This document shows positions 1-64,000 of a DNA stretch of 64,000 nucleotides, piece by piece. The stretch is from Erwinia endophytica (GTDB lineage Bacteria > Pseudomonadota > Gammaproteobacteria > Enterobacterales > Enterobacteriaceae): the NCBI RefSeq assembly GCF_009295515.1, contig NZ_RQVV01000053.1, forward strand, positions 310,001 to 374,000, read 5' to 3'. Every line of letters starts with the position of its first letter. The stretch's first letter is position 1. Position numbers and translations under genes: made by a program. The notes below the pieces were generated by a model that worked only from the letters and a program-made list of their open reading frames with translations, was not told where the DNA came from and searched no databases.

Positions 1-260
1 ATGGCCTTCCATGCGGCAATCTGCTCTGGGGTATGCAGACCGGGTGCGCCGGCATAACCTTTAGCCTGGAAAGAAACCTGAGTGGCTTCGGTAATGATCA
101 GACCGGCACTGGCGCGTTGACGGTAATATTCACCCATCAGCGGCGTAGGAATATCCCCCGGCTCAATGCTGCGCAGACGAGTCAATGGCGCCATAAATAC
201 GCGGTTCGGTACGGTGATCGCCCCGGTTTTTAATGGGGTAAATAACTTCTTTAGTTCCAT
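1..260 (-). CDS. nemA: N-ethylmaleimide reductase (old yellow enzyme family), 5' part only
   Basis: This is the first 86 codons of an FMN-dependent flavoprotein that reduces electrophilic alkenes and nitro compounds; the rest lies beyond the left edge. The translated start ([20 protein letters not shown]) and the following [13 protein letters not shown] and [16 protein letters not shown] segments match the E. coli NemA N-terminus closely from memory. An AGGAGTGA ribosome site precedes the ATG. It lies 45 bp downstream of nemR on the same strand, as in the E. coli nemRA operon, so it is probably co-transcribed and repressed by NemR. Identification is confident; nothing can be said about the missing C-terminus. 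Confidence 0.93.
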
Positions 261-305
261 ACTTCACTCCTGGTGGTAGACCGGTCAACTAGAAACAGTG
301 TTTTT

Positions 306-899
306 TTAAAGGGGTTCAGGCAGCATCCGCGTCATCTCCTGCCAGGCATTCATCAACGGCCTGTTATCACGGGAGATTTTGCTCTGCAGACTGGCACCCA
401 GCCACAACATATACAGATTCTGCGCACAAGTTTCAGGGGGGACTGACAACTGTAAGCTCCCCTGTTGCTCAGCTCGTTCCAGCGCGATACTTAGCGTGGA
501 CATCAGCGCTTTTGACCCGTTGTCCAGTGCGATACGCATTGGTTCCGACAGGTCACAAACTTCCGCCGACAATTTGACTGACAGGCAACCCGCAAAGGAG
601 TGGTCCTGGCAGAAAGTTGTGAGTGACTGCTGATAATAATCAAGGATGCGTTGACGCTGATTGCCCTGGTGATCTTCCAGATATTCGTGAAGACGCTGAT
701 GATAAATGGCAAAATAACGTTCAAGCATCGCGACGCCGAACGCCTCTTTCGACGGGAAGTAGTGGTAAAACGACCCTTTCGGCACCTCAGCCACTTTCAG
801 TAGCTCGATCAATCCCATACCGTTGAAGCCGCGCTGAATGCACAACTGCTCACCAGTTATCAGAAGATGTTCTCGGGTGTCGTATCGGGTCGATTTCAT
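306..899 (-). CDS. nemR: TetR-family repressor NemR, electrophile/hypochlorite sensing
   Basis: A 197-residue TetR-family regulator that represses nemA and its own gene. The N-terminal helix-turn-helix contains the NemR-like segment EVPKGSFYHYFPSKEAFGVA. The two cysteines of the sensing loop (GCLSVKLSAEVCDLSE) are conserved; in E. coli the first is the residue modified by electrophiles and bleach. An upstream ATG at 944 would add 15 residues and put the operator inside the coding region. The start at 899 gives the family length and aligns with the E. coli start just before DTREHLL, so I chose it. It follows eptA on the same strand after a 37-bp gap that holds a perfect palindrome. Confidence 0.92.
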   Translation of the reverse strand: MKSTRYDTREHLLITGEQLCIQRGFNGMGLIELLKVAEVPKGSFYHYFPSKEAFGVAMLERYFAIYHQRLHEYLEDHQGNQRQRILDYYQQSLTTFCQDHSFAGCLSVKLSAEVCDLSEPMRIALDNGSKALMSTLSIALERAEQQGSLQLSVPPETCAQNLYMLWLGASLQSKISRDNRPLMNAWQEMTRMLPEPL

Positions 900-910
900 G
901 ATTTTCACTG

Positions 911-932
911 TATCAGACCGATCGGTCTGATA
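911..932. promoter_or_regulatory. Probable NemR operator, perfect 22-bp palindrome
   Basis: The half-site TATCAGACCGA is followed directly by its exact reverse complement. The palindrome lies between the eptA stop and the nemR start, 12 bp upstream of the chosen ATG. The core AGACCGATCGGTCT resembles the known enteric NemR operator from memory. The position is right for autorepression of nemRA. Binding by NemR is inference. Confidence 0.75.
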
Positions 933-936
933 CAAA

Positions 937-2577
937 TTATCCATTTTGGACCTGGCACGATTTGATCATGTCCAGCGCCGGTTGGTACTCTTTCGTCTGC
1001 ACGTTCAGCATGCCCAATAGGGTATGGAAAATATTGTCCTGGGAAACCTCAGCGGTTTTTGCCGACTGCTGTAAACATGACTGATTAATGCCATAAGTGT
1101 GGGCGTAATCATCAGACATCCACAACAGGAAGGGAATATGCGTTTGCTGCGATGGGGCGAAAACATAAGGTGTGCCGTGTAGATACATACCGTGTTCACC
1201 CAGTGATTCACCGTGATCGGACAGGTAAACCAGTGCCACATTGAATTTGTTACTGTAAGACTTCAGCAGACTGATCGTGCTGTCCACCATCGAATCGGTA
1301 TACAGTATTGTGTTGTCATAGGTATTCACCAGTGTCTGATGGTCGCAATCCTGGATTTGATTGCTGTCGCAGGTGGGGGTGAACTTACGCATCGCCGTCG
1401 GATAGCGTTGGTAATACGCCGGGCCATGGCTCCCCATCTGGTGTAGTACAATCACCGTGTCATCTTTTATGCTGTCAATATAGTTATTCAGGCGGTACAT
1501 CAGCACATCGTCCAGACAGTAATCATGCTGGCAAAGGGCGCTGACATGCCATCGGGTCATGTCGCTATGCGGCACACGATCACAGGCACCTTTACAGCCG
1601 CCGTCATTTTCGCGCCATAACACGTTGATTCCGGCATGGGCCATGACATCCAGTAAGCCTTCCTGATGATGCGCCAGGTTGGCATCATAATGTCTGCGCG
1701 GCATGTTGGAGAACATGCACGGCACAGAGACCGCGGTTTCCGTACCGCATGAGCTGGCGTTGGGATAATAAATGACGTTATCGTGCTGCAATTTGGGATT
1801 GGTATCACGTGCGTAACCGCCCAGCGAAAAGTCTTCCGCACGCGCAGTTTCACCCAACACAAAAATGACCAGTGTTTTTTTCTTTTCGGCTTTAATCAGT
1901 GAGCCTTTTTGCGCATCCAGACCAATTTTCACCAGCGGCTGATCGCCAACCAGCCAGCGGTTATCCGCATAGTGTCCCAGACTGCTGACCACGTTGACTG
2001 GGGTTATCATTTTTACCAGGTTTTTATTGTTGCGGACCAGCGAAGCGTAATCTTTATAAAACAGCGAGGCGATCAGCAGTACCAGCAGTACAGAAGCCAG
2101 CGCGGTTACCGCCCGGAACGCGATATTCATCCACCATGGCCGATGGGTACCGATGCGGATAAAGGCGACAAAGACGGCAGGGATTATCCCCATAATCGTC
2201 AGCCACAGTAGATAGTGTGGGCTGAGCAGGGCACTGGCTTCCTGGACATCAGTTTCAAACACGTTCTGGATCATGTTGCTGTCGATGACTGTGCCGAAAC
2301 TGTAAATAAAATAGTTTGCGGTAGCGCTGATGATAAGCAGAATGATAAACAGGGGTTTACGCAGCCAGGGTACGGCGGCGATGCTGAAGATAAACAAGAA
2401 GGCGCTGAACAGCACCATCGGCACCGTTGCGGCAAAAATATAGTCCCGCGCTGAGAGATAGGGAATGGTCTCCCAGGTACGGCTGAGAAAGACAGCATTG
2501 AGGATAAAGGTGAAGAACAGAGCGGCGTAAACGTTAAAAGTACTTTCGTTACAACGTAACTTATTCAAAAAGTTCAT
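937..2577 (-). CDS. eptA: Lipid A phosphoethanolamine transferase EptA (PmrC)
   Basis: A 546-residue inner-membrane enzyme that transfers phosphoethanolamine from phosphatidylethanolamine to lipid A phosphate, lowering surface charge and giving polymyxin resistance. The first ~170 residues hold five hydrophobic segments; the rest is a periplasmic alkaline-phosphatase-like domain. Visible active-site elements are VLGETARAE (metal-binding Glu), TETAVS near residue 280 (acceptor Thr) and LSDHGESLGEHG (metal-binding Asp/His). Length equals E. coli EptA (547). An AGGAAA ribosome site precedes the ATG. Unlike E. coli, where eptA sits with pmrAB, it is inserted between nemR and ydhL and has its own PmrA-box-like repeats upstream. 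No pmrAB is present in the window. Confidence 0.95.
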   Translation of the reverse strand: MNFLNKLRCNESTFNVYAALFFTFILNAVFLSRTWETIPYLSARDYIFAATVPMVLFSAFLFIFSIAAVPWLRKPLFIILLIISATANYFIYSFGTVIDSNMIQNVFETDVQEASALLSPHYLLWLTIMGIIPAVFVAFIRIGTHRPWWMNIAFRAVTALASVLLVLLIASLFYKDYASLVRNNKNLVKMITPVNVVSSLGHYADNRWLVGDQPLVKIGLDAQKGSLIKAEKKKTLVIFVLGETARAEDFSLGGYARDTNPKLQHDNVIYYPNASSCGTETAVSVPCMFSNMPRRHYDANLAHHQEGLLDVMAHAGINVLWRENDGGCKGACDRVPHSDMTRWHVSALCQHDYCLDDVLMYRLNNYIDSIKDDTVIVLHQMGSHGPAYYQRYPTAMRKFTPTCDSNQIQDCDHQTLVNTYDNTILYTDSMVDSTISLLKSYSNKFNVALVYLSDHGESLGEHGMYLHGTPYVFAPSQQTHIPFLLWMSDDYAHTYGINQSCLQQSAKTAEVSQDNIFHTLLGMLNVQTKEYQPALDMIKSCQVQNG

Positions 2578-2624
2578 GGCTTTCCTGCGGTAAAAAACTC
2601 TGCTACGCAGGGTAGCCTTGTAAC

Positions 2625-2652
2625 CTTAGAGCAACCTTAACCAGCCCTTAAT
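2625..2652 (+). promoter_or_regulatory. Candidate PmrA box: three 11-bp-spaced CTTAAN repeats
   Basis: CTTAGA, CTTAAC and CTTAAT follow one another with exactly five bases between each, about 50-75 bp upstream of the eptA start. The PmrA/BasR consensus is YTTAAK-N5-YTTAAK, so the second and third repeats form a near-consensus box and the first is a weaker third copy. This supports PmrAB control of the relocated eptA. Function is inferred from motif and position. Confidence 0.7.
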
Positions 2653-2798
2653 AATACTCTGAGTTTACCGGTGTCAGTGGGGGATAATGTGAGTGGTTGT
2701 AAAAATGTGCTGACTGTCGGTCATAATCCTGGTGGCTGCTTGCGAAGAAGGAATAACCGATCTTCAATAGAAGGGCGATGCATGTATCAGGAGTCACG

Positions 2799-3038
2799 GT
2801 GGCTGAGCAATTAGAGTTTTTCCCGGTTCCTAATCCCTGTCGTGGGATTTGTCAGGTTGATCAACGCGGATACTGTCGCGGCTGCATGCGCAGTCGCGAC
2901 GAGCGTTTCAACTGGATAAAATTTAGCGACGCGCAAAAGCGGGAGGTGTTGCGGTTGTGTCGTCAGCGGTTCCAGCGCCTGCAGCGGGTCGGGAAAACCG
3001 ACCTTCCTGACGAGCCGGAACAGCCATCGCTGTTTTGA
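2799..3038 (+). CDS. ydhL: DUF1289 small cysteine-rich protein YdhL
   Basis: A 79-residue protein of unknown function with the DUF1289 pattern: PCRGICQVD, GYCRGCMRSRDE and a C-terminal DEPEQPSLF that matches E. coli YdhL from memory. The cysteines (C-x3-C, C-x2-C) suggest metal binding, not shown here. An in-frame ATG lies 21 bp further upstream, but AGGAG at 2789-2793 sits five bases before the GTG at 2799, and that start gives exactly the E. coli length, so GTG is preferred. In E. coli ydhL is next to nemR; here eptA separates them. The stop codon abuts the stop of the convergent gene on the other strand. Confidence 0.88.
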   Translation: MAEQLEFFPVPNPCRGICQVDQRGYCRGCMRSRDERFNWIKFSDAQKREVLRLCRQRFQRLQRVGKTDLPDEPEQPSLF

Positions 3039-3371
3039 CTATTCCACTACGCGGATATGATCGACATCGATTTCGATATGGTCGTCGTCGTCTTTGTCCG
3101 TATCGCCTGTCACGCGAACGGTTTTACCAATGGCGACATTTTCATCTTCCCAGTCATCATCATCAATATCGACCTTGATGCGCCCGGTACTGTCTTCCAG
3201 CCAGTATTTATCATCATCATTGGCCCGGGCGGTAATTTTGCCTGTCAATGTAACCCGGCTGTCATCGTGTAGTGATTTTGCCTGTTTTACGGTGACGGAT
3301 TTTCCCTGTCCATCGGCTAAGGTGGAAAAAGTGCAGGCAAGCAGGCAGAGGGTAATCAGCAGTTTCTTCAT
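3039..3371 (-). CDS. YgiW/YdeI-type periplasmic OB-fold (BOF) stress protein
   Basis: A 110-residue secreted protein. Residues 1-19 form a signal peptide (basic start, hydrophobic core, probable cleavage after TLA). The mature part has the BOF pattern seen in YgiW, YdeI and VisP: VTVKQAKSLHDDSRVTLTGK, then YWLEDSTGRIKVDID and a strand IEIDVDHIRVVE. The middle is unusually acidic, with runs of Asp (DIDDDDWED, DTDKDDDDHIE). Relatives are linked to peroxide, copper, peptide or cationic-peptide stress; the exact role here is unknown. It stands alone between ydhL and ydhK, and its stop codon touches that of ydhL. Confidence 0.8.
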   Translation of the reverse strand: MKKLLITLCLLACTFSTLADGQGKSVTVKQAKSLHDDSRVTLTGKITARANDDDKYWLEDSTGRIKVDIDDDDWEDENVAIGKTVRVTGDTDKDDDDHIEIDVDHIRVVE

Positions 3372-3490
3372 CGTGTATCCCTTACGAAATGGAGTCCATT
3401 AAAAAATTAGCTCGGGAAGTATAAATCAGCGCGCTTATTTTATGTAACGCCAATTTTAACTGCGTAGCGCGGCAACTGTGGGGGCTGAAG

Positions 3491-5512
3491 TCAGTGTGAG
3501 GTTATTCTGGCGTCTTCCGGCAATGCCTGTTTCAACTGTGCCAGCGAACAGTAAAGCCGCCAGATTATCCCGGCCAGTTCGGTTTCCCGTGGGGTGCCAT
3601 CAGCGGCTAATGTAGTCACCATATCCTGCAATTCATCCAGTGTTTCATTGAGCGAACTGTGTTTTACGCCGCGTTCACTGATGATGCGATGTAAATCTTT
3701 CAGTGTGGCTTCTCGCATGCTGGCAAGCGTGGGAGAGTCGGTTTTCCAGTTACGTAGCTGCCAGACAATATGCGAACAGTTCAACAGTACCACTCCCCAG
3801 CGCAACAGCCAGGTTTTTGCGGTCTCATCACGACTGGCAACTAATTGATTAATCCGATGATAAATACGTGACTCAAAACGGCTCTGACTGAGGTGTGGAT
3901 GGCGGCTTAACTGATCGAGAAACTCACGCCGCAGGGCGCGGATATGACGACGGCTACGACGCTTGTCAGAACTGGGGCGCAGGATCTGAAAGGCCAGCCA
4001 CACCAGCATGACACCGCATACTTTGGCAATATTGTCATTGAGAAAACCTTGGTAGTCGTAAGTCGGCGGGTTGGTTACTGCCAGAAATGACCCGCCGAAA
4101 AGAATCAACTGTGACCAGAGACTGGCCCGTTTGGGCTGCTGTAACTTAAACAGATGCAGGGTTAACAGCAAAGGGAACAGAAAAATCAGGAATTGCCAGA
4201 GTACGCTGACCTGCACCATCAAACCAAATTTAATCAGAAAGCTGAACACGGACAACAGTGACAGGGTCTTCAACAGCAGAGATACGCTACTGGTGGGGGA
4301 AGGCACGGTGGAGTAAAGCACACAACTGATAGCGGCCAGAGTCAACGCTGCCTCGCCGGAATCCCATTGTGTGGTAATGGTGAAGGCACAGCCCAGCATA
4401 ATAACCACAAAGGTACGAAACGCGCTCCAACTGGCTTCGGCGCTGTCACTGTGTCTGGCCAGCGCCGGAACGGGAGGGGGGGAGAGCCGGGTATCGGCAT
4501 CAGCCCGTTCAAACTGACGTAACCAGCGGCTGATATTCAAGTACATCCAGCAAAAGTCACGTAAGCGATGCCAGAAAGCATGATGGCGAAAGTCGCCAGG
4601 ATCCAGCGGGGCGGCGTTTTTTAATATTTGCGCCAGCCGGTACTTATCACAGTCGCTTTTAGCCAGTTCACTGAGCAACTGCTGCATGGCTGTGAACAGT
4701 TCTTCCGGGGGATCCTGCCAGTTTAGCAGCATACGCCGCAAACTGGAGATAACACTGGTCAGGCGCAATTGTTGGTGAAGCACGTAGTTAAGAACGTTGT
4801 TTTGACGGCGAAAACGGTAATGGCTCCAGAACGCCTGAATACGCAACAGGTTCATGGTCAGGATTTGACTGATCACGTTTTCATGGGCGCTACGGACGTT
4901 ATCGGTGGTTTCCTTTTGCAATAGCAAACTGGCATGCTCCAGCAGTCGTGTATGCAGATTCTTGAGGGAGGTAATCAAGGCATCGCCATCCGAAGTGCTG
5001 GGCAGGATCATCATCATCAGCCCGCCACACAGAATGCCAACAATCACCTCGCAAATTCGGGCTTGCGTGATAGTCCAAAGGTCACTGATATCAGTCACAT
5101 TTACGGTGGTAAAGGCGATAATGGCGGCGGTATAGCCGGCCAGAGAAAAGGCGTAAGAGACATTGTTCTGATAGTGATTGGCGATATAAGTACACAATGA
5201 CAGCCACGCGGCGATAGTCAGCGCAAACAGCCATGGTTCATTCAGGGTATGGCCGGCAATCAGCAACGCCGCACTGGCACCTGTCAGGCTGCCGGCGATG
5301 CGTCCGAGGCTTTTACTGATAACCCCTCCGACGGTAGGGAAGCTGAGTACCCCAGCCGAGGTCATCGCCCAATAGGGCTCATCCAGATCCAGCCCGTAGG
5401 CAATCCCGAGTGCCAGACACATCGCAATGGCGTTGCGCAAGGCATAACGCCACTGGCCGCTGGTGGCTTTGACCCACGGCAACTGCCCCCATTCCAGCCA
5501 GTTCAGGTTCAT
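3491..5512 (-). CDS. ydhK: FUSC-family inner-membrane efflux protein YdhK (AaeB-like)
   Basis: A 673-residue protein of the fusaric acid resistance/aromatic acid exporter family. Two blocks of hydrophobic segments (about residues 20-175 and 365-490) flank soluble regions, the usual AaeB/FUSC layout. The N-terminus ([33 protein letters not shown]) is typical. It is the last gene of ydhI-ydhJ-ydhK, its ATG overlapping the YdhJ stop by 4 bp. With the HlyD-type adaptor YdhJ it should form a tripartite-style efflux system; the substrate is unknown. Synteny with slyA supports the ydhK name. Confidence 0.9.
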
Positions 5513-6366
5513 GGCTGGATGGAGATAGTGCAGGTAGTCCCGGCGACCAGCGTCAGATCCTGCGGCACGCTGGTCAGGCGGATGCGCACCGGAACACGTT
5601 GCGCAAGGCGAACCCAGGGCACGTTGGGTTTAATATCCGGTACCAGGCCACTATCTGTTTCCACGCTTTGGTCGTAAATTGCGCGTCCAATGCTTTCCAC
5701 TTCTCCCGTTAACTGACGGTTATCGCTATACAGGCGGATAGTTGCTTTATAGCCAGGATGGATATGGCGTAGTTTGGTTTCTTCAAAATAGCCCATTACG
5801 TAGAAGGAATGGCTGTCGACCAGCGCAAAGAGTGGCGTGCCACTGGTGGCGTAATTGCCGGGGCGTACCACCAAATTACTGATCCAACCATCGGTGGGGG
5901 CATAGATCTGGGTCTGGGAAAGATTCCAGTTCGCCTGTTCAAGTTCGGCCGTGGCCGCCCTGGCATTTGCCTCCATGGCTTTAGCATTGAGATCAGCGGC
6001 ATCCAGATCTTCCGCAGAAATCACATTATGGGGCAGATTCTGACGGCGGCGCGCTTCATGCTGGGCTTTCTGCAAGTCTGACTGCGCTTTGGCCAGTTGC
6101 GCTTCGGCATTGAGTACCGCGATGCGGTAAGGTTCATCATCCAGCGTCAGAAGCCGGGTCCCTTTGGTGACAAACTGATTGTCTCTGATCGGCAATTGTA
6201 CAATGCGGCCTGACACCTGCGGGGTAATGTTGACCAGTTCGGCGCGGATTTTACCGTCACGGGTCCATGGGGATTGCATGTAATAGTTCCAAAGCCACCA
6301 TCCAGCCCCTAGCGCCGCGGCGAAAAAAATAAGGGTAGAAAAGTATTTTAACGTGCTGAATTTCAT
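5509..6366 (-). CDS. ydhJ: HlyD/EmrA-family membrane fusion protein YdhJ
   Basis: A 285-residue periplasmic adaptor anchored by one N-terminal segment (about residues 8-28, [20 protein letters not shown]). The barrel-sandwich lipoyl-like motif follows ([25 protein letters not shown]). A coiled-coil hairpin spans about residues 80-150, rich in A, E, Q and K, and the second lipoyl half is [18 protein letters not shown]. It bridges YdhK to an outer-membrane partner not encoded here. Start and stop overlap or abut the neighbours, so the three genes form one transcript. Confidence 0.9.
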
Positions 6367-6370
6367 GTAA

Positions 6371-6607
6371 TCACCAGGTGATAAGCAGCCACAACGAAGC
6401 GCTGACGCAGAGTATAAACAGCGAGAGATCCAAAAGCGTCGGATGCCAGATTTCGCCAGAGTAGATCCAATCCCGCAACAGTGGATGGAGAAGCAACCAG
6501 AAGAAAAACCCCATCAGCACCGCTTTAAACAGCGGGGGAAAATAGAGCGAGGCGCCGAAAATCAGATCAGTCAGTGGTGCTGAGAAAGCGTAGGCGGAAT
6601 AGCTCAC
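6371..6607 (-). CDS. ydhI: DUF1656 small inner-membrane protein YdhI
   Basis: A 78-residue protein with two hydrophobic segments (about residues 24-46 and 58-76) typical of the AaeX/YdhI family that accompanies FUSC-HlyD efflux pairs. It begins with GTG, with AAGGAA about ten bases upstream, and ends 4 bp before ydhJ. It is the first gene of the operon and is divergent from slyA; the shared 140-bp gap holds a SlyA-box-like sequence that may affect both directions. Its biochemical role is not established. Confidence 0.88.
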
Positions 6608-6727
6608 AAATAAATTCCTTCTCGTCTGGCCACGGGGTACGGGCAGGCTATCAATACGGTTTCATGGCCGTTGAATTTGTATTTTGTCTTGTAAACTCGC
6701 AGAATAGTCTAGAATGAGGCTTAATAG

Positions 6728-6739
6728 GTAGCAAGCTAA
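6728..6739. promoter_or_regulatory. Candidate SlyA binding site
   Basis: GTAGCAAGCTAA differs from the SlyA palindrome TTAGCAAGCTAA at one position. It lies between slyA and divergent ydhIJK, just upstream of the slyA ribosome site, fitting autorepression and possibly control of the efflux operon. Confidence 0.65.
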
Positions 6740-6755
6740 TTATAAGGAGATGAAA

Positions 6756-7193
6756 TTGGATACCCCACTAGGAACGGATCTCGCAAGATTAGTACGTATT
6801 TGGCGCTCGTTGATCGATCAACGTCTGAAGCCGCTGGAATTGACTCAGACCCACTGGGTTACGTTGCATAATATTCATCAACTGCCGCCGGAACAGTCAC
6901 AGATCCAGTTGGCCAAGGCGATTGGTATTGAACAACCTTCGCTGGTACGCACGTTGGATCAATTGGAAGACAAGGGATTAATCACCCGTACCACGTGTGC
7001 CAATGATCGTCGGGCGAAACGCATTAAGTTGACCGAGGAAGCCGCACCGGTTATCACTCAGGTCGAACAGGTGATTGATGCCACCCGGGATGACATTCTT
7101 TCTGGTATTTCTCAGCAGGAGATCGACAAACTGGTCACGTTGATTGCCAGACTGGAAAAAAACATCCTCGAACTGCAGAATCGCGATGAATAA
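6756..7193 (+). CDS. slyA: MarR-family transcriptional regulator SlyA, TTG start
   Basis: A 145-residue winged-helix regulator that counters H-NS silencing of virulence and envelope genes. The segment [20 protein letters not shown] and the recognition region [15 protein letters not shown] are almost the enteric SlyA sequence. Two starts are possible: ATG at 6750 directly abuts AAGGAG (no spacer), whereas TTG at 6756 has six bases between AAGGAG and the codon. The ribosome site therefore favours TTG, as reported for Salmonella slyA. A rare start codon limits translation. A SlyA-box-like sequence lies upstream and a hairpin terminator follows. Confidence 0.93.
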
Positions 7194-7205
7194 AAAAACG
7201 GCAAT

Positions 7206-7237
7206 GGCCATAAAGCATTATGGCCTGCTGGTTTTTG
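7206..7237 (+). terminator. slyA terminator
   Basis: GGCCATAA and TTATGGCC form an 8-bp stem with an AGCA loop, followed within a few bases by GGTTTTTGG, 12 bp after the slyA stop. Confidence 0.7.
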
Positions 7238-7318
7238 GTATCATTTCTCAAGAAGAAGCCTTCTGTTTTGGGCTTACAGGAAAGATCTGGCGTTTTTATT
7301 AGCGCCTTTATGACCTTT

Positions 7319-7642
7319 TCAAATCTCTATGATTGCATCTGGCGCAAGGTGATTGGATCTGTTGCGCAAATACCCGGTTGATACATCATTTCTTGGCAAT
7401 GCGTTTAATTTTTCCCATGTGGTTCGCCAGAGCGCTGCAACCTCAGGCTTGAAGCTCAGGTTTTGTGCCAGTGACCCGTCGAGGACACTTCTCAATTCCA
7501 TCTTAACGAAAGTCACGATGTCATGATGGTGGAGCAGGGGTAAGTGATTAGCAGGGTGCCATTTAAGACGTTGCGTAATCTGCGGGATCATGCGTGGTGA
7601 GGGGATATACATCTGGTGGTAGCGAAGAATGTTCTGCGACAC
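7319..7642 (-). CDS. Hypothetical 107-residue protein between slyA and slyB
   Basis: I do not recognise this reading frame. It would start at GTG and encode 107 residues without a signal peptide or clear membrane segment; His-Pro-Leu-rich stretches (WHPANHLPLLHHHD) and a basic C-terminal half are the only notable features. The Shine-Dalgarno match (GGAG, one base from GTG) is badly spaced. In E. coli slyA and slyB are close convergent neighbours, so the DNA here looks inserted or diverged. It may be a remnant or non-coding. Confidence 0.3.
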   Translation of the reverse strand: MSQNILRYHQMYIPSPRMIPQITQRLKWHPANHLPLLHHHDIVTFVKMELRSVLDGSLAQNLSFKPEVAALWRTTWEKLNALPRNDVSTGYLRNRSNHLAPDAIIEI

Positions 7643-7766
7643 GCTCCGCTAATTTTAAAACGAACATGACGGAATGCCCTTACTCAGACTCGCCAGCCCC
7701 TGATGAAACAGGGGAGGCAACTCAGCCCTGAGGTGAGGGTGTTCCCACAGGGCAACGGGCGATTGG

Positions 7767-8234
7767 TTAGCGTGGTGAAACGGTAACTTGTCTGCCGTTG
7801 GAGGCAATAGCTACACGCATGCCTGGAGAGAAACGGCTGGCAGCCTGTTTTTGTACCACCATGATGGTGCTGCCGTCATCTTTACGGATTTCCAGCTCAA
7901 CACCCTGGGTTTTATTTATCGCACCCTGTACGCCTTGTCCAGCGACGCCACCGGCAACGGCACCCGCTGCGGTCGCCAGGCTACGGCCTGAACCCCCGCC
8001 GATGGTGTTACCGAGGAAGCCGCCCAACACGGCACCGCCGATCGCGCCGATCACATTATTCTCGTCGCCCGCCTGGATCTGTACCGGACGAACCGAAACC
8101 AACGTACCGTAAGTTACACTCTGAATCTGGCGTGCTTCAGAAGCACTGTAAACATCGCCAGAAAGCGTGCTAGTGTTGGCGCACCCTGCCAATGTCACAC
8201 CAGCCAGTGCCACAATTAACATACGCTTAAACAT
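7767..8234 (-). CDS. slyB: Outer-membrane lipoprotein SlyB
   Basis: A 155-residue lipoprotein of the Pal-like/glycine-zipper family that stabilises the outer membrane and is Mg2+/PhoP-linked in other enterics. The signal peptide ends in LAGC, so Cys18 is the lipidated residue. A glycine-zipper stretch follows (VIGAIGGAVLGGFLGNTIGG), then the conserved SYSTEM-like end KDDGSTIMVVQKQ and VSPR. An ATG six bases upstream exists, but AAGGAG is only two bases from it and eight from the ATG at 8234; the latter matches the family length of 155. No clear PhoP box was found on its own strand. Confidence 0.93.
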   Translation of the reverse strand: MFKRMLIVALAGVTLAGCANTSTLSGDVYSASEARQIQSVTYGTLVSVRPVQIQAGDENNVIGAIGGAVLGGFLGNTIGGGSGRSLATAAGAVAGGVAGQGVQGAINKTQGVELEIRKDDGSTIMVVQKQAASRFSPGMRVAIASNGRQVTVSPR

Positions 8235-8523
8235 GGTCATAACTCCTTTATTTTCTAATTGCTACCGTCAATTGTGTAGCGATCAATAACTTATATTATA
8301 TGGCACAAGCAATACTTGTCTCTTTTTTCTAACAAAAAAATGGTAATGACAAAATAGCGTAAGAGGCTTAAACCGGCATTCAATCAACTGCAAGTAGCTG
8401 TTAAATACGCTTAAAAAAAGTAACGTAGTTTAAAAATGTACAGTTAATCATAGAATTACCAGACCAATTTTGCGACGCTGTAAGTAAGAAAATTGATAAT
8501 CCTGACGGTTAAGGCATAAAAAT

Positions 8524-9645
8524 ATGAAATCAGGACGCTATATCGGGGTGATGTCAGGGACCAGTCTGGACGGCGTAGACGTGGTTTTAGCCGCGATTGA
8601 CAGTCAGAGGGTGGCGCAACAAGCCAGTTATTGTCATCCCATACCATCGGCATTGCGCCAGGCGATCCTCGCAATCTGCCAGGGGCAGCGGCTGACCCTG
8701 TCCCAACTGGGGCAGTTAGATACCCGGCTGGGGCGATTATTTGCCGAAGCGGTGCAGGCGTTGTTGCAGCGTGAAGGATTGGATAAAGACGACATCGTCG
8801 CGATTGGCTGCCATGGTCAGACGGTGTGGCATGAGCCGCAGGGAGAGGCGCCTAACACACTACAAATTGGTGATAACAACCAGATAGTGGTCGCCACGGG
8901 TATCACCGTTGTGGGCGATTTTCGCCGCCGGGATATGGCTCTGGGCGGGCAGGGCGCACCGCTGGTTCCGGCATTTCATCAGGCGATACTGATGCACCCG
9001 GTTGAACGCCGAATGGTGCTGAATATCGGCGGCATCGCGAATTTGTCGCTTTTGATCCCCGGCAAACCGGTGGGCGGCTATGATACCGGCCCCGGCAATA
9101 TTCTGTTGGATGCGTGGATCGGGCGGCATAAAGGACAACGCTATGATCGTGATAGCGCCTGGGGGAGTCGCGGTACCGTAATTTATCCGCTATTACAACA
9201 GATGCTGGCCGATCCCTGGTTCTCGCTACTCGCGCCCAAATCGACCGGCCGGGAATATTTCAATCTCGACTGGGTGGAACGGCAATTGCGGTATTTCCCC
9301 GGGCTGGCGCCGCAGGATGTGCAGGCTACGCTGGTGGAACTGACCGCGACCACTATTGCCGAACAAGTGATGCTGAGTGGGGGCTGTGAGCGCCTGTTAG
9401 TCTGTGGCGGCGGCAGTCGTAATCCGCAGTTGATGGCAAGGCTGATAAGCCTGCTGTCCGGTACGGAAGTGAATACCACTGACCAGGCCGGGATCAGCGG
9501 CGACGATATGGAAGGGCTGGCGTTTGCCTGGCTGGCCTGGCGTACCTTATCCGGTGAACCGGGTAATCTGCCCTCGGTGACAGGGGCGCGAGAGGCCTCG
9601 GTATTAGGGGCGATTTATCCTGCCAATACGCTGCGTTGCCGTTGA
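8524..9645 (+). CDS. anmK: Anhydro-N-acetylmuramic acid kinase
   Basis: A 373-residue cytoplasmic kinase of the ASKHA fold. It converts anhMurNAc from recycled murein, with hydrolysis of the 1,6-anhydro ring, to MurNAc-6-phosphate. The phosphate-binding motif [12 protein letters not shown] is at residues 8-19, and further conserved parts are [31 protein letters not shown] and [15 protein letters not shown]. Its position before mliC-pdxH-tyrS is that of E. coli. It is divergent from slyB, and the 289-bp gap must hold both promoters. Confidence 0.96.
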
Positions 9646-9721
9646 GATTCAGTCCGTTTTTCTCTGTCCCCGAATTATTGAGAGGAAAGCGGTTTGTTAT
9701 CATGTCCCTTGAGGAGACAGT

Positions 9722-10033
9722 ATGAAAAAAATAGGGGTCGCGTCCAGCCTGGTACTGCTTTCCGCTTGCAGTATGTCCCATATTCCGTTGGATCAACCGC
9801 AAACGCTGCACTACATTTGCGGCACGTTGCCCTTGACGGTGGTGCGTGATAACGCACGGCAGGAAGTTAACCTGATCCTGGACGGTAATCCGCTGACCCT
9901 TAAACAGCAGGAAACCGCTTCTGGCATGCGCTACAGTGATGGTAACTATGTTTTCTGGTCCAAAGGCGATGGGGCTTTTATCGTGCGAAACGGCAAAATT
10001 ATCATCAATGACTGCCGTTTGCATGCTGCTTAA
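9722..10033 (+). CDS. mliC: C-type lysozyme inhibitor MliC, outer-membrane lipoprotein
   Basis: A 103-residue lipoprotein that protects murein by binding the active site of C-type lysozyme. The signal sequence ends LLSAC, so Cys16 is lipidated. The mature beta-barrel has two further cysteines (YICG and NDCR) expected to form the family disulfide, and the inhibitory loop region GMRYSDGNYVFWSKGDGAFI. GAGGAGACAG precedes the ATG. It lies between anmK and pdxH as E. coli ydhA does. Small size and context make the call safe. Confidence 0.9.
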   Translation: MKKIGVASSLVLLSACSMSHIPLDQPQTLHYICGTLPLTVVRDNARQEVNLILDGNPLTLKQQETASGMRYSDGNYVFWSKGDGAFIVRNGKIIINDCRLHAA

Positions 10034-10097
10034 CCCATTGAAATCCATTGGGATGAAGCGCACAATGCCTCATCCCCTCCCAGTAGAAGCCTGAGCA

Positions 10098-10754
10098 ATG
10101 AACGAAAGCGATAACCTGCAGCAGATTGCCCATTTGCGCCGTGAATACACCCGGGGCGGTTTACGCCGTGACGATCTTCCCGCTGAACCGCTAGCCCTGT
10201 TTGAGCGCTGGCTGGGTCAGGCCATCGATGCTCAGTTGCCCGATCCGACGGCGATGTGTGTGGCGACGGTGGACGAACATGGTCAGCCCTATCAGCGTAT
10301 TGTCTTGTTGAAGCATTTCGACCCGCTTGGCATGGTGTTTTACACCAATCTTGGCAGCCGTAAAGCGCAGCATCTGGAACACAATTCGCGTATCAGTTTG
10401 CTGTTTCCGTGGCATATGCTTGATCGCCAGGTGATGGTCCTGGGGTCGGTAGAGAAGCTTTCGATGTTCGAGGTGGTGAAATATTTCCACAGCCGTCCGC
10501 GTGAAAGCCAGATTGGCGCATGGGTGTCTAAACAGTCCAGCCGGATTTCCGCCCGGGGCGTATTGGAAGGTAAGTTCCTCGAACTGAAGCAGAAATTCCA
10601 GCAGGGTGAAGTGCCATTGCCGAGTTTTTGGGGAGGATACCGGATCAAAATTGCTGCGATGGAATTCTGGCAGGGCGGTGCGCATCGCCTTCATGACCGT
10701 TTTTTCTACCAGCGTGAAGGTGAAAGCTGGAAAATTGATCGTCTCGCCCCGTAA
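10098..10754 (+). CDS. pdxH: Pyridoxine/pyridoxamine 5'-phosphate oxidase
   Basis: A 218-residue FMN enzyme that oxidises PNP or PMP to pyridoxal 5'-phosphate using oxygen, the last step of vitamin B6 synthesis and salvage. Characteristic segments are [20 protein letters not shown] (FMN site), [13 protein letters not shown], the C-terminal WGGYRIK and the ending [18 protein letters not shown]. Length equals E. coli PdxH (218). It is followed by a hairpin terminator before tyrS. Confidence 0.97.
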
Positions 10755-10774
10755 TTCCACGAAATAATCCCGTT

Positions 10775-10805
10775 AAGCGCTGGCACAGAGTGCGTCAGCG
10801 CTTTA
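10775..10805 (+). terminator. Terminator after pdxH
   Basis: AAGCGCTG and CAGCGCTT form an 8-bp stem around a 13-base loop, ending in CTTTATCC, 20 bp after the pdxH stop. Confidence 0.6.
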
Positions 10806-11072
10806 TCCTATAGGCCGTCATATCTCAGTTGCAGATACGTTGTCTGCCTGCGCCTGGCTGAATCACTGAGTCGTGTAAATTCATTAGAGCATTGATTCAC
10901 GTGAGGCGGTTTGATGACCTCCGCCCGGCGGAGGGCAGTGTTGGCACGGTTCAAAAATGCCAGCCGTTGTTGTCCTGCAACTGGATTATTGGTTTTTTTT
11001 GTTTTTTTCGTCCGCGCGTCGCGGAAAGCGGTGTACCAGCAATGGTGCAGACTTTTCTACATGGAGTCACAG

Positions 11073-12347
11073 ATGGCCAGCAGTAACCTGATAACACAAT
11101 TGCAAGAGCGGGGCTTAATCGCCCAGGTAACGGATGAGAACGCGTTAGCGGAACGACTGGCGCAGGGGCCAATCGTACTCTATTGCGGCTTCGATCCGAC
11201 TGCCGACAGCTTGCATTTGGGTCATCTGGTGCCGTTACTGTGCCTGAAACGCTTTCAGGATGCGGGGCACCGCCCGGTAGCGTTGGTCGGGGGGGCAACG
11301 GGCCTGATTGGCGATCCCAGCTTTAAAGCCGCTGAACGTAAGCTCAATACCAACGAGACCGTCAGTGAATGGGTGGAAAAGATTCGTCAACAGGTAGCGC
11401 CGTTCCTCGATTTTGATTGTGGTGAAAACAGCGCCATTGCGGCCAATAATTACGACTGGTTCGGCAATATGAACGTGCTGACCTTCCTGCGCGATATTGG
11501 CAAGCACTTCTCGGTCAACCAGATGATCAATAAAGAAGCGGTCAGGCAGCGTCTGAATCGTGATGATCAGGGGATCTCTTTCACTGAGTTCTCCTACAAT
11601 CTGCTGCAGGGGTACGACTTTGCCTGTCTGAACGAACGTTATGGCGTGGAACTGCAGATTGGCGGTTCCGATCAGTGGGGCAACATTACCTCCGGTATTG
11701 ACCTGACCCGTCGTTTGCATCAGCAGCAAGTATTTGGCCTGACCGTGCCGTTGATCACCAAATCCGACGGCACCAAGTTTGGTAAAACGGAAGGTGGCGC
11801 GGTCTGGCTGGATGCGAAAAAGACCAGTCCGTATAAATTCTATCAGTTCTGGATCAATACCGCGGATGCGGACGTTTACCGCTTCCTGAAGTTCTTCACT
11901 TTTATGAGTATTGAAGAGATCAATGCGCTGGAAGAAGAAGACCGGAATAGCGGCAAGGCGCCACGCGCTCAGTACGTTTTGGCCGAGCAGGTGACCCGTA
12001 TGGTACACGGCATGGAAGGTTTAGCCGCCGCGCAGCGTATCACTAAGAGCCTGTTTTCCGGCAGTCTGAATGAGATGACGGAAGCAGACTTTGAACAGTT
12101 AGCGCAGGATGGCATGCCATTTGTCGAGCTGGAGCGGGGAGACGATCTACAGCAGGCGATGGTGGCGGGCGATTTGGCGCCTTCCCGTGGTCAGGCACGT
12201 AAATTGATCGACGCTAAAGCGGTCAGCATCAATGGCGAGCTACAGCCAGACACCGAGTACGCTTTTGCGGCGACGGACAGACTTTATGACCGTTTTACGT
12301 TATTACGTCGCGGTAAGAAAAACTATTGTCTGGTCGTCTGGAAATAA
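11073..12347 (+). CDS. tyrS: Tyrosyl-tRNA synthetase
   Basis: A 424-residue class I aminoacyl-tRNA synthetase that charges tRNA-Tyr. The HIGH-type motif is HLGH in [12 protein letters not shown], the KMSKS loop is KFGKT, and an S4-like RNA-binding domain ends the protein ([19 protein letters not shown] ... RRGKKNY). The frame is open 162 bp further upstream, but those residues are unlike any synthetase. GGAG at 11063-11066 sets the ATG at 11073, giving exactly the E. coli length and MASSNLI start. A GC-rich hairpin lies between it and pdxY. Confidence 0.97.
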
Positions 12348-12359
12348 ATTATCTTAACG

Positions 12360-12386
12360 GGCCGGGGTGACCGGCCTTTCTCTTTG
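12360..12386 (+). terminator. Terminator or attenuator between tyrS and pdxY
   Basis: GGCCGG and CCGGCC pair around GGTGA, followed by TTTCTCTTT. It starts 12 bp after the tyrS stop and ends about 10 bp before the pdxY start, so it may only partly separate the genes. Confidence 0.6.
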
Positions 12387-12396
12387 GCAAGGTATC

Positions 12397-13257
12397 ATGA
12401 AAAATATTCTTTCTATTCAGTCGCATACTGTTTATGGTCATGCAGGCAACAGTGCGTCTGAATTCCCTATGCAGCGTATGGGCGCAAACGTTTGGCCGCT
12501 GAATACCGTCCAGTTTTCTAACCACACACAGTATGGACACTGGACGGGCATGGTGATGCCCGCCGAGCATTTGAACGACATTGTTAAAGGGATTGCGGAT
12601 ATCGACCGCCTGAAAACCTGTGACGCGGTGTTGAGTGGCTATCTGGGTTCAGCAGAGCAAGGCGAGCAAATTCTCGCTATCGTCCGTCAGGTCAAGCAGG
12701 CTAACCCCAATGCCTGGTACTTCTGCGACCCGGTGATGGGGCATCCGGAAAAAGGTTGTATCGTCGCGCCCGGCGTCACGGAGTTTCATGCCCGTGGGTC
12801 ATTACCGGCCAGCGATATCATTGCGCCAAATCTGTTGGAGCTGGAAATGCTCAGCGGTCATGCGGTCAGCAATGTGGAACAGGCGGTTGCCACGGCGCGT
12901 GAGCTGATTGCGCGAGGGCCTAAAATTGTGCTGGTGAAGCATCTTTCCCGCGCGGGTCAGCGCAGTGATCGTTTTGAAATGTTGCTGATCACTGCCAGTG
13001 AAGCCTGGCACATTAGCCGTCCGCTGGTGGACTTCGGCGTGCGTCAGCCGGTCGGCGTTGGCGATCTGACCAGCGGATTGTTACTGGTGGATCTGCTACA
13101 GGGCAAAGCGCTGAAAGAAGCCCTGGAACACGTGACGGCCGCAGTATATGAAGTGATGCTGAAAACCCATCAAATGGGTGAATATGAATTGCAACTGGTC
13201 GCAGCCCAGGAAGGGATCGCTAACCCGCAGCAGCATTTCGAGGCGGTAAAACTGTAA
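12397..13257 (+). CDS. pdxY: Pyridoxal kinase PdxY
   Basis: A 286-residue ribokinase-fold enzyme that phosphorylates pyridoxal in B6 salvage. It begins [20 protein letters not shown] as in E. coli, carries YFCDPVMGH in the ATP site region, and ends its active site with [11 protein letters not shown] (GxGD anion hole with catalytic Asp). An in-frame ATG 30 bp upstream lies inside the hairpin and is rejected. AAGG precedes the chosen start. pdxY and pdxH flank tyrS, the conserved B6 cluster. Confidence 0.96.
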
Positions 13258-13265
13258 CCTGCCAG

Positions 13266-13297
13266 CCCCCTGTACGGCGTTTAAGCGGCACAGGGGG
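13266..13297. terminator. Hairpin between convergent pdxY and gstA
   Basis: CCCCCTGT and ACAGGGGG form a perfect 8-bp stem with a 16-base loop, in the 45-bp gap between the convergent genes. There is no clear T-run on either strand, so the function is tentative. Confidence 0.45.
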
Positions 13298-13302
13298 ACG
13301 AT

Positions 13303-13905
13303 TCAGAGTCCTTCCGCCTTGAGCGCGTCGGATACCGCAGGACGAGCGGCGACCCGGGCAAACCATGTGTTCAGCGTCTGCATTTCTGACAGGTCCAACT
13401 GGACAGCTCGCGCCCAGCGCATCACGGTAAACAGGTAAGCATCTGCGAGGGTGAAATTCAGCCCCATCAGCCAGTGTTTCTCCTTCAGTTCCGCATTGAC
13501 CCAGGCAAATTTATTCACCAGTTGTTGACGCAAAACGGTTTTAAAATCATCTGGCGTGGTGGGGCGAAACAGTGGCGAGAAGGTTTTGTGCAGCTCGGTG
13601 GCAATAAAATTCAGCCATTCCAGCGTATGGTAGCGCGTCATGCTGCCGACGGGAGCCAGTAACTGGCGATCGGGTTTTAGATCAGCCAGATATTGTGCGA
13701 TAGCCGTACCTTCCGTCAGGACAGATTGATCATCAAACTGCAATGTCGGCACCTGACCTTTAGGATTGATCAGCAGAAAATTCTCACCTTGCTCCGTTAC
13801 TTTGGTCTGTAAATCGACTTTAACCAGCGTAAAGTCCAGCCCTGTTTCCCGCAGGATAATATGGGGGGAGAGCGAACAGGCGCCAGGCTTAAAGAACAGT
13901 TTCAT
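13303..13905 (-). CDS. gstA: Glutathione S-transferase GstA (beta class)
   Basis: A 200-residue cytosolic enzyme that conjugates glutathione to electrophiles. The N-terminal thioredoxin-like domain holds the beta-class active-site cysteine in [11 protein letters not shown] (Cys10) and the glutathione-binding [13 protein letters not shown] and [11 protein letters not shown]. The helical C-terminal domain includes [13 protein letters not shown]. It sits between pdxY and dtpA as in E. coli. GGAGCATG-type sequence precedes the ATG. Confidence 0.93.
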
Positions 13906-14292
13906 GACATGCTCCTTTCATGGTAATAGCAATATGATATTCAAGGGCGCCGGGGCTCTGACTGTATTCATCATGTGTCCCGGTCAACAGCTTTATTCCG
14001 TCCGGCTAACGGCCTGGCGTGGAAATTTGCACCAGGCTAATGTATCACTCTGATCCTGATGCCGGTGCAAGGTTATCGTCATTCCTTCATCTCCGTCTTA
14101 CGGTAAGGTGGATGATGCCGGGAAGGTTTTTTCAGCTTAATGCCGCAAGTCAGAAAAGTCAGTTTTATTTGTCGTGACTTAATTCGGGGCGGTGTACTTG
14201 AATGTATCCAGTTCAGGTAACTTAAGGCGAGCCAGATCCCAAAATGCGCGAACTCTTGCGGGCATATATTTTACGTTTTCCTCTGGCAGCAG

Positions 14293-14487
14293 TTGGGGCA
14301 AGGGCGGGTAGAACGTTACTGGACCGTGACGCCGGAAAAGATTTTACGGCTGCGTCAACGGCTACCCGCCATCGGGAGCGGGGTTGAATATGCCGACACC
14401 ACACTGGCGGCCGCTCAGCCACCCCAGGATTCATGGCCGTGGCATGTGGGGAAGGGCGACATGGCTGTCACCCTGTTAACAGATTGA
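14293..14487 (+). pseudogene. Unidentified short ORF, possible gene remnant
   Basis: In E. coli gstA and dtpA adjoin; here they are 589 bp apart. The only frame with protein-like composition in the gap encodes about 64 residues (with WTVTPEKILRLRQRL and a Trp-rich WPWHVGKGD near the end). A different frame just upstream continues in similar style (MRELLRAYILRFPLAA from 14243), so it could be a frameshifted remnant. No ribosome site or family is recognised. The rest of the gap shows nothing convincing. Confidence 0.18.
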
Positions 14488-14494
14488 TTTGGCG

Positions 14495-15958
14495 TTACTG
14501 GCGCGTCATGCGGTTCAGCTTTGGCGCGGTCAGCAGCATCAGTACGGCAATGACGCCGGTAGCAATACCAATCTGCTGGAACACCGTGCTGTACACCTGT
14601 AGGGACTGCAGGGGATCGGTGATATTTTCGGGTACCGCCATCAGATTAGCCACTTTTCCGGCAATCATTGCGGCACCTGCGGTGGTCAGAAACCACGCTC
14701 CCATGATAAAGCCCATCAGACGCTGCGGAACCAGTTGCGCGACCATCGCCAGGCCCAGTCCGGAGATCATCAGCTCGCCGACGCTCTGTAAAGCATAACT
14801 AAGGATCAACCAGTTGGCAGATACAATCCCCATGTGGTTAGCGAACTTCGCCCCCAGTGGCAGCACCAGGAAGGCGGCGGAACATAGCAGCATGCCGAAC
14901 GCAAACTTGTACGGCATTGGCAGGCGGTCTCCCAGTTTGTTATATACCGCCGCCAGGATTGGGCTGAAAATCATAATCCAGAATGGGTTCAGCGCCTGAT
15001 ACTGTTCGGCTTCAAACGCAATACCTAAAATGTTGTGTTCAACGTTACGGATAGCGAAGAAATTCAGTGAGGTTGGCATCTGCATATACAGCACGAAGAA
15101 CACCACCGCTTCCAGCATCAGCAGGAAGGCGACGATCATCTGACGACGGGCGGCGCCCTTCAGTTTACAGGTCTCTTTCGCGAAAATGATCACAATCCCC
15201 GCGGTGACCAGCGTCAGCACCAGACGGGCAATACTCTGATTATGCAGTAGCCAGTTGGCAATAGTAATCAACACCACAATGCCCAGCAGGGTAGCCAGCA
15301 GTTTACCGAGATGCAACGGCGCAAAGTCAGGTGCGGAACCGTATCCCTTGACCCACTTACGGCACAACATAAAGTTCACCAGGGTTATCAGCATGCCGAC
15401 CACGGACAGCGAGAAGGCGACGCTCCAGCCATAATGAGCGGCCAGCCACGGGGTGGCCAGCATTGAGAAGAATGAACCGATGTTGATAGCCATGTAATAC
15501 ATGGTAAAGGCGCCATCGAGGCGAGGATCGTCTTTCGCGTAGCAGGTGGAGAGTAATGAAGACGGGTTGGCTTTAAACAGACCATTGCCGACGGCAATCG
15601 TCGCCATGCCAAGATAAACCAGACTGAGGTCATGGCCAGAAAAGGCCACCAGCGAGTAGCCCAGCGCTAGCACCAGCGTACCCAGGACGATAACCCTCTT
15701 GGTCCCCAGCACCTTATCCCCAAGCCAGCCGCCGACGGCAACCAGGCCATAAACCAGCGCACTGAAGGAAGAGAACAGGGTGATGGACTCGGCTTCGGAC
15801 ATACCCAGCATCTTGACCAGATAAACCGCCATGATGCCTTGCAGGCCATAGTAACCAAAACGTTCCCATAGTTCGATTGAGAAGATCAGATAAAACGATT
15901 TGGGTTGCTTAAACGCATTGAGGCTTGCCGCCTCGGGATGTTTGTTTGCAGTAGACAC
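14495..15958 (-). CDS. dtpA: Di/tripeptide:proton symporter DtpA (TppB)
   Basis: A 487-residue inner-membrane POT/PTR transporter that imports di- and tripeptides with protons. The ExxERFxYYG signature appears as [10 protein letters not shown] in the first helix, followed by [13 protein letters not shown] and the family pattern [12 protein letters not shown]; twelve or more hydrophobic segments are evident. A frame start 36 bp upstream exists, but GAGGTG four to five bases before the GTG at 15956-15958 and the STANKHPE alignment to E. coli DtpA set that GTG as the start. Its long AT-rich upstream region is shared with divergent betI. Confidence 0.95.
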
Positions 15959-16451
15959 TGTCACCTCAGAAGTCACGAATATGATTCGATACAAAAATTA
16001 AGTCGGGTTCATATAAGTTGGGCATGCGCCGCATAGTTATAAAACAGGAAAAATAGCGCCCAATTTTGCCTGTTATTTTCATGCGGGCAAGTTTTTTTTC
16101 ATATGTCAAATTAAAGAGGGTTTTTATGTTAATGTTTTGTTTTTTTAATTTTATTAAGCGTTAACAACTGGATTGATTATTAAATTCACGATAAATGACT
16201 TAATCAGAGCTGATTGCGTTTATGTGTAGAGTTCCTCTTTTTATATATTAATAATAGGATGAAAATATAAATTAATTAATATTAACGATATTTATAATCA
16301 ATAAAATCGTTTAAATAGTTTAAAAGTAATATTTCTTAATTTGGCACTCAGGACTGGCGTTATCTGCAGCGCGGATAACGAAGCGGATCGTTAAAAAATC
16401 CGCATATTACTCATTGAAAAATAAGTGATTAGATAGCTAAATTTATTATTG
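15959..16451. other. AT-rich intergenic region between divergent dtpA and betI
   Basis: About 490 bp without a convincing gene, markedly AT-rich (many TTAATATT-type runs around 16235-16345). It must hold the dtpA promoter and the upstream part of the bet control region. In E. coli a choline transporter gene, betT, is divergent from betI; here there is no trace of it. Confidence 0.6.
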
Positions 16452-16465
16452 ATTGAACGTTCAAT
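16452..16465. promoter_or_regulatory. Probable BetI operator
   Basis: ATTGAACGTTCAAT is a perfect 14-bp palindrome 50 bp upstream of the betI ATG and, from memory, is essentially the BetI site of the E. coli betT-betIBA region. It predicts choline-relieved autorepression. Confidence 0.75.
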
Positions 16466-16514
16466 ATAAAATAACTATAATGATAACCATTCAATCACTG
16501 AAAACGATGAATCG

Positions 16515-17111
16515 ATGCCAAAAATTGGAATGAAAGCCCTTCGCCAGGCGCAACTGATCAACGCCACATTAACGGTCATTGATCGTGTCGGTCTGGCTGA
16601 TGCCAGTCTGGCGCTGATCGCCAAAGAAGCCGGGGTCTCAACCGGAATTGTCAGCCATTATTTCGGGGACAAAAATGGACTGCTGGATGCCTGCATGCGG
16701 CAGATCCTTGCTAATTTGTATCAGGTCGTTGAACGTTATCGTCAGCAGGCGGCAGACCAACCTGAAACGCAGATCCGCGCGATTATTGATGGCAACTTTG
16801 ACCCGTCGCAAATGGGTGGACCGGTGCTGAAAACGTGGCTGGCTTTCTGGAGCAGCAGCCTGCACCAGCCGGACCTGCAACGCTTGCAGCGTATCAATGA
16901 CCGGCGACTGTATTCCAACCTGACGGCGCAATTCGCCCGGGTGTTGGGAGCGGAGCAGGCTCGCCACGCAGGCGCCAGTCTGGCGGCACTGATTGACGGC
17001 CTGTGGCTGCGGATGACGCTGGCGCCGCAATCGATGACGCTGACCGTGAATAATGCTCGCCAGCTTTGCTACCAAAATCTCGCGTTATGGCTTTCATTCC
17101 CAGAGAAATAA
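16515..17111 (+). CDS. betI: Choline-responsive TetR-family repressor BetI
   Basis: A 198-residue repressor of glycine-betaine synthesis genes, released by choline. The DNA-binding part has the BetI-specific [20 protein letters not shown], and the ligand part has [20 protein letters not shown] and [10 protein letters not shown]. No strong Shine-Dalgarno sequence precedes the ATG. It heads betIBA; betB begins 19 bp later. The operator palindrome lies just upstream. Confidence 0.95.
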
Positions 17112-17130
17112 CCCCCATAAGAGAGGACAT

Positions 17131-18597
17131 ATGGCCGATATGCAACGCCGTGGACTGTACATTAATGGTCGGGAAGAGGCCGGTCATGGTGAAATATTCA
17201 CCACAATTAACCCCGCTAATGGCGAGATACTGGCCGGGATAACTGCGGCCAGCCAACAGGATATCAATCGTGCGGTTGCTTCTGCCGCTGCGGGACAGCG
17301 CGTCTGGCGCAGTTACACGCCGGTAGAACGCAGCCGTGTACTGTTAAACGCGGTGGCGCTTTTACGTGAACGTAACCAGTCATTAGCGGAGTTAGAAACC
17401 CGTGATACCGGTAAGCCAGTCAGCGAAACTGCGGCAGTGGACATCGTTACCGGCGCTGATGTACTGGAATATTATGCCGGTCTGGCTGTCGCGATAGAAG
17501 GCGAATCCATCCCGCTGCGTGACAGCGCGCTGATTTATACCCGGCGTGAACCACTGGGCATTTGTGCCGGCATTGGCGCGTGGAACTATCCGATTCAGAT
17601 TGCGTTGTGGAAAAGTGCGCCAGCGCTGGCGGCTGGCAACGCGATGATCTTCAAACCCAGTGAAGTGACGCCGCTCAGCGCACTGGAACTGGCGAAAATT
17701 TTTACCGAAGCCGGCCTGCCGGATGGCGTATTCAACGTGGTTCAGGGAGCCGCTGCCGTGGGGCAGGGACTGAGCCAGCATCCTGCGATTGCTAAAGTTT
17801 CTTTCACCGGTGAAGTGAATACCGGCAAACGGGTGATGGCCGATGCCGCACTGGCAAATCTCAAATCAGTGACCATGGAACTGGGCGGTAAATCACCCCT
17901 GATAATCTTTGAAGACGCGGAACTGGAACGGGCGGTTGACGGCGCGATGATGGCTAATTTTTACAGCAGTGGGCAGGTCTGTACCAACGGCACCCGGGTG
18001 TTTGTTCATCGCACTGTGCTTGCCGCTTTTGAACAGCGTTTACTGGAAAAAATGGCGGCAATTAAGTGCGGCGACCCGTTAGATCCTCACGTTAACTTCG
18101 GTCCGCTGGTCAGTGAACAACATTGCCAGAAAGTCCTTTCCTACTTACGTCTCGGCAGAGAAGAGGGTGCCCGCCTGCTGACGGGGGGGACGCGTCTCAC
18201 CGACGGAAAACTGGCGTCTGGCTGTTTCATCGCGCCAACGGTGTTCTCTGATTGTACCGATGAGATGCGTATTGTGCAGGAAGAGATCTTTGGCCCGGTG
18301 ATGAGCGTGCTGGTGTTCGATGATGAACAGGAAGTCATTACGCGCGCCAACAATACCGAGTACGGGCTGGCGGCAGGCGTGTTCACCACGTCTCTCAATC
18401 GAGCGCATCGGGTTATCCATCAGCTCGAAGCCGGGATCTGCTGGGTCAATAGCTGGGGAGAATCACCGGCGCCGATGCCGGTAGGTGGCTACAAGCAGTC
18501 AGGGGTTGGCCGTGAAAATGGCATTGAGACGCTGCATCACTACACCCGCACTAAATCGATTCTGATCGAAATGGGCGATTATCCGTCCGCGTTCTGA
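17131..18597 (+). CDS. betB: NAD-dependent betaine aldehyde dehydrogenase
   Basis: A 488-residue aldehyde dehydrogenase that oxidises betaine aldehyde to glycine betaine, the osmoprotectant. Landmarks are [34 protein letters not shown] (general-base Glu) and [12 protein letters not shown] (nucleophilic Cys, about residue 286). The frame is open 78 bp upstream inside betI, but GAGAGG before the ATG at 17131 and alignment with E. coli BetB (490 residues) fix the start. Second gene of betIBA. Confidence 0.96.
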
Positions 18598-18664
18598 GCG
18601 TGACGTGCTCAATCTATTGATTATTTTGCCTGCGGTTTACCCGCCGCAGCAGTCTGGAGGTTTA

Positions 18665-20341
18665 ATGCAGAAATTTGATTACATTATTATTGGCGCGGGT
18701 TCAGCAGGTAACGTGCTGGCCACACGGTTGACTGAGGATGCTGACGTATCGGTACTTTTGCTGGAAGCGGGCGGGAAAGATCACCGCTGGGACTTCCGTA
18801 CCCAAATGCCAGCCGCTTTAGCTTATCCCTTACAGGGTAAACGTTATAACTGGGCTTTTGTCACCGAGCCTGAGCCGCATATGAACCACCGTTGCATGGA
18901 ATGCGGACGAGGCAAAGGGCTGGGCGGTTCCTCGTTGATCAACGGAATGTGCTACATCCGCGGTAATGCGCTGGATTACGACCACTGGGCGAAAAAAGAC
19001 GGCCTGGAAAATTGGTCTTATCTCCATTGCCTGCCGTATTTTCGTCAAGCGGAGAAACGCGATATTGGCGAAAACGACTACCACGGCGGCGAAGGTTACC
19101 TGAACGTTACGACGCCAAAAGCAGGGAATAATCCGTTGTTCCACGCCTTCGTCGCCGCGGCAAAGCAGGCTGGTCATCATCAAACCGACGATCTGAACGG
19201 TTACCGTCAGGATGGCTTTGGCCCGATGGATCGTACTGTTACGGCGCAGGGGCGTCGCTCAAGTACTGCCAGAGGATATCTGGATGTCGCGAAGCTGCGA
19301 CCAAACCTGCGCATCATTACTCATGCGCAGACTGACCGTATCCTGTTCGACGGTAAAACCGCGACCGGTGTGTGCTGGTTACGCGGCGGCAAAGAGGAAC
19401 AGGCACATGCCACGCGTGAAGTGCTGTTGTGTGCCGGGGCGATCGCTTCGCCACAGATTTTACAACGCTCAGGCGTTGGCCCACAAGAATGGCTGCGCGA
19501 GCTGGACATTACGGTGGTTCACCCCTTACCTGGGGTGGGACGTAATCTGCAGGACCATCTTGAGGTGTATATGCAGTACCGCTGTAAAAAACCGCTGAGC
19601 CTGTACCCTGCGTTGCAATGGTGGAATCAGCCCGCGATTGGTGCCGAATGGTTGTTTAACGGTACGGGAATTGGGGCCAGCAATCAATTTGAGGCGGGCG
19701 GCTTTATCCGTAGTGACGACCAGCCGGACTGGCCGGATTTACAGTATCACTTTCTGCCGGTGGCGATTAATTACAATGGCAGCAGTCCGGTAAAAGAACA
19801 CGGTTTCCAGGTACACGTTGGCCCAATGCGCTCAATGAGCCGTGGCCGGGTGAAGCTGACGTCGAAGCACCCCTTTGCGCCGCCCTCAATCTTATTCAAC
19901 TATATGTCGCAACCGCGTGACTGGGTGGAGTTTCGTAACGCGGTGCGCCTGACGCGTGAAATAATGCGCCAGCCCGCGCTGGCCGAATACTGCGGCGACG
20001 AAATTCAGCCCGGTACCGCGGTACAGACTGACCAACAAATTGATGCCTTCATTCGTGACCATGCAGAAACGGCTTATCATCCTTGTGGTAGTTGCGCGAT
20101 GGGTAACGATGAGATGGCAGTGGTGGATGCAGAAGGACGCGTCCATGGAATACAGCGTCTGCGGGTGGTGGATGCATCCATTATGCCGCAGATCCCGACG
20201 GGCAACCTCAATGCCCCGACGGTGATGATCGCTGAGAAAATCGCCGATCTGATCCGGGGGCGTGTACCGCTGGCGGCTGCAACGGTGCCGTACTATCAGT
20301 TGCGAGGTGACAAGGCTTACGCGAAGGCTGAACGGGTCTGA
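18665..20341 (+). CDS. betA: Choline dehydrogenase (GMC flavoprotein)
   Basis: A 558-residue FAD enzyme of the glucose-methanol-choline family, membrane-associated, oxidising choline to betaine aldehyde and further. The N-terminal dinucleotide motif is [16 protein letters not shown] signatures are [15 protein letters not shown] and [15 protein letters not shown]; the catalytic His region near the C-terminus is [17 protein letters not shown] precedes the ATG at 18665; the upstream 20-codon extension has no support. Last gene of the operon; no adjacent choline importer (betT or cai-type) is seen. Confidence 0.96.
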
Positions 20342-20568
20342 TCCGCTGTATTCTGGCAAAAGATTGCCGGACGGACATCAACCCGGGTCCTGAGTGGATT
20401 TTAGTTTTCGCTGAGGAGATACATGGGATGGCAGGTTTGTCGCCAGAATATCGTCACCGGTGGCGAAGGTATTCACCACCGGTGGATGAGCGCAAAAGCG
20501 GAGGCCGCGTTTCAACTGACTATCACGTCAGATGTTAGCCCTGATGGGGTGAGGTTGTCGCTGCCGCG

Positions 20569-21234
20569 CTACTCACTAGCCTGCGAGATACCCGCTGCAT
20601 TCGGCGAAGTACTGGACGTCGTTGCCGTGGTGGTATTTTCGGTGCTGATCGGGGCCGCGTTCGGCGAGGTGCTGGACGTCGTTGCGGTGGCGGTATTTTC
20701 GGTGCTGACCGGGGCGGCGTTCGGTGAGGGACTGGACGTCGTTGCGGTGGTGGTATTTTCGGTGCCCGTTGTCGTCACTGTAATTGATGGGGTCGCGGGT
20801 ATAACGTCAGAAGCCGGAGCCGCTGATGCCGGTACCCGAGTGGCCGCCCCAGCCGTAAAGGCTGGCTTGTCTTTCAAAACAGAATACGTGACGTGCTGCA
20901 CTTTATTCTGCACGGCGGTAATCTCGACAGGCGGAATAGTTACGCGCCCCAAACCATACAGTGTTGGCACATAACCGCCAATTTGATGCGTGCCTTCCGT
21001 CAAATGTAAATCTGTCGTCTTCCCGGGCTGTAGTGGCGCGGCATCCACGCCGTCAACAGTGACAATAATCGATGACCCATCATCCGTTCGGCTGATAATA
21101 TGTGAAATAGAGACCTGTGCGGGTCCGTTTGCCAGCTTTTGCGTGGCGGGGTGTTCATCCGTTGTTGAAACTTGTGCACAGCCAGTCAGCGTCAGAGCAG
21201 CCGCAATGGCGGCCAGGGTAAACCGATGAACCAT
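20569..21234 (-). CDS. Putative lipoprotein with a Thr/Ser-rich 20-residue tandem-repeat tail
   Basis: A 221-residue protein of unknown function. The N-terminus is a lipoprotein signal ending LTLTGC (Cys19). Residues ~35-125 look like a small beta-rich domain (VSISHIISRTDDGSSIIVTVDG, LHLTEGTHQIGGYVPTLYGLG), the kind of fold seen in small periplasmic envelope lipoproteins. After an Ala/Pro linker the C-terminus is three near-identical copies of a 20-residue unit, consensus STENTTTATTSSTSPNAAP. Such Thr/Ser/Pro repeats suggest an extended stalk. It is convergent with betA and ends 228 bp from it. The valine-rich frame on the other strand is an antisense artefact. Confidence 0.7.
   Translation of the reverse strand: MVHRFTLAAIAAALTLTGCAQVSTTDEHPATQKLANGPAQVSISHIISRTDDGSSIIVTVDGVDAAPLQPGKTTDLHLTEGTHQIGGYVPTLYGLGRVTIPPVEITAVQNKVQHVTYSVLKDKPAFTAGAATRVPASAAPASDVIPATPSITVTTTGTENTTTATTSSPSPNAAPVSTENTATATTSSTSPNAAPISTENTTTATTSSTSPNAAGISQASE
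20595..20774. repeat. Three tandem 60-bp repeats in a lipoprotein gene
   Basis: Three consecutive 60-bp units with only a few differences each (shared core ACTGGACGTCGTTGC and GTGGTATTTTCGGTG). The period is a multiple of three, so unit gain or loss would stay in frame. Confidence 0.9.
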
Positions 21235-21387
21235 AATGCCTCGTTGTTGTTACTGCTCCAAAACCGTCTATTTTAACCAGTCCCGCCCGGCAGTGACAGT
21301 AGAGGCTCTGTTCGGTTGCTTTTAAAATTATGAACAGATGTGAAATACTTAGCTGTCTCCTGACAGTCCGTGTCCCGATTAGCGGGA

Positions 21388-21447
21388 TCATGGCAAGTAC
21401 GATTCTCCCAGCGTCAGCATCAGTCGATTAACCCAGGCGAAAAAGGC
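21388..21447 (-). pseudogene. 3' end of an unidentified gene cut off by the IS6-family element
   Basis: Reading leftward from the insertion-sequence edge, an open frame of 19 codons (AFFAWVNRLMLTLGESYLP) ends in TGA and is followed at once by a small hairpin (TCCCG-ATTAG-CGGGA). This is what a gene tail truncated by the element would look like. The protein family is not recognised and the fragment is too short to be sure. Confidence 0.3.
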
Positions 21448-22256
21448 GGTTCTGTCGCATTAACGGAGGATGGTTGCCAAAAGTTGTGTTGACTGTTTTT
21501 CATACAGTCAACAGGTAAAACTGTTCAGCCGGGGACAGCCCGTCTCCGTCCGGATGCTCATATTGCCCTTTGCGTATCATGTGGAGCAGCTCAATTCCCG
21601 CCAGGAGGATCTGCGCCAGCCGGAATGATTTGAATCCGGTCATCAGCTTTATCCTCCGTTTGATGTTACGGTGCTCCTGCTCAACCAGATTATTCAGATA
21701 CTTACTCTGCCTGATGGTGATACTTTTCTCTTTTTCCTTACCTGCATTGAGTGTGGCCAGTGCCGCTGTATTAGCGACACTCTTATCGATGGTTACCACC
21801 TCTGGTTCGTCATGCTGGCGAAGGGCTTTGCGGAAGAAACGCAGGGCTGCTGCGGCATCCCGTTTAGCCGTCAGCAAAAAGTCGATGGTCTGAGCTTCAG
21901 TATCGACCGCACGGTACAGATATTTCCACTGGCCCCTGACCCTGATGTCCGTTTCATCCATTCGCCACCGGCACCCCACGGCACGTTTATACCGGCGGAA
22001 CGCCTTATCCAGCAGCGGGACAAGACGAATGACCCAGCGGTGAAGCGTGGAATGATCGACGATGATACCCCGCTCTGCCATCATCTCCTCCAGATTGCGC
22101 AGGCTCAGGGAATAAGCCAGATACCAGCGAACACACTGAGCAATTATATCGACGGGATAATGCAGGCGTTTGAAGGATTTTTGGATCAGGGGCATGGTCA
22201 GCAATATCATAAAAAAACAGCAGATTACCAGAATATCTGCTTAATGCGACAGAACC
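21448..22256. mobile_element. Complete IS6-family insertion sequence, 809 bp
   Basis: The ends are perfect 16-bp inverted repeats, GGTTCTGTCGCATTAA at 21448-21463 and its complement at 22241-22256, enclosing one DDE transposase gene. The 8-bp flanks (AAAAAGGC left, AGGTACTG right) do not match, so there is no target-site duplication. For IS6-type replicative transposition this suggests an adjacent deletion or a recombination between copies. Confidence 0.93.
21500..22195 (-). CDS. IS6-family DDE transposase
   Basis: A 231-residue transposase. The N-terminal helix-turn-helix is followed by the catalytic core with Asp in RMDETDIRVRGQWKYLYRA, Asp in VTIDKSVANTAAL and Glu in LVEQEHRNIKRR, the IS6/IS26 arrangement. 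An ATG five codons upstream is possible; the inner ATG better fits family starts. The gene fills nearly all of the element and appears intact. Confidence 0.92.
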   Translation of the reverse strand: MPLIQKSFKRLHYPVDIIAQCVRWYLAYSLSLRNLEEMMAERGIIVDHSTLHRWVIRLVPLLDKAFRRYKRAVGCRWRMDETDIRVRGQWKYLYRAVDTEAQTIDFLLTAKRDAAAALRFFRKALRQHDEPEVVTIDKSVANTAALATLNAGKEKEKSITIRQSKYLNNLVEQEHRNIKRRIKLMTGFKSFRLAQILLAGIELLHMIRKGQYEHPDGDGLSPAEQFYLLTV

Positions 22257-22333
22257 AGGTACTGCATTCCAAACCGATTCAGGACTGGATCCGTGCCAAA
22301 TATAAAGGTGCGGTGATCCCGGTGAATAACTGA
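22257..22333 (+). pseudogene. 3' fragment of a MetQ/NlpA-type substrate-binding protein gene
   Basis: Directly at the right edge of the IS a frame of about 25 codons reads VLHSKPIQDWIRAKYKGAVIPVNN and stops. The ending (I/F-x-x-KYKGAVIP) is typical of methionine-binding NlpA/MetQ-family lipoproteins of ABC importers. The rest of the gene is gone, consistent with an IS-mediated deletion. The family call rests on a short match from memory. Confidence 0.45.
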
Positions 22334-22568
22334 TAACAGGAAAAGGCCGGAGTCATTCGGTCTCTTTGTGTGGACTTTTTATCATTTCCCGGCATGTTGT
22401 CTATTCAGCCAGAGAATGTGCGGAGGAGGGGATGAGTCCTTGTTGATGTCGGGATTTTACATTATGTCTGAAAATATATAACCAGAAGCTGCTAATGCAG
22501 CTAATAAAGTATAAATAATGACATTTCATCAAATAATCTTTTAACATTTCCACTAAAAATAGTTAGAC

Positions 22569-23075
22569 TTGCCATCAACCCGAAGTCTGTATAGTGGAAT
22601 ACCTGACTTGCTCACACTGTATCGTCTGTCTCAACGCCGCCTGCCAGCTCTGATTGCCCTGATGGCTATCCTGATGCTGTTTATCGCGCCAGAGGTTTCG
22701 AAAACGCTGGAGCACCGGCAGGTGCGAGCGGCATATGAAACCTCGTCAGCGGTGATGGGCGAGATGGATATGGGCATGATGCCGATGGATCATGGGATGA
22801 AACACCCTGTGACCAGCGCATCCCCCGATGAGATGACCGGTCATGCCGGGAACCCGGTTGCGCATGGGAAGCGTAGCGACGAGGGAATAATGGATGATTT
22901 CGCCTGTGGCTACTGCCAGTTGTTGGTACATTCTCCCCTGCTGGCCTGGGTGTTGGCCGCGCTTATCCTTCTGCTGTTTCTTATTACTCGGGTTGCTCCT
23001 TCACTGTTATCGCCCGCTCCCCCCATGACTTTCTTCCCCGGTATTTCACAACCCAGAGCGCCGCCTGCGGTTTAA
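22569..23075 (+). CDS. DUF2946-family membrane protein, copper-associated
   Basis: Up to 168 residues. An N-terminal hydrophobic segment (ALIALMAILMLFIAP) is followed by a Met/His/Asp-rich periplasmic stretch (MGEMDMGMMPMDHGMKHP), the family motif CGYCQLLVHSP, and a second hydrophobic segment (LLAWVLAALILLLFLI). Met/His clusters and CxxC suggest Cu(I) binding, and DUF2946 genes are often found with copper genes such as copC, which lies 284 bp downstream. The start is uncertain: the frame opens at TTG without a good ribosome site, and a TTG 42 bp later is also possible. Confidence 0.7.
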   Translation: MPSTRSLYSGIPDLLTLYRLSQRRLPALIALMAILMLFIAPEVSKTLEHRQVRAAYETSSAVMGEMDMGMMPMDHGMKHPVTSASPDEMTGHAGNPVAHGKRSDEGIMDDFACGYCQLLVHSPLLAWVLAALILLLFLITRVAPSLLSPAPPMTFFPGISQPRAPPAV

Positions 23076-23359
23076 TATTTCATAGCGATAAAATTAGAAC
23101 GTTATTTTCGCAACATCACGCGATGAAACGGGAAAATTAAATATGCGCGACGCGCAGGATGTACTACGCCTTAAATAAATATTCGGTGAGTGAAAAAGAT
23201 AAATCACAGGATTTTATTGCGCAGACGTCAATGAATACCCTTGTTACCGGGGTTGTCTGGTATTTCATCAGTAATGAAATCGGATCCCGTCAGGGGCGTG
23301 TCTGAATTATCTGTTCTGACCCGGTTGTCAGGATTCTATTTTATCTAAGGAGAAGTGAT

Positions 23360-23734
23360 ATGTTCGTGCATCTGAAAAAAGCCATTGCCACCGCTGCCGT
23401 GTTGGCGACATTGATCGTTTCGCAACAGGCGCTTGCTCATGCTCATCTGGCCAGTGCCGTACCGGCCGATAAAGCGGTTATCAGTACATCGCCCACCGCC
23501 CTGACACTCACCTTCACCGAAGGTGTGGAGCCAAATTTCAGTGGTGTCATGCTGATAGGCGCTGATGGTGCGATGGTGAGTACCGGTAAACTTAGCGTTG
23601 ATAAGGCGGACAATAAAGTGGCCACGGTACCGCTGAACGCGCCATTAAAAGCGGGTAGTTACGTGGTTGACTGGCATGTACTGTCGGTTGATGGTCACAA
23701 AACCAAAGGCAGCTACAACTTCACACTGAAATAG
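23360..23734 (+). CDS. copC: Periplasmic copper-binding protein CopC (YobA-like)
   Basis: A 124-residue exported protein. The signal peptide is cleaved after QQALA to give a mature N-terminus HAHLASAVPADKAV; an N-terminal His is a Cu(II) ligand in CopC proteins. The C-terminal WHVLSVDGHKTKGSYNFTLK supplies further conserved residues (D and H). The beta-sandwich length is normal. AAGGAGAAGTGAT precedes the ATG. A CopD membrane partner, usual in enterics (YebZ), is missing; instead a small membrane protein follows. Confidence 0.9.
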   Translation: MFVHLKKAIATAAVLATLIVSQQALAHAHLASAVPADKAVISTSPTALTLTFTEGVEPNFSGVMLIGADGAMVSTGKLSVDKADNKVATVPLNAPLKAGSYVVDWHVLSVDGHKTKGSYNFTLK

Positions 23735-23883
23735 CCCATAGTGCGGACGTTAATCACGTTGACGTCCGCAGTGGTGTGTTAATGCAGTAAAGCTAATGCG
23801 AACTTTTCCCGCCCAGGATGTACAGAGTGAAAGACGCCATAAAATTCGCGCATATTATCACCACTCAGACAGGAACATTTTCC

Positions 23884-24135
23884 ATGCAGAGAAAAGAAAC
23901 GAAGCAATTTATTTTTGCGGTAGTGATAGTGCTTATTGTTGCCCTGACCATCATGTCTAAGGCGATGATCGGCGGAGCAATTGATGAATACCACTTGCCA
24001 TTGAGCGACTGGTCTGTCGAAATGTTGGTCACTCAGTTATTCATGATAGTGGTCTACTCGATGGTCTTTACCGGCCTGTTCTCCATCCCCCTGTGGTACT
24101 GGTTTTTAGGGGGAGAGAAGACAGACGAGGGCTAA
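23884..24135 (+). CDS. Small two-helix inner-membrane protein (DUF2534-like)
   Basis: An 83-residue protein with two hydrophobic segments (about residues 9-27 and 48-74) around IGGAIDEYHLPLSDWSVEM, resembling, from memory, the enteric DUF2534 family of unknown function. AGGA lies about ten bases before the ATG at 23884; the frame's earlier in-frame start has no ribosome site. It follows copC by 149 bp on the same strand, so a shared role is possible but not shown. A strong terminator follows. Confidence 0.55.
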   Translation: MQRKETKQFIFAVVIVLIVALTIMSKAMIGGAIDEYHLPLSDWSVEMLVTQLFMIVVYSMVFTGLFSIPLWYWFLGGEKTDEG

Positions 24136-24188
24136 GTTGCAATCTGATTGTCTTAGTCAACAGAAATGTTGACGGCCAATCATCACGG

Positions 24189-24220
24189 CAGGCCACGCTA
24201 TCCGTGGCCTGATCGTTTTT
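24189..24220. terminator. Strong bidirectional terminator
   Basis: CAGGCCACG and CGTGGCCTG form a perfect 9-bp stem with a CTATC loop followed by TCGTTTTTT. It lies between the convergent small membrane protein gene and the glucan synthase gene. Confidence 0.85.
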
Positions 24221-24269
24221 TAATAACCATTTAGTCAAGAAGATGGCGTTATTACCTCCTTCGGGCCCC

Positions 24270-27200
24270 TCAATTTTGAATAATGTTGACTGTATGGTTT
24301 CGCCCGTCATCAAGCAGGGGGATCCTGTCATCTGGGAGCATTACGCCATCCATTGCAACGCGATATGCTCCGCTGTCACGCGAGACCGAGATGTCATACT
24401 GACTCTCACCCTGTTGATATGTCATGCTGAGTGAGGGCCAGTCATGCGGCAACTTAGCATGTACCGTGATCGTCTCACCGTAACGTTTAATGCCCAGTAA
24501 TTCTTCTGTCAGCAGGCGATATGCCCAGCCTGCTGAACCGGTATACCAGCTCCATCCTCCACGCCCGGTGTGTGGAGAAGCGCTATATACATCGGCACTC
24601 ATGACGTAAGGCTCAACTTTATACCGTTCTACATCACTGGCATTCAGCGCATGGTTTATTGGATTAATCATCGACCACAACTGCCAGGCACGCGCAGTAT
24701 TACCCATCCGGGCAAAAGCCATTACCGCCCAGATAGCCCCATGCGTATATTGTCCGCCGTTTTCCCGGACGCCTGGCAGATAACCCTGAATGTAGCCAGG
24801 ATTCGGCCCGTGACCATCGAACGGCGGCGTTAACAGTTTAATCAGTCCCGTATCGTTTTCTACCAGATGCTCATCCAGGGCCTGCATGGCCTGGGCGCTA
24901 CGTGCAGGATCAGCCGCTCCGGACAGTACGGACCAACTTTGCGCAATCGCATCAATCCGGCAATCCTGCGATGTCGTGGAACCCAGGGGGGGGCCATCAT
25001 CAAAATAGCCACGTCGGTACCATTTTCCGTCCCAGGCGGCGGTCTCAAGATTTTGCTGTAAGCGCGATGCTTCCCTGTGGCACAGCGAAGCAACATCGCG
25101 GTCCTGACGTTGTTCTGCAAGGTCGGCGAAACGCTGCAAGATGTCGTACAGGAAGAATCCCAACCAGATACTTTCACCTTTACCTTCGATGCCGACCCGG
25201 TTCATCCCGTCATTCCAGTCTCCTGTGCCCATGAGCGGTAAACCATGCTGCCCGAATTGCAGGCCGTGCCGGATGGCTTTTACGCAGTGTAGCCACAGTG
25301 TCTCTTCCATCGCACTGATCGTGGGCTTATCGTAGACGGATTCTTCACCTGCGTGGAGCGGGCGACCTTCAAGATAAGGTATGCGTTGTTCGAGCACTCC
25401 GGCGTCTCCCGTTGTTTCCACATAGTGACACACAGCCAGCGGGAGCCAGAGATAGTCATCCGAGCAGCGTGTGCGCACGCCATTTCCAAGAGGAGGATGC
25501 CACCAGTGTTGTACATCGCCCTCGATAAACTGCCGTGATGCACAGCGCTCAATCTGTTTGCGCAGCAATTTCGGCGCGGCGTGACTCAATGCCAGGGTGT
25601 CCTGTAACTGGTCCCGGAAACCAAATGCGCCACCGGACTGGTAGTATCCACTGCGGGCCATGAGGCGACAGGCTATCGTCTGGTACAGTAGCCAGCCATT
25701 CACCAGTAAATTAACGGTGGTATCAGGGGTGTTGACCACGATTTTATCGAGCACATGGTGCCAGTATTGGTGAACATGGCGCAGTTCTTCGCGGACGGCA
25801 TTTTCGTTCAGATAGCGAGTCAGCGTCGCCTGGGCCTGGGCCGGGTCTTCGCCCACGCCGAGGACAAAAATAAATGTTTTCTGATCGCCATCAATTAAGG
25901 TGGTCGCAGACTGGACCGCGCCGCAGGGATCGAGGCCTGCGCCTGTTTTATCGGACAGCTTGCGCAAACCCATTGCTGCTGGTTTTTGCAACGAACCGTT
26001 GCGACCAATAAACTCGCGGCGATCACCCGTCAACGAACAGTGAACGCCCGTGACGGCGAAGAATGCGGTGCGTCCACCGCCGTTTGCGCCGTAAAAGTTG
26101 TTCGCCATAACGCCGCAGCCGCCTGCGATGCTAGCCGCATGGGTGACGATGTGCAGGGCGGATGGCGTTCGTGATTCACCGAGTGTCCATTCCACGTAGC
26201 CGGTGACGGACAGTTTACGTGTTCGCCCTGAGTTGTTGCTGAGCGTCAGGATTGCCAGTTTAACCGGTGCCTGTTCGGCAACCAATACCGTCATCTCGCT
26301 GTCGATGCCGCTCTCCCGGTGGGAAAATATGCTGTAGCCGAAACCATGACGAGACAAATAGTCTCCCTGCCCACGTCGTGGCAAAGTGGTTGGCGACCAG
26401 CATACGCCGCTCTCTTCGTCACGCAGGTAAAACGCTTCGCCGCTGCGATCGCTGACGGGATCGTTTTCCCACGGTGTTAACCGATATTCATGGGCATTCT
26501 CATACCAGCTGTAGGCCTGTCCCGCTTCAGACAGCACGCTGCCGAAACAGGGGTTAGCCAGTACATTTGACCAGGGGGCCGGTGTCGGCTCATTCTCCCT
26601 GAGCACAATCTGATACTCACGACCGTCCTGAGAAAAACCACCGTAACCGTTAAAATGCAGTAGCTGGCTGGTATCCGGCGACCAGGGGCGGTGCTGATTT
26701 ATGCCTGGCTCAGGGTGAGGGATAAATAGCTGTGTCGCGGTGAGTACGGTATGAAGACGCTGACTGAGCTGTTCGTTCAGCCCTCCTGCGCGGTCATCAA
26801 GACTGATGTGAGCGACGCTGATTAAAAGTAGTTTGTCTTCAGCGGACAGGTGTTCGCTGTTACGGACAAAGATCCCACCAGATTTATCCAGCAGACTGGC
26901 CTCAGAGCGGGCATAAATCAGGTCCAGGATCTGGTGTTGCAGCGCCTGTTGGTAGCCGCCTGGTCGGTCATTCAGGATCACTAAATCCACTGACAGTCCT
27001 TTCAGATGCCAGTAGCGGTGCGCCTGAATAAGCGTGGTAATGGACGGGATACTCTCCTCGCTGGTGACACTGAGCAGCACGATTGGCAGGTCACCAGAAA
27101 TGGCCCAGCCCCACAGACCGGACTGACCGCGGCGGTTACGGCTGATTATCTGGCTGTCTGCGCGCAGTTCCGGACAGGGATAAAGCACCGCGCTGGCGAG

Positions 27201-30200
27201 ACGGTTAAATAGCGCGGCATCGTCTTCATTGGCGTTCATTTGTCGTAATACCGCCAGACTGTGCGACCAGGCCAGTTCAAAGACGCGGTCAGCGATATGG
27301 TGATCACGGTATTTTTCCAGCAGCGCCAGGCTGAGCTGGCGACTCTCGCTAATGCCATACACGATATCAATCGTCACCGACTGTCCGGGCTGAAGGATGA
27401 TGGACTGTCGTATCGCCAGTATCGGATCCAGCACAGAACCAGATGTGTTGCTGAGCTGTTTGCCTGAACTGACCGCCAGCGCATCAGCCGGACTCCTGCC
27501 GCGCCCGAGAAATTTCGCTCGATCAGTTTCAAATGAGAGGTTGTTCCGGTCATCACCATGTACCACCATCATGTGAAACAACCAGGGGCTTGCTTCATCC
27601 GGGGAACGTGGTCGTCGGTGGCACAAAATAGCCTCCAGGGCGGGCGCCAGCTCGGTCTGGATGAACAAATTGCTGAACGACGGATGTGCCAGGTCGCTGA
27701 CGGCAGGGGCCAGCGCCACTTCTGTGTAGGTCGTCAGGTCAATCGTGCGCGGCTTACGGCCATGATGCGTCAGCGTGACCCGACGCAGTTCAATATCGTC
27801 TTCAGGCGACACCACCACCTGTGTCCTGACGTTAAGCGTGTCGAAAGTACGTTTAAATTCAGCCCCTGAATCGGTGAATATCACTTCGTCTTTATCGGCG
27901 GCGTGATGAGTGGGTTGCCAGGTATTGCTCCACACTTCGCCGGTTTGCGGATCACTGATATAGCAGAATGCTCCCCAGTTATCGCGGGTGGCGTCGCTGC
28001 GCCAGCGCGTGAGGGCCAGACCGTTCCAGCAACTGTAACCGCCGCCGGTATGGCTCATCATCAGGTGGTAATGGCCGTTGGACAACAGTTGAACTTCGGG
28101 GACTGGCCGGTCTGCTTCGGTGAACATCCGTGGCTCATAGTGAACAGGTTTGACTCTTCCCTCATGAGACTCAAAATGACGGCGCGGGGCGTAGAGATCG
28201 ACTGCGTCCGGCACCCGTTCCTGTAACAGTATGCTTGCTGACTGGAACGTGGGGCTGGACATAAATCGTTCTGCCATGGGGGCGTCAAACAATACGTGCG
28301 CCAGTGCCTGGAACGCCATTCCCTGATGATGAGCCATCCATGACTGCACCACAGCGTACAATTGTCCGGTTGCCAGGCGTGAGGGAGTATAGTCCAGCGC
28401 TTCATAAAAACCGTACTCGCCGTGAGCCCCGTTTTTTTCCAGAACGAGCAGATTTTCACAGGCTTTTTGCGCAGAGACCATCAATGCCAGCAATGTGGCG
28501 TATGGGGCGACAACCATATCGTCGGCCAGACCCCGCCGCAGGCCTAGGCCAGGTACGCCAAAGGCCTGATATTGGTAATTTTTTTGAAGATCAAATGCAT
28601 GATAGCCGGACTCCGAAACGCCCCATGGCACCCCACGCTCTTTTCCCCAGTGTATCTGACGCAGAACCGCCGACTGGCTCATTTTGTCGAGCAGGCTGCC
28701 GGGCCAGGTGGGCATCACCAGATTAGGCATCAGATATTCAAACATTGAGCCGCTCCAGGACATCAATGCTGTTTCTTTATCAATCGTGGTGAATAACCTT
28801 CCCAGCGCGTACCAGCTTTTGAGCGGTAGTTGGTTAGTCGCAACGGCGAGAAAACTGGTCAGACGAATTTCGGATGGCAACAGGTCGTAGTCACTTTTAT
28901 CCCGGATATTGCTGTCGCAGTTGTAGCCAATGCACAACAGGCCGGTGACTTCGCTGTACAGAAAGGTGAAATCCATACGTGCATGTTCATTCAGCCGCTG
29001 TTCCAGCTCAGTGATGATGTCCAGACGCATGCGTGCCAGCGCGATCACTGATGGCGGAGGTGAGCCTTCGCCAATAAATGTTGCCTGGGCAAGCCAGTGC
29101 AATGACGGCAATGCCTGCGCCCCATATGTCGGCGTTAACCAGCCAAGGAGATGAGACCATTCATGGCACAGCAGACTCAGCTGATGCTGTAGACGCGCGA
29201 TCCAGCGCAGGATAAGTGGGTCCTGGTGGTGGCTCAACGCAGACAGATGATGGCTTTGTGTCGACATGTTTTTGAGTTCGGCAGACAACTGTTCCGCAGG
29301 CAGCGAAGCTGCATTGAGACAATGCTCACGCAGCAGTTGCAGATTGCCAGGGGCGTTTGGCCCCCAGTGTTTTTCCAGAATACCCAGGGTATCGTCCAAC
29401 CCGGCCAGCATCTGTGCGCGGTTTAATATCGGCTGAGTGCGCATGGCGGAAAGCCCTTCACGCAGGGTCAGTAAATGCCCGGCCATATTGCCGCTGTCGA
29501 CGCTTGAAACATAGCGCGGACTGAGCGGGGCGAGGGTGCGGGTGTCGTACCAGTTATACAAATGACCGCGGAAATGCTCCATTTTGTCCATGGAGTCCAG
29601 GGTGAGCGTTACGCGCCGCAACACCTCGCCAGTGGGCAGGTAGCCAAAATCCCATGCCGTCAGGTTGGCCAGCAGCGACAGACCAATGTTGGTGGGGGAG
29701 GTACGGTGCGCGACGACCGGTTGCGGTATTTCTTGATAGTTGTCAGGTGGAAGCCAGTTCTCTTTGGCTGTGGCGAAGGTCTCAAAAAAGGCCCAGATTT
29801 CACGGCTCGTCTGGCGTAATAACTGTTTTTGTTCTTTCGTCGGCGAAAATACGGTATGGGCAGGCTGGCGGCTCATCCAGCTCAGTAGTAGCGGCGCCAG
29901 ACACCATAAAATACCGACCAGCAATGCGAACGCTGAGAAAGAAGGGGCGAAATACACGGTCAGGACGGTTAATGCTGTGCCGCAGGCCACATTCAGCCAC
30001 ATCACACGGTAAAAGCGGAGGGGGGAGGTTTTTTTCTGATCATCATCCGGACGGTAGCGGGCCCACTGATTGAGGTTGTGCTGGCTCACACCCAGGCGCC
30101 ACAGCGTGACGATAATGGCGTATAACGAGTAGCCAGCTTCATGCGGCAATGTGACAAAATTCACCCCTGTCCGGGACAGGCGCTTCAACGCGCTGGCGGC

Positions 30201-32873
30201 AACCAACAGTAAATGCGCTGTCACGGCACGAGGTGCTGGTTTATGGATAAGAGCATGGGCGACACTCAGTGCCGCTGGTAGCAGCCACACCAGAGCCAGC
30301 ACGCTTAACCAGTAAAACGGATTGGGTACACACAGGAGCGAGCAAAACAGCAGCGCCAGTAAAGAGGGGGGAACCAGACTGCGGCGCAGATTATCGAATA
30401 ACTTCCAGTAAGACAGGGCGGATAACGGGTTTGTCGTGTGGGTTCCATCCGCTTTTCTGACACGGGGTTTGAGCCAGTTCAGCAGTTGCCAGTCTCCCCG
30501 GATCCAGCGTGTCCGCCGCGTGACATCTGTCAGGTAGTTATTGGGGTATTGCTCGTAAAGTAAGACTTCGCTCAGTAACCCTGACCGGGCATAGCATCCC
30601 TCCAGTAAATCATGACTGAGGACCAGATTTTCGGGGCAGGTATTCTTCGTGGCCTGAACAAAGATATCGACATCGTAAATCCCCTTGCCGACAAACGATC
30701 CTTCGCCGAACAGATCCTGATAGATATCGGAAGACATCATGGCATAAGGGTTGTTGCCCGGCATGCTGCTGCACAGGGCGGCATAGTACCCCTGACCGTG
30801 ACGAGGGATTGCCTCTGCCAGCCCTGGCTGTAAAATGCCGTAGCCTTTGACCACTCTTTGACGCAGAGGGTCATACTCTGGCTGGTTGAGGGGATGCGCC
30901 ATGGTCGCGACCAGTTTATGCGCCGTATCACGTGGCAAGATCGTATCACTGTCCAGTGTAATGATATATTTTATCCGTTTCGGTAACTGGTCAGAGGGCA
31001 TATCTGTAACACTGGAAAATTGTGCTGCGGGATGGCGTAACCAGTTGTTCAACAACGCCAGCTTACCCCGTTTGCGCTCATAGCCCATCCAGACTTGCTG
31101 GGTCGGGTTCCATTCCGGCGCCCGATGGAGCAGGTAAAAGCGCGGACGGACGGCGGGATAACGCCGGTTAAGATCCTGCATCTGTGAGAGGGCCTGCCCG
31201 ACCAGGGCGCGGTTTTCCGCTGAATATTCACTGGCTGAATCAGTGAAGTCGGTCAGCAGCGCGAAACAGAGATTTTCGATCTGATTACCCAGCCAGTAAA
31301 CCTCAAGACAGGTGATGAGCTTGCTGATGTTTCCGCTGCTGGTCAGCAGACAGGGGATCACGACCATGGTCGCGCAACGCTCTGGGATCCCGGCAGAAAA
31401 ATCCATTCGCGGCAGCGGTTTCGGCATACGAAAGCGGGTTGCTGCCTCGCTCAGCAGGTCGCTGGCTAACTGGCTGATGGCCACAATAAGCGGTATGCCG
31501 GGGAGTATCAGCAGCCAGCCCATTCCCTGTTTCGTCGTTTCGTACAATATCCCGACCGTTGTTACGGTGGTCAGCAGGCTCAGGCTGCCAAGCCATAAAA
31601 TGAGCGGAAGTGGGTTGATGCGGTGCCGCAGACGGATAAGCCGCGAGGTATTGACCGACAGTTGTATTGCCAACTGTTGGCGGCCTTCGCCCAGCAGATA
31701 ATAGCCAATATGACGCCCAGGCGTGTTGTCAGGAACGGTCTCTTTTGAAAGTGCCAGTAAGCGACGGGCGACGTCTGGTTCGCTGATGCGGCTGTCTCTG
31801 GCCAGAACTTCAATGATATGGCGATAATGGTCCCGTGTATCAAAGTGCATCAACGGATAGATCCCGGCGGGGTCAAGGCGCAACAGCTGTTCCACCACGC
31901 TGATAGTCTCAGCGAAATCAGCCCAGTTTGTTTCACTCACTAAACGCAAACTGGCGATGCTGTTGCTGACCGAAAGCTGGCTGGCGGCAAGTTGTTGGTT
32001 AAAACGTTCAATGAGGGCATCGGTGGTGTCGCCTTGTTCCGCGAGACGCTGTTCAATCCAGGTCAGAGGCAGGACCAGCACATTGCCGCGGCCTTGCAGA
32101 CGACGTACCAGTTCAGCGACAAAAGCGTTGCTCAAGGCAGGGCGGGAGCGCGCCATGTCGGCGAGCACCATGATCAAATCGGCGGGGGTATTTCCTGCGC
32201 ACTCGAAAAATCGTGTTATCCAGCTATCGGCCAGATCGCGTTCTTGTTGGGCTTTGACCACCTCTATACTGACCCGGCGGAGATTTTCAATTAAGGCCAG
32301 ACGCAGCATGCCGGGTAATGCCCAGACTTCGCCTAACGTGAGTGATGTTTTCTGTTGATAGGCAGAGATATAGCTGTTCAGGTTGACGGCGTCCCAGTGT
32401 CCGTCGCCGTGAGCAATCGCCTCAGCCGCAATATCATAAATACGCGGACAATGGCGAGGTGATGCCAGGGCCGGAAGGCCTTTACCGAAGTTTTTCGGCA
32501 AGTGATGGCGAACGAGGCGGATCTGTTCCTCAATCAGATAGTAATTGTCCAGCAACCACTCTCCGGCGGGCATAATAGTCGTTTTTTTACCCGCATTGAG
32601 CAGATAACAGTTTTGCGTAATTACCTCTTCATTGTCATTAAGCCGTTTGAGAAGGTAATACGGCAGTCTGGCAGGCGACAATTTGTGCGAACTCGCCAGC
32701 TTTTGCCCGTAGCGCGCCATCTGAGGCGCTGAAAATAACTCGCTCCGAAGACGATGGTCACCGACAGGATCGTGGTGCTGGAATGGCGTAAGTTCTGGTG
32801 TTGCCCGCAGGCGGAGGGAACCGTTAAACCACTTCTTAAGGTTCTTTTTCATAGGTTTGCTCTGATGCGACAT
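24270..32873 (-). CDS. Cyclic beta-1,2-glucan synthase, NdvB/ChvB type (GT84 plus GH94)
   Basis: A giant 2867-residue inner-membrane enzyme expected to start, elongate and cyclise osmoregulated periplasmic beta-glucan from UDP-glucose. N-terminal ~400 residues are soluble; hydrophobic segments follow (about 420-465). A family 84 glycosyltransferase core carries YIITLDSDTILP near residue 640 and RRTRWIRGDWQLL (QxxRW-type) near 786, then more membrane segments (about 830-1020). The C-terminal half has two carbohydrate-binding/GH94-like modules and the phosphorylase catalytic GTGDWNDGMNRVG near residue 2550. Length matches rhizobial NdvB (~2800). No frameshift is visible. A second ATG seven codons in is also a possible start. 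Most enterics make OPGs with MdoGH instead. Confidence 0.9.
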   Translation of the reverse strand: MSHQSKPMKKNLKKWFNGSLRLRATPELTPFQHHDPVGDHRLRSELFSAPQMARYGQKLASSHKLSPARLPYYLLKRLNDNEEVITQNCYLLNAGKKTTIMPAGEWLLDNYYLIEEQIRLVRHHLPKNFGKGLPALASPRHCPRIYDIAAEAIAHGDGHWDAVNLNSYISAYQQKTSLTLGEVWALPGMLRLALIENLRRVSIEVVKAQQERDLADSWITRFFECAGNTPADLIMVLADMARSRPALSNAFVAELVRRLQGRGNVLVLPLTWIEQRLAEQGDTTDALIERFNQQLAASQLSVSNSIASLRLVSETNWADFAETISVVEQLLRLDPAGIYPLMHFDTRDHYRHIIEVLARDSRISEPDVARRLLALSKETVPDNTPGRHIGYYLLGEGRQQLAIQLSVNTSRLIRLRHRINPLPLILWLGSLSLLTTVTTVGILYETTKQGMGWLLILPGIPLIVAISQLASDLLSEAATRFRMPKPLPRMDFSAGIPERCATMVVIPCLLTSSGNISKLITCLEVYWLGNQIENLCFALLTDFTDSASEYSAENRALVGQALSQMQDLNRRYPAVRPRFYLLHRAPEWNPTQQVWMGYERKRGKLALLNNWLRHPAAQFSSVTDMPSDQLPKRIKYIITLDSDTILPRDTAHKLVATMAHPLNQPEYDPLRQRVVKGYGILQPGLAEAIPRHGQGYYAALCSSMPGNNPYAMMSSDIYQDLFGEGSFVGKGIYDVDIFVQATKNTCPENLVLSHDLLEGCYARSGLLSEVLLYEQYPNNYLTDVTRRTRWIRGDWQLLNWLKPRVRKADGTHTTNPLSALSYWKLFDNLRRSLVPPSLLALLFCSLLCVPNPFYWLSVLALVWLLPAALSVAHALIHKPAPRAVTAHLLLVAASALKRLSRTGVNFVTLPHEAGYSLYAIIVTLWRLGVSQHNLNQWARYRPDDDQKKTSPLRFYRVMWLNVACGTALTVLTVYFAPSFSAFALLVGILWCLAPLLLSWMSRQPAHTVFSPTKEQKQLLRQTSREIWAFFETFATAKENWLPPDNYQEIPQPVVAHRTSPTNIGLSLLANLTAWDFGYLPTGEVLRRVTLTLDSMDKMEHFRGHLYNWYDTRTLAPLSPRYVSSVDSGNMAGHLLTLREGLSAMRTQPILNRAQMLAGLDDTLGILEKHWGPNAPGNLQLLREHCLNAASLPAEQLSAELKNMSTQSHHLSALSHHQDPLILRWIARLQHQLSLLCHEWSHLLGWLTPTYGAQALPSLHWLAQATFIGEGSPPPSVIALARMRLDIITELEQRLNEHARMDFTFLYSEVTGLLCIGYNCDSNIRDKSDYDLLPSEIRLTSFLAVATNQLPLKSWYALGRLFTTIDKETALMSWSGSMFEYLMPNLVMPTWPGSLLDKMSQSAVLRQIHWGKERGVPWGVSESGYHAFDLQKNYQYQAFGVPGLGLRRGLADDMVVAPYATLLALMVSAQKACENLLVLEKNGAHGEYGFYEALDYTPSRLATGQLYAVVQSWMAHHQGMAFQALAHVLFDAPMAERFMSSPTFQSASILLQERVPDAVDLYAPRRHFESHEGRVKPVHYEPRMFTEADRPVPEVQLLSNGHYHLMMSHTGGGYSCWNGLALTRWRSDATRDNWGAFCYISDPQTGEVWSNTWQPTHHAADKDEVIFTDSGAEFKRTFDTLNVRTQVVVSPEDDIELRRVTLTHHGRKPRTIDLTTYTEVALAPAVSDLAHPSFSNLFIQTELAPALEAILCHRRPRSPDEASPWLFHMMVVHGDDRNNLSFETDRAKFLGRGRSPADALAVSSGKQLSNTSGSVLDPILAIRQSIILQPGQSVTIDIVYGISESRQLSLALLEKYRDHHIADRVFELAWSHSLAVLRQMNANEDDAALFNRLASAVLYPCPELRADSQIISRNRRGQSGLWGWAISGDLPIVLLSVTSEESIPSITTLIQAHRYWHLKGLSVDLVILNDRPGGYQQALQHQILDLIYARSEASLLDKSGGIFVRNSEHLSAEDKLLLISVAHISLDDRAGGLNEQLSQRLHTVLTATQLFIPHPEPGINQHRPWSPDTSQLLHFNGYGGFSQDGREYQIVLRENEPTPAPWSNVLANPCFGSVLSEAGQAYSWYENAHEYRLTPWENDPVSDRSGEAFYLRDEESGVCWSPTTLPRRGQGDYLSRHGFGYSIFSHRESGIDSEMTVLVAEQAPVKLAILTLSNNSGRTRKLSVTGYVEWTLGESRTPSALHIVTHAASIAGGCGVMANNFYGANGGGRTAFFAVTGVHCSLTGDRREFIGRNGSLQKPAAMGLRKLSDKTGAGLDPCGAVQSATTLIDGDQKTFIFVLGVGEDPAQAQATLTRYLNENAVREELRHVHQYWHHVLDKIVVNTPDTTVNLLVNGWLLYQTIACRLMARSGYYQSGGAFGFRDQLQDTLALSHAAPKLLRKQIERCASRQFIEGDVQHWWHPPLGNGVRTRCSDDYLWLPLAVCHYVETTGDAGVLEQRIPYLEGRPLHAGEESVYDKPTISAMEETLWLHCVKAIRHGLQFGQHGLPLMGTGDWNDGMNRVGIEGKGESIWLGFFLYDILQRFADLAEQRQDRDVASLCHREASRLQQNLETAAWDGKWYRRGYFDDGPPLGSTTSQDCRIDAIAQSWSVLSGAADPARSAQAMQALDEHLVENDTGLIKLLTPPFDGHGPNPGYIQGYLPGVRENGGQYTHGAIWAVMAFARMGNTARAWQLWSMINPINHALNASDVERYKVEPYVMSADVYSASPHTGRGGWSWYTGSAGWAYRLLTEELLGIKRYGETITVHAKLPHDWPSLSMTYQQGESQYDISVSRDSGAYRVAMDGVMLPDDRIPLLDDGRNHTVNIIQN

Positions 32874-33008
32874 TAACGCTCGGAGCAGTTGAGAAATCAG
32901 TTCAGAAAGGTTCTCTCAGGATGGGCGTAAGGCATCAGGGATTTAACAGCTGCTGGTCTATTTTTAACTATCGAACACCGATTTTATCTCTGAACGCGCA
33001 TTGGGGAT

Positions 33009-33173
33009 TCAGTGCGGCGCAACAAACAGGGATTTACATCCAGGACAAATCATTGCCTGATTCAGACGAATTTTGGAGGTGGATTGTATTGACCTGACAC
33101 CACAAACCGGGCAGGTGACAGTGGTTGTAGAAGCACTACTCATTAACTTCATTGCGTAATCGATAAAAGACAT
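33009..33173 (-). CDS. Small zinc-ribbon protein (YnfU-like)
   Basis: A 54-residue protein with a clear zinc ribbon: TCPVCGVRSIQS and MICPGCKSLFVAPH, two CPxC knuckles 19 residues apart. AAAGG about ten bases before the ATG at 33173 and the lack of homology in the upstream extension favour this start. It resembles small enteric zinc-binding proteins such as YnfU from memory. The function is unknown. It is a single gene divergent from the DsbA-like gene. Confidence 0.6.
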   Translation of the reverse strand: MSFIDYAMKLMSSASTTTVTCPVCGVRSIQSTSKIRLNQAMICPGCKSLFVAPH

Positions 33174-33400
33174 GATGATTAACCTTTCAATGAATGATTT
33201 CCACCCTACCATAAATTGGTTAAATTGTATTCAATATATTGTCTGCTATTTTACCCACCAGGCGCTGAACCTCTGTGCTTATCCAGGCCACTGCAGGTGT
33301 CATCGCCATTTGCAAAAATAGGCAGCAAAATACCTGGCCTGGAAGTCACAAAAGGGTATATGAGTAATGACTGACTTAAGCGCGATATGGGGAGAAAAAG

Positions 33401-33961
33401 ATGAATCGTAACGTAACACTGCATGCCGATCCGTTGGTGTGGGGGCATGGTCCAAACGTTTTCGAGGTTTTTCTCGAACCCACCTGTCCTTTTTCGGTGA
33501 GGGCGTTTAATAAATTCGATGCTTTGCTGGCGCGGGTGGGAGAAGAACGGATGACGCTTAAAATCCGCCTGCAATCACAACCATGGCATCTGTATTCTGG
33601 CCTTATCGTTCGTTATATTTTAGCGGCGTCCACATTGCCGGCAGGCAAAAATGCGGCTAAAGCGGTGTTACAGGCCGTGGCGGATAACCGGGAGGAATTT
33701 GAATTCACCGATCACTGCGCCGGTCCTAATATGGATGCCACGCCTAATGACATTTTGGCCCGGCTGAAGCACTACAGTGGCGTCGACGCCAGTGCGCCTT
33801 TTGCCCGGCCTGAGTTACAGACCGAGATAAAATGGCATTGCAAATATGCCCGTCAGAATGGCATTCATGTTTCGCCGACCTTTATGATAAACGGCCTGGT
33901 CTACCCGGATATTGGTAGCGGGGACGATATCAGCGAATGGGCGAAACGCATCCTGGCGTAG
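33401..33961 (+). CDS. Thioredoxin-fold (DsbA-like) oxidoreductase, cytoplasmic
   Basis: A 186-residue thioredoxin-superfamily protein without a signal peptide. The active-site region is EPTCPFSVRAF, a CPFS single-cysteine form, so glutathione- or isomerase-type chemistry is more likely than disulfide formation. The cis-Pro loop is VSPTFMINGLVYPDIGSGD. The helical insert includes a C-GPNMDATPNDI segment. GGGGAG six bases upstream supports the start. It stands alone before the fec operon; the physiological substrate is unknown. Confidence 0.75.
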   Translation: MNRNVTLHADPLVWGHGPNVFEVFLEPTCPFSVRAFNKFDALLARVGEERMTLKIRLQSQPWHLYSGLIVRYILAASTLPAGKNAAKAVLQAVADNREEFEFTDHCAGPNMDATPNDILARLKHYSGVDASAPFARPELQTEIKWHCKYARQNGIHVSPTFMINGLVYPDIGSGDDISEWAKRILA

Positions 33962-34051
33962 TGCTGACACGTTCTGCGACCGCAGGGGCATGACCCTGGC
34001 CGCCGCTGATCCTCCTCTGGCTGGCAAAAAGAGCAGGAACTTTTATTGTAG

Positions 34052-34066
34052 TGATAATCATTATCA
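34052..34066. promoter_or_regulatory. Fur box upstream of fecI
   Basis: TGATAAT-C-ATTATCA is a perfect 7-1-7 Fur palindrome, 45 bp before the fecI start, predicting iron repression of fecIR. Confidence 0.88.
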
Positions 34067-34110
34067 ATTATCATCGCGAGGTGAATTCTGTCCTGGTAAT
34101 GTAACGTCCA

Positions 34111-34629
34111 ATGTCTGAAAATGCTGCCGTTTCTCCTGTTTGCGCTTTTGAAGTGCTTTACAGCTTGCACCACCGTTGGCTGAGAAACTGGTTACAGTGC
34201 AAACTGGGGTCCGCGAATGATGCCGACGATCTGGCGCATGATACATTTATGCGTGTCCTCGCCGGTAATACCGTGCAGGACATTCGCGAGCCCAAATCTT
34301 TTTTGTGTACCGTGGCCCGCCGTGTAATGGTGGACTTTTTCCGTCGCAACGCACTGGAACGAGCCTGGCTTGAGATGCTGGCGCTGATGCCGGAAGAACA
34401 TATGCCGTCGCCGGAACAACAGCAATGTTTGCTCGAAACCCTGCAACAAATCGACAGGATGCTCGACGGTTTAGGCGAGAAGGTGCGCCAGGCATTTTTG
34501 TTGTCGCAACTGGAAGGGCTGACCTATCCGGTGATCGCTGAGCGACTGGGCGTGTCGGTCAGTTCTGTCAAAAAATACATGGCGAAAGCGACTGAACATT
34601 GCCTGCTGTTCAGTCTGGAACACCACTGA
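34111..34629 (+). CDS. fecI: ECF sigma factor FecI
   Basis: A 172-residue extracytoplasmic-function sigma factor that directs transcription of fecABCDE when ferric citrate is bound by FecA. Region 2 includes DADDLAHDTFMRVLAG and RSFLCTVARRVMVDFFRRNALE-like sequence; region 4 is FLLSQLEGLTYPVIAERLGVSVSSVKKYMAKA. It is strongly similar to E. coli FecI throughout. fecR starts 6 bp after its stop. The Fur box lies just upstream. Confidence 0.96.
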   Translation: MSENAAVSPVCAFEVLYSLHHRWLRNWLQCKLGSANDADDLAHDTFMRVLAGNTVQDIREPKSFLCTVARRVMVDFFRRNALERAWLEMLALMPEEHMPSPEQQQCLLETLQQIDRMLDGLGEKVRQAFLLSQLEGLTYPVIAERLGVSVSSVKKYMAKATEHCLLFSLEHH

Positions 34630-34634
34630 GCACG

Positions 34635-35609
34635 ATGAAGACCTCCTCCCTGACCGATAAACAGCGTCTGGCACTGAAAATGGCCGCACAGTGGTTCGCG
34701 ATGTTGTGCGCGGACGACGTCACGCCGCAGCAAAATCAGAAATGGCAACAGTGGCTGGCGCAGGATGAAGACCACCGCTGGGCGTGGCAGCGGGTGGAAT
34801 CTTTGCAAGGGCAACTGAGCCGCCTGCCCGGAAAATTCAGTTATCAGACCCTTAACCAGGCGCGTCAGCAAGCGGATGTCACACGCCGCCGCGTATTGAA
34901 AAGTCTGCTGGTGTTGTGCGGTCTGGGAGGGGGCTGGAAAGCCTGGCAGTCGCCTGCCGGACAGCGTTTACGGGCCGACACACGGACAGCCACTGGCGAA
35001 ATTAAGACGCTGCGCCTTGCGGATAATTCACAACTGTCGCTCAATACCGCCAGCGCCGTTGATATCCGCTTTACGGCCACTCAGCGTCTTATCCGGCTGC
35101 ATCAGGGGGAAATCAGCATTACCACCGCGCGTGATAATCAGCCGGTTCCACGCCCTTTTCTGGTCGACACGCTGCAGGGGAGGTTACGCGCGCTGGGGAC
35201 TGAGTTTATCGTGCGTCAGCAGGATGACGCCACGACGCTAACGGTGCTGAAACACGCAGTGGAAATTACGCTCCATGACCGGCCTTCTGACATTTTACGG
35301 GTCAGCGAAGGCCACGCAGTACGCTTCACCGGGAACAGGTTCGGTTCTGTCGTGGCAATAACGAGCGATGCGGGAAGCTGGACCAACGGTGTGTTGAGCG
35401 TCAGTGACTGGCGTCTGGCCGATATGCTTACTGAACTGTCCCGCTACCGTCCCGGGCACCTGGGGTGCGATCCATTAGTGGCGAATCTCCGTATTAGCGG
35501 CACCTTTCCGCTGAAAGACACCGACGCAGTCCTGAATATTCTTTCCCGTACTCTCCCGGTGAAAATTCAAATGGTGACGCGTTACTGGGTTGATGTGGTA
35601 CCAGCATGA
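34635..35609 (+). CDS. fecR: Ferric citrate signal transducer FecR (anti-sigma regulator)
   Basis: A 324-residue inner-membrane protein that relays occupancy of FecA to FecI. The cytoplasmic N-terminus has WQQWLAQDEDHRWAWQRVE (FecI contact, with conserved Trp), a single membrane segment lies near residue 90, and the periplasmic C-terminus (LRISGTFPLKDTDAVLNILSRTLPVKIQ) contacts the FecA signalling domain. The frame opens 36 bp upstream inside fecI; the ATG at 34635 matches the E. coli start. A small hairpin follows before fecA. Confidence 0.95.
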   Translation: MKTSSLTDKQRLALKMAAQWFAMLCADDVTPQQNQKWQQWLAQDEDHRWAWQRVESLQGQLSRLPGKFSYQTLNQARQQADVTRRRVLKSLLVLCGLGGGWKAWQSPAGQRLRADTRTATGEIKTLRLADNSQLSLNTASAVDIRFTATQRLIRLHQGEISITTARDNQPVPRPFLVDTLQGRLRALGTEFIVRQQDDATTLTVLKHAVEITLHDRPSDILRVSEGHAVRFTGNRFGSVVAITSDAGSWTNGVLSVSDWRLADMLTELSRYRPGHLGCDPLVANLRISGTFPLKDTDAVLNILSRTLPVKIQMVTRYWVDVVPA

Positions 35610-35649
35610 TGTCCTGATAAAAACCTTCCAGTAAATAAAAATGATAAAA

Positions 35650-35700
35650 AATCGCATTCGCGATTGTCCCTTTTATCTGCTCATCCGACTCCATAGCAGC
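35650..35700 (+). promoter_or_regulatory. Probable FecI-dependent fecA promoter region with a small hairpin
   Basis: The fecR-fecA gap holds AATCGC-ATTC-GCGATT (35650-35665) followed by GTCCCTTTTAT, then TCCGACTCCATAGC. From memory the stretch GATTGTCC-TTTTA ... CGACT-CATAGC matches the E. coli fecA control region, the only well-known FecI target. Exact -35 and -10 elements were not assigned. Confidence 0.5.
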
Positions 35701-35745
35701 ACTGATAAAAAATTACATAGCAAAAAGATAACATCTGGAGACGGT

Positions 35746-38106
35746 ATGTCCATTTCACGCTCACGCGTTCTTCGTTCTTTTCACCAAACAACACCTCTGG
35801 CGATCGCTATTCACTGCGCGATTATTCCCGCTGTATTACTGAGCGCTTTACCTGCGGTCGCCGGGGAGCAGGCTGCGTCTTATCAGATAGCGGCCGGGGA
35901 TCTGGATACTGCGCTGAATCAGTTTGCGGCCAAAGCCGGGATCACGCTTTCTGTTGATGCCTCGCTGACACGTGGAAAACACAGCCGCGGGTTGCAGGGC
36001 AGTTATACGGTCACCGATGGCCTGACGGCATTACTGGCAAACAGCGGTTTAGAGGCTAAATCACTGGGCAACCATGCGTTTACGCTGGTCGTTATCCCTG
36101 CGCCGGTTCAGACACCAGAATCCCTGACGGTGGTGGGTGACTGGCTGGCCGACGCGCGTGAAAATGATGTTTTTGAGCACGGCGGGGCGCGTGACGTCAT
36201 CCGCCGTGACGATTTTGTGAAGACCGGTGCGACGACCGTGCGTGAAGTGATGAACCGTATTCCGGGCGTCAACGCGCCGGAAAACAACGGTACCGGTAGC
36301 CATGATATGGCGATGAACTTTGGTATCCGTGGGCTGAACCCGCGTCTCGCCAGTCGCTCAACCGTGCTGATGGACGGCATTCCCGTGCCTTTTGCGCCAT
36401 ACGGGCAGCCACAGCTTTCTCTGGCACCAGTATCACTCGGCAATATGGACGCGGTGGATGTGGTGCGTGGCGGCGGCGCGGTGCGTTACGGGCCGCAAAG
36501 CGTCGGCGGCGTGGTGAACTTTGTAACCCGCGCTATTCCGAAAGATTTTGGTATTGAAGCTGGAATGGAAGGTCTGCTCAGTCCGACGTCCAGTCAAAAC
36601 GATCCTAAAGGCAGCGGTAATCTGATGATCGGTGGCACCGCGGATAACGGTTTCGGCGGGGCGCTGCTTTATTCCGGTACGCGCGGCAGCGACTGGCGCG
36701 AACACAGCTCCACTAAAATTGATGACGTGATGCTGAAGACCCGCTACGCACCGAATGATGTCCATACCTTCAACAGTTTGCTGCAATATTACGAAGGCCG
36801 TGCGGAAATGCCAGGGGGCTTATCCCGTGCCGATTATAATGCCAACCGTTTTCAGTCAACGCGCCCTTACGACGAATTCTGGGGACGCCGTCAGTTGGCC
36901 AGTTTTGGTTATCAGTACCAGCCGGATCAGCAGCACAAATTCAACATTCAAAGTTTTTACACCTACACGCTGCGCAGCGGTTATCTCGAACAGGGTAAAA
37001 AACTGACACTTTCCCCGCGTGAGTACTGGGTCCGTGGCATCGAACCGCGCTACAGCCAGAGCTTCACCCTTGGGCATACCGCGCATGAAGTCGGCGTTGG
37101 TTACCGTTACGTCAGTGAATCCACCCATGAACTACGTTACTACAGCCAGACCCAGTCAGGGGTGTTGCCGACCCGTGACAGCCCGTATGATCGTGATACG
37201 CAGTCCGGCACGCAGGCCAACGCATTTTATGTTGATGACCGCATTGATGTCGGTGACTGGACCATCACGCCGGGTATGCGTTATGAACATATTCAGTCGT
37301 ATCAGAATGACTACATCAAAGGCACTAAACAGGACATCAGCTATAACGCGCCGCTGCCTGCGTTGAATGCGGTTTATCACCTGAACGACGCCTGGAACAT
37401 TTACGCTAATACCGAAGGTTCCTTCGGCACGGTGCAGTACAGCCAGATTGGTAAAGCGGTAGACAGCGGCAGCATCAAACCGGAAAAAGCCCGGACCTGG
37501 GAATTGGGTTCGCGCTTTGATAACAGCGTGGTGAAAGCCGAAGTCGGTCTGTTCCTGATCAACTTTAATAACCAGTACGATTCCGATCAAACCACTGACA
37601 GCGTGACCGCGCGCGGCAAGACCCGTCACACCGGGGTGGAAAGTCAGATCAGTTACGACCTGTCCGACCTGTCGCCGAAGCTGGAAAACGTCTCCGTCTA
37701 TGCCAGCTACACCTATGTTAACGCGGTTATCCGCGAGTCCGGAGACACGCACGGTAATCAGGTGCCGTTTTCACCCAAAAACAAAGGTACGCTGGGGGTG
37801 GATTACACGCCGGGCAACTGGTTCTTCAGCATCAACAGCGAATTCCAGTCCAGCCAGTTTTCTGACAACGCCAACACAGTGCAGGAAAGTGCCGATGGCA
37901 GCACTGGCCGCATTCCCGGCTTCATGCTGTGGGGCGCACGCGCGGGTTATCAGTTCGGCGCAGACATGGCGAACCTGAATCTGGCCTTCGGCGTGAAGAA
38001 TATCTTCGATCATGAGTACTTCACCCGTTCGTATGACGATAACAACAAAGGCATTTATGCCGGACAGCCGCGCACGCTTTATATGCAGGGCTCATTGCGT
38101 TTCTGA
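35746..38106 (+). CDS. fecA: TonB-dependent ferric dicitrate receptor FecA
   Basis: A 786-residue outer-membrane receptor for iron(III)-dicitrate that also signals. The signal peptide ends near PAVAGEQA; an STN signalling domain follows ([20 protein letters not shown]), then the TonB box region ESLTVVGDW, the plug ([20 protein letters not shown]) and a 22-strand barrel ending in MQGSLRF with terminal Phe. It is near-identical to E. coli FecA in plug and barrel. GGAG before the ATG at 35746 fixes the start; the 35-codon upstream extension overlaps the promoter and is rejected. Confidence 0.97.
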
Positions 38107-38173
38107 TGATATGACACTGACCGGGCCTGGAGGGATGAACCCCATTTTTTCCTTTATATTGCACAGAGGTTTT

Positions 38174-39079
38174 ATGTCTTTATTTTCCCGCTTTGTACTT
38201 TTTATCGGTTTATGTTTTTCGCTGGGCAGCACCCAGGCCGTGACGGTGACCGATCAGCAGGGCAGTTTTACGCTGAATAACGCGCCAGCACGCATCGTGG
38301 TACTGGAACTGTCTTTTGTGGATGCGTTAGCCGTGGTGGATGTCAGCCCGGTTGGCGTAGCCGATGATAATGACGTTGAACGTATTTTGCCGGAAGTGCG
38401 CAAGCGCATCAGCGCATGGCAGTCGGTTGGCACCCGTTCTCAACCGAGCCTTGAGGCGATTGCCGCGCTGAAGCCTGACTTGATTATTGCCGACAGCAGC
38501 CGTCACCGTGGCATTTACGCAGCACTGCAAGGTATTGCGCCGACGCTGATGTTGAAATCCCGTAATGAAACCTACAGCGATGATCTGGCATCGGCGGCGA
38601 TTATCGGCAAACTACTGGGGAAAGAGGCACTGATGCAACAACGTCTGGCAGAGCATCGCCAGCGAATGCAGGCGTTCGCCAGCCAGTTGCCCAAAGGCAC
38701 TCATGTGGTGTTCGGCACGTCCCGTGAGCAACAATTTAATTTGCACACGCGTGATTCTTACACCGGCAGTGTGTTGACGTCGCTCGGGCTGATCGTGCCA
38801 GAACCGGTGAACCAGCAGGCGCTGGCGAATATCAGTTTTGAGCAATTGCTGGCGATCAATCCGGACTGGCTGATTGTCGCGCATTATCGTCAGGAAAGTA
38901 TCGTACGCCAGTGGCAGCAGGACCCGCTGTGGCAGATGATGAAAGCTGCACAGAAAAATCAGGTCGCCGCAGTCGACAGCAATGTCTGGGCGAGAATGCG
39001 CGGGGTGTTTGCCGCTGAACATATCGCCCGCGACGTGGTGCAGATTTTGCATCATCAGGCACTTGCCGCGACACCATGA
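38174..39079 (+). CDS. fecB: Periplasmic ferric citrate-binding protein FecB
   Basis: A 301-residue periplasmic binding protein of the ABC ferric citrate importer. It has a signal peptide (residues 1-24, ending STQA) and the two-lobe helical-backbone fold seen in siderophore binding proteins (RIVVLELSFVDALAVVDVSPVGVADD; LEAIAALKPDLIIADSS). AGAGG precedes the ATG at 38174; the long upstream frame overlaps fecA and is not coding. Its stop overlaps the fecC start by 4 bp. Confidence 0.95.
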   Translation: MSLFSRFVLFIGLCFSLGSTQAVTVTDQQGSFTLNNAPARIVVLELSFVDALAVVDVSPVGVADDNDVERILPEVRKRISAWQSVGTRSQPSLEAIAALKPDLIIADSSRHRGIYAALQGIAPTLMLKSRNETYSDDLASAAIIGKLLGKEALMQQRLAEHRQRMQAFASQLPKGTHVVFGTSREQQFNLHTRDSYTGSVLTSLGLIVPEPVNQQALANISFEQLLAINPDWLIVAHYRQESIVRQWQQDPLWQMMKAAQKNQVAAVDSNVWARMRGVFAAEHIARDVVQILHHQALAATP

Positions 39080-40083
39080 TGGCAGTGATACGACTGATCG
39101 GCACGGGGTGGCGCTGGGTGCTGCCCTTGCTCATCCTGGCTGTCAGCTTTTGGCTGACGCTTTTTTGCCGTTCTGCCGTGCCGATCGGCGCGATGGAATC
39201 CCTGCACGCGCTGCTTCCGGGGCCACCCGCGTCTCTGGCGCAGTCGCTGGTGCTGAACCTGCGACTACCGCGTAGTCTGGTGGCCATGCTGCTCGGCGCC
39301 AGCCTGGCGCTGGCGGGAGGATTGTTACAAACGCTGACCCGCAATCCGCTGGCGTCTCCCTCGCTGTTCGGCATTAACGCCGGTGCCTCGTTGGCGATGG
39401 TGGTGGTCAGTGCGCTCAGTCCACCGCTACTCTCTGGTTTCAGTATTGCGTTCGTCGCTGCTCTCGGCGGCGGCATCAGTTGGGGCATAGTGATGCTGAT
39501 GGGAGGCGGATGGCGGATGGCGGGCGACCGCAGTCGTTTGATCCTTGCGGGCGTAGCCGTGTCGGCGCTGTGTGCGGCTTTGGCTAAAGCGACATTGATT
39601 CTTTCAGAAGATCACGCGTACGGCATTCTCAACTGGCTGGCCGGAGGTGTGGCACACGCCCGCTGGCCAGAGTTTTGGCATCTGTTCCCCTTCACCGCGA
39701 TCATCGCGCCCTGGGCCTGGTTACTCGCCCGTCGCCTGAATTTGTTGCAGGTCAGCGATGAAAGCGCGCAGACGCTGGGGGTGAATCTGCCGCGTCTGCG
39801 GCTGGTCATCAATGTGATGGTGTTATTACTGGTCGGCGCCTGCGTCAGCGTCGCCGGGCCGTTGGCGTTTATCGGGTTGCTGGTGCCGCATATCTCCCGT
39901 TACTGGATTGGCTACGATTTACGCCGCATGTTGCCGGTGAGCATGATGTTTGGTGCAACGCTGATGCTGTTGGCGGATTTACTGGCACGTTTTCTGGCGT
40001 GGCCGGGAGAATTACCGGCAGGAACGGTGCTGGCGTTGATTGGCGCACCGTTCTTTGTCTGGCTGGTGAGGACGCGCACATGA
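39076..40083 (+). CDS. fecC: Ferric citrate ABC permease FecC
   Basis: A 335-residue BtuC/FhuB-family inner-membrane permease with about nine to ten hydrophobic segments. Family motifs are LRLPRSLVAMLLGASLALAGGLLQTLTRNPLASPSLFGINAGAS and the cytoplasmic coupling loop VAGPLAFIGLLVPHISR. It pairs with FecD. ATGA overlaps at both ends indicate translational coupling with fecB and fecD. Confidence 0.95.
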   Translation: MMAVIRLIGTGWRWVLPLLILAVSFWLTLFCRSAVPIGAMESLHALLPGPPASLAQSLVLNLRLPRSLVAMLLGASLALAGGLLQTLTRNPLASPSLFGINAGASLAMVVVSALSPPLLSGFSIAFVAALGGGISWGIVMLMGGGWRMAGDRSRLILAGVAVSALCAALAKATLILSEDHAYGILNWLAGGVAHARWPEFWHLFPFTAIIAPWAWLLARRLNLLQVSDESAQTLGVNLPRLRLVINVMVLLLVGACVSVAGPLAFIGLLVPHISRYWIGYDLRRMLPVSMMFGATLMLLADLLARFLAWPGELPAGTVLALIGAPFFVWLVRTRT

Positions 40084-41042
40084 CCCGACAGTTTACGGTC
40101 TTTACCGTTCTCATCAGCCTGTTGTTGCTGACTTTCCTGATGTCCCTGCGTTATGGCACCCATACGCTGACATTTGCGCAAATGTCTCTGGCGCTGGCAC
40201 CCACGGATGACAACCATTTTACGTTGTTCGAATACCGATTACCGCGCACTCTGCTGGCGGTACTGGTCGGTGCCGCGCTGGCGCTTTCCGGGGTACTGGT
40301 GCAGGGCATTATCCGTAATCCGCTGGCGTCACCGGATATTCTGGGCGTCAATCATGCCGCCGGGCTGGCATCGGTAGGCGCGCTGATGTTGTTCCCCGCA
40401 CTATCGGTTTTGTGGCTGCCCCCGCTGGCGTTTGCGGGCGGTATCGCGGCATTTGTGCTGCTGCGTCTGATGTCCGGACGTTCCGCGCCGCTGCGTCTGG
40501 CATTAATGGGCGTCGCGCTGACCGCCTTTTACGCCAGTCTGACCGATTACCTGATGTTGTCGCGTCCAATGGAAATCAACAGCGCATTGCTGTGGCTGAC
40601 TGGCAGCCTGTGGGGCAGGGGGTGGAATTTTGTGGACGTGGCCGCGCCCTGGTTGTTGATTTTGCTGCCACTGAGCCTGTGGTTTTGCCGGGATCTGGAT
40701 GTTCTGGCGCTGGGCGAAGACAGCGCATCGACGCTGGGGATCCGCGTATCCCGTGTGCAGCGTCTGGTGTTATTGCTGGCTGTCGCGCTGGCAGCCATCA
40801 GTGTTGCTGTCTGCGGACCCATTGGGTTTATCGGCCTGGTGGCACCGCATCTGGCCCGTAAACTGGTCGGCGGCAGGCATCGTGTGCTGATCCCCGCGTC
40901 TCTGCTGGTCGGCGCGCTGATCCTGTTGCTGTCCGATGTACTGGCGCGAACCCTGCACCCGCCGCTGGAACTGCCGGCAGGCGTATTAACCGCGGTGACT
41001 GGCGCGCCGTATTTCTTCTGGTTACTCATGAGAACCCGCTGA
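40080..41042 (+). CDS. fecD: Ferric citrate ABC permease FecD
   Basis: A 320-residue permease paralogous to FecC, with LPRTLLAVLVGAALALSGVLVQGIIRNPLASPDILGVNHAA and the coupling loop VCGPIGFIGLVAPHLARKLVGG. The start overlaps the fecC stop (ATGA); an 81-bp upstream extension inside fecC is a shadow. FecC and FecD form the membrane heterodimer energised by FecE. Confidence 0.95.
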   Translation: MTRQFTVFTVLISLLLLTFLMSLRYGTHTLTFAQMSLALAPTDDNHFTLFEYRLPRTLLAVLVGAALALSGVLVQGIIRNPLASPDILGVNHAAGLASVGALMLFPALSVLWLPPLAFAGGIAAFVLLRLMSGRSAPLRLALMGVALTAFYASLTDYLMLSRPMEINSALLWLTGSLWGRGWNFVDVAAPWLLILLPLSLWFCRDLDVLALGEDSASTLGIRVSRVQRLVLLLAVALAAISVAVCGPIGFIGLVAPHLARKLVGGRHRVLIPASLLVGALILLLSDVLARTLHPPLELPAGVLTAVTGAPYFFWLLMRTR

Positions 41043-41812
41043 TGATGCAACTTAGTGCAGAAAACCTGTATGCCGGTTACGGTCATAAATCCATTCTGAA
41101 CGGGCTCTCAGTGACCCTGCCACCCGGTAAAATTACCGCCCTTATCGGGCCGAACGGCTGTGGGAAATCAACCTTGCTGAAATGCTTTTCCCGCCTGTTG
41201 ACGCCCAAATCTGGTGTTTTGCGGCTGGGGAATGAAGATCTTTCCCGGCTACAGAGCCGTGCGCTTGCCCGCAAACTGGCGTTGTTGCCACAACAGCACA
41301 TTGCGCCGGAAGGGATCCGCGTGCGGGAACTGGTCGGATATGGCCGCAGCCCGTGGCTGAGTTTATGGGGCCGGTTGGGGGAGGATGACCGCACGGCCGT
41401 CGCGCGCGCGATGCACGAAACCAATATTGGCCGTCTGGCGGAGACATTAGTCAGCGAGCTTTCCGGCGGCCAGCGTCAGCGGGTATTTCTGGCGATGGTG
41501 CTGGCACAGGATACGCCGCTGCTCCTGCTTGACGAGCCGACAACCTACCTCGATATCAGCCACCAGGTTGAGTTAATGGCGTTGCTACGCCGCCAGAATC
41601 AGCAGGGTAAAACGGTGGTCGCGGTACTGCATGACCTTAACCAGGCCAGCCGTTATTGCGATTATCTGGTGATGATGGCCGCGGGAAAAATCGTTGCGCA
41701 AGGTACGCCGGAACAGGTGATGACACCTGCGCTGCTGGCACAGGTTTTCGATATTGCCGCGCAAATTCATCCGGATCCGGTGTCAGGAAGGCCGATGTGC
41801 ATAGTGAAATAG
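41042..41812 (+). CDS. fecE: Ferric citrate ABC ATPase FecE
   Basis: A 256-residue ATP-binding subunit. Walker A is GPNGCGKSTLL, the signature LSGGQRQRVFLAMVLAQ, Walker B LLLLDEPTTYLD, and the switch His VLHDLNQA. It overlaps the fecD stop by one base (TGATG). It ends the operon; no clear terminator is seen before the decayed region that begins about 200 bp downstream. Confidence 0.96.
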   Translation: MMQLSAENLYAGYGHKSILNGLSVTLPPGKITALIGPNGCGKSTLLKCFSRLLTPKSGVLRLGNEDLSRLQSRALARKLALLPQQHIAPEGIRVRELVGYGRSPWLSLWGRLGEDDRTAVARAMHETNIGRLAETLVSELSGGQRQRVFLAMVLAQDTPLLLLDEPTTYLDISHQVELMALLRRQNQQGKTVVAVLHDLNQASRYCDYLVMMAAGKIVAQGTPEQVMTPALLAQVFDIAAQIHPDPVSGRPMCIVK

Positions 41813-42010
41813 TTTTTCGTTGCTCTGGTTTCCAGGCGGCTGCCTGTTTGCAATTACAGCAACAATCCTGGTGCTTTTTGTTGTCGGAAACAGAGCCCGT
41901 CAACACTGGCTTTGGTCTGCATGCAATACCAAAACAGGTACTGGCCTGGAACGTCGGTTCGCGACAGGGACTTGGCGTGGGGATGATGGCCAGAGAAATT
42001 AGTGTTTCAT

Positions 42011-42352
42011 TCATCCGCCATCAACAAAATACTGGCTACCGGTGACGAAAGAGGCATCATCTGATAACAGGAATAGACCGACAGCAGCTGCCTCTTCGGC
42101 AGTCCCCATCCGGCCTGATGATAACCGGTTTACCACACCTGCTTCGAACTCCTGACGAAAACTTTCACTCATGAAATCCCGAAAATTCGTATCAATAGGG
42201 CCGGGTACCAGCGCATTAACTCGAATATTGCGCGGACCCAGCGCTGAAGTCCAGCAGCGAACAAGTGAAATCAGTGCCCCTTTGGTCGCCGAGTACAAAC
42301 TTGCCATTGCTGCGCCTTCCAGGGCAGATGTTGACGCGGTAATCCCCCCCGA
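42011..42352 (-). pseudogene. 3' part of a short-chain dehydrogenase/reductase gene
   Basis: Only the C-terminal half of an SDR remains. It starts with GGITASTSALEGAAMASLY, includes the catalytic YSATK pair (Tyr-x3-Lys), NIRVNALVPGPIDT and the family ending LLSDDASFVTGSQYFVDGG. The Rossmann nucleotide-binding half with GxxxGxG is absent; upstream sequence turns into IS-like DNA. It is therefore a broken gene although about 100 codons are open. The best-matching start inside (ATG at 42307) lacks the cofactor site. Confidence 0.8.
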
Positions 42353-42508
42353 AAAACCGGTGTGTTTATAAGTAGAATTTTCTCGTAATCTGAACCGGGG
42401 AGAGCTCTATGAAAAAATCACGTTTTACTGACAGCCAGATCATGTCCATCCTGAAGCAAGCCGAGGCCGGAACACCGGTGACCGGGCTGTGCCGCGAGCA
42501 TGGCATTA
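42353..42508 (+). mobile_element. Fragment of an IS3-family element with the start of its orfA
   Basis: From ATG 42409, behind GGGGAGAGCTCT, the frame reads MKKSRFTDSQIMSILKQAEA and GTPVTGLCREHGI, the standard OrfA start of one IS3-family branch (helix-turn-helix transposase_8). Homology ceases after CREHGI near 42506, so only about 33 codons of orfA remain and orfB is absent. It abuts the broken SDR gene. Confidence 0.75.
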
Positions 42509-42879
42509 TTACCTCCGCTAAAAATGGGGGGATTACCGGGGGTATCAGGTCAAATTACATTTTAATGCGCTTATAAAACCTCTATCGCTGTAGATAAATA
42601 ATGCAATGGTTCCAGGCCAATATAGATGAGATAGAATAAAATCCAGGAACTTATTTTCAATAAGTTATTGTAATTTAATGTTTGCTTTAAATGCCGGCTC
42701 TCGTTGGTGAGTATGAAAAGCCAGGCAAATCCGAGTTAAAATTGACATGTAAAGGATGAACATCCTTATTGTTAGATACAGCCTATCGGTTACCTATCAA
42801 CTTTGCTAGTTTCTCCTTAGGCCTGGTTCTGTTTTAATGGCATCATTGATTTGTTGGTCTGGCAATAAGTGAACCATAG
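42509..42879. other. Degenerate AT-rich stretch in the decayed island
   Basis: About 370 bp with frequent stops in all frames. It begins with a 13-bp sequence (42526-42538) that is the inverted copy of the SDR breakpoint. I recognise no gene; it may contain the decayed 5' part of the HemN-like gene that becomes readable at 42880. Confidence 0.5.
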
Positions 42880-43236
42880 ATACAAAAGCTGTCTGGAGAT
42901 GGTGGGTCAAGATCAAAATTTGGTACGGACTTCCTTGACGATTTTTCTGAAGAGGTTAGACGATTAGAACGTAAAAGATTGGTTGAGTTAACAGATGATT
43001 GTATGCAGCTTACCAAGCTGGGTTTGATCTGGCATGCAAACGTCATTCTGGAATTCTTTAACCCTGCATTTTGGGGAGACACAGATTCTCTAAATAAGAA
43101 AAACTGGTCACTGAATGGGGTTATGGTGGAAGTTGGCGCGCGCGAGCGTTCATATTGGTTGGGAGATAAAAATGATGTCTCCTCTTTATTTGAAGTTAAT
43201 GATGTAAAGGAAATAGACTATGTCTCAGAATGTTAA
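42880..43236 (+). pseudogene. 3' part of a HemN-like radical SAM protein gene
   Basis: About 118 codons are open from 42880 after a stop. The segment FGTDFLDDFSEEVRRLERKRLVELTDDCMQLTKLGLIWHANVI resembles the C-terminal winged-helix domain of HemN/HemW-like radical SAM enzymes (pattern L-x2-L-x3-GLV-x4-D-x4-LT-x2-G-x4-N-V). A tail of ~65 residues follows (FWGDTDSLNKKNW ... EIDYVSEC). The radical SAM core with its CxxxCxxC cluster is missing, so the gene is dead. Its stop lies 17 bp inside the next gene, so the two were translationally coupled. The family call is by pattern only. Confidence 0.5.
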
Positions 43237-43657
43237 ATTTGTCGCCTCGTATCAAGCAACAACTCACGCTTCAGTAGAAGATGTTTGGGCTCTTTGGGCC
43301 GACATTAATAATTGGAAAAAATGGGATGCAGGTATCAAACATTCAGAACTTCTCACCCAGTTCTCAGCAGGAAACACGTTTTCTCTGACCCCGCAAGGTG
43401 GTGAACCTATTCCTGTGACATTAAAAACAGTAACGCCGGGTAAAGAGTTCTCCGATGAGGCCGTACTACCTTTTGGAGTGCTGCGTAATATTCATCGTAT
43501 TGAACAACTTGGGCAGAAAATCACTGTCACACATGAGGTTCATGCGGAGATTGCGCCGGACGCGTCTGGCTTCTTTGGTAAAGAGATTTGGCCGCATATG
43601 CAGGGTGGTTTGCCTGAGTCGGTAAACAATATTATTTCCCTGGCAACTGAGAAGTAA
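43220..43657 (+). CDS. SRPBCC-family protein (polyketide cyclase/START-like fold)
   Basis: A 145-residue intact protein of the Bet v1-like superfamily, which binds or cyclises hydrophobic ligands. It starts VKFVASYQATTHASVEDVWALWADINNWKKWDAGIKHSEL, the classic SRPBCC pattern, and ends with the long C-terminal helix around GGLPESVNNIISLATEK. AAGGAAA precedes the ATG, which overlaps the radical SAM remnant. Next to a ketoacyl synthase relic, a cyclase or ligand-binding role in a biosynthetic pathway is plausible but unproven; a stress-type carrier is the alternative. Confidence 0.78.
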   Translation: MSQNVKFVASYQATTHASVEDVWALWADINNWKKWDAGIKHSELLTQFSAGNTFSLTPQGGEPIPVTLKTVTPGKEFSDEAVLPFGVLRNIHRIEQLGQKITVTHEVHAEIAPDASGFFGKEIWPHMQGGLPESVNNIISLATEK

Positions 43658-43715
43658 ATAAGTAATCGGCTTGGTTAAAAAATCGGGCCGATTAATCTCA
43701 AAGAGGAGAGTTACG

Positions 43716-44213
43716 ATGACAAAATATTGGTGTGGCGTTGTCTCCCGAGAACATATTAAATTCGGTGAACAGGGCGGTTTCTGTCAGGTATGCCACGGAA
43801 AGCGCGCGCCATTGGCCAGAATGGCAGTGGGGGATGGCATCGTTTTTTATTCTCCCGTTCTGCAATTTAAGGGGAAAGAGAAGTGCCAGAGCTTTACCGC
43901 TATTGCTACTGTTGTTGGAGAGGAAACCTACCAATTTCAGATGTCCCCCTCATTTGTGCCCTACCGACGTGATGTTGCTTATCAGCCTTGTGTTGATGCT
44001 CCTATCCACCCTTTACTTGATCAACTTAGCTTCACCGCAGGGAACAGTAACTGGGGATATAAATTCCGCTTTGGTCACTTTGAAATTACGCCCGACGATT
44101 TTTTGTTGCTAGCTACAACTATGTTGCCAAATAGTGCACAAACTGTTCTTACGCCGGTTCATTCTATGTCAGTGGGCCAAAATCTGGATTTATTTACCGA
44201 ACAAAGCGAATGA
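43716..44213 (+). CDS. EVE-domain (UPF0310) protein
   Basis: A 165-residue PUA-like EVE-domain protein: KYWCGVVSREHIKFGEQGGFCQVCHGKRAPLARMAVGDGI, then YSPVLQFKGKEKCQSFTAIATVV and a C-terminal GYKFRFGHFEITPDDFLLLA. EVE domains bind modified bases or RNA, and some act in restriction-type defence. GAGGAGAG before the ATG at 43716 selects that start over the frame's first start 45 bp earlier. It is intact, lying between the SRPBCC gene and the ketoacyl synthase relic; whether it belongs to the pathway or is a passenger is unclear. Confidence 0.82.
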   Translation: MTKYWCGVVSREHIKFGEQGGFCQVCHGKRAPLARMAVGDGIVFYSPVLQFKGKEKCQSFTAIATVVGEETYQFQMSPSFVPYRRDVAYQPCVDAPIHPLLDQLSFTAGNSNWGYKFRFGHFEITPDDFLLLATTMLPNSAQTVLTPVHSMSVGQNLDLFTEQSE

Positions 44214-44279
44214 CAGCGTTATTTGGTGATGAACGCTACTGAGTTATTTTCTCTATAAAACATTAATATTGGACGCACT

Positions 44280-44520
44280 ATGCAGACAAAAAAAGTCGTC
44301 ATTACGGGCCTTGGGGTTATAGCACCTAATGGGACCGGTATTGAAAAATTTTGGAGCAACCCTCTTCAAGGGATTTCTGGAATCAAATCTTATGAATGGG
44401 GAAAACGTTTTGGTTTTAAGAGTGCTTCTATTGGCCAGGTAGATGATTTCTCACCGTTTCTGAGCGACAAATTCAGAGTGGTAGCCGTTACCTGCAATTT
44501 GCGCTGGCGGCGGCCAACAT
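44280..44520 (+). pseudogene. 5' fragment of a beta-ketoacyl synthase gene, frameshifted and IS-truncated
   Basis: The N-terminus KKVVITGLGVIAPNGTGIEKFW is typical of FabF/type II PKS ketosynthases, continuing through FKSASIGQVDDFSPFLSDKF. At about 44480 the frame shifts: two bases later the homologous sequence resumes as SRYLQFALAAANM, the conserved start of the KS substrate region. It then ends at about 44520 where IS3-family sequence begins. The catalytic Cys-His-His are lost. Two independent lesions make it a pseudogene. It had a separate start 66 bp after the EVE gene. Confidence 0.8.
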
Positions 44521-44742
44521 GCCCTCAGTGTCAGGATAGTTGTCACCCTCTCTTAAAATAAAACCTGAGGGCGACGGAGTGACAAATGAAACGTATTTCC
44601 CCTGAACGACAAGCCTCTGTTTTGGCAAAACTGCTGCCGCCTTACAACATGACTGTCGCGGCGGTTGCACAGATGGAAGGAATATCCGAAGCTACTCTGT
44701 ATAACTGGCGTAATCAGGCAAAAGCAGAGGGGAGCAGGTCAG
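44521..44742 (+). mobile_element. Fragment of an IS3-family element (orfA start)
   Basis: From ATG 44586, after GGCGACGGAGTGACAA, the frame reads MKRISPERQASVLAKLLPPY then NMTVAAVAQMEGISEATLYNW, an OrfA helix-turn-helix different from the one at 42409. Homology ends after KAEG near 44740. The exact left edge is estimated from where the KS homology stops. Confidence 0.7.
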
Positions 44743-44966
44743 TTCGCTGGTATGGGGGTGATGATCGGCATCGCTCAGTCCGGTGGGTGATTTTGGTTGG
44801 TTTGTCGATTGATCAGATTGCATAATCCGGGCTGAGTTCCCTCAAAGTGATCTACTATTCCGAACAGCTATTTAGAGTAGAGTTTATTATTGATCAGATA
44901 CAGATTAATATTATATTTTCCATCTGTACCTGAACCATAATTGAATAAACCACAGTGAATTATCAT

Positions 44967-45698
44967 CTAAGGTAGAGTAATAATTCCTGTTCGAATCGCC
45001 TTGATGACAACATCATTCCGGCGATTTACCCCAAATTTATTTCGCAAATTAGAAATATGGAAATTAACACCGGCTTCACTAATATTCAAGATCCGACTAA
45101 TCTCCCTCGTCGTTTTCCCAGCGACCATCCAACGTAAACAGTCTAATTCACGCACTGTTAATTGTGGTGCTGCTTCATCAAGTACGGCCTCCATAGTGAT
45201 ATAAGCACTCATGGCATCACAGACAACATCACGTAGCAAGGAAAGACTACTCAGATTATGTTTAATATCTTGCAAGAAATTCTGTCCTGGCAAGTCATCA
45301 CGTACACAGGTCAGCATCCCCACCTCACCCGAGAGGCCATGAATTGGTAGAGTAACGCCAGCACGCAAACCGAAAGAAGACGCTTCTTCATAGAGCCTCT
45401 TTTGCTCTATAGTTTGAAATGATTGGTGTTGCCAAACAAAGGGGCTCATTGATTTAAAACAGTGGGTGACTGTTGGATCATTCGAGCGTAAGTTCTGACT
45501 ATCATAGTACTTACGCCACTCTTCTGGGTAAGTGCTGTGTAGAAAGATGCCTGAGTTTATCACGCCAGGCTTGGGGAAAATGGCATATAAAAACCGCTCA
45601 AATCCCAGCGACTTTACTGCCTGATCAACTTGTAACATGACCTCATCTTTGGATGAGGCATTCGCGAATGCCTCAAATTGAGCAAAGATAGTATGCAT
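44967..45698 (-). CDS. LuxR-family AHL-type quorum-sensing regulator (orphan)
   Basis: A 243-residue regulator with an N-terminal autoinducer-binding domain and a C-terminal LuxR helix-turn-helix (LTVRELDCLRWMVAGKTTREISRILNISEAGVNFHISN). The ligand-pocket residues invariant in TraR/LuxR are all present: Trp61, Tyr65, Asp74, Pro75, Trp89 and Gly114. It should therefore bind an acyl-homoserine lactone. GAGGG six bases before ATG 45698 sets the start; a TTG seven codons upstream is less likely. No luxI lies nearby, so it is an orphan (solo). It faces the opposite way to the decayed biosynthetic genes. Confidence 0.88.
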   Translation of the reverse strand: MHTIFAQFEAFANASSKDEVMLQVDQAVKSLGFERFLYAIFPKPGVINSGIFLHSTYPEEWRKYYDSQNLRSNDPTVTHCFKSMSPFVWQHQSFQTIEQKRLYEEASSFGLRAGVTLPIHGLSGEVGMLTCVRDDLPGQNFLQDIKHNLSSLSLLRDVVCDAMSAYITMEAVLDEAAPQLTVRELDCLRWMVAGKTTREISRILNISEAGVNFHISNLRNKFGVNRRNDVVIKAIRTGIITLP

Positions 45699-45823
45699 AA
45701 AATCCCTCTTTATTGACAACTTTCCATAAAAAAACTAGCCAATCAATATCTATAAATAATCATCTTATAAAATCAGTATGTAAACAAAGTTTTGAATCGC
45801 CATGGATAATCTAAATAGCTGTT

Positions 45824-46305
45824 TGATCTTACCCGCGAACAATGGACACAGCCCTAAGCGAGGTTCTGGTTTTCAAACTGTTCCGGACTGAGACCGTCAC
45901 ACGCACTGTGACGACGCCAGCGATTGTCATCGCACTCGATATAATTAAATACTGTCGTTCGCATCATTTCACGGCTGGCAAAGCGTTCTCCGTGGATGCA
46001 TTCCACCTTCAGTGAATGAAAGAAGCTTTCCACACAGGCATTATCATAGCAGCACCCTTTTGCACTCATGCTGCCATGCAGATTATACCGTTGCAGTAAC
46101 GCCTGATAATCCAGTGAGCAGTACTGACTTCCCCGGTCGGTGTGAACAATGACCTTTTCCGGGCGTTTACGCCGCCAGTGTGCCATCTGCAAGGCATCAC
46201 AGACCCGTTGTGCCGTCATTCGTGATGACATCGACCAGCCGATAACGGCACGGGACCACAGGTCAATGACCACTGCCAGGTACAACCAGCCTTCATCTGT
46301 ACGTA
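45824..46305 (-). mobile_element. 3' part of an IS3 element (orfB C-terminal half)
   Basis: The frame ending at 45854 (with about 150 codons open) matches the C-terminus of IS3 OrfB from memory: [48 protein letters not shown] (catalytic Glu) and EQFENQNLA at the end. The right terminal repeat TGATCTTACCC is at 45824-45834. The orfB 5' half and orfA are missing: at about 46305 the sequence changes to the 3' end of a group II intron. Confidence 0.85.
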
Positions 46306-46372
46306 GTAGAGTAAGAGGCAGGGCTTATTTCCCTGCCTCTCCTCTCCGAACCGGACGTGCACCTTTCAGCGA
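46306..46372 (-). mobile_element. 3' end (domains V-VI) of a group II intron inserted in IS3 orfB
   Basis: On the minus strand CGCTGAAAGGTGCACGTCCG continuing into GTTC looks like the GAAA-capped 3' half of domain V. It is followed by a 9-bp stem GAGGCAGGG-AAATAAG-CCCTGCCTC (46315-46339) like domain VI and a short tail ending CTCTAC. The intron end joins IS3 orfB exactly where the coding frame resumes. The intron body and its maturase gene are absent, and the 5' half of domain V is already lost. Confidence 0.65.
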
Positions 46373-46491
46373 TTGCTGGTAAAAAGAAAATCGAACCAGC
46401 TTGACCAGCAAATGGGTATGGCTTCGAGTGGTTTTTAGTAAACGAGGGTGAACGTGGAAGAAGGGATAACCAACTGATAGAAATGCAGAAG

Positions 46492-46513
46492 GCAGACGTC
46501 AGTGAACGTCTGC
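46492..46513 (-). terminator. Hairpin downstream of tRNA-Asn
   Basis: GCAGACGT and ACGTCTGC pair around a 6-base loop, 11 bp after the tRNA 3' end. The T-run is weak (CTTCTGCATTTC), so termination is likely but not certain. Confidence 0.55.
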
Positions 46514-46524
46514 TTCCATTAATA

Positions 46525-46600
46525 TGGCTCCTCTGACTGGACTCGAACCAGTGACATACGGATTAACAGTCCGCCGTTCTACCGACTGAACTACAGAGGA
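46525..46600 (-). tRNA. tRNA-Asn (anticodon GTT)
   Basis: A 76-nt tRNA with a full cloverleaf: acceptor TCCTCTG/CAGAGGA, D arm, anticodon loop CTGTTAA, T arm GGTTCGAGTCC and encoded CCA. It appears identical to E. coli tRNA-Asn from memory. Asn tRNA genes are common integration sites, and the decayed island lies on its 3' side. In E. coli cbl and nac also lie beside asn tRNA genes. Confidence 0.98.
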
Positions 46601-46618
46601 ATCGGTTTAGTGGGGCGC

Positions 46619-46647
46619 ATGTTAGCGATGAGCCTGCTTAATGTCAA
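46619..46647 (-). promoter_or_regulatory. Sigma-70 promoter of the tRNA-Asn gene
   Basis: On the minus strand a consensus -35 TTGACA and a -10 TAACAT are separated by exactly 17 bp, followed by a GC-rich discriminator GCGCCCC as expected for stringently controlled stable RNA genes. Confidence 0.85.
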
Positions 46648-47108
46648 AGGCGTAATGTCATTTTTCGGTGCGTTTGCTGGTAAAACCAGCGATCCGCTGG
46701 ATTTTCCATCCAGGTGCTCAACAGGCAATCTCTTGCGTTAGATCCCACTTTGCAGGGAATCGATGACTGATGTTAGAGGTGTGTCAAATTTTTGTTGTTT
46801 GAATATTTTAAAACAGGCGTTTCGGTGATTTTATATTAAAAATTTCAAAAAACTTTATTTTGAAATAAATAAACTTACCTGTTTTTATCCCAGGGAAAGA
46901 AGGTAAATCTAAAATAGAGATTTAAATATAAAATATTGATTTTAATTAAAAAATAATAATTTTTTTAGCAGTAATGCTGATTTTATCTTAAGTGTGACTC
47001 CTCCGATGTTTTAATCAAGTCGTTGGTGAAGTTGAGTGAATGTAAAAGATATTTTTCATTCGTTGTCCCAGCCAGCCTGCGCATACTCACGATAAAAAGG
47101 GTTCTGTC
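46648..47108. other. AT-rich region upstream of the sugar ABC operon
   Basis: About 460 bp without a gene. The part from 46800 to 46980 is almost entirely A and T. It should hold the promoter of the importer operon. I found no convincing palindromic operator or CRP site. Confidence 0.5.
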
Positions 47109-48032
47109 ATGAACGTAAAAAAAACGATTTTAGTGTCGTTGTTAGTGTGTATGTTGCCCGTCTCAGTACTGGCGAAAGATGTACAGGTCGGTATCTCTAT
47201 GGCGCTGTTTGATGACAATTTTCTCACTATCGTCCGCAATGCGATGCAAACAGAAATGGACAAAGAACAGGTCAAAGGGCAGATCGAGGATGCAAAAGGC
47301 GATGTCTCGCAGCAACTCCAGCAGGTACAGAATTTTATCGGTCAGGGCGTTGATGCCATCATCGTCAACCCGGTTGATACCAACGCGGTGAAACCTATTA
47401 TCGACCAGGCCAGCAAAGCCGGCGTACCACTGGTATTTGTTAATCGTCAACCAGAAGGACAGTTACCCGACAAAATGGCTTATGTCGGGTCCGATTCTGT
47501 GCTGGCCGGACGGCTACAGATGGAGGCGTTGGCGAAAGAGATGAATTACAAAGGCCATGTCGCCATTCTGCTGGGTGACCTTGCTAATGAATCCACCCGC
47601 AAACGTACCGCTGGGGTAAAAGCGGTGGTGGCTAAATACCCAGGTCTGAAAGTGATTCAGGAACAAACCGCAAAATTTACCCGTAATGATGCAGTTGATG
47701 TGGTCAGCAACTGGCTAACCGCTGGAGATGATATCCAGGCAATTGCTGCCAACAATGATGAAATGGCGATCGGCGCGCTACAGGCACTGGGTAAAAATCA
47801 GGTTCATGTGCTGGTGGCGGGCGTCGATGGGACACCGGATGCGTTACCGATGATCAAAAACGGCAAGATGGTCGCTACCGTCTTCCAGGATGGTCAGGGG
47901 CAGGGCAAAGGCGCCGTACAGACGGCGGTGAAGCTGGCTAAAGGGGAGCCGGTGCAGAAGATGATTGATATCCCGTTCCAACTGATAACCAAAGATAATA
48001 TGGCGCAGTTCACCAACATGAACCACAAATAA
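47109..48032 (+). CDS. Periplasmic sugar-binding protein, inositol/ribose type
   Basis: A 307-residue type I (RbsB-like) binding protein with a signal peptide cleaved after VLA. Conserved parts are GISMALFDDNFLTIVRNAM, IIVNPVDTNAVKPIIDQASKAGVPLVFVNRQP and AGVDGTPDALPMIKNGKMVATVFQDG. The DDNFLTIVRNAM and FVNRQP patterns are most like myo-inositol or rhizopine-binding relatives (IatA/IbpA/MocB), but specificity cannot be fixed from sequence. First gene of a three-gene importer. Confidence 0.85.
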   Translation: MNVKKTILVSLLVCMLPVSVLAKDVQVGISMALFDDNFLTIVRNAMQTEMDKEQVKGQIEDAKGDVSQQLQQVQNFIGQGVDAIIVNPVDTNAVKPIIDQASKAGVPLVFVNRQPEGQLPDKMAYVGSDSVLAGRLQMEALAKEMNYKGHVAILLGDLANESTRKRTAGVKAVVAKYPGLKVIQEQTAKFTRNDAVDVVSNWLTAGDDIQAIAANNDEMAIGALQALGKNQVHVLVAGVDGTPDALPMIKNGKMVATVFQDGQGQGKGAVQTAVKLAKGEPVQKMIDIPFQLITKDNMAQFTNMNHK

Positions 48033-48054
48033 CCCGGATGTACGGAGGTGAAGA

Positions 48055-49560
48055 ATGGCCGCATATGCGCTTGAAGCCGAAGGCATCAGCAAGTTTTTTC
48101 CGGGAGTGAAGGCGCTGAGTAACGTCTCGTTACGCGTCAGGGCCGGAACCGTCCATGCGCTGATGGGTGAAAATGGCGCGGGTAAATCCACTTTAATGAA
48201 ATGCCTGATCGGGATTTATCGCCCCGATCAGGGCACGATCCGCGTTAAAGGGGAGCTGGTACAGTTTCAGGATACGATGGACGCGCTGCGTTCAGGTATC
48301 TCGATGATCCATCAGGAACTCAACCTGGTACCGTCTATGACGGTGGCCGAGAACATCTGGTTGGGGCGTGAGCCGATGAAATTCGGCTTTGTTGACCATG
48401 CCAGGCTGAACAAACAGACCAACGATCTGCTGAGTAAGCTCAATATTCGCCTGTCGCCGGGACAACGGGTCGGTGAACTGAGCATCGCTGCTCAGCAGAT
48501 GGTCGAGATTGCCAGGGCGGTATCCTGGAACGCTGACGTGGTTATCATGGATGAACCGACCTCGACGCTGACTGAAACGGAGGTCTCTCATCTGTTTGCC
48601 ATCATCCGTGACCTCAGAACGCAGGGGAAAGCCATCATTTATATCAGCCACAAAATGGATGAGATCTTTAGCATTACTGATGAAGTCAGTGTGTTTCGTG
48701 ACGGTAGTTGGGTGGGGAGCGATAAAACCAGCCATTACACGCGTCAGTCGCTGATCGCTCAGATGGTCGGGCGTGAACTGACCCAACTGTTCCCGAAATT
48801 CAACAATGACATCGGTGAAGATGTGCTGACCGTGCGTAATGTGCGGCGTAAGGATGTATTCCACGACATCAGCTTTAGTGTCCGCCGTGGCGAAATTCTT
48901 GGCGTGGCCGGGCTGGTTGGGGCAGGTCGCAGTGAGGTGATGGAAAGCCTGTTCGGGATGAGCCGCATCGACGGCGGTGAAATTCTGATTGACGGCGTCC
49001 CCACCACCATTGATGCACCGTCGACGGCCATTGAGAAAGGACTGGCGTTCCTGACCGAGGATCGGAAGAAATCCGGGTTGTTTCTGGTGTTGTCAGTGAT
49101 GGAGAACATGAGCATTGTCAACATGCCGGAGTACAGCAGTAAGGCGGGGTTCGTCAGCCATGTGCAGATGGCGAAAGATTGCATGGAGCAAATCCGCCGT
49201 CTGAATATTAAAACCCCCACCATGGACCAGATTATTAATAACCTCAGCGGCGGTAACCAACAGAAGGTGTTAATTGCCCGTTGGTTGTTGGCGCAACCGA
49301 AAGTACTGATCCTCGATGAGCCGACACGCGGTATCGATGTTGGCGCTAAGGCAGAGATCTATCGGCTGATAAGCGAACTGGCGAACCGTGGCGTCGCCAT
49401 CATTATGGTCTCCTCAGAATTGCCCGAAATTCTGGGTATGAGTGACCGGATAATGGTGATGCACCGCGGTCGTATCACTGGCATCCTCACTAAAGACGAG
49501 GCTGATCAAGAAACCATTTTGTCCCTGGCATCCGACGAAGGGCGTGAGGTTAAGGTATGA
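48055..49560 (+). CDS. Sugar ABC importer ATPase, duplicated domain (RbsA/MglA type)
   Basis: A 501-residue protein with two ABC domains. The first has Walker A GENGAGKSTLMKCL, signature LSIAAQQMVEIARAV and Walker B VIMDEPTSTL; the second has a degenerate Walker A (GLVGAGRSEVMESLFG), LSGGNQQKVLIARWL and LILDEPTRGIDVGAKAEIY. The CUT2 family shares this design. GGAGGTG precedes the ATG. It overlaps the permease start by 4 bp. Confidence 0.93.
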   Translation: MAAYALEAEGISKFFPGVKALSNVSLRVRAGTVHALMGENGAGKSTLMKCLIGIYRPDQGTIRVKGELVQFQDTMDALRSGISMIHQELNLVPSMTVAENIWLGREPMKFGFVDHARLNKQTNDLLSKLNIRLSPGQRVGELSIAAQQMVEIARAVSWNADVVIMDEPTSTLTETEVSHLFAIIRDLRTQGKAIIYISHKMDEIFSITDEVSVFRDGSWVGSDKTSHYTRQSLIAQMVGRELTQLFPKFNNDIGEDVLTVRNVRRKDVFHDISFSVRRGEILGVAGLVGAGRSEVMESLFGMSRIDGGEILIDGVPTTIDAPSTAIEKGLAFLTEDRKKSGLFLVLSVMENMSIVNMPEYSSKAGFVSHVQMAKDCMEQIRRLNIKTPTMDQIINNLSGGNQQKVLIARWLLAQPKVLILDEPTRGIDVGAKAEIYRLISELANRGVAIIMVSSELPEILGMSDRIMVMHRGRITGILTKDEADQETILSLASDEGREVKV

Positions 49561-50588
49561 GTGACGCAAAAATGACGACGCAACCCGCGGTTCAGTCGAC
49601 ATCATTACTCGGTAATTTAAACAGTAAGCTGCCGAAAGACACCGGTATCTTTATGGTGATGGTTGGTATTGCGCTGATTTTTGAAGTCTTCGGCTGGTAT
49701 GTACGCGATCAATCCTTTCTGCTGAATCCTAACCGGTTGGTACTGATTATTCTGCAGGTCGCGATTATCGGCATCATTGCCGTCGGAGTGACTCAGGTCA
49801 TAATCACCACGGGGATTGATTTGTCCTCCGGATCGGTTATTGCGTTGACGGCGGTGGTGGCGGCCAGTCTGGCGCAGACTTCAGACAGCCTGTCGCCGAT
49901 GTTTCCCTCATTGGTTAATCTGCCTGCGATAGTGCCGATTGTCGCCGGCATTGGCGTCGGCCTGATCTGTGGTGTGGTCAATGGCGTGTTGATAACCCGC
50001 ACCGGTATTCCTCCCTTTATTGCCACATTAGGGATGATGGTGTCGGCTCGTGGGTTGGCGCAATACTACACACGGGGTAATCCAGTCAGTTTCCTGTCTG
50101 ATGGCTTCACCTCGATTGGCCAGGGGGCAATGCCCGTGATTATTTTCCTGGTGGTGGCGGTTATTTTCCATATAGCGCTGAAATATACGCGTTATGGCAA
50201 ATATGTTTACGCTATCGGCGGTAACATGACCTCGGCGAAGGTTTCAGGGATCAATGTTAATAAATATCTGGTAGTGGTTTATACCATCGCCGGTGGTCTG
50301 TCAGGACTGGCCGGCGTGGTTCTGGCGGCGCGTGTCAGTAGCGGGCAGTCCAGTATGGGAGTCTCCTATGAACTGGATGCGATTGCCGCCGCAGTGATTG
50401 GCGGCAGCAGTCTGATGGGGGGCGTGGGGCGGATTACCGGTACGCTGATTGGGGCGGTAATTCTTGGCCTGATTAAAAGTGGTTTCACCTTTGTCGGCGT
50501 TGACGCCTATATCCAGGATATTATTAAAGGGGTCATTATTGTCGCCGCGGTTTCCATTGATATGTATCGTAACCGTCAGCAGCGTTGA
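49557..50588 (+). CDS. Sugar ABC importer permease (RbsC type)
   Basis: A 343-residue CUT2 permease with eight to ten hydrophobic segments. Family motifs are VGVTQVIITTGIDLSSGSVIALTAVVAA, FIATLGMMVSARGLAQYYTRG and ELDAIAAAVIGGSSLMGGVGRITGTLIGA. ATGA overlap with the ATPase indicates coupling. No catabolic gene or repressor accompanies the operon. A strong terminator follows. Confidence 0.93.
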   Translation: MSDAKMTTQPAVQSTSLLGNLNSKLPKDTGIFMVMVGIALIFEVFGWYVRDQSFLLNPNRLVLIILQVAIIGIIAVGVTQVIITTGIDLSSGSVIALTAVVAASLAQTSDSLSPMFPSLVNLPAIVPIVAGIGVGLICGVVNGVLITRTGIPPFIATLGMMVSARGLAQYYTRGNPVSFLSDGFTSIGQGAMPVIIFLVVAVIFHIALKYTRYGKYVYAIGGNMTSAKVSGINVNKYLVVVYTIAGGLSGLAGVVLAARVSSGQSSMGVSYELDAIAAAVIGGSSLMGGVGRITGTLIGAVILGLIKSGFTFVGVDAYIQDIIKGVIIVAAVSIDMYRNRQQR

Positions 50589-50612
50589 ATATATCTTGCT
50601 GCAAGCGATCTC

Positions 50613-50645
50613 AAGGCCGGTGCCGCACAACACCGGCCTTTTTGT
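50613..50645 (+). terminator. Terminator of the sugar ABC operon
   Basis: AAGGCCGGTG and CACCGGCCTT form a perfect 10-bp stem with an 8-base loop, followed by TTT, 24 bp after the permease stop. Confidence 0.85.
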
Positions 50646-50740
50646 CGGATAGCGTACCTGGTCGCCTCTATTTATACCAGCTGAAACACCGCGAAATACG
50701 CCATTGGTAGCGTTTACATGCACACCCTGATGGCAATTTT

Positions 50741-50757
50741 TGCACCAGTGCGGTGCA
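50741..50757. promoter_or_regulatory. NtrC (NRI) binding site upstream of nac
   Basis: TGCACCAGTGCGGTGCA is a near-perfect NtrC dyad (TGCACC-N5-GGTGCA), centred about 160 bp upstream of the predicted nac start point, a normal enhancer distance. A poorer second copy begins at 50719. Confidence 0.85.
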
Positions 50758-50885
50758 GTCATTGATCCTCTTGTTAGCGGCAAAATATGAAAAATTATGA
50801 TTACTCCTTGAAGGATAATCAGATTCTCTTATTTTACCGCCTGTTAGCCATAAGCAGAGCCTGTTAAACGTTATCTGGAAGATTC

Positions 50886-50901
50886 TGGCACGACGCTTGC
50901 A
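50886..50901 (+). promoter_or_regulatory. Sigma-54 promoter of nac
   Basis: TGGCAC-GACGC-TTGCA matches the sigma-54 -24/-12 consensus at every key position (GG-N10-GC), predicting transcription from about 50912, 70 bp before the nac ATG. Confidence 0.92.
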
Positions 50902-50981
50902 ATTCTCTTTTCGTACCAGAGTGAAAACTTATTTCTTACCGCCAGTGACAATGGCATTCGGGGATCCGTGACGGAGGCAAA

Positions 50982-51899
50982 ATGAACTTAAGACGACTCA
51001 AATATTTCGTGAAAATCGTCGACATCGGCAGCCTGACCCAGGCAGCAGAGGTCTTGCATATTGCACAACCAGCGCTCAGTCAGCAGGTCGCAACCCTGGA
51101 GAATGAGTTGGATCAGCAGTTGCTGATCCGCACTAAGCGTGGGGTGACGCCAACCGAAGCCGGTAAGATCCTCTATGCACATGCCCGTACTATTCTGCGC
51201 CAGTGTGAGCAGGCACAGACAGCGGTTATCAATGCGGGGCAGTCACTGAACGGACAGGTTTCCATTGGGCTGGCTCCTGGGACTGCCGCTTCATCGCTGA
51301 CCATGCCTCTGCTGCAAACCGTACGTGAGCAGTTCCCCGAGATACTGGTTTATTTACATGAAAACAGCGGGTCTTCGTTAAACGAAAAAGTGATGAATGG
51401 CCAGCTTGACATGGCAGTACTTTACGATGGTGCGCCGACGGCGGGTATTACCAGCATACCGCTAATGAAAGAAGAACTTTATCTGGTTGGCGCCACTGAC
51501 AGCCCGGGCCAGAATATCGACCTGGCGGATGTCGCCCAGATGAATCTGTTCCTGCCGCGTGACTACAGTGCGGTGCGTAAACGGGTCGATGAAGCTTTCT
51601 CGTTGCGCCGTCTAAGCGCCCGCATCATTGGCGAGATCGAATCCATTTCCACGCTGACTGCGGCTGTTTCCAGCGGAATGGGCGTGACCGTGTTGCCAGA
51701 ATCCGCCGCCCGGGTGCTGGTCAGTTCGACCAATGCCTGGATGTCGCGCATCAACAGCCCGACGCTGAATCTGCCTTTATCACTGAATGTTTCCGCGCGT
51801 TTACCGTTGTCGCCATCAGCACAGGCGGTAAAAAATATTCTGCTGTCGCTGCTGAATAAGCCTGTTGTGGAAGACCGCGAACTGATGTTAGTGAGTTAA
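50982..51899 (+). CDS. nac: Nitrogen assimilation control regulator Nac (LysR family)
   Basis: A 305-residue LysR-type regulator that couples sigma-70 genes to nitrogen limitation without needing a co-inducer. The N-terminus RRLKYFVKIVDIGSLTQAAEVLHIAQPALSQQVATLE and the stretch FLPRDYSAVRKRVDEAFSLRRLSARIIGEIESI are nearly the Klebsiella Nac sequence. GGAGG precedes the ATG. The upstream sigma-54 promoter and NtrC dyad are as in Klebsiella and E. coli. Position next to cbl and tRNA-Asn is conserved. Confidence 0.96.
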   Translation: MNLRRLKYFVKIVDIGSLTQAAEVLHIAQPALSQQVATLENELDQQLLIRTKRGVTPTEAGKILYAHARTILRQCEQAQTAVINAGQSLNGQVSIGLAPGTAASSLTMPLLQTVREQFPEILVYLHENSGSSLNEKVMNGQLDMAVLYDGAPTAGITSIPLMKEELYLVGATDSPGQNIDLADVAQMNLFLPRDYSAVRKRVDEAFSLRRLSARIIGEIESISTLTAAVSSGMGVTVLPESAARVLVSSTNAWMSRINSPTLNLPLSLNVSARLPLSPSAQAVKNILLSLLNKPVVEDRELMLVS

Positions 51900-51912
51900 C
51901 CCCTTTCTGTTG

Positions 51913-51937
51913 GGCGCGCGTTAGCGCGCCTCACTTC
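51913..51937 (+). terminator. Terminator after nac
   Basis: GGCGCGC and GCGCGCC pair around GTTA, followed by TCACTTCTT, 14 bp after the nac stop. Confidence 0.65.
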
Positions 51938-52039
51938 TTATCACTAAAAAGCATATAACACCTCTTTTTATTATTTGTTGCTATCAATTTGCGTCCTTAA
52001 CATGATGTGAACTGATCGATAACAAAGAGGGGAGCGCTT

Positions 52040-52996
52040 GTGAATTTTCAACAGCTTAAGATTATTCGGGAAGCGGCGCGTTGTGATTTTAATCTTACCG
52101 AAGTAGCTAATACTCTGTTTACTTCCCAGTCTGGTGTTAGCCGCCATATACGCGATCTGGAAGATGAGCTCGGGGTGGAGATTTTTATCCGTCGTGGCAA
52201 GCGCCTGTTGGGAATGACCGAACCGGGCAAGGCGTTGCTAACGATCACTGAACGCATCCTGGATGAAGCCGGTAAAGTTCGACGGCTGGCCGATGTGTTC
52301 ACTAACGAGTCCAGCGGTGTATTGACCATTGCCACCACGCATACCCAGGCGCGCTACAGTTTACCGAAAGTTATCAAAGCATTCCGTGTGCTTTATCCGC
52401 ATGTGCGTCTGGAGCTGAATCAGGGCTCGCCGCAGGAGATTGTTTCGATGCTGGTGACCGGAGAAGCGGATATCGGGATTGCCAGTGAGCAGGTGGTGAA
52501 CAATCCGTCGCTGGCGGCATTTCCGTGGTTCAACTGGCATCATGCCCTGTTGGTGCCGAAAGGGCACGAACTGGAACAGGAGCAGCCGGTTTCGCTGGCG
52601 GCATTAAGTCGTTATCCGCTGATAACCTACCGCCAGGGCATTACCGGGCGGTCGCGGGTGGATCGGGCATTTCACGCCGCGGATCTGACACCGGATATCG
52701 TACTGAGCGCGCAAGACAGTGATGTGGTCAAGACCTATGTAGAGTTGGGTTTGGGGGTCGGCGTGCTGGCCGATCAGGCCTGCCAACTGGATGAGCACTC
52801 CACGCTGACCCGGCTGGAAGCCAAACATCTGTTTGAATCGAACACCGTATGGCTGGGGCTGAAGCGTGGGCAGCTGCAACGTAATTATGTCTGGCAATTC
52901 CTTGAGTTGTGCAATGCCAATCTGTCGCTGGAGGAGATCAAACGTCAGGCATTGTCGATGGCAATCGAAGAACCGGTGATCGATTTTCAAATCTGA
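52040..52996 (+). CDS. cbl: LysR-family sulfur regulator Cbl
   Basis: A 318-residue CysB-like activator that turns on genes for sulfonate and taurine use when sulfate (APS) is low. MNFQQLKIIREAARCDFNLTEVANTLFTSQSGVSRHIRDLEDELG is the Cbl/CysB helix-turn-helix, and the effector domain has TTHTQARYSLPKVIKAFR and TYRQGITGRSRVDRAF. The start is GTG with GGGGAG upstream. cbl follows nac in E. coli, where Nac represses cbl; the 140-bp gap is suitable for such control. Confidence 0.95.
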   Translation: MNFQQLKIIREAARCDFNLTEVANTLFTSQSGVSRHIRDLEDELGVEIFIRRGKRLLGMTEPGKALLTITERILDEAGKVRRLADVFTNESSGVLTIATTHTQARYSLPKVIKAFRVLYPHVRLELNQGSPQEIVSMLVTGEADIGIASEQVVNNPSLAAFPWFNWHHALLVPKGHELEQEQPVSLAALSRYPLITYRQGITGRSRVDRAFHAADLTPDIVLSAQDSDVVKTYVELGLGVGVLADQACQLDEHSTLTRLEAKHLFESNTVWLGLKRGQLQRNYVWQFLELCNANLSLEEIKRQALSMAIEEPVIDFQI

Positions 52997-53342
52997 TGTT
53001 GGCGACTTAATGGCGTCCTTGTGTTAGCCAGCCAGTAACATCCATTGACCAGGTGGGGTGATACAGGGGCAAGGCTGGCTGTTTTTACCGAATCACCACT
53101 CTGCTTTCATTGACCCGCGCAATTGAAAAACCATCCCCGCTTTTGGCGCCGACTGTTTGCACGGCGGTGGTGGTTAAGTGCTGATCCTGCTATTGCGCGA
53201 GGATCCTGCGGACATCCTTACAGCATAAAATTTCGTTTGAATGCGCAAAACACGGGTGGCGGTTTCTCTGCCACCCGGCATAACGGCAGCATTGATTGCC
53301 GCGCTCAGGTTACAGTGAAAATAACCCCTACAAGGAGACACT
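52997..53342. other. Gap between cbl and the SSADH-type gene
   Basis: About 345 bp. The first 90 bp holds the cbl terminator; the remainder shows no convincing gene, and no sigma-54 promoter with correct spacing. The downstream gene's promoter must lie here. Confidence 0.5.
53026..53085 (+). terminator. Terminator after cbl with a long loop
   Basis: AGCCAGCC and GGCTGGCT form a perfect 8-bp stem separated by 39 bases, and GTTTTTA follows directly. Confidence 0.6.
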
Positions 53343-54803
53343 ATGCTCACCCAACGCTTAAATGACCCGCAACTGTTTAGGCAACAGGCCTGTTTTAATG
53401 GTAGTTGGCAGGCGGCCGCTAACGGCGAAACCCTCCCGGTCATCAACCCAGCCAGCGGTGAAGTTCTGGCGACGATCCCTGCCCTGGGCGCGCAAGAAAC
53501 CCATCAGGCGATCGCCTGTGCGGACGCTGTCCGGCAGAGCTGGGGTAAAACGCCGAATATTGAACGCGCTCAGTTGCTCGAAAAATGGCACCAGTTGATC
53601 CTCGATAACGCCGATGACCTCGCCATTATTATGACCGCAGAGCAAGGCAAACCTCTGGCTGAAGCCAAAGGCGAAGTGCTCTATGGCGCCAGCTTCGTAA
53701 AATGGTTTGCCGAAGAAGCCCGGCGTATTCATGGCGAAATGCTTCCGGCACCGAGCCATGATCGCCGTATTCTGGTGATGAAACAGCCTGTCGGCGTCGC
53801 GGCGGCCATCACGCCATGGAACTTCCCCATCGCGATGATCACCCGCAAAGTCGCGCCAGCGTTGGCCGCCGGTTGCCCAATCATTGTAAAACCTTCCGAG
53901 TTGACGCCATTCTCCGCGCTGGCGTTGATGGTGCTGGCGGAGCGGGCGGGGTTCCCTCCGGGAGTGCTGCAAATTCTGACCGGATTGCCGCAGGGTATCG
54001 GTGAAGCGCTGACCAGCAGTCGTACGGTGCGGAAAATTTCTTTCACCGGTTCCACCCGTGTCGGCCAGTTGCTGATGAAACAGAGCGCGGACAGCATCAA
54101 ACGTCTCAGTCTGGAATTGGGCGGCAACGCGCCACTGATCATTTTTGACGATGCCAGCCTGGATATCGCGCTTAATGGGGTGATGGTCAGTAAATTTCGT
54201 AATGCCGGACAGACCTGCGTCTGTGCCAACCGTATCCTCGTGCAGCGCGGCATCTATCCTCGCTTTGTTGAAAAACTGCTGGCTGCCGTCGCGCAGCTCA
54301 AGGTGGGGGATGGTTTTACACCGGGCAGCACTATTGGCCCGTTGATCAATGCGGCGGCGGTGAATAAGGTGAATGCGCATATTGATGATGCGGTCAGTCA
54401 TGGCGCGAGGGTTCTGACCGGTGGCCGTCACCATGGGGAGGGAACGTTTGTCCTCCCGACGGTGCTGGGCAATGTGACGTCGGCCATGCGCATCGCTCAT
54501 GAAGAAACCTTCGGTCCAGTGGCGCCGTTGTTTATTTTTGATACGGAAGAAGAGGCGATAGCACTGGCCAATGACACGCCGTATGGCCTGGGAGCCTACT
54601 TCTTCACTGAAGATCTCCGGCGGGCATGGCGAGTTGGCGAGGCGTTGGAGTTTGGTATGGTGGGTTATAATACCGGCGCCATTTCACTGGATGTGGCACC
54701 TTTCGGTGGTATTAAGATGTCGGGTTTAGGCCGTGAGGGATCGCATTTAGGTATAGAAGAATATCTTGAGATTAAGACGTTTCATTTCGGTAGTCTGAAC
54801 TAA
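53343..54803 (+). CDS. NAD(P)-dependent succinate-semialdehyde dehydrogenase family protein (GabD-like)
   Basis: A 486-residue aldehyde dehydrogenase. Landmarks are ITPWNFPIAMITRKVAPALAAGC, LELGGNAPLIIFDDA (general base Glu), RNAGQTCVCANRI (nucleophilic Cys with the neighbouring CVC seen in GabD) and HEETFGPVAPLF. This pattern belongs to the succinate/glutarate-semialdehyde group, which finishes GABA and polyamine breakdown. AAGGAG precedes the ATG. It is a single gene with a strong terminator, lying between cbl and the amine-oxidation operon, so it may supply the last step of that pathway. Confidence 0.85.
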   Translation: MLTQRLNDPQLFRQQACFNGSWQAAANGETLPVINPASGEVLATIPALGAQETHQAIACADAVRQSWGKTPNIERAQLLEKWHQLILDNADDLAIIMTAEQGKPLAEAKGEVLYGASFVKWFAEEARRIHGEMLPAPSHDRRILVMKQPVGVAAAITPWNFPIAMITRKVAPALAAGCPIIVKPSELTPFSALALMVLAERAGFPPGVLQILTGLPQGIGEALTSSRTVRKISFTGSTRVGQLLMKQSADSIKRLSLELGGNAPLIIFDDASLDIALNGVMVSKFRNAGQTCVCANRILVQRGIYPRFVEKLLAAVAQLKVGDGFTPGSTIGPLINAAAVNKVNAHIDDAVSHGARVLTGGRHHGEGTFVLPTVLGNVTSAMRIAHEETFGPVAPLFIFDTEEEAIALANDTPYGLGAYFFTEDLRRAWRVGEALEFGMVGYNTGAISLDVAPFGGIKMSGLGREGSHLGIEEYLEIKTFHFGSLN

Positions 54804-54828
54804 AAATAAAGCCATAACGTCATCTTAA

Positions 54829-54866
54829 AACGCCTGTTTGCATTAAGTGCATCAGGCGTTTTTTTA
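54829..54866 (+). terminator. Strong terminator after the GabD-like gene
   Basis: AACGCCTG and CAGGCGTT form an 8-bp stem, the loop contains a second small dyad (TGCA ... TGCA), and a run of T follows. Confidence 0.9.
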
Positions 54867-54905
54867 TTTTATCCCCCCGATGGAATAACCCGCTGTCGGT
54901 GTGGA

Positions 54906-54943
54906 TGGTGCAAAAAAATAACTATTCGCCCTGCCGTGGTGCA
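54906..54943. promoter_or_regulatory. Candidate NtrC half-sites upstream of the amine-oxidation operon
   Basis: Two direct copies of TGGTGCA (54906-54912 and 54937-54943) are 31 bp apart, about three helical turns, and lie 145-185 bp upstream of the predicted sigma-54 start. Each equals one half of the NtrC dyad; the left halves are poor (CGCCCT at the second copy, 3 of 6). Tentative enhancer. Confidence 0.4.
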
Positions 54944-55062
54944 ATTTTTAAATGTTGTAAATCATTGGCTTATGCATTCGGCTTATCCGTGAAATTTAGT
55001 CGCTGATTACGGCATAAAATTTTTTTCACGCCGTTTTTACGCATTTTTATTTTTTCACTGAC

Positions 55063-55078
55063 TGGCATGTTTTCTGCA
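55063..55078 (+). promoter_or_regulatory. Candidate sigma-54 promoter of the amine-oxidation/ABC operon
   Basis: TGGCAT-GTTTT-CTGCA has GG and GC exactly ten bases apart and differs from the consensus only at the first base of the -12 element. Predicted start is about 55089, giving a 110-base leader before the aldehyde dehydrogenase ATG. Confidence 0.65.
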
Positions 55079-55198
55079 TTAAATGAATAACAGCGAAATC
55101 ATTCTCCAGGAAAAATGGCCGGGAATGATGACTTAGCAGGCTAAATAGATGATCGGGTGACTTAATTTTCCGGGTGTGATCAATATAAGGCTTTAACC

Positions 55199-56668
55199 AT
55201 GTTAAGTTTCGATCCAGATAAAGTATCACTGCCGGATGGACACTATATTGCCGGACAACGGCGCCAGTGTCCTGGTAACCGCTTTGCCGTCAAACGCCCC
55301 TCTGATGGGCGGGTAGCGGGTGAGCTGACAGAAGCCAGCGCCGGGGTGGTGGATGACGCGGTATGTGTCGCTGACCGCGCGCTAAAAGACAGTGGCTGGG
55401 CCAGTTGTTCTCCCCGTCAGCGCGGCGCCGTGTTACAGCGCTGGGCCACCTTGATTGAAGCGGACAGTCAGCTTCCGTTGCTGGAGGCGCTGGGATCCAC
55501 CCGACCGATTTTTGACGTGGTTCACCATGAAATTCCGTTTACCGCCGCGGCAATCCGTTTTTACGCTGAATGTGCTGACAAATATAGCGGTGATGTCTTT
55601 CCCACCCGTGATGCCAGCCTCGGCATGTTAGTGCCGGAACCGTATGGCGTGATCGGCGCTATTACTCCGTGGAATTTCCCGTTATCGATGGCTTCCTGGA
55701 AATGCGGCCCGGCGCTGGCGGCCGGTAATGCGGTGGTGCTGAAACCTTCTGAACTCACGCCTTATTCCACGATCCGCCTGGCGGAACTGGCGGTGGAAGC
55801 CGGGCTTCCCGCGGGCATCCTCAATATTGTGCAAGGGAGCGGGGCGGTCAGCGGCAGTGCGCTGGTGGCGCATCCGTTGGTACGCAAAGTCTCTTTTACC
55901 GGCTCGACGCTGACTGGCGCGCGCATCATGAGTGATGCCGCTTACCATGGTATGAAACCGGTCACGCTGGAACTGGGGGGCAAAAGCCCGCAGCTGGTGT
56001 TTGATGATGCGGGCGAGGTGACGGACGTGGCCGAACGTATCCTGCGCGGTTTTACCGCGAATGGCGGGCAGGCTTGTGTTGCTGGAACGCGACTGATTGT
56101 GCAGCGTGGTATCGCTGATGCGCTGATCAGCCAACTGATTACGCGGTGTCAGGATTTTCGGCCAGGCCTGACCTGGGATGAAAACAGCCGCTACGCGCCA
56201 GTGATTGATCGCCGTCAGGCAGAAAAAATTCAACAGATAGTGGATGCCGCCAGCTTGCAGGGCGGGGAAATCCTGGTCGGGGGCCAACGTTTTGCCGATA
56301 CCGGCGACGGTTATTTCTGGCAGCCGACGTTGATTGCGAACGTCTCGCCAGACAGTCCGGCGCTACAGGAGGAGATTTTTGGCCCGGTACTGACCATACA
56401 AATCTTCGATGAAGAAGAACAGGGCCTGGCGTTGGCCAGCCATCCTACCTACGGCCTGTGCGCCGGAGTACATACCAAAAATCTTGACCGGGCATTACGC
56501 GCCATGCGGGGAATTGCCGCAGGAACGGTGTGGATCAACCGTTATGGCCGCTCGGGCGACTTTATTATTCCTACCGGCGGCTTTCATGGTTCCGGCATTG
56601 GCAAAGATTTAGGCCGACAGGCTTTTGAAGCCTGTCGACGCTACAAAAGCGTGCTGATCGATTTTTGA
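55199..56668 (+). CDS. Aldehyde dehydrogenase family protein (PuuC/betaine-aldehyde-like)
   Basis: A 489-residue NAD(P)-dependent aldehyde dehydrogenase, first gene of a long operon. Conserved parts are ITPWNFPLSMASWKCGPALAAGN, LELGGKSPQLVFDD (Glu), ANGGQACVAGTRL (nucleophilic Cys) and EEIFGPVLTI. It probably oxidises the aldehyde released by the FAD oxidase encoded downstream. Substrate is unknown. AAGG lies nine bases before the ATG. The HAD gene follows 36 bp later. Confidence 0.85.
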   Translation: MLSFDPDKVSLPDGHYIAGQRRQCPGNRFAVKRPSDGRVAGELTEASAGVVDDAVCVADRALKDSGWASCSPRQRGAVLQRWATLIEADSQLPLLEALGSTRPIFDVVHHEIPFTAAAIRFYAECADKYSGDVFPTRDASLGMLVPEPYGVIGAITPWNFPLSMASWKCGPALAAGNAVVLKPSELTPYSTIRLAELAVEAGLPAGILNIVQGSGAVSGSALVAHPLVRKVSFTGSTLTGARIMSDAAYHGMKPVTLELGGKSPQLVFDDAGEVTDVAERILRGFTANGGQACVAGTRLIVQRGIADALISQLITRCQDFRPGLTWDENSRYAPVIDRRQAEKIQQIVDAASLQGGEILVGGQRFADTGDGYFWQPTLIANVSPDSPALQEEIFGPVLTIQIFDEEEQGLALASHPTYGLCAGVHTKNLDRALRAMRGIAAGTVWINRYGRSGDFIIPTGGFHGSGIGKDLGRQAFEACRRYKSVLIDF

Positions 56669-56704
56669 CCCTTCACCCACGACTGAATTTGAAGAGGATG
56701 CGTT

Positions 56705-57373
56705 ATGGCTGTGTTTAAACCGAAGTACATTACCTTCGACTGTTACGGCACCCTGATCAACTTCGATATGGCGGGCGCTGCAGCCAGCCAGTTCGCTGAT
56801 CGCATCAGTCCGCAGCAGATGGCGGCGTTTACCGAAGATTTCTCTCGCTACCGCATGGATGAAGTGTTGGGCGCTTTCAAACTTTATCCGCAGGTGGTGG
56901 GGGATGCGCTGTACCGTACCTGCAACAAATGGCGGGTGGAATGTACCGAGCAGGACTGTGCGGCCATTATGGCTGCCTGCGCCACCTGGGGGCCGCATCC
57001 GGATGTCCCCGCCGGGCTGGCAACTGTGGCGAAAGCCTTCCCACTGGTGCTGCTGACTAACTCGACTGACGCGCTGATCAAACATCATGTGCCACGGCTG
57101 GGCGCGCCGATTTATATGACAATCACCGCGGAAGAAGTCGGCGCTTACAAGCCGCAAATGAAGGGCTTTGAAGTCATGCTCAGCAAGCTCGACTGCGGGC
57201 CGGAAGAGATCCTGCATGTCTCCAGCAGTTTGCGCTATGACCTGATGACTGCGCACGATCTTGGTATCAAGCACAAAGTTTTCGTCAATCGCGGTCATGG
57301 CCCGGGTCTGGATTACTACGGCTATACCGAAGTGAAAGACATTGGCGGCCTTCCGGCGGTAGTAGGTCTGTAA
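56705..57373 (+). CDS. HAD-superfamily hydrolase, type II haloacid dehalogenase-like
   Basis: A 222-residue HAD hydrolase. The nucleophile motif is FDCYGTLINF (Asp12), motif II LLTNSTD, motif III Lys in GAYKPQMKGFE, and motif IV HVSSSLRYDLMTAHDLGI. The pattern is of the haloacid dehalogenase type II group, but many such proteins are phosphatases; in this operon it may process a phosphorylated or substituted intermediate. GAGGATG precedes the ATG. It lies between the aldehyde dehydrogenase and the oxidase. Confidence 0.82.
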   Translation: MAVFKPKYITFDCYGTLINFDMAGAAASQFADRISPQQMAAFTEDFSRYRMDEVLGAFKLYPQVVGDALYRTCNKWRVECTEQDCAAIMAACATWGPHPDVPAGLATVAKAFPLVLLTNSTDALIKHHVPRLGAPIYMTITAEEVGAYKPQMKGFEVMLSKLDCGPEEILHVSSSLRYDLMTAHDLGIKHKVFVNRGHGPGLDYYGYTEVKDIGGLPAVVGL

Positions 57374-57393
57374 TCCGGCACAGGAGCAGGGCG

Positions 57394-58671
57394 ATGAAAC
57401 TGGAATCTTTCTGGCAGGCCACGGCGCCAGCGTTTAGCCATGCCGCGCAGGGCGATCTGCCCTCCAGCGCGGATGTGGTGGTGATCGGCGGTGGGTTTAC
57501 CGGCATCTCGGCGGCTTTAACATTGGCTCGTAGCGGGCTGAACGTGGTGGTATTGGAGGCGGCAGGCGTGATGAGCCAGGCCTCGGCCCGTAACGGTGGG
57601 CATTGTAATACTGGGGTGGCGCAGAATTTCGCCGCGTTGATCGCCAGCCAGGGACGGGAACAGGCTTGTCGTTACTATCGTGCCTTTGCGGACGCGGTGG
57701 ACTATGTGCAAAGCCTGGTTATTGATGAGCAGATCGACTGTGATTTTTTGCGTTGCGGCAAAATTAAACTAGCCAGTAAACCGTCGCACTTTGCCGGACT
57801 ACGGACGACCTGGGAGGCACTGCGCAACCATGTCGACCGTGATGTGGAGCTACTCGGGGCGGATGAGATACGCCGTGAGGTGGATTCCGCCGCTTTTCAC
57901 GGTGGCTTGATCCAACGGCGTGGCGGCCAGATGCACATGGGTAAATTCGGCATTGGCCTGGCGCAGGCGGCGGCCCGCAGTGGCGCGAAGATCTTTGAGC
58001 ACACGCCAGTCACCAGCCTGACGCGGATAAAGGGCTATCAGCATCGCGTGGGGACGGGCAAAGGCGAAATTCTGGCCGAAAAAGTGCTGATGGCGACCGG
58101 TTGCTCCAATATCGGCCCGTTTGACTGGTTCCAGCGGCGTATCATCCCGATTGGCAGTTTTATCGTGGTGACTGAACCGTTGCCGGAAGCGCAACTCAAG
58201 ACGTTGATACCCAACAACCGCACCTGCGTCACCTCCCTGAATATCGGCAATTACTTTCGTACTACCGCTGATCATCGGCTGGTGTTCGGTGGTCGCGCCC
58301 GCTTTGCCGTCAGCAATCCGACCTCCGACGCACGCAGCGGAAAAATACTGCAAGCCGGGTTGAGCAAAATGTTCCCGACGCTGGCTACCGCAAAAATCGA
58401 CTATTGCTGGGGCGGACTGGTGGACATGACGGCCGATCGCCTGCCGCACGCCGGAGAACATGACGGTGTTTTCTACTCGCTGGGTTACAGCGGCCACGGT
58501 ACCCAGATGTCGGTCTGGATGGGACGGGTGATGGCTAATCTGCTGGCCGAGAAAAGCAATGAAAATCCCTGGCAGCGCGCAAGCTGGCCTGCGGTTCCTG
58601 GCTATTTTGGCAAACCGTGGTTTTTGCCGATTGCCGGGTTGTATTACAAGGCTAAGGATCGGCTCTCCTGA
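57394..58671 (+). CDS. FAD-dependent amine/amino-acid oxidase (DAO family, PuuB-like)
   Basis: A 425-residue flavoprotein of the glycine/D-amino-acid oxidase fold. The FAD motif is VVVIGGGFTGISAALTLARSGLNVVVLEA (about residues 29-57), followed by SARNGGHCNTGVAQNF, the gamma-glutamylputrescine-oxidase-like ARNGGH/Q motif, and a C-terminal WGGLVDMTADRLPHAGEHDGVFYSLGYSGHG. It should oxidise a C-N bond to give an aldehyde and ammonia or an amine, feeding the aldehyde dehydrogenase. GGAG-type ribosome site; 20 bp after the HAD gene and 31 bp before the binding-protein gene. Confidence 0.87.
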   Translation: MKLESFWQATAPAFSHAAQGDLPSSADVVVIGGGFTGISAALTLARSGLNVVVLEAAGVMSQASARNGGHCNTGVAQNFAALIASQGREQACRYYRAFADAVDYVQSLVIDEQIDCDFLRCGKIKLASKPSHFAGLRTTWEALRNHVDRDVELLGADEIRREVDSAAFHGGLIQRRGGQMHMGKFGIGLAQAAARSGAKIFEHTPVTSLTRIKGYQHRVGTGKGEILAEKVLMATGCSNIGPFDWFQRRIIPIGSFIVVTEPLPEAQLKTLIPNNRTCVTSLNIGNYFRTTADHRLVFGGRARFAVSNPTSDARSGKILQAGLSKMFPTLATAKIDYCWGGLVDMTADRLPHAGEHDGVFYSLGYSGHGTQMSVWMGRVMANLLAEKSNENPWQRASWPAVPGYFGKPWFLPIAGLYYKAKDRLS

Positions 58672-58702
58672 GTAATTAACGTGCGACTTTGAGGGTGTGC
58701 AG

Positions 58703-60304
58703 ATGAGTAAATTTCGCAAAGAATTTAACCGTGTTACCCCATCTTTAACCCAGGCTATCAACGAGGTGGCTATTTCCCGGCGCGGCATGATGAAGCTGCT
58801 GTCGGCGGGCGCGATGATCAGCACCGGTCTGATTTCCCCCGCTTTCAGCTTTGCCGCTGAAACACCGGTTAAAGGCGGTAAGCTGCGCGCGGCGATGGCC
58901 AACGCTTCCGCCACCGACACGCTTGACCCGGCCAAAGGGAATAACAGCAGCGACTATACCCGCCAGTTCATGTTCTACAGCGGCCTGACTGAACTGGATA
59001 AAAACCTGACGGCACAACCTGCGCTGGCGGAATCGATCGAAAGCAGCGATGGCATTAGCTGGCTTATCAAGCTACGTCCCGGCGTTACTTTCCACGATGG
59101 TAAAACCCTGACGGCGCAGGATGTGGTCTGGTCGTTGAGTCGCCATAAAGATCCGGCGGTGGCTTCCACCGCTATCTCACAGGCCAGGCAGTTTAGTCGC
59201 ATCACCGCCGTGAGTCCGACAGAAGTAAAACTGGTGCTGACGCAGGCAAATTTCGATCTGCCGGTTGTTCTGGCCACCAGCCCGTTTCTGATCCTGCAGG
59301 AAGGAACCAAAGATTTCAGTAAGGCGAATGGCACCGGGCCGTATATCTGCCAGAGCTTTACCCCTGGCGTCAGCACTGTCGGCATCAAAAATCCGCATTA
59401 CTGGAAATCCGGCCTGCCGCATCTGGATCAAGTCGAGCTGTTGGGAGTCACCGATCAGGCTGCGCGCGTCAATGCGCTGATGTCTGGCGACCTGCATATA
59501 GTGGCGACGCTGACGCCCAGCGATGTCAAGCGCTTGCGCCAGTCCGGTCAGTTTGGCGTGCTGGAGAGCAAGTCCGGCATGTACACCAACCTGATTGTCC
59601 GCACCGACATGAAACCAGGCAGCAATGAAGATTTCGTGCTGGGGATGAAATACCTGCAACCGCGTGAAATCATGGTGAAAACGGTGATGCAGGGCTTCGG
59701 TCAGGTGGCCAACGATACGCCGGTGCCACCGTGGCATCCGCTGTACAACAAGGAAATTCCGCAGCGTCCGCTGGATGTAGAAAAAGCCAAATATCATTTT
59801 AAAAAAGCGGGCATGACGGGGGCGAGTGTGGAAATTATCACCACCCAGAATATTGAAGGCGCGGTGGAAGGAGGGCAGCTCCTCCAGCAGCTTGGCCGTT
59901 CTGCCGGGATGAATTTTCAGGTTCGCCGCGTACCGTATGACGGCTACTGGTCAACGCACTGGACCAAAGATCCGGTTGGTTACGGTTCGATCAATCCACG
60001 TCCAACGCTCGATCTGTTGTTGTCTCAGTTTTATCTCTCCGATGCGCCAAACAATGAATCAGGCTGGAAAAATCCACAGTTCGATCAACTGGTCATCGCG
60101 GCGCGGGGTGAGGGCGATCAAGCCAAACGCAAGCAGATGTATGGTGATATACAGCAATTAATTTATGACCACTGCGGCACCATTATCCCGACATTCATCA
60201 GCTCACTGGACGGTTACAGCAATAAAGTCAAAGGGGTGGAAGCCTGGCCGTCAGGCATGATGATGGGTTACCGTTTTCATGAGTTTGCCTGGCTGGCTTC
60301 CTGA
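58703..60304 (+). CDS. Peptide/opine-type ABC importer substrate-binding protein (SBP_bac_5), Tat signal
   Basis: A 533-residue periplasmic protein of the DppA/OppA family. The leader is long and has a twin-arginine motif SRRGMMKLL before the hydrophobic core, so it is probably exported folded by Tat, unusual for this family. Mature features include GLTELDKNLTAQPALAESIESSDG and WLIKLRPGVTFHDGKTLTAQDVVWSL. GAGG eight bases before ATG 58703 is preferred over the GTG at 58697. It delivers the operon's unknown substrate to the two permeases downstream. Confidence 0.88.
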   Translation: MSKFRKEFNRVTPSLTQAINEVAISRRGMMKLLSAGAMISTGLISPAFSFAAETPVKGGKLRAAMANASATDTLDPAKGNNSSDYTRQFMFYSGLTELDKNLTAQPALAESIESSDGISWLIKLRPGVTFHDGKTLTAQDVVWSLSRHKDPAVASTAISQARQFSRITAVSPTEVKLVLTQANFDLPVVLATSPFLILQEGTKDFSKANGTGPYICQSFTPGVSTVGIKNPHYWKSGLPHLDQVELLGVTDQAARVNALMSGDLHIVATLTPSDVKRLRQSGQFGVLESKSGMYTNLIVRTDMKPGSNEDFVLGMKYLQPREIMVKTVMQGFGQVANDTPVPPWHPLYNKEIPQRPLDVEKAKYHFKKAGMTGASVEIITTQNIEGAVEGGQLLQQLGRSAGMNFQVRRVPYDGYWSTHWTKDPVGYGSINPRPTLDLLLSQFYLSDAPNNESGWKNPQFDQLVIAARGEGDQAKRKQMYGDIQQLIYDHCGTIIPTFISSLDGYSNKVKGVEAWPSGMMMGYRFHEFAWLAS

Positions 60305-60319
60305 TTAAGGAGAACGGCA

Positions 60320-61273
60320 ATGAACCGCTATCTGCTGTTACTGATTGCCCGGCGCTGCGGCGCTGGCATCCTGACCTTGTTGATTATTTCGGCGGTGGTG
60401 TTTTTTGTCACCAGCCTGCTGCCGGGTGATGCGGCGCAGATGATCCTGGGACAAAGCGCCACACCGGAAACGGTCGCCGCGCTGCGCCAGCAACTGGGGT
60501 TGGACCAGCCACTGCTGATGCGTTACTTCGCCTGGCTGGGCGGCATGTTGCACGGTAATTTCGGCATCTCGTTCGCCAGTCATTTGCCGGTATCGCAACT
60601 GGTGGCGCAACGGATGCCGGCGACCTTTGAGCTGGCGGCGGTCACCACGCTGGTGTCAGTCCCCCTGGCGCTGGTGATTGGTCTGACGGCGGCGATGAAA
60701 CGCGGTTCTCTGTTTGATCGTGGTCTGATGATCGGCACCATGGCAGTGGTGGCGGTGCCAGAGTTTCTGGTGGCCACTCTCGCGGTGATTATTTTTGCGG
60801 TTAAGTTGCATTGGGTGCCGGCGATGTCGCTGGGGACGCCGACGGGGGATATCGGCAGCTATCTGAAAACCTACGCGCTGCCGGTATTGACGCTCTGTTG
60901 CGTGTTGGTGGCGCAGATGGCGCGGATGACCCGGTCGGCGCTGATTAACCAGATGGACAGCCCTTACCTGGAAATGACCCTGTTGAAAGGCGTTTCGCCG
61001 TTGCGGGCGATGTTACGACACGCGTTGCCAAACGCGGTCGGTCCGATCGCCAACGCGATTTCCCTCAGCCTCTCTTACCTGTTTGGCGGGGTTATCATCA
61101 TTGAAAGTATTTTCAGCTATCCCGGCCTGGCGAGCCAATTGGTCGATGCGGTCAGCAACCGCGACCTGCCGGTGGTGCAGCTCTGCGTGATGCTGTTCGC
61201 CGGGTGCTATCTGATCCTGCTGCTGGCGGCGGATATCCTCACCATCGCATTCAATCCTAAGTGGAGGGGCTGA
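60320..61273 (+). CDS. Peptide/opine-type ABC permease (DppB-like)
   Basis: A 317-residue inner-membrane permease with six hydrophobic segments. Typical DppB features are the N-terminal RRCGAGILTLLIISAVVFFVTSLLPGD, LRQQLGLDQPLLMRYFAWLGGMLHGNFGIS and the coupling (EAA) loop YLEMTLLKGVSPLRAMLRHALPNA. AAGGAG precedes the ATG. The stop overlaps the next start (TGATG). Confidence 0.92.
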   Translation: MNRYLLLLIARRCGAGILTLLIISAVVFFVTSLLPGDAAQMILGQSATPETVAALRQQLGLDQPLLMRYFAWLGGMLHGNFGISFASHLPVSQLVAQRMPATFELAAVTTLVSVPLALVIGLTAAMKRGSLFDRGLMIGTMAVVAVPEFLVATLAVIIFAVKLHWVPAMSLGTPTGDIGSYLKTYALPVLTLCCVLVAQMARMTRSALINQMDSPYLEMTLLKGVSPLRAMLRHALPNAVGPIANAISLSLSYLFGGVIIIESIFSYPGLASQLVDAVSNRDLPVVQLCVMLFAGCYLILLLAADILTIAFNPKWRG

Positions 61274-62124
61274 TGAACGCATTGACGCTACCCTGGCGCT
61301 TCTTTCTGTCGCTGACCCGCAGCGGTAAAGCGGGTCTGCTGATAACCCTGCTGTGGATTTTTCTTGCGCTGTTCGGCAGCGCGCTCGCGCCGCATAATCT
61401 GGAGGATATCGGCAGCGGCCCGATGATGGGAGGGGTCAGCAAAACCTACTGGTTTGGGACCGACTATCTCGGACGGGACATGTTCAGCCGCATCCTGTAT
61501 GGCGCACGTTATTCGATTGGTCTGGCGCTCGGCGCTGCGCTGCTCGCCAGCCTGACCGGAACCCTGCTGGCGCTGCTGTCGGCCGTCGCCGGACGCTGGC
61601 TGGAGGAACTGCTCGGCCGGATCAATGACGCGATGCTGGTGTTACCTGGCAAAATCCTCGCGCTGATGATCGTGGCGGTGTTTGGTTCTTCGTTGCCGAT
61701 GCTGGTGCTGACCGCGACGTTTACCTACTGGCCCGGCGCTTACCGCATAGCCTGGGCGATGGCTTCCAACCTGCGTTCAATGGATTATGTCCGCGCTTCC
61801 CGGCTACGGGGCGAAAGCCGTTTCTACCTTGCTTTTCATGACATTCTGCCGAATATGTTGCATCCGATGCTGACCGATTTCGGCCTGCGTTTCGTCTATA
61901 TTGTGCTGTTACTCAGTGGGCTGAGTTTTCTCGGTTTGGGGGTGCAGCCGCCTTATGCCGATTGGGGCACGTTGGTGCGTGAAAATCTGCAAGGGTTGTT
62001 TGATGGGTCTCCGGCCGTACTGATGCCCGCGCTGGCGATCGCCAGCCTGACTATCGGCGCGAATCTGTTTATCGACAGCTTGCAAGCCATGCGACCGCTC
62101 AGCCCGGCGAAGGGGGTGGCATGA
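61273..62124 (+). CDS. Peptide/opine-type ABC permease (DppC-like)
   Basis: A 283-residue permease with DppC pattern: FGTDYLGRDMFSRILYGARYSIGLAL, the EAA loop YVRASRLRGESRFYLAFHDILPNML and LSGLSFLGLGVQPPYADWGTLV. GGAGG five bases before ATG 61273 is preferred over an upstream GTG at 61261. It pairs with the DppB-like subunit and overlaps both neighbours. Confidence 0.92.
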   Translation: MNALTLPWRFFLSLTRSGKAGLLITLLWIFLALFGSALAPHNLEDIGSGPMMGGVSKTYWFGTDYLGRDMFSRILYGARYSIGLALGAALLASLTGTLLALLSAVAGRWLEELLGRINDAMLVLPGKILALMIVAVFGSSLPMLVLTATFTYWPGAYRIAWAMASNLRSMDYVRASRLRGESRFYLAFHDILPNMLHPMLTDFGLRFVYIVLLLSGLSFLGLGVQPPYADWGTLVRENLQGLFDGSPAVLMPALAIASLTIGANLFIDSLQAMRPLSPAKGVA

Positions 62125-63785
62125 ACATTACGCCGCACAGCGCCCGCCCGGTAGTGGCGGTGGAAAATCTGCGCGTGGTTGCTCATGGTGAAGATGGTCA
62201 TGAGATCCCACTGGTGAGCGATATTCGTTTTAATGTGCAAAAAGGTGAAGTTCTGGCGCTGATTGGTGAGTCCGGGTCGGGTAAAACCACCATTGCGCTG
62301 GCGCTGATGGGCTATGCCCGCCATGGCTGCCATATTACTGCCGGGAATATTCACGTCGCCGGGACTGATGTGACGGCGCTGAGCGCAAAACAGTTGCGCC
62401 AGTTCCGGGGCAACAAAGTGGCCTACATCGCCCAGAGCGCCGCCGCCTCATTCAATCCGGCGATGAAGATTATCGACCAGGTGGTGGAGCCGGTCGTTAT
62501 CCATGGCGTGATGAGCCGGGCCGAAGCCGAGGAAAAAGCACGTCAGTTGTTTCACCAACTGGCATTGCCGGAGCCGGAAAGTATCGGTAAACGTTATCCG
62601 CACCAGGTCTCCGGCGGTCAGTTGCAACGACTGATGACCGCGATGGCGTTGATCGGCGATCCGGAGGTGGTGATCCTTGATGAACCGACTACCGCGCTGG
62701 ATGTGACAACCCAGGTCGAAGTGCTGAAGGTCTTCCGCCAGGTGGTGCGGCAGCGCGGGATGACGGCGGTTTATGTCAGCCACGATCTGGCGGTGGTGGC
62801 GCAGATGGCTGACCGTATTCTGGTGCTGCGAAAAGGGGCGATGGTCGAATATGGCACCACGGAACAACTGCTGCGGGCACCGCAGGCGGAATACAGCCAT
62901 CTGCTGTTGGACGCGGCGAAACTGCAACCCCGGCCCACGCCATGGAAAATGCCTGATGACCGCCAACAGCCTTTACTGGAAGTCCGCGATATTTTCGCCG
63001 GATACGGCCCGCTGGACAGGCAGGGACAGCCGAAAATCCCGATCCTGCATGATATCAACTTCAAACTGTTTCGCGGTCAGGCTATCGGCATTATCGGCGA
63101 GTCTGGCTCAGGGAAAACGACCCTGGCGCATGTGATTGCCGGGCTGAATGTGCCGTCCAGTGGGCATATTCTGTTCAGCGGCCACTATATTGATGGCGAC
63201 ATGCGCCAACGTGCGGAAGACGAGCTGCGGCGTATTCAATATGTCTTCCAGTCAGCCGATACCGCCCTTAACCCGGCGCATACTATTGCGACTATTCTCA
63301 GCCGTCCGTTGCAGCGCTTTCATCGTCTGCGCGGTGCGGCACAGGAGCAGCGGCTGGCTGAACTACTGGAGCTGGTGCAGTTGCCACGTAGCGTATTGAA
63401 CCGCCATCCCTGGGCATTGTCTGGTGGGCAAAAACAACGCGTGAACCTGGCGCGGGCGCTGGCGGCAGAACCCGATTTGATCCTCTGCGATGAAGTGACC
63501 TCGGCACTGGATTCGGTGGTGGCTGCCGCCGTATTGGATTTGATCACTGATCTGCGCCGCGAGCTGGGCTTGTCAGTGATATTTATCAGTCACGATCTGC
63601 ACGCCGTGCGTTCGGTTTGCGATGAAATTATCGTAGTGAAAAAAGGGCGGATGGTGACGCAGGTGGTCCGTGCTGACTACGATAAGCCGTCGACTGAACT
63701 CTATTACGAGCGGCTGAAACGGGCGGTGCCGGAATTGCGGCAAGGCTGGCTGGATGAACATGAAGCTAACGATATTGCGCTGTGA
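62121..63785 (+). CDS. Peptide/opine-type ABC ATPase, fused DppD-DppF pair
   Basis: A 554-residue protein with two complete ABC domains, as in GsiA-type importers where DppD and DppF are fused. Domain 1 has GESGSGKTTIA, VSGGQLQRLMTAMAL and VVILDEPTTALD; domain 2 has GESGSGKTTLA, LSGGQKQRVNLARAL and LILCDEVTSALDSVV. Both sites look active, although domain 2 has Val where DEPTSALD is usual. The start overlaps the upstream permease by 4 bp. It completes the importer. Confidence 0.93.
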   Translation: MNITPHSARPVVAVENLRVVAHGEDGHEIPLVSDIRFNVQKGEVLALIGESGSGKTTIALALMGYARHGCHITAGNIHVAGTDVTALSAKQLRQFRGNKVAYIAQSAAASFNPAMKIIDQVVEPVVIHGVMSRAEAEEKARQLFHQLALPEPESIGKRYPHQVSGGQLQRLMTAMALIGDPEVVILDEPTTALDVTTQVEVLKVFRQVVRQRGMTAVYVSHDLAVVAQMADRILVLRKGAMVEYGTTEQLLRAPQAEYSHLLLDAAKLQPRPTPWKMPDDRQQPLLEVRDIFAGYGPLDRQGQPKIPILHDINFKLFRGQAIGIIGESGSGKTTLAHVIAGLNVPSSGHILFSGHYIDGDMRQRAEDELRRIQYVFQSADTALNPAHTIATILSRPLQRFHRLRGAAQEQRLAELLELVQLPRSVLNRHPWALSGGQKQRVNLARALAAEPDLILCDEVTSALDSVVAAAVLDLITDLRRELGLSVIFISHDLHAVRSVCDEIIVVKKGRMVTQVVRADYDKPSTELYYERLKRAVPELRQGWLDEHEANDIAL

Positions 63786-63817
63786 CGGGCTACCGGGGAT
63801 CGGTAAAGGAGAAGAGG

Positions 63818-64000
63818 GTGAGCGTGCAGATTTTCACTATGAATGAACAACATCTTGATTGGGCGGTCAGCCTGACCCAGCATCTGCAGTGGCCACATCG
63901 TCGTGCCGACTGGCAGCAGGCGCTGTCGCTGGGGGAAGGACTGGTAGCGGAGTTGGATGGTCACCCCGTCGGCACCACGCTGTACTGGCGTTGGGGGGAG
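63818..64000 (+). CDS. GNAT-family N-acetyltransferase, 5' part
   Basis: The first 61 codons of a gene that runs off the right edge. Reading VQIFTMNEQHLDWAVSLTQHLQWPHRRADWQQALSLGEGLVAELDGHPVGTTLYWRWGE, split as an alpha-helical start and the first strands, it has the GNAT pattern (V/A-E-x-DGxPVGT). GTG at 63818 or 63824 could be the start, with AAAGGAG and GAGG upstream. It is 32 bp after the ATPase and likely the next operon gene; acetylation of an amine substrate or product is an inference. Confidence 0.65.
   Translation, partial: MSVQIFTMNEQHLDWAVSLTQHLQWPHRRADWQQALSLGEGLVAELDGHPVGTTLYWRWGE

Follow-up and report, generated by a model that had tools for sequence, protein, structure and literature searches.

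Among described systems, the hydrolysis of L-azetidine-2-carboxylate (AC) lies close to the locus presented here: in Pseudomonas A2C, and with AzhA in A. nidulans, a HAD-superfamily hydrolase is followed by GABA-type transamination and semialdehyde oxidation, and bacterial AC hydrolase loci carry Lrp, transaminase and GabD genes related to ours. The Puu putrescine pathway of E. coli follows a similar logic of FAD oxidase, aldehyde dehydrogenase and GABA transaminase, and ectoine catabolism (Doe/Eut) shares a transaminase, a semialdehyde dehydrogenase and an Lrp-type regulator with the cluster. On the uptake side, the Nik/Cnt importers for nickel and staphylopine and the Dpp/Gsi importers likewise combine a family 5 periplasmic binding protein with two permeases and Opp-type ATPases. 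Here we analyse an operon at the end of a 64,000-nucleotide stretch of Erwinia endophytica DNA (the window), and tentatively propose that its role may be to take up nicotianamine, or a related plant azetidine-2-carboxylate with an N-substituent (the mugineic-acid family), and to break it down for nitrogen.

The gene order, the homologies and the promoter conservation are direct observations. The operon genes within the window all lie on the forward strand, starting with an aldehyde dehydrogenase of the aminobutyraldehyde/betaine-aldehyde type (ALDH, 55199..56668; PF00171, best NCBIfam match NF010000 with 406 bits, below the cut-off of 615), a type II HAD hydrolase whose predicted reaction is opening of the azetidine-2-carboxylate ring (HAD, 56705..57373) and, directly 3' of it, a DAO-family FAD amine oxidase (OX1, 57394..58671; PF01266, best NCBIfam match the L-pipecolate oxidase AmaA with 178 bits, below cut-off). 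The importer genes follow, encoding a family 5 periplasmic binding protein (SBP, 58697..60304; PF00496), the permeases PermB (60320..61273; Opp2B/NikB-like) and PermC (61261..62124, with a possible true start at the ATG at 61273; Opp1C/NikC-like), both below model cut-offs, and a fused two-domain ATPase (62121..63785) that exceeds the cut-offs of the CntD, CntF, NikD and NikE models. This tightly packed content is as given in the preliminary description, which, however, ended the operon at the GNAT acetyltransferase; the GNAT gene starts at 63782, leaves the window at 64000 and extends to 64660, and three more genes lie beyond it, encoding on the window scale a GhrA-like D-2-hydroxyacid dehydrogenase (64660-65586), a GabT-type class III transaminase (65625-66941) and an Lrp/AsnC regulator (67083-67589). 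Directly before the operon, as also described earlier, a unit of its own encodes a GabD-like semialdehyde dehydrogenase of the SSADH subfamily (53343..54803; TIGR01780, 672 bits against a cut-off of 646), 58% identical to E. coli GabD, and this gene adjoins the cluster in relatives as well.

We compared 80 loci, among which record titles name Bradyrhizobium 23 times, Mesorhizobium 14 times, and Erwinia and Pantoea six times each. OX1 follows HAD in 38 of these 80 named loci, and an oxidase of the OX1, OX2 or OX3 type at no less than 40% identity is found in 74. A GhrA-like gene occurs in 70 loci and a tartrate/D-malate dehydrogenase in 30, the latter assigned by TIGR02089 (578 bits, cut-off 470); both speak for a D-specific end of the pathway. 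The SBP of the window-type importer is present in 34 of 80 loci at a threshold of at least 40% identity, the raw homologue count of 72 overstating the importer. The window copy is without the second FAD oxidase (OX2) and the M20 deacetylase-like gene, both of which are present in sister copies.

Upstream of ALDH lies a sigma-54-type -24/-12 element, TGGCAT-N5-CTGCAT (TGGCATGTTTTCTGCAT; 55063..55079, forward strand), with GG at 55064-55065 and GC at 55076-55077 in GG-N10-GC spacing. It is preceded on the same strand by two NtrC-type half-sites GGTGCA, one at 54907..54912, a position kept in relatives, and one at 54938..54943, within a degenerate TGCACC-N5-GGTGCA site of which it is the downstream half; two relatives (L002 and L017) show the partner-side TGCACC. 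Element and half-sites had both been recognized in the preliminary description, and the comparison now establishes that the element is conserved: one of 20 loci (L016) came without upstream DNA, and the element was found in 19/19 remaining orthologous enterobacterial upstream regions, counting the window as one and bearing in mind that several are close kin (two are E. persicina). All 19 elements retain GG-N10-GC, with the strongest deviation in L002 and L025, and at least one exact half-site occurs in 18 of the 19 loci (none in L025), compared with a mean of 0.55 of 19 and a maximum of 5 in 1000 mononucleotide shuffles. The strict pattern TGGCA[CT]N5[CT]TGCA matched twice in the 64 kb, both strands taken together (average 0.15 in 200 mononucleotide shuffles), the other match lying at 50886, just ahead of nac; a genome search with TTGGCACRNNNNTTGCW, a pattern that was too strict, returned 0 matches. 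By these conserved elements we predict that the operon is a member of the NtrC/sigma-54 regulon.

The key to the substrate question is the HAD gene, which the preliminary description had correctly listed but left without a role, whereas it leads to azetidine-2-carboxylate chemistry. HAD qualifies as a type II enzyme by TIGR01428 (152 bits, cut-off 125), and its nucleophile Asp12, in the DCYGTL motif, is invariant in 60/60 aligned homologues. The closest solved sequence is the AC hydrolase 3smv (66.8 bits, E 1.9e-17), followed by its relative 8hp5 (58.6 bits), and other dehalogenases reach at most 36.5 bits. HAD is nevertheless not an AC hydrolase orthologue, as a tree of 44 rows gives it a clade of its own (98/98) apart from the AC side (98/96), and we retain the tie as a mechanistic likeness only. 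According to the PDB title, the crystals of 8hp5-8hp7, a close AC hydrolase relative, contain (2R)-4-amino-2-hydroxybutanoic acid, and the R product is thus documented for the AC hydrolase clade. The clusters of S. meliloti (L089) and R. leguminosarum (L094) contain, between the transaminase and SBP genes, a second HAD of the AC hydrolase type, which scores 143 bits to 3smv and falls within the AC side of the tree; a second HAD of this type also occurs in 4 of the 80 named loci.

The association extends to the surroundings of true AC hydrolases. From 25 rows listed in range we picked 10 plasmid loci with orthologues 47.8-62% identical to 3smv, and in 7/10 (7/11 when S. meliloti pMl1, L093, is counted) at least one homologue of the cluster's regulator, transaminase, semialdehyde dehydrogenase, tartrate/D-malate dehydrogenase or importer lies within 9 kb of the AC hydrolase. 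The B. ambifaria locus (L090) has Lrp, GabD (54%) and a transaminase 74% identical to that of the Burkholderia cluster; Paraburkholderia (L096) has Lrp, GabD (55%) and transaminase (73%); Cupriavidus (L095) has transaminase (56%), GabD (64%) and GabT (62%); Leisingera (L098) has transaminase (60%), Lrp, GabD (64%) and tartrate dehydrogenase (57%); Thioclava (L091) has the importer (46-55%) and Lrp; Roseomonas (L099) has Lrp; and Rhodococcus (L100) has a tartrate dehydrogenase (50%) 293 nt downstream. Compared with the window's own proteins, the importer of the Thioclava locus is 43-51% identical, the B. ambifaria GabD 52%, and four Lrp proteins of AC loci 59-65%, the best paralogue of the window Lrp in its own genome reaching 45%. 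The transaminases of a rhizobial cluster and an AC hydrolase cluster belong to one NCBIfam subfamily (861.3 and 860.9 bits, cut-off 729). The contrasting HAD locus of P. syringae (L092) contains no homologue of the cluster set except HAD. The pMl1 HAD locus has no Lrp, transaminase or GabD homologue, although it contains an OX2-like gene (32%), a dehydratase-like gene (35%) and ABC ATPases (28-32%); since its HAD belongs to the AC side of the tree, on a long branch, it cannot serve as a clean control and was counted against the association. The cluster thus appears, by homology, to share module genes of azetidine-2-carboxylate catabolism with AC hydrolase loci.

The regulator, transaminase and GabD held in common could also mean that free azetidine-2-carboxylate, or small peptides containing it, is handled as a toxin and nitrogen source, with the oxidase and ALDH acting on a side product, a reading that we regard as unlikely. 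Part of one report (PMC8016842) describes a HAD (AzhA), a GNAT (NgnA) and the GABA pathway for free azetidine-2-carboxylate in A. nidulans, and a peptide-type importer together with the M20 enzymes of sister copies would suit azetidine peptides. However, the cluster's GNAT has two domains (PF18014 and Acetyltransf_1), and the B. ambifaria AC hydrolase locus has GabP and neither the cluster importer nor OX1. Free azetidine-2-carboxylate would call for neither secondary-amine oxidases nor a family 5 importer, and in view of these genes and of their counts in the 80 loci we favour an N-substituted form, of which nicotianamine and the mugineic acids are the obvious examples in plants.

It is a more doubtful proposition that a polyamine or hydroxylated amine, such as hypusine, yields 4-amino-2-hydroxybutyrate or GABA after oxidation while HAD acts elsewhere. 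OX1, ALDH and the transaminase are 32%, 42% and 51% identical to PuuB, PuuC and PuuE and could, with the GabD-like protein, be read this way, and GNAT and M20 are reminiscent of acetylated polyamines. Such routes, however, offer no step at which a type II HAD would act on an alpha carbon, and the AC hydrolase association would be unaccounted for. The operon's open reading frames include neither a PuuA-type ligase nor a PuuD hydrolase, and the low identities together with the absent ligase led us to reject the Puu, or gamma-glutamyl-amine, route. Of the earlier proposal that an amine is imported and oxidised for nitrogen, nitrogen-regulated import and oxidation are thus supported by conservation of the promoter and of the gene set, whereas the substrates then suggested are not.

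Relatives of HAD are annotated as 'haloacid dehalogenase type II', and structure comparison did not set AC hydrolase apart from dehalogenases, the fold of HAD being tied with ZgHAD and near cis-epoxysuccinate hydrolase; a tartrate dehydrogenase would match a tartrate product. We nevertheless consider it improbable, given the bit scores to solved sequences above, that HAD works as a genuine 2-haloacid dehalogenase or epoxide hydrolase in an operon that degrades a halogenated or epoxidised amino compound, and the aminotransferase and amine oxidases point to an amine.

The SBP is 30% identical to its closest paralogue in its own genome, 26% to GsiB, 25% to NikA (over 309 residues) and 23% to DppA. 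Residues D436 and R383 of DppA are absent from all six SBPs aligned with it (five from the cluster, one from the Thioclava AC locus), with a conserved Arg next to the D436 position; by these residues we rejected dipeptide import and place the binding protein outside the dipeptide-binding DppA clade, the alternative of a dipeptide clade having been raised in the preliminary description. The structural neighbours of the predicted SBP (pLDDT 87), AgaA and MoaA among them, did not tell ligands apart. Import and oxidation of a classical opine of the octopine, mannopine or staphylopine type, to which these two neighbours and the CntD/CntF scores of the ATPase might point, is improbable too, as the ATPase equally exceeds the NikD/NikE cut-offs, the SBP scores 53 bits against a CntA cut-off of 800, by which we rejected membership in the opine/Cnt group, and HAD, GabT and the D-hydroxyacid dehydrogenases would have no evident role.

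For the nicotianamine-type substrate that we favour, we infer the compound itself, the order of ring opening and amine splitting, and every enzyme activity, as follows. SBP, PermB, PermC and the ATPase would bring in the chelator, free or metal-bound, and HAD, with Asp12 as nucleophile, would open the strained azetidine ring by attack at its alpha carbon, with inversion, either in the N-substituted compound, where the ring nitrogen would become a secondary amine, or in released azetidine-2-carboxylate. OX1, with OX2 in sister copies, may split the secondary amine links into aspartate-semialdehyde-type fragments for oxidation by ALDH. From the ring would come (R)-4-amino-2-hydroxybutyrate, which the GabT-type enzyme would transaminate and the GabD-like enzyme then oxidise, giving D-malate. 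A D-2-hydroxyacid dehydrogenase, GhrA-like in this operon and of the tartrate/D-malate type in other bacteria, would feed this D-malate to central metabolism. The Lrp/AsnC protein may be the pathway sensor, and GNAT, or the M20 deacetylase elsewhere, might mask or unmask an amino group.

Grasses secrete mugineic acids for iron, and nicotianamine is a metal carrier in plants. Passages in two papers state that soil microbes degrade mugineic acids readily (PMC7946895, PMC4143957), and replacing the azetidine acid by proline gave an analogue that is, in parts of two reports, seemingly more stable in soil (PMC7946895, PMC12364333); in the fertiliser analogue PDMA this swap was made partly against biodegradation, according to a section of PMC7946895. 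In Medicago nodules nicotianamine synthesis matters, as stated in part of PMC7003136. Among the matches listed in a search of open-licence literature, there was no paper that names bacterial genes for mugineic acid or nicotianamine breakdown. Should our proposal be true, the microbial destruction of crop iron-carriers in soil would gain candidate genes, the azetidine ring would be explained as the weak point of mugineic acids, the cluster would mark microbes competing with crops or nodules over metal carriers, and nitrogen control would be tied to a metal chelator. It is possible, if still more speculative, that this is the first genetically defined bacterial nicotianamine/mugineic-acid pathway, with a nitrogen-starvation-induced importer, a new HAD clade that opens the intact N-substituted ring before oxidases cut the secondary amines, and ring carbon leaving as D-malate, common to enterobacteria, rhizobia and Burkholderiales and mobile on Klebsiella and Serratia plasmids.

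Set against the systems with which we began, the cluster differs from ectoine catabolism in its importer, which is of another kind; sister copies encode an M20 enzyme reminiscent of DoeB2, yet that of pQE31 scores 319 against a cut-off of 550, on which we rejected this route, and no DoeA-type hydrolase was seen among the operon's open reading frames. Its ATPase exceeds Cnt and Nik cut-offs, whereas its SBP is distant from those of the Nik and Dpp/Gsi importers. Compared with Puu, the operon dispenses with the glutamate ligase and gamma-Glu hydrolase and adds HAD, an ABC importer and a D-hydroxyacid dehydrogenase. Relative to the AC hydrolase pathway, its HAD forms a separate clade, and the unit adds an importer, one or more amine oxidases, ALDH, GNAT and NtrC/sigma-54-type elements.

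The window is part of contig C49 in a 4.2-Mb genome, and the operon is built as the preliminary description had claimed: an aldehyde dehydrogenase (ALDH), a type II HAD hydrolase (HAD), a DAO-family FAD oxidase (OX1), a family 5 binding protein (SBP), two permeases, a fused ATPase and a GNAT acetyltransferase are all encoded, close-packed on one strand. The nac and GabD-like genes said to lie upstream are likewise there, together with cbl. Past the window end follow a GhrA-like D-isomer 2-hydroxyacid dehydrogenase, a class III transaminase (544 bits against the GABA transaminase model TIGR00700, cut-off 507) and an Lrp/AsnC regulator. This copy is without the oxidase OX2 and the deacetylase-like M20 gene; OX2-like genes stand elsewhere in the genome at C3 (52%) and C45 (43%), and an M20-like gene at C3 (43%). 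Elsewhere in this genome (L006, G000:C45:57733-60369) a second DAO oxidase is accompanied by an ABC ATPase and a family 5 binding protein.

The -24/-12 element proposed upstream of ALDH held up when its conservation was checked: TGGCAT-N5-CTGCAT, at 55063 in the window, recurs 5' of ALDH in 19 of 19 loci (the window, Klebsiella and Serratia plasmids, Erwinia, Pantoea, Chimaeribacter, Tatumella and others; L016, without upstream DNA, was excluded), and because of this conservation we regard the promoter as genuine. A GGTGCA half-site is conserved 5' of the element, with at least one exact copy in 18 of the 19 loci against 0.55 expected from shuffles, and in several loci it forms part of an imperfect TGCACC-N5-GGTGCA palindrome; TGCACC-N5-GGTGCA is the NtrC consensus. 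The aligned upstream regions (window 54960-55060) share a near-invariant CGGCAnAAAATTTTTTT block, perhaps an IHF-type bending site, in the stretch that separates the -24 element from the NtrC-type half-sites. We infer that the operon depends on RpoN or NtrC. A consensus-like sigma-54 element, TGGCACGACGCTTGCA, directly 5' of nac (window 50886-50901) offers a natural positive control.

The HAD cluster is an accessory trait, with HAD present at 81% identity or more in 22 of 37 same-genus genomes and at 50% or more in 5 of 295 genomes drawn evenly over the order, the own genome counted in both. Erwinia loci include those of E. mallotivora (L009, G010:C57:6301-6966) and E. aphidicola (L010, G003:C21:401654-402319), and in three same-genus genomes (G008, G023, G027) HAD occurs twice, the extra copy being about 50% identical to the query. 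As a unit the gene set is mobile: Klebsiella plasmid pX39-1 (L002, 10002-26780) and Serratia pQE31 carry it in full with GabD, OX2 and M20 between insertion sequences, and OX1 occurs at 71.5-71.8% identity on pX39-1 and 15 more Klebsiella plasmids. The sources of these plasmids are clinical, sewage, meat and vegetable.

For the best 80 of 578 confirmed HAD loci, all named, we counted homologues lying up to about 10 kb from HAD; the numbers are for all homologues and, after a slash, for those of at least 40% identity. Same-family queries overlap in these counts, and some flanks are cut by contig ends. We found ATPase at 73 loci, SBP at 72/34, GhrA at 70/70, GabD at 65/65, tartrate/D-malate dehydrogenase at 30/30, transaminase AT3 at 52/52, Lrp at 51/51, cupin at 48, GNAT at 46/44, GNAT2 at 43, OX3 at 40/34, ALDH at 39/38, OX1 at 38/37, OX2 at 30/29 and an ArgE-like M20 at 25; any OX-type oxidase at 40% or more occurred at 74. 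The importer proper is therefore present in 34 of these 80, the remaining SBP matches (20-27% identity) being other family 5 importers, mainly of Bradyrhizobium and Mesorhizobium. At 40% or more, none of the 80 yielded a match to the window's GabT-type transaminase, chiefly because the enterobacterial flanks stop short of the gene; it is 79% identical in L002 and 89% in L003. In some Burkholderiales (L004, 19776-23149; L071; L085) ornithine-cyclodeaminase-like and threonine-dehydratase-like genes accompany the cluster, with M20 as well in L004 and L085, and perhaps serve hydroxylated side chains.

Some L-azetidine-2-carboxylate (AC) hydrolase loci share parts of this neighbourhood. Ten (L090, L091, L095-L102; two from one Thioclava strain, two from Paraburkholderia) were picked across genera from 25 plasmid matches listed at 47.8% or more to the solved structure 3smv, among 448 matching records; seven have neighbours in common with the cluster, and L097, L101 and L102 have none. 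In Thioclava a cluster-type importer adjoins AC hydrolase, with 43% identity to the window's SBP (closest paralogue in the window's own genome, 30%), 47 and 45% to its permeases and 51% to its ATPase. Four AC-hydrolase loci encode Lrp proteins with 59-65% identity to the window's, against 45% for the best own-genome paralogue. One NCBIfam subfamily takes in the transaminases of both the rhizobial cluster and the B. ambifaria AC-hydrolase locus; the latter enzyme is 74% identical to that of the Burkholderia cluster and only 29% to the window's GabT-type enzyme. A second HAD, grouping with AC hydrolases, lies inside the clusters of S. meliloti (L089:9500-10213) and R. leguminosarum (L094:2180-2893), and in 4 of the best 80 of 578 HAD loci (L070, L078, L081, L088; Agrobacterium rubi, Rhizobium Leaf262, Limoniibacter, Gemmobacter). 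Guilt by association thus ties the remainder of the cluster to a putative role in azetidine-2-carboxylate metabolism. At L102 (Paraburkholderia aromaticivorans pBN2, 4500-11842), an AC-hydrolase-like HAD accompanies an iron-containing redox enzyme, a peptide-ligase-like gene, a 2OG-Fe dioxygenase and an MFS transporter, and perhaps confers self-protection within an azetidine natural-product cluster.

Free azetidine-2-carboxylate requires neither a peptide- or metallophore-type importer nor amine oxidases, and since these would be superfluous for it, the gene content suggests an N-substituted azetidine-2-carboxylate as substrate; the B. ambifaria AC-hydrolase locus has GabP in place of the importer. 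The leading candidate is nicotianamine, the scaffold of the mugineic acids: oxidative cleavage of its chain would yield aspartate-semialdehyde-type fragments, fitting ALDH. Azetidine peptides, for which a peptide-type importer would also serve, medicanine-type compounds and hypusine are possible substrates too. Mugineic acids are, according to PMC7946895, readily degraded by soil microbes, and a proline analogue seemed more stable, the authors attributing the natural compound's instability to its strained ring; these data are consistent with an azetidine-opening route and do not identify it. PMC10341464 places nicotianamine metal complexes in xylem and phloem sap and describes A. halleri as able to secrete nicotianamine.

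Haloacids are a further possible substrate. For the chemistry, HAD is the most telling gene. The rule for type II HADs, drawn from L-2-haloacid dehalogenase, cis-epoxysuccinate hydrolase and AC hydrolase, is attack on the alpha carbon beside a carboxylate with displacement of a halide, an epoxide oxygen or, in AC hydrolase, a ring nitrogen. The predicted structure of HAD (pLDDT 94.7) fits AC hydrolase and dehalogenases equally; among PDB sequences AC hydrolase is nearest (66.8 bits), then 8hp5 (58.6), with other dehalogenases at 36.5 or below, and for the L084 homologue 8hp5 leads (81.5 bits), then 3smv (63.8). The 8hp5-8hp7 enzyme, whose deposited name is '(S)-2-haloacid dehalogenase', shares 56% identity with AC hydrolase in the part compared, and according to the PDB title its K152A form was trapped with the ring-opening product (2R)-4-amino-2-hydroxybutanoic acid. 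In the tree, HAD forms a clade of its own apart from AC hydrolases, and this separation, like the undiscriminating model, argues against plain transfer of the AC-hydrolase function. Because HAD and OX1 are adjacent in 38 of the best 80 of 578 HAD loci, we favour an order in which HAD would act before the oxidase, on the N-substituted ring; it would agree with this order if rhizobia used their further HAD, of AC type, on the free acid.

Stereochemistry provides a further check on the azetidine ring-opening route. Displacement at the L alpha carbon opens the ring to an R hydroxy acid, as documented in the title of 8hp7, and transamination and oxidation would carry this to D-malate. The clusters encode candidate enzymes of the matching D-specific or D-malate type, GhrA-like in 70 and tartrate/D-malate dehydrogenase in 30 of the best 80 of 578 HAD loci, all at 40% identity or more; TIGR02089 is linked to D-malate through TtuC/DmlA-type enzymes. 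AC-hydrolase loci have such genes as well: a YdiJ-like D-2-hydroxyacid dehydrogenase, scoring below its cut-off, in B. ambifaria, and a tartrate/D-malate dehydrogenase in line with AC hydrolase in Leisingera and beginning 293 nt past it in Rhodococcus.
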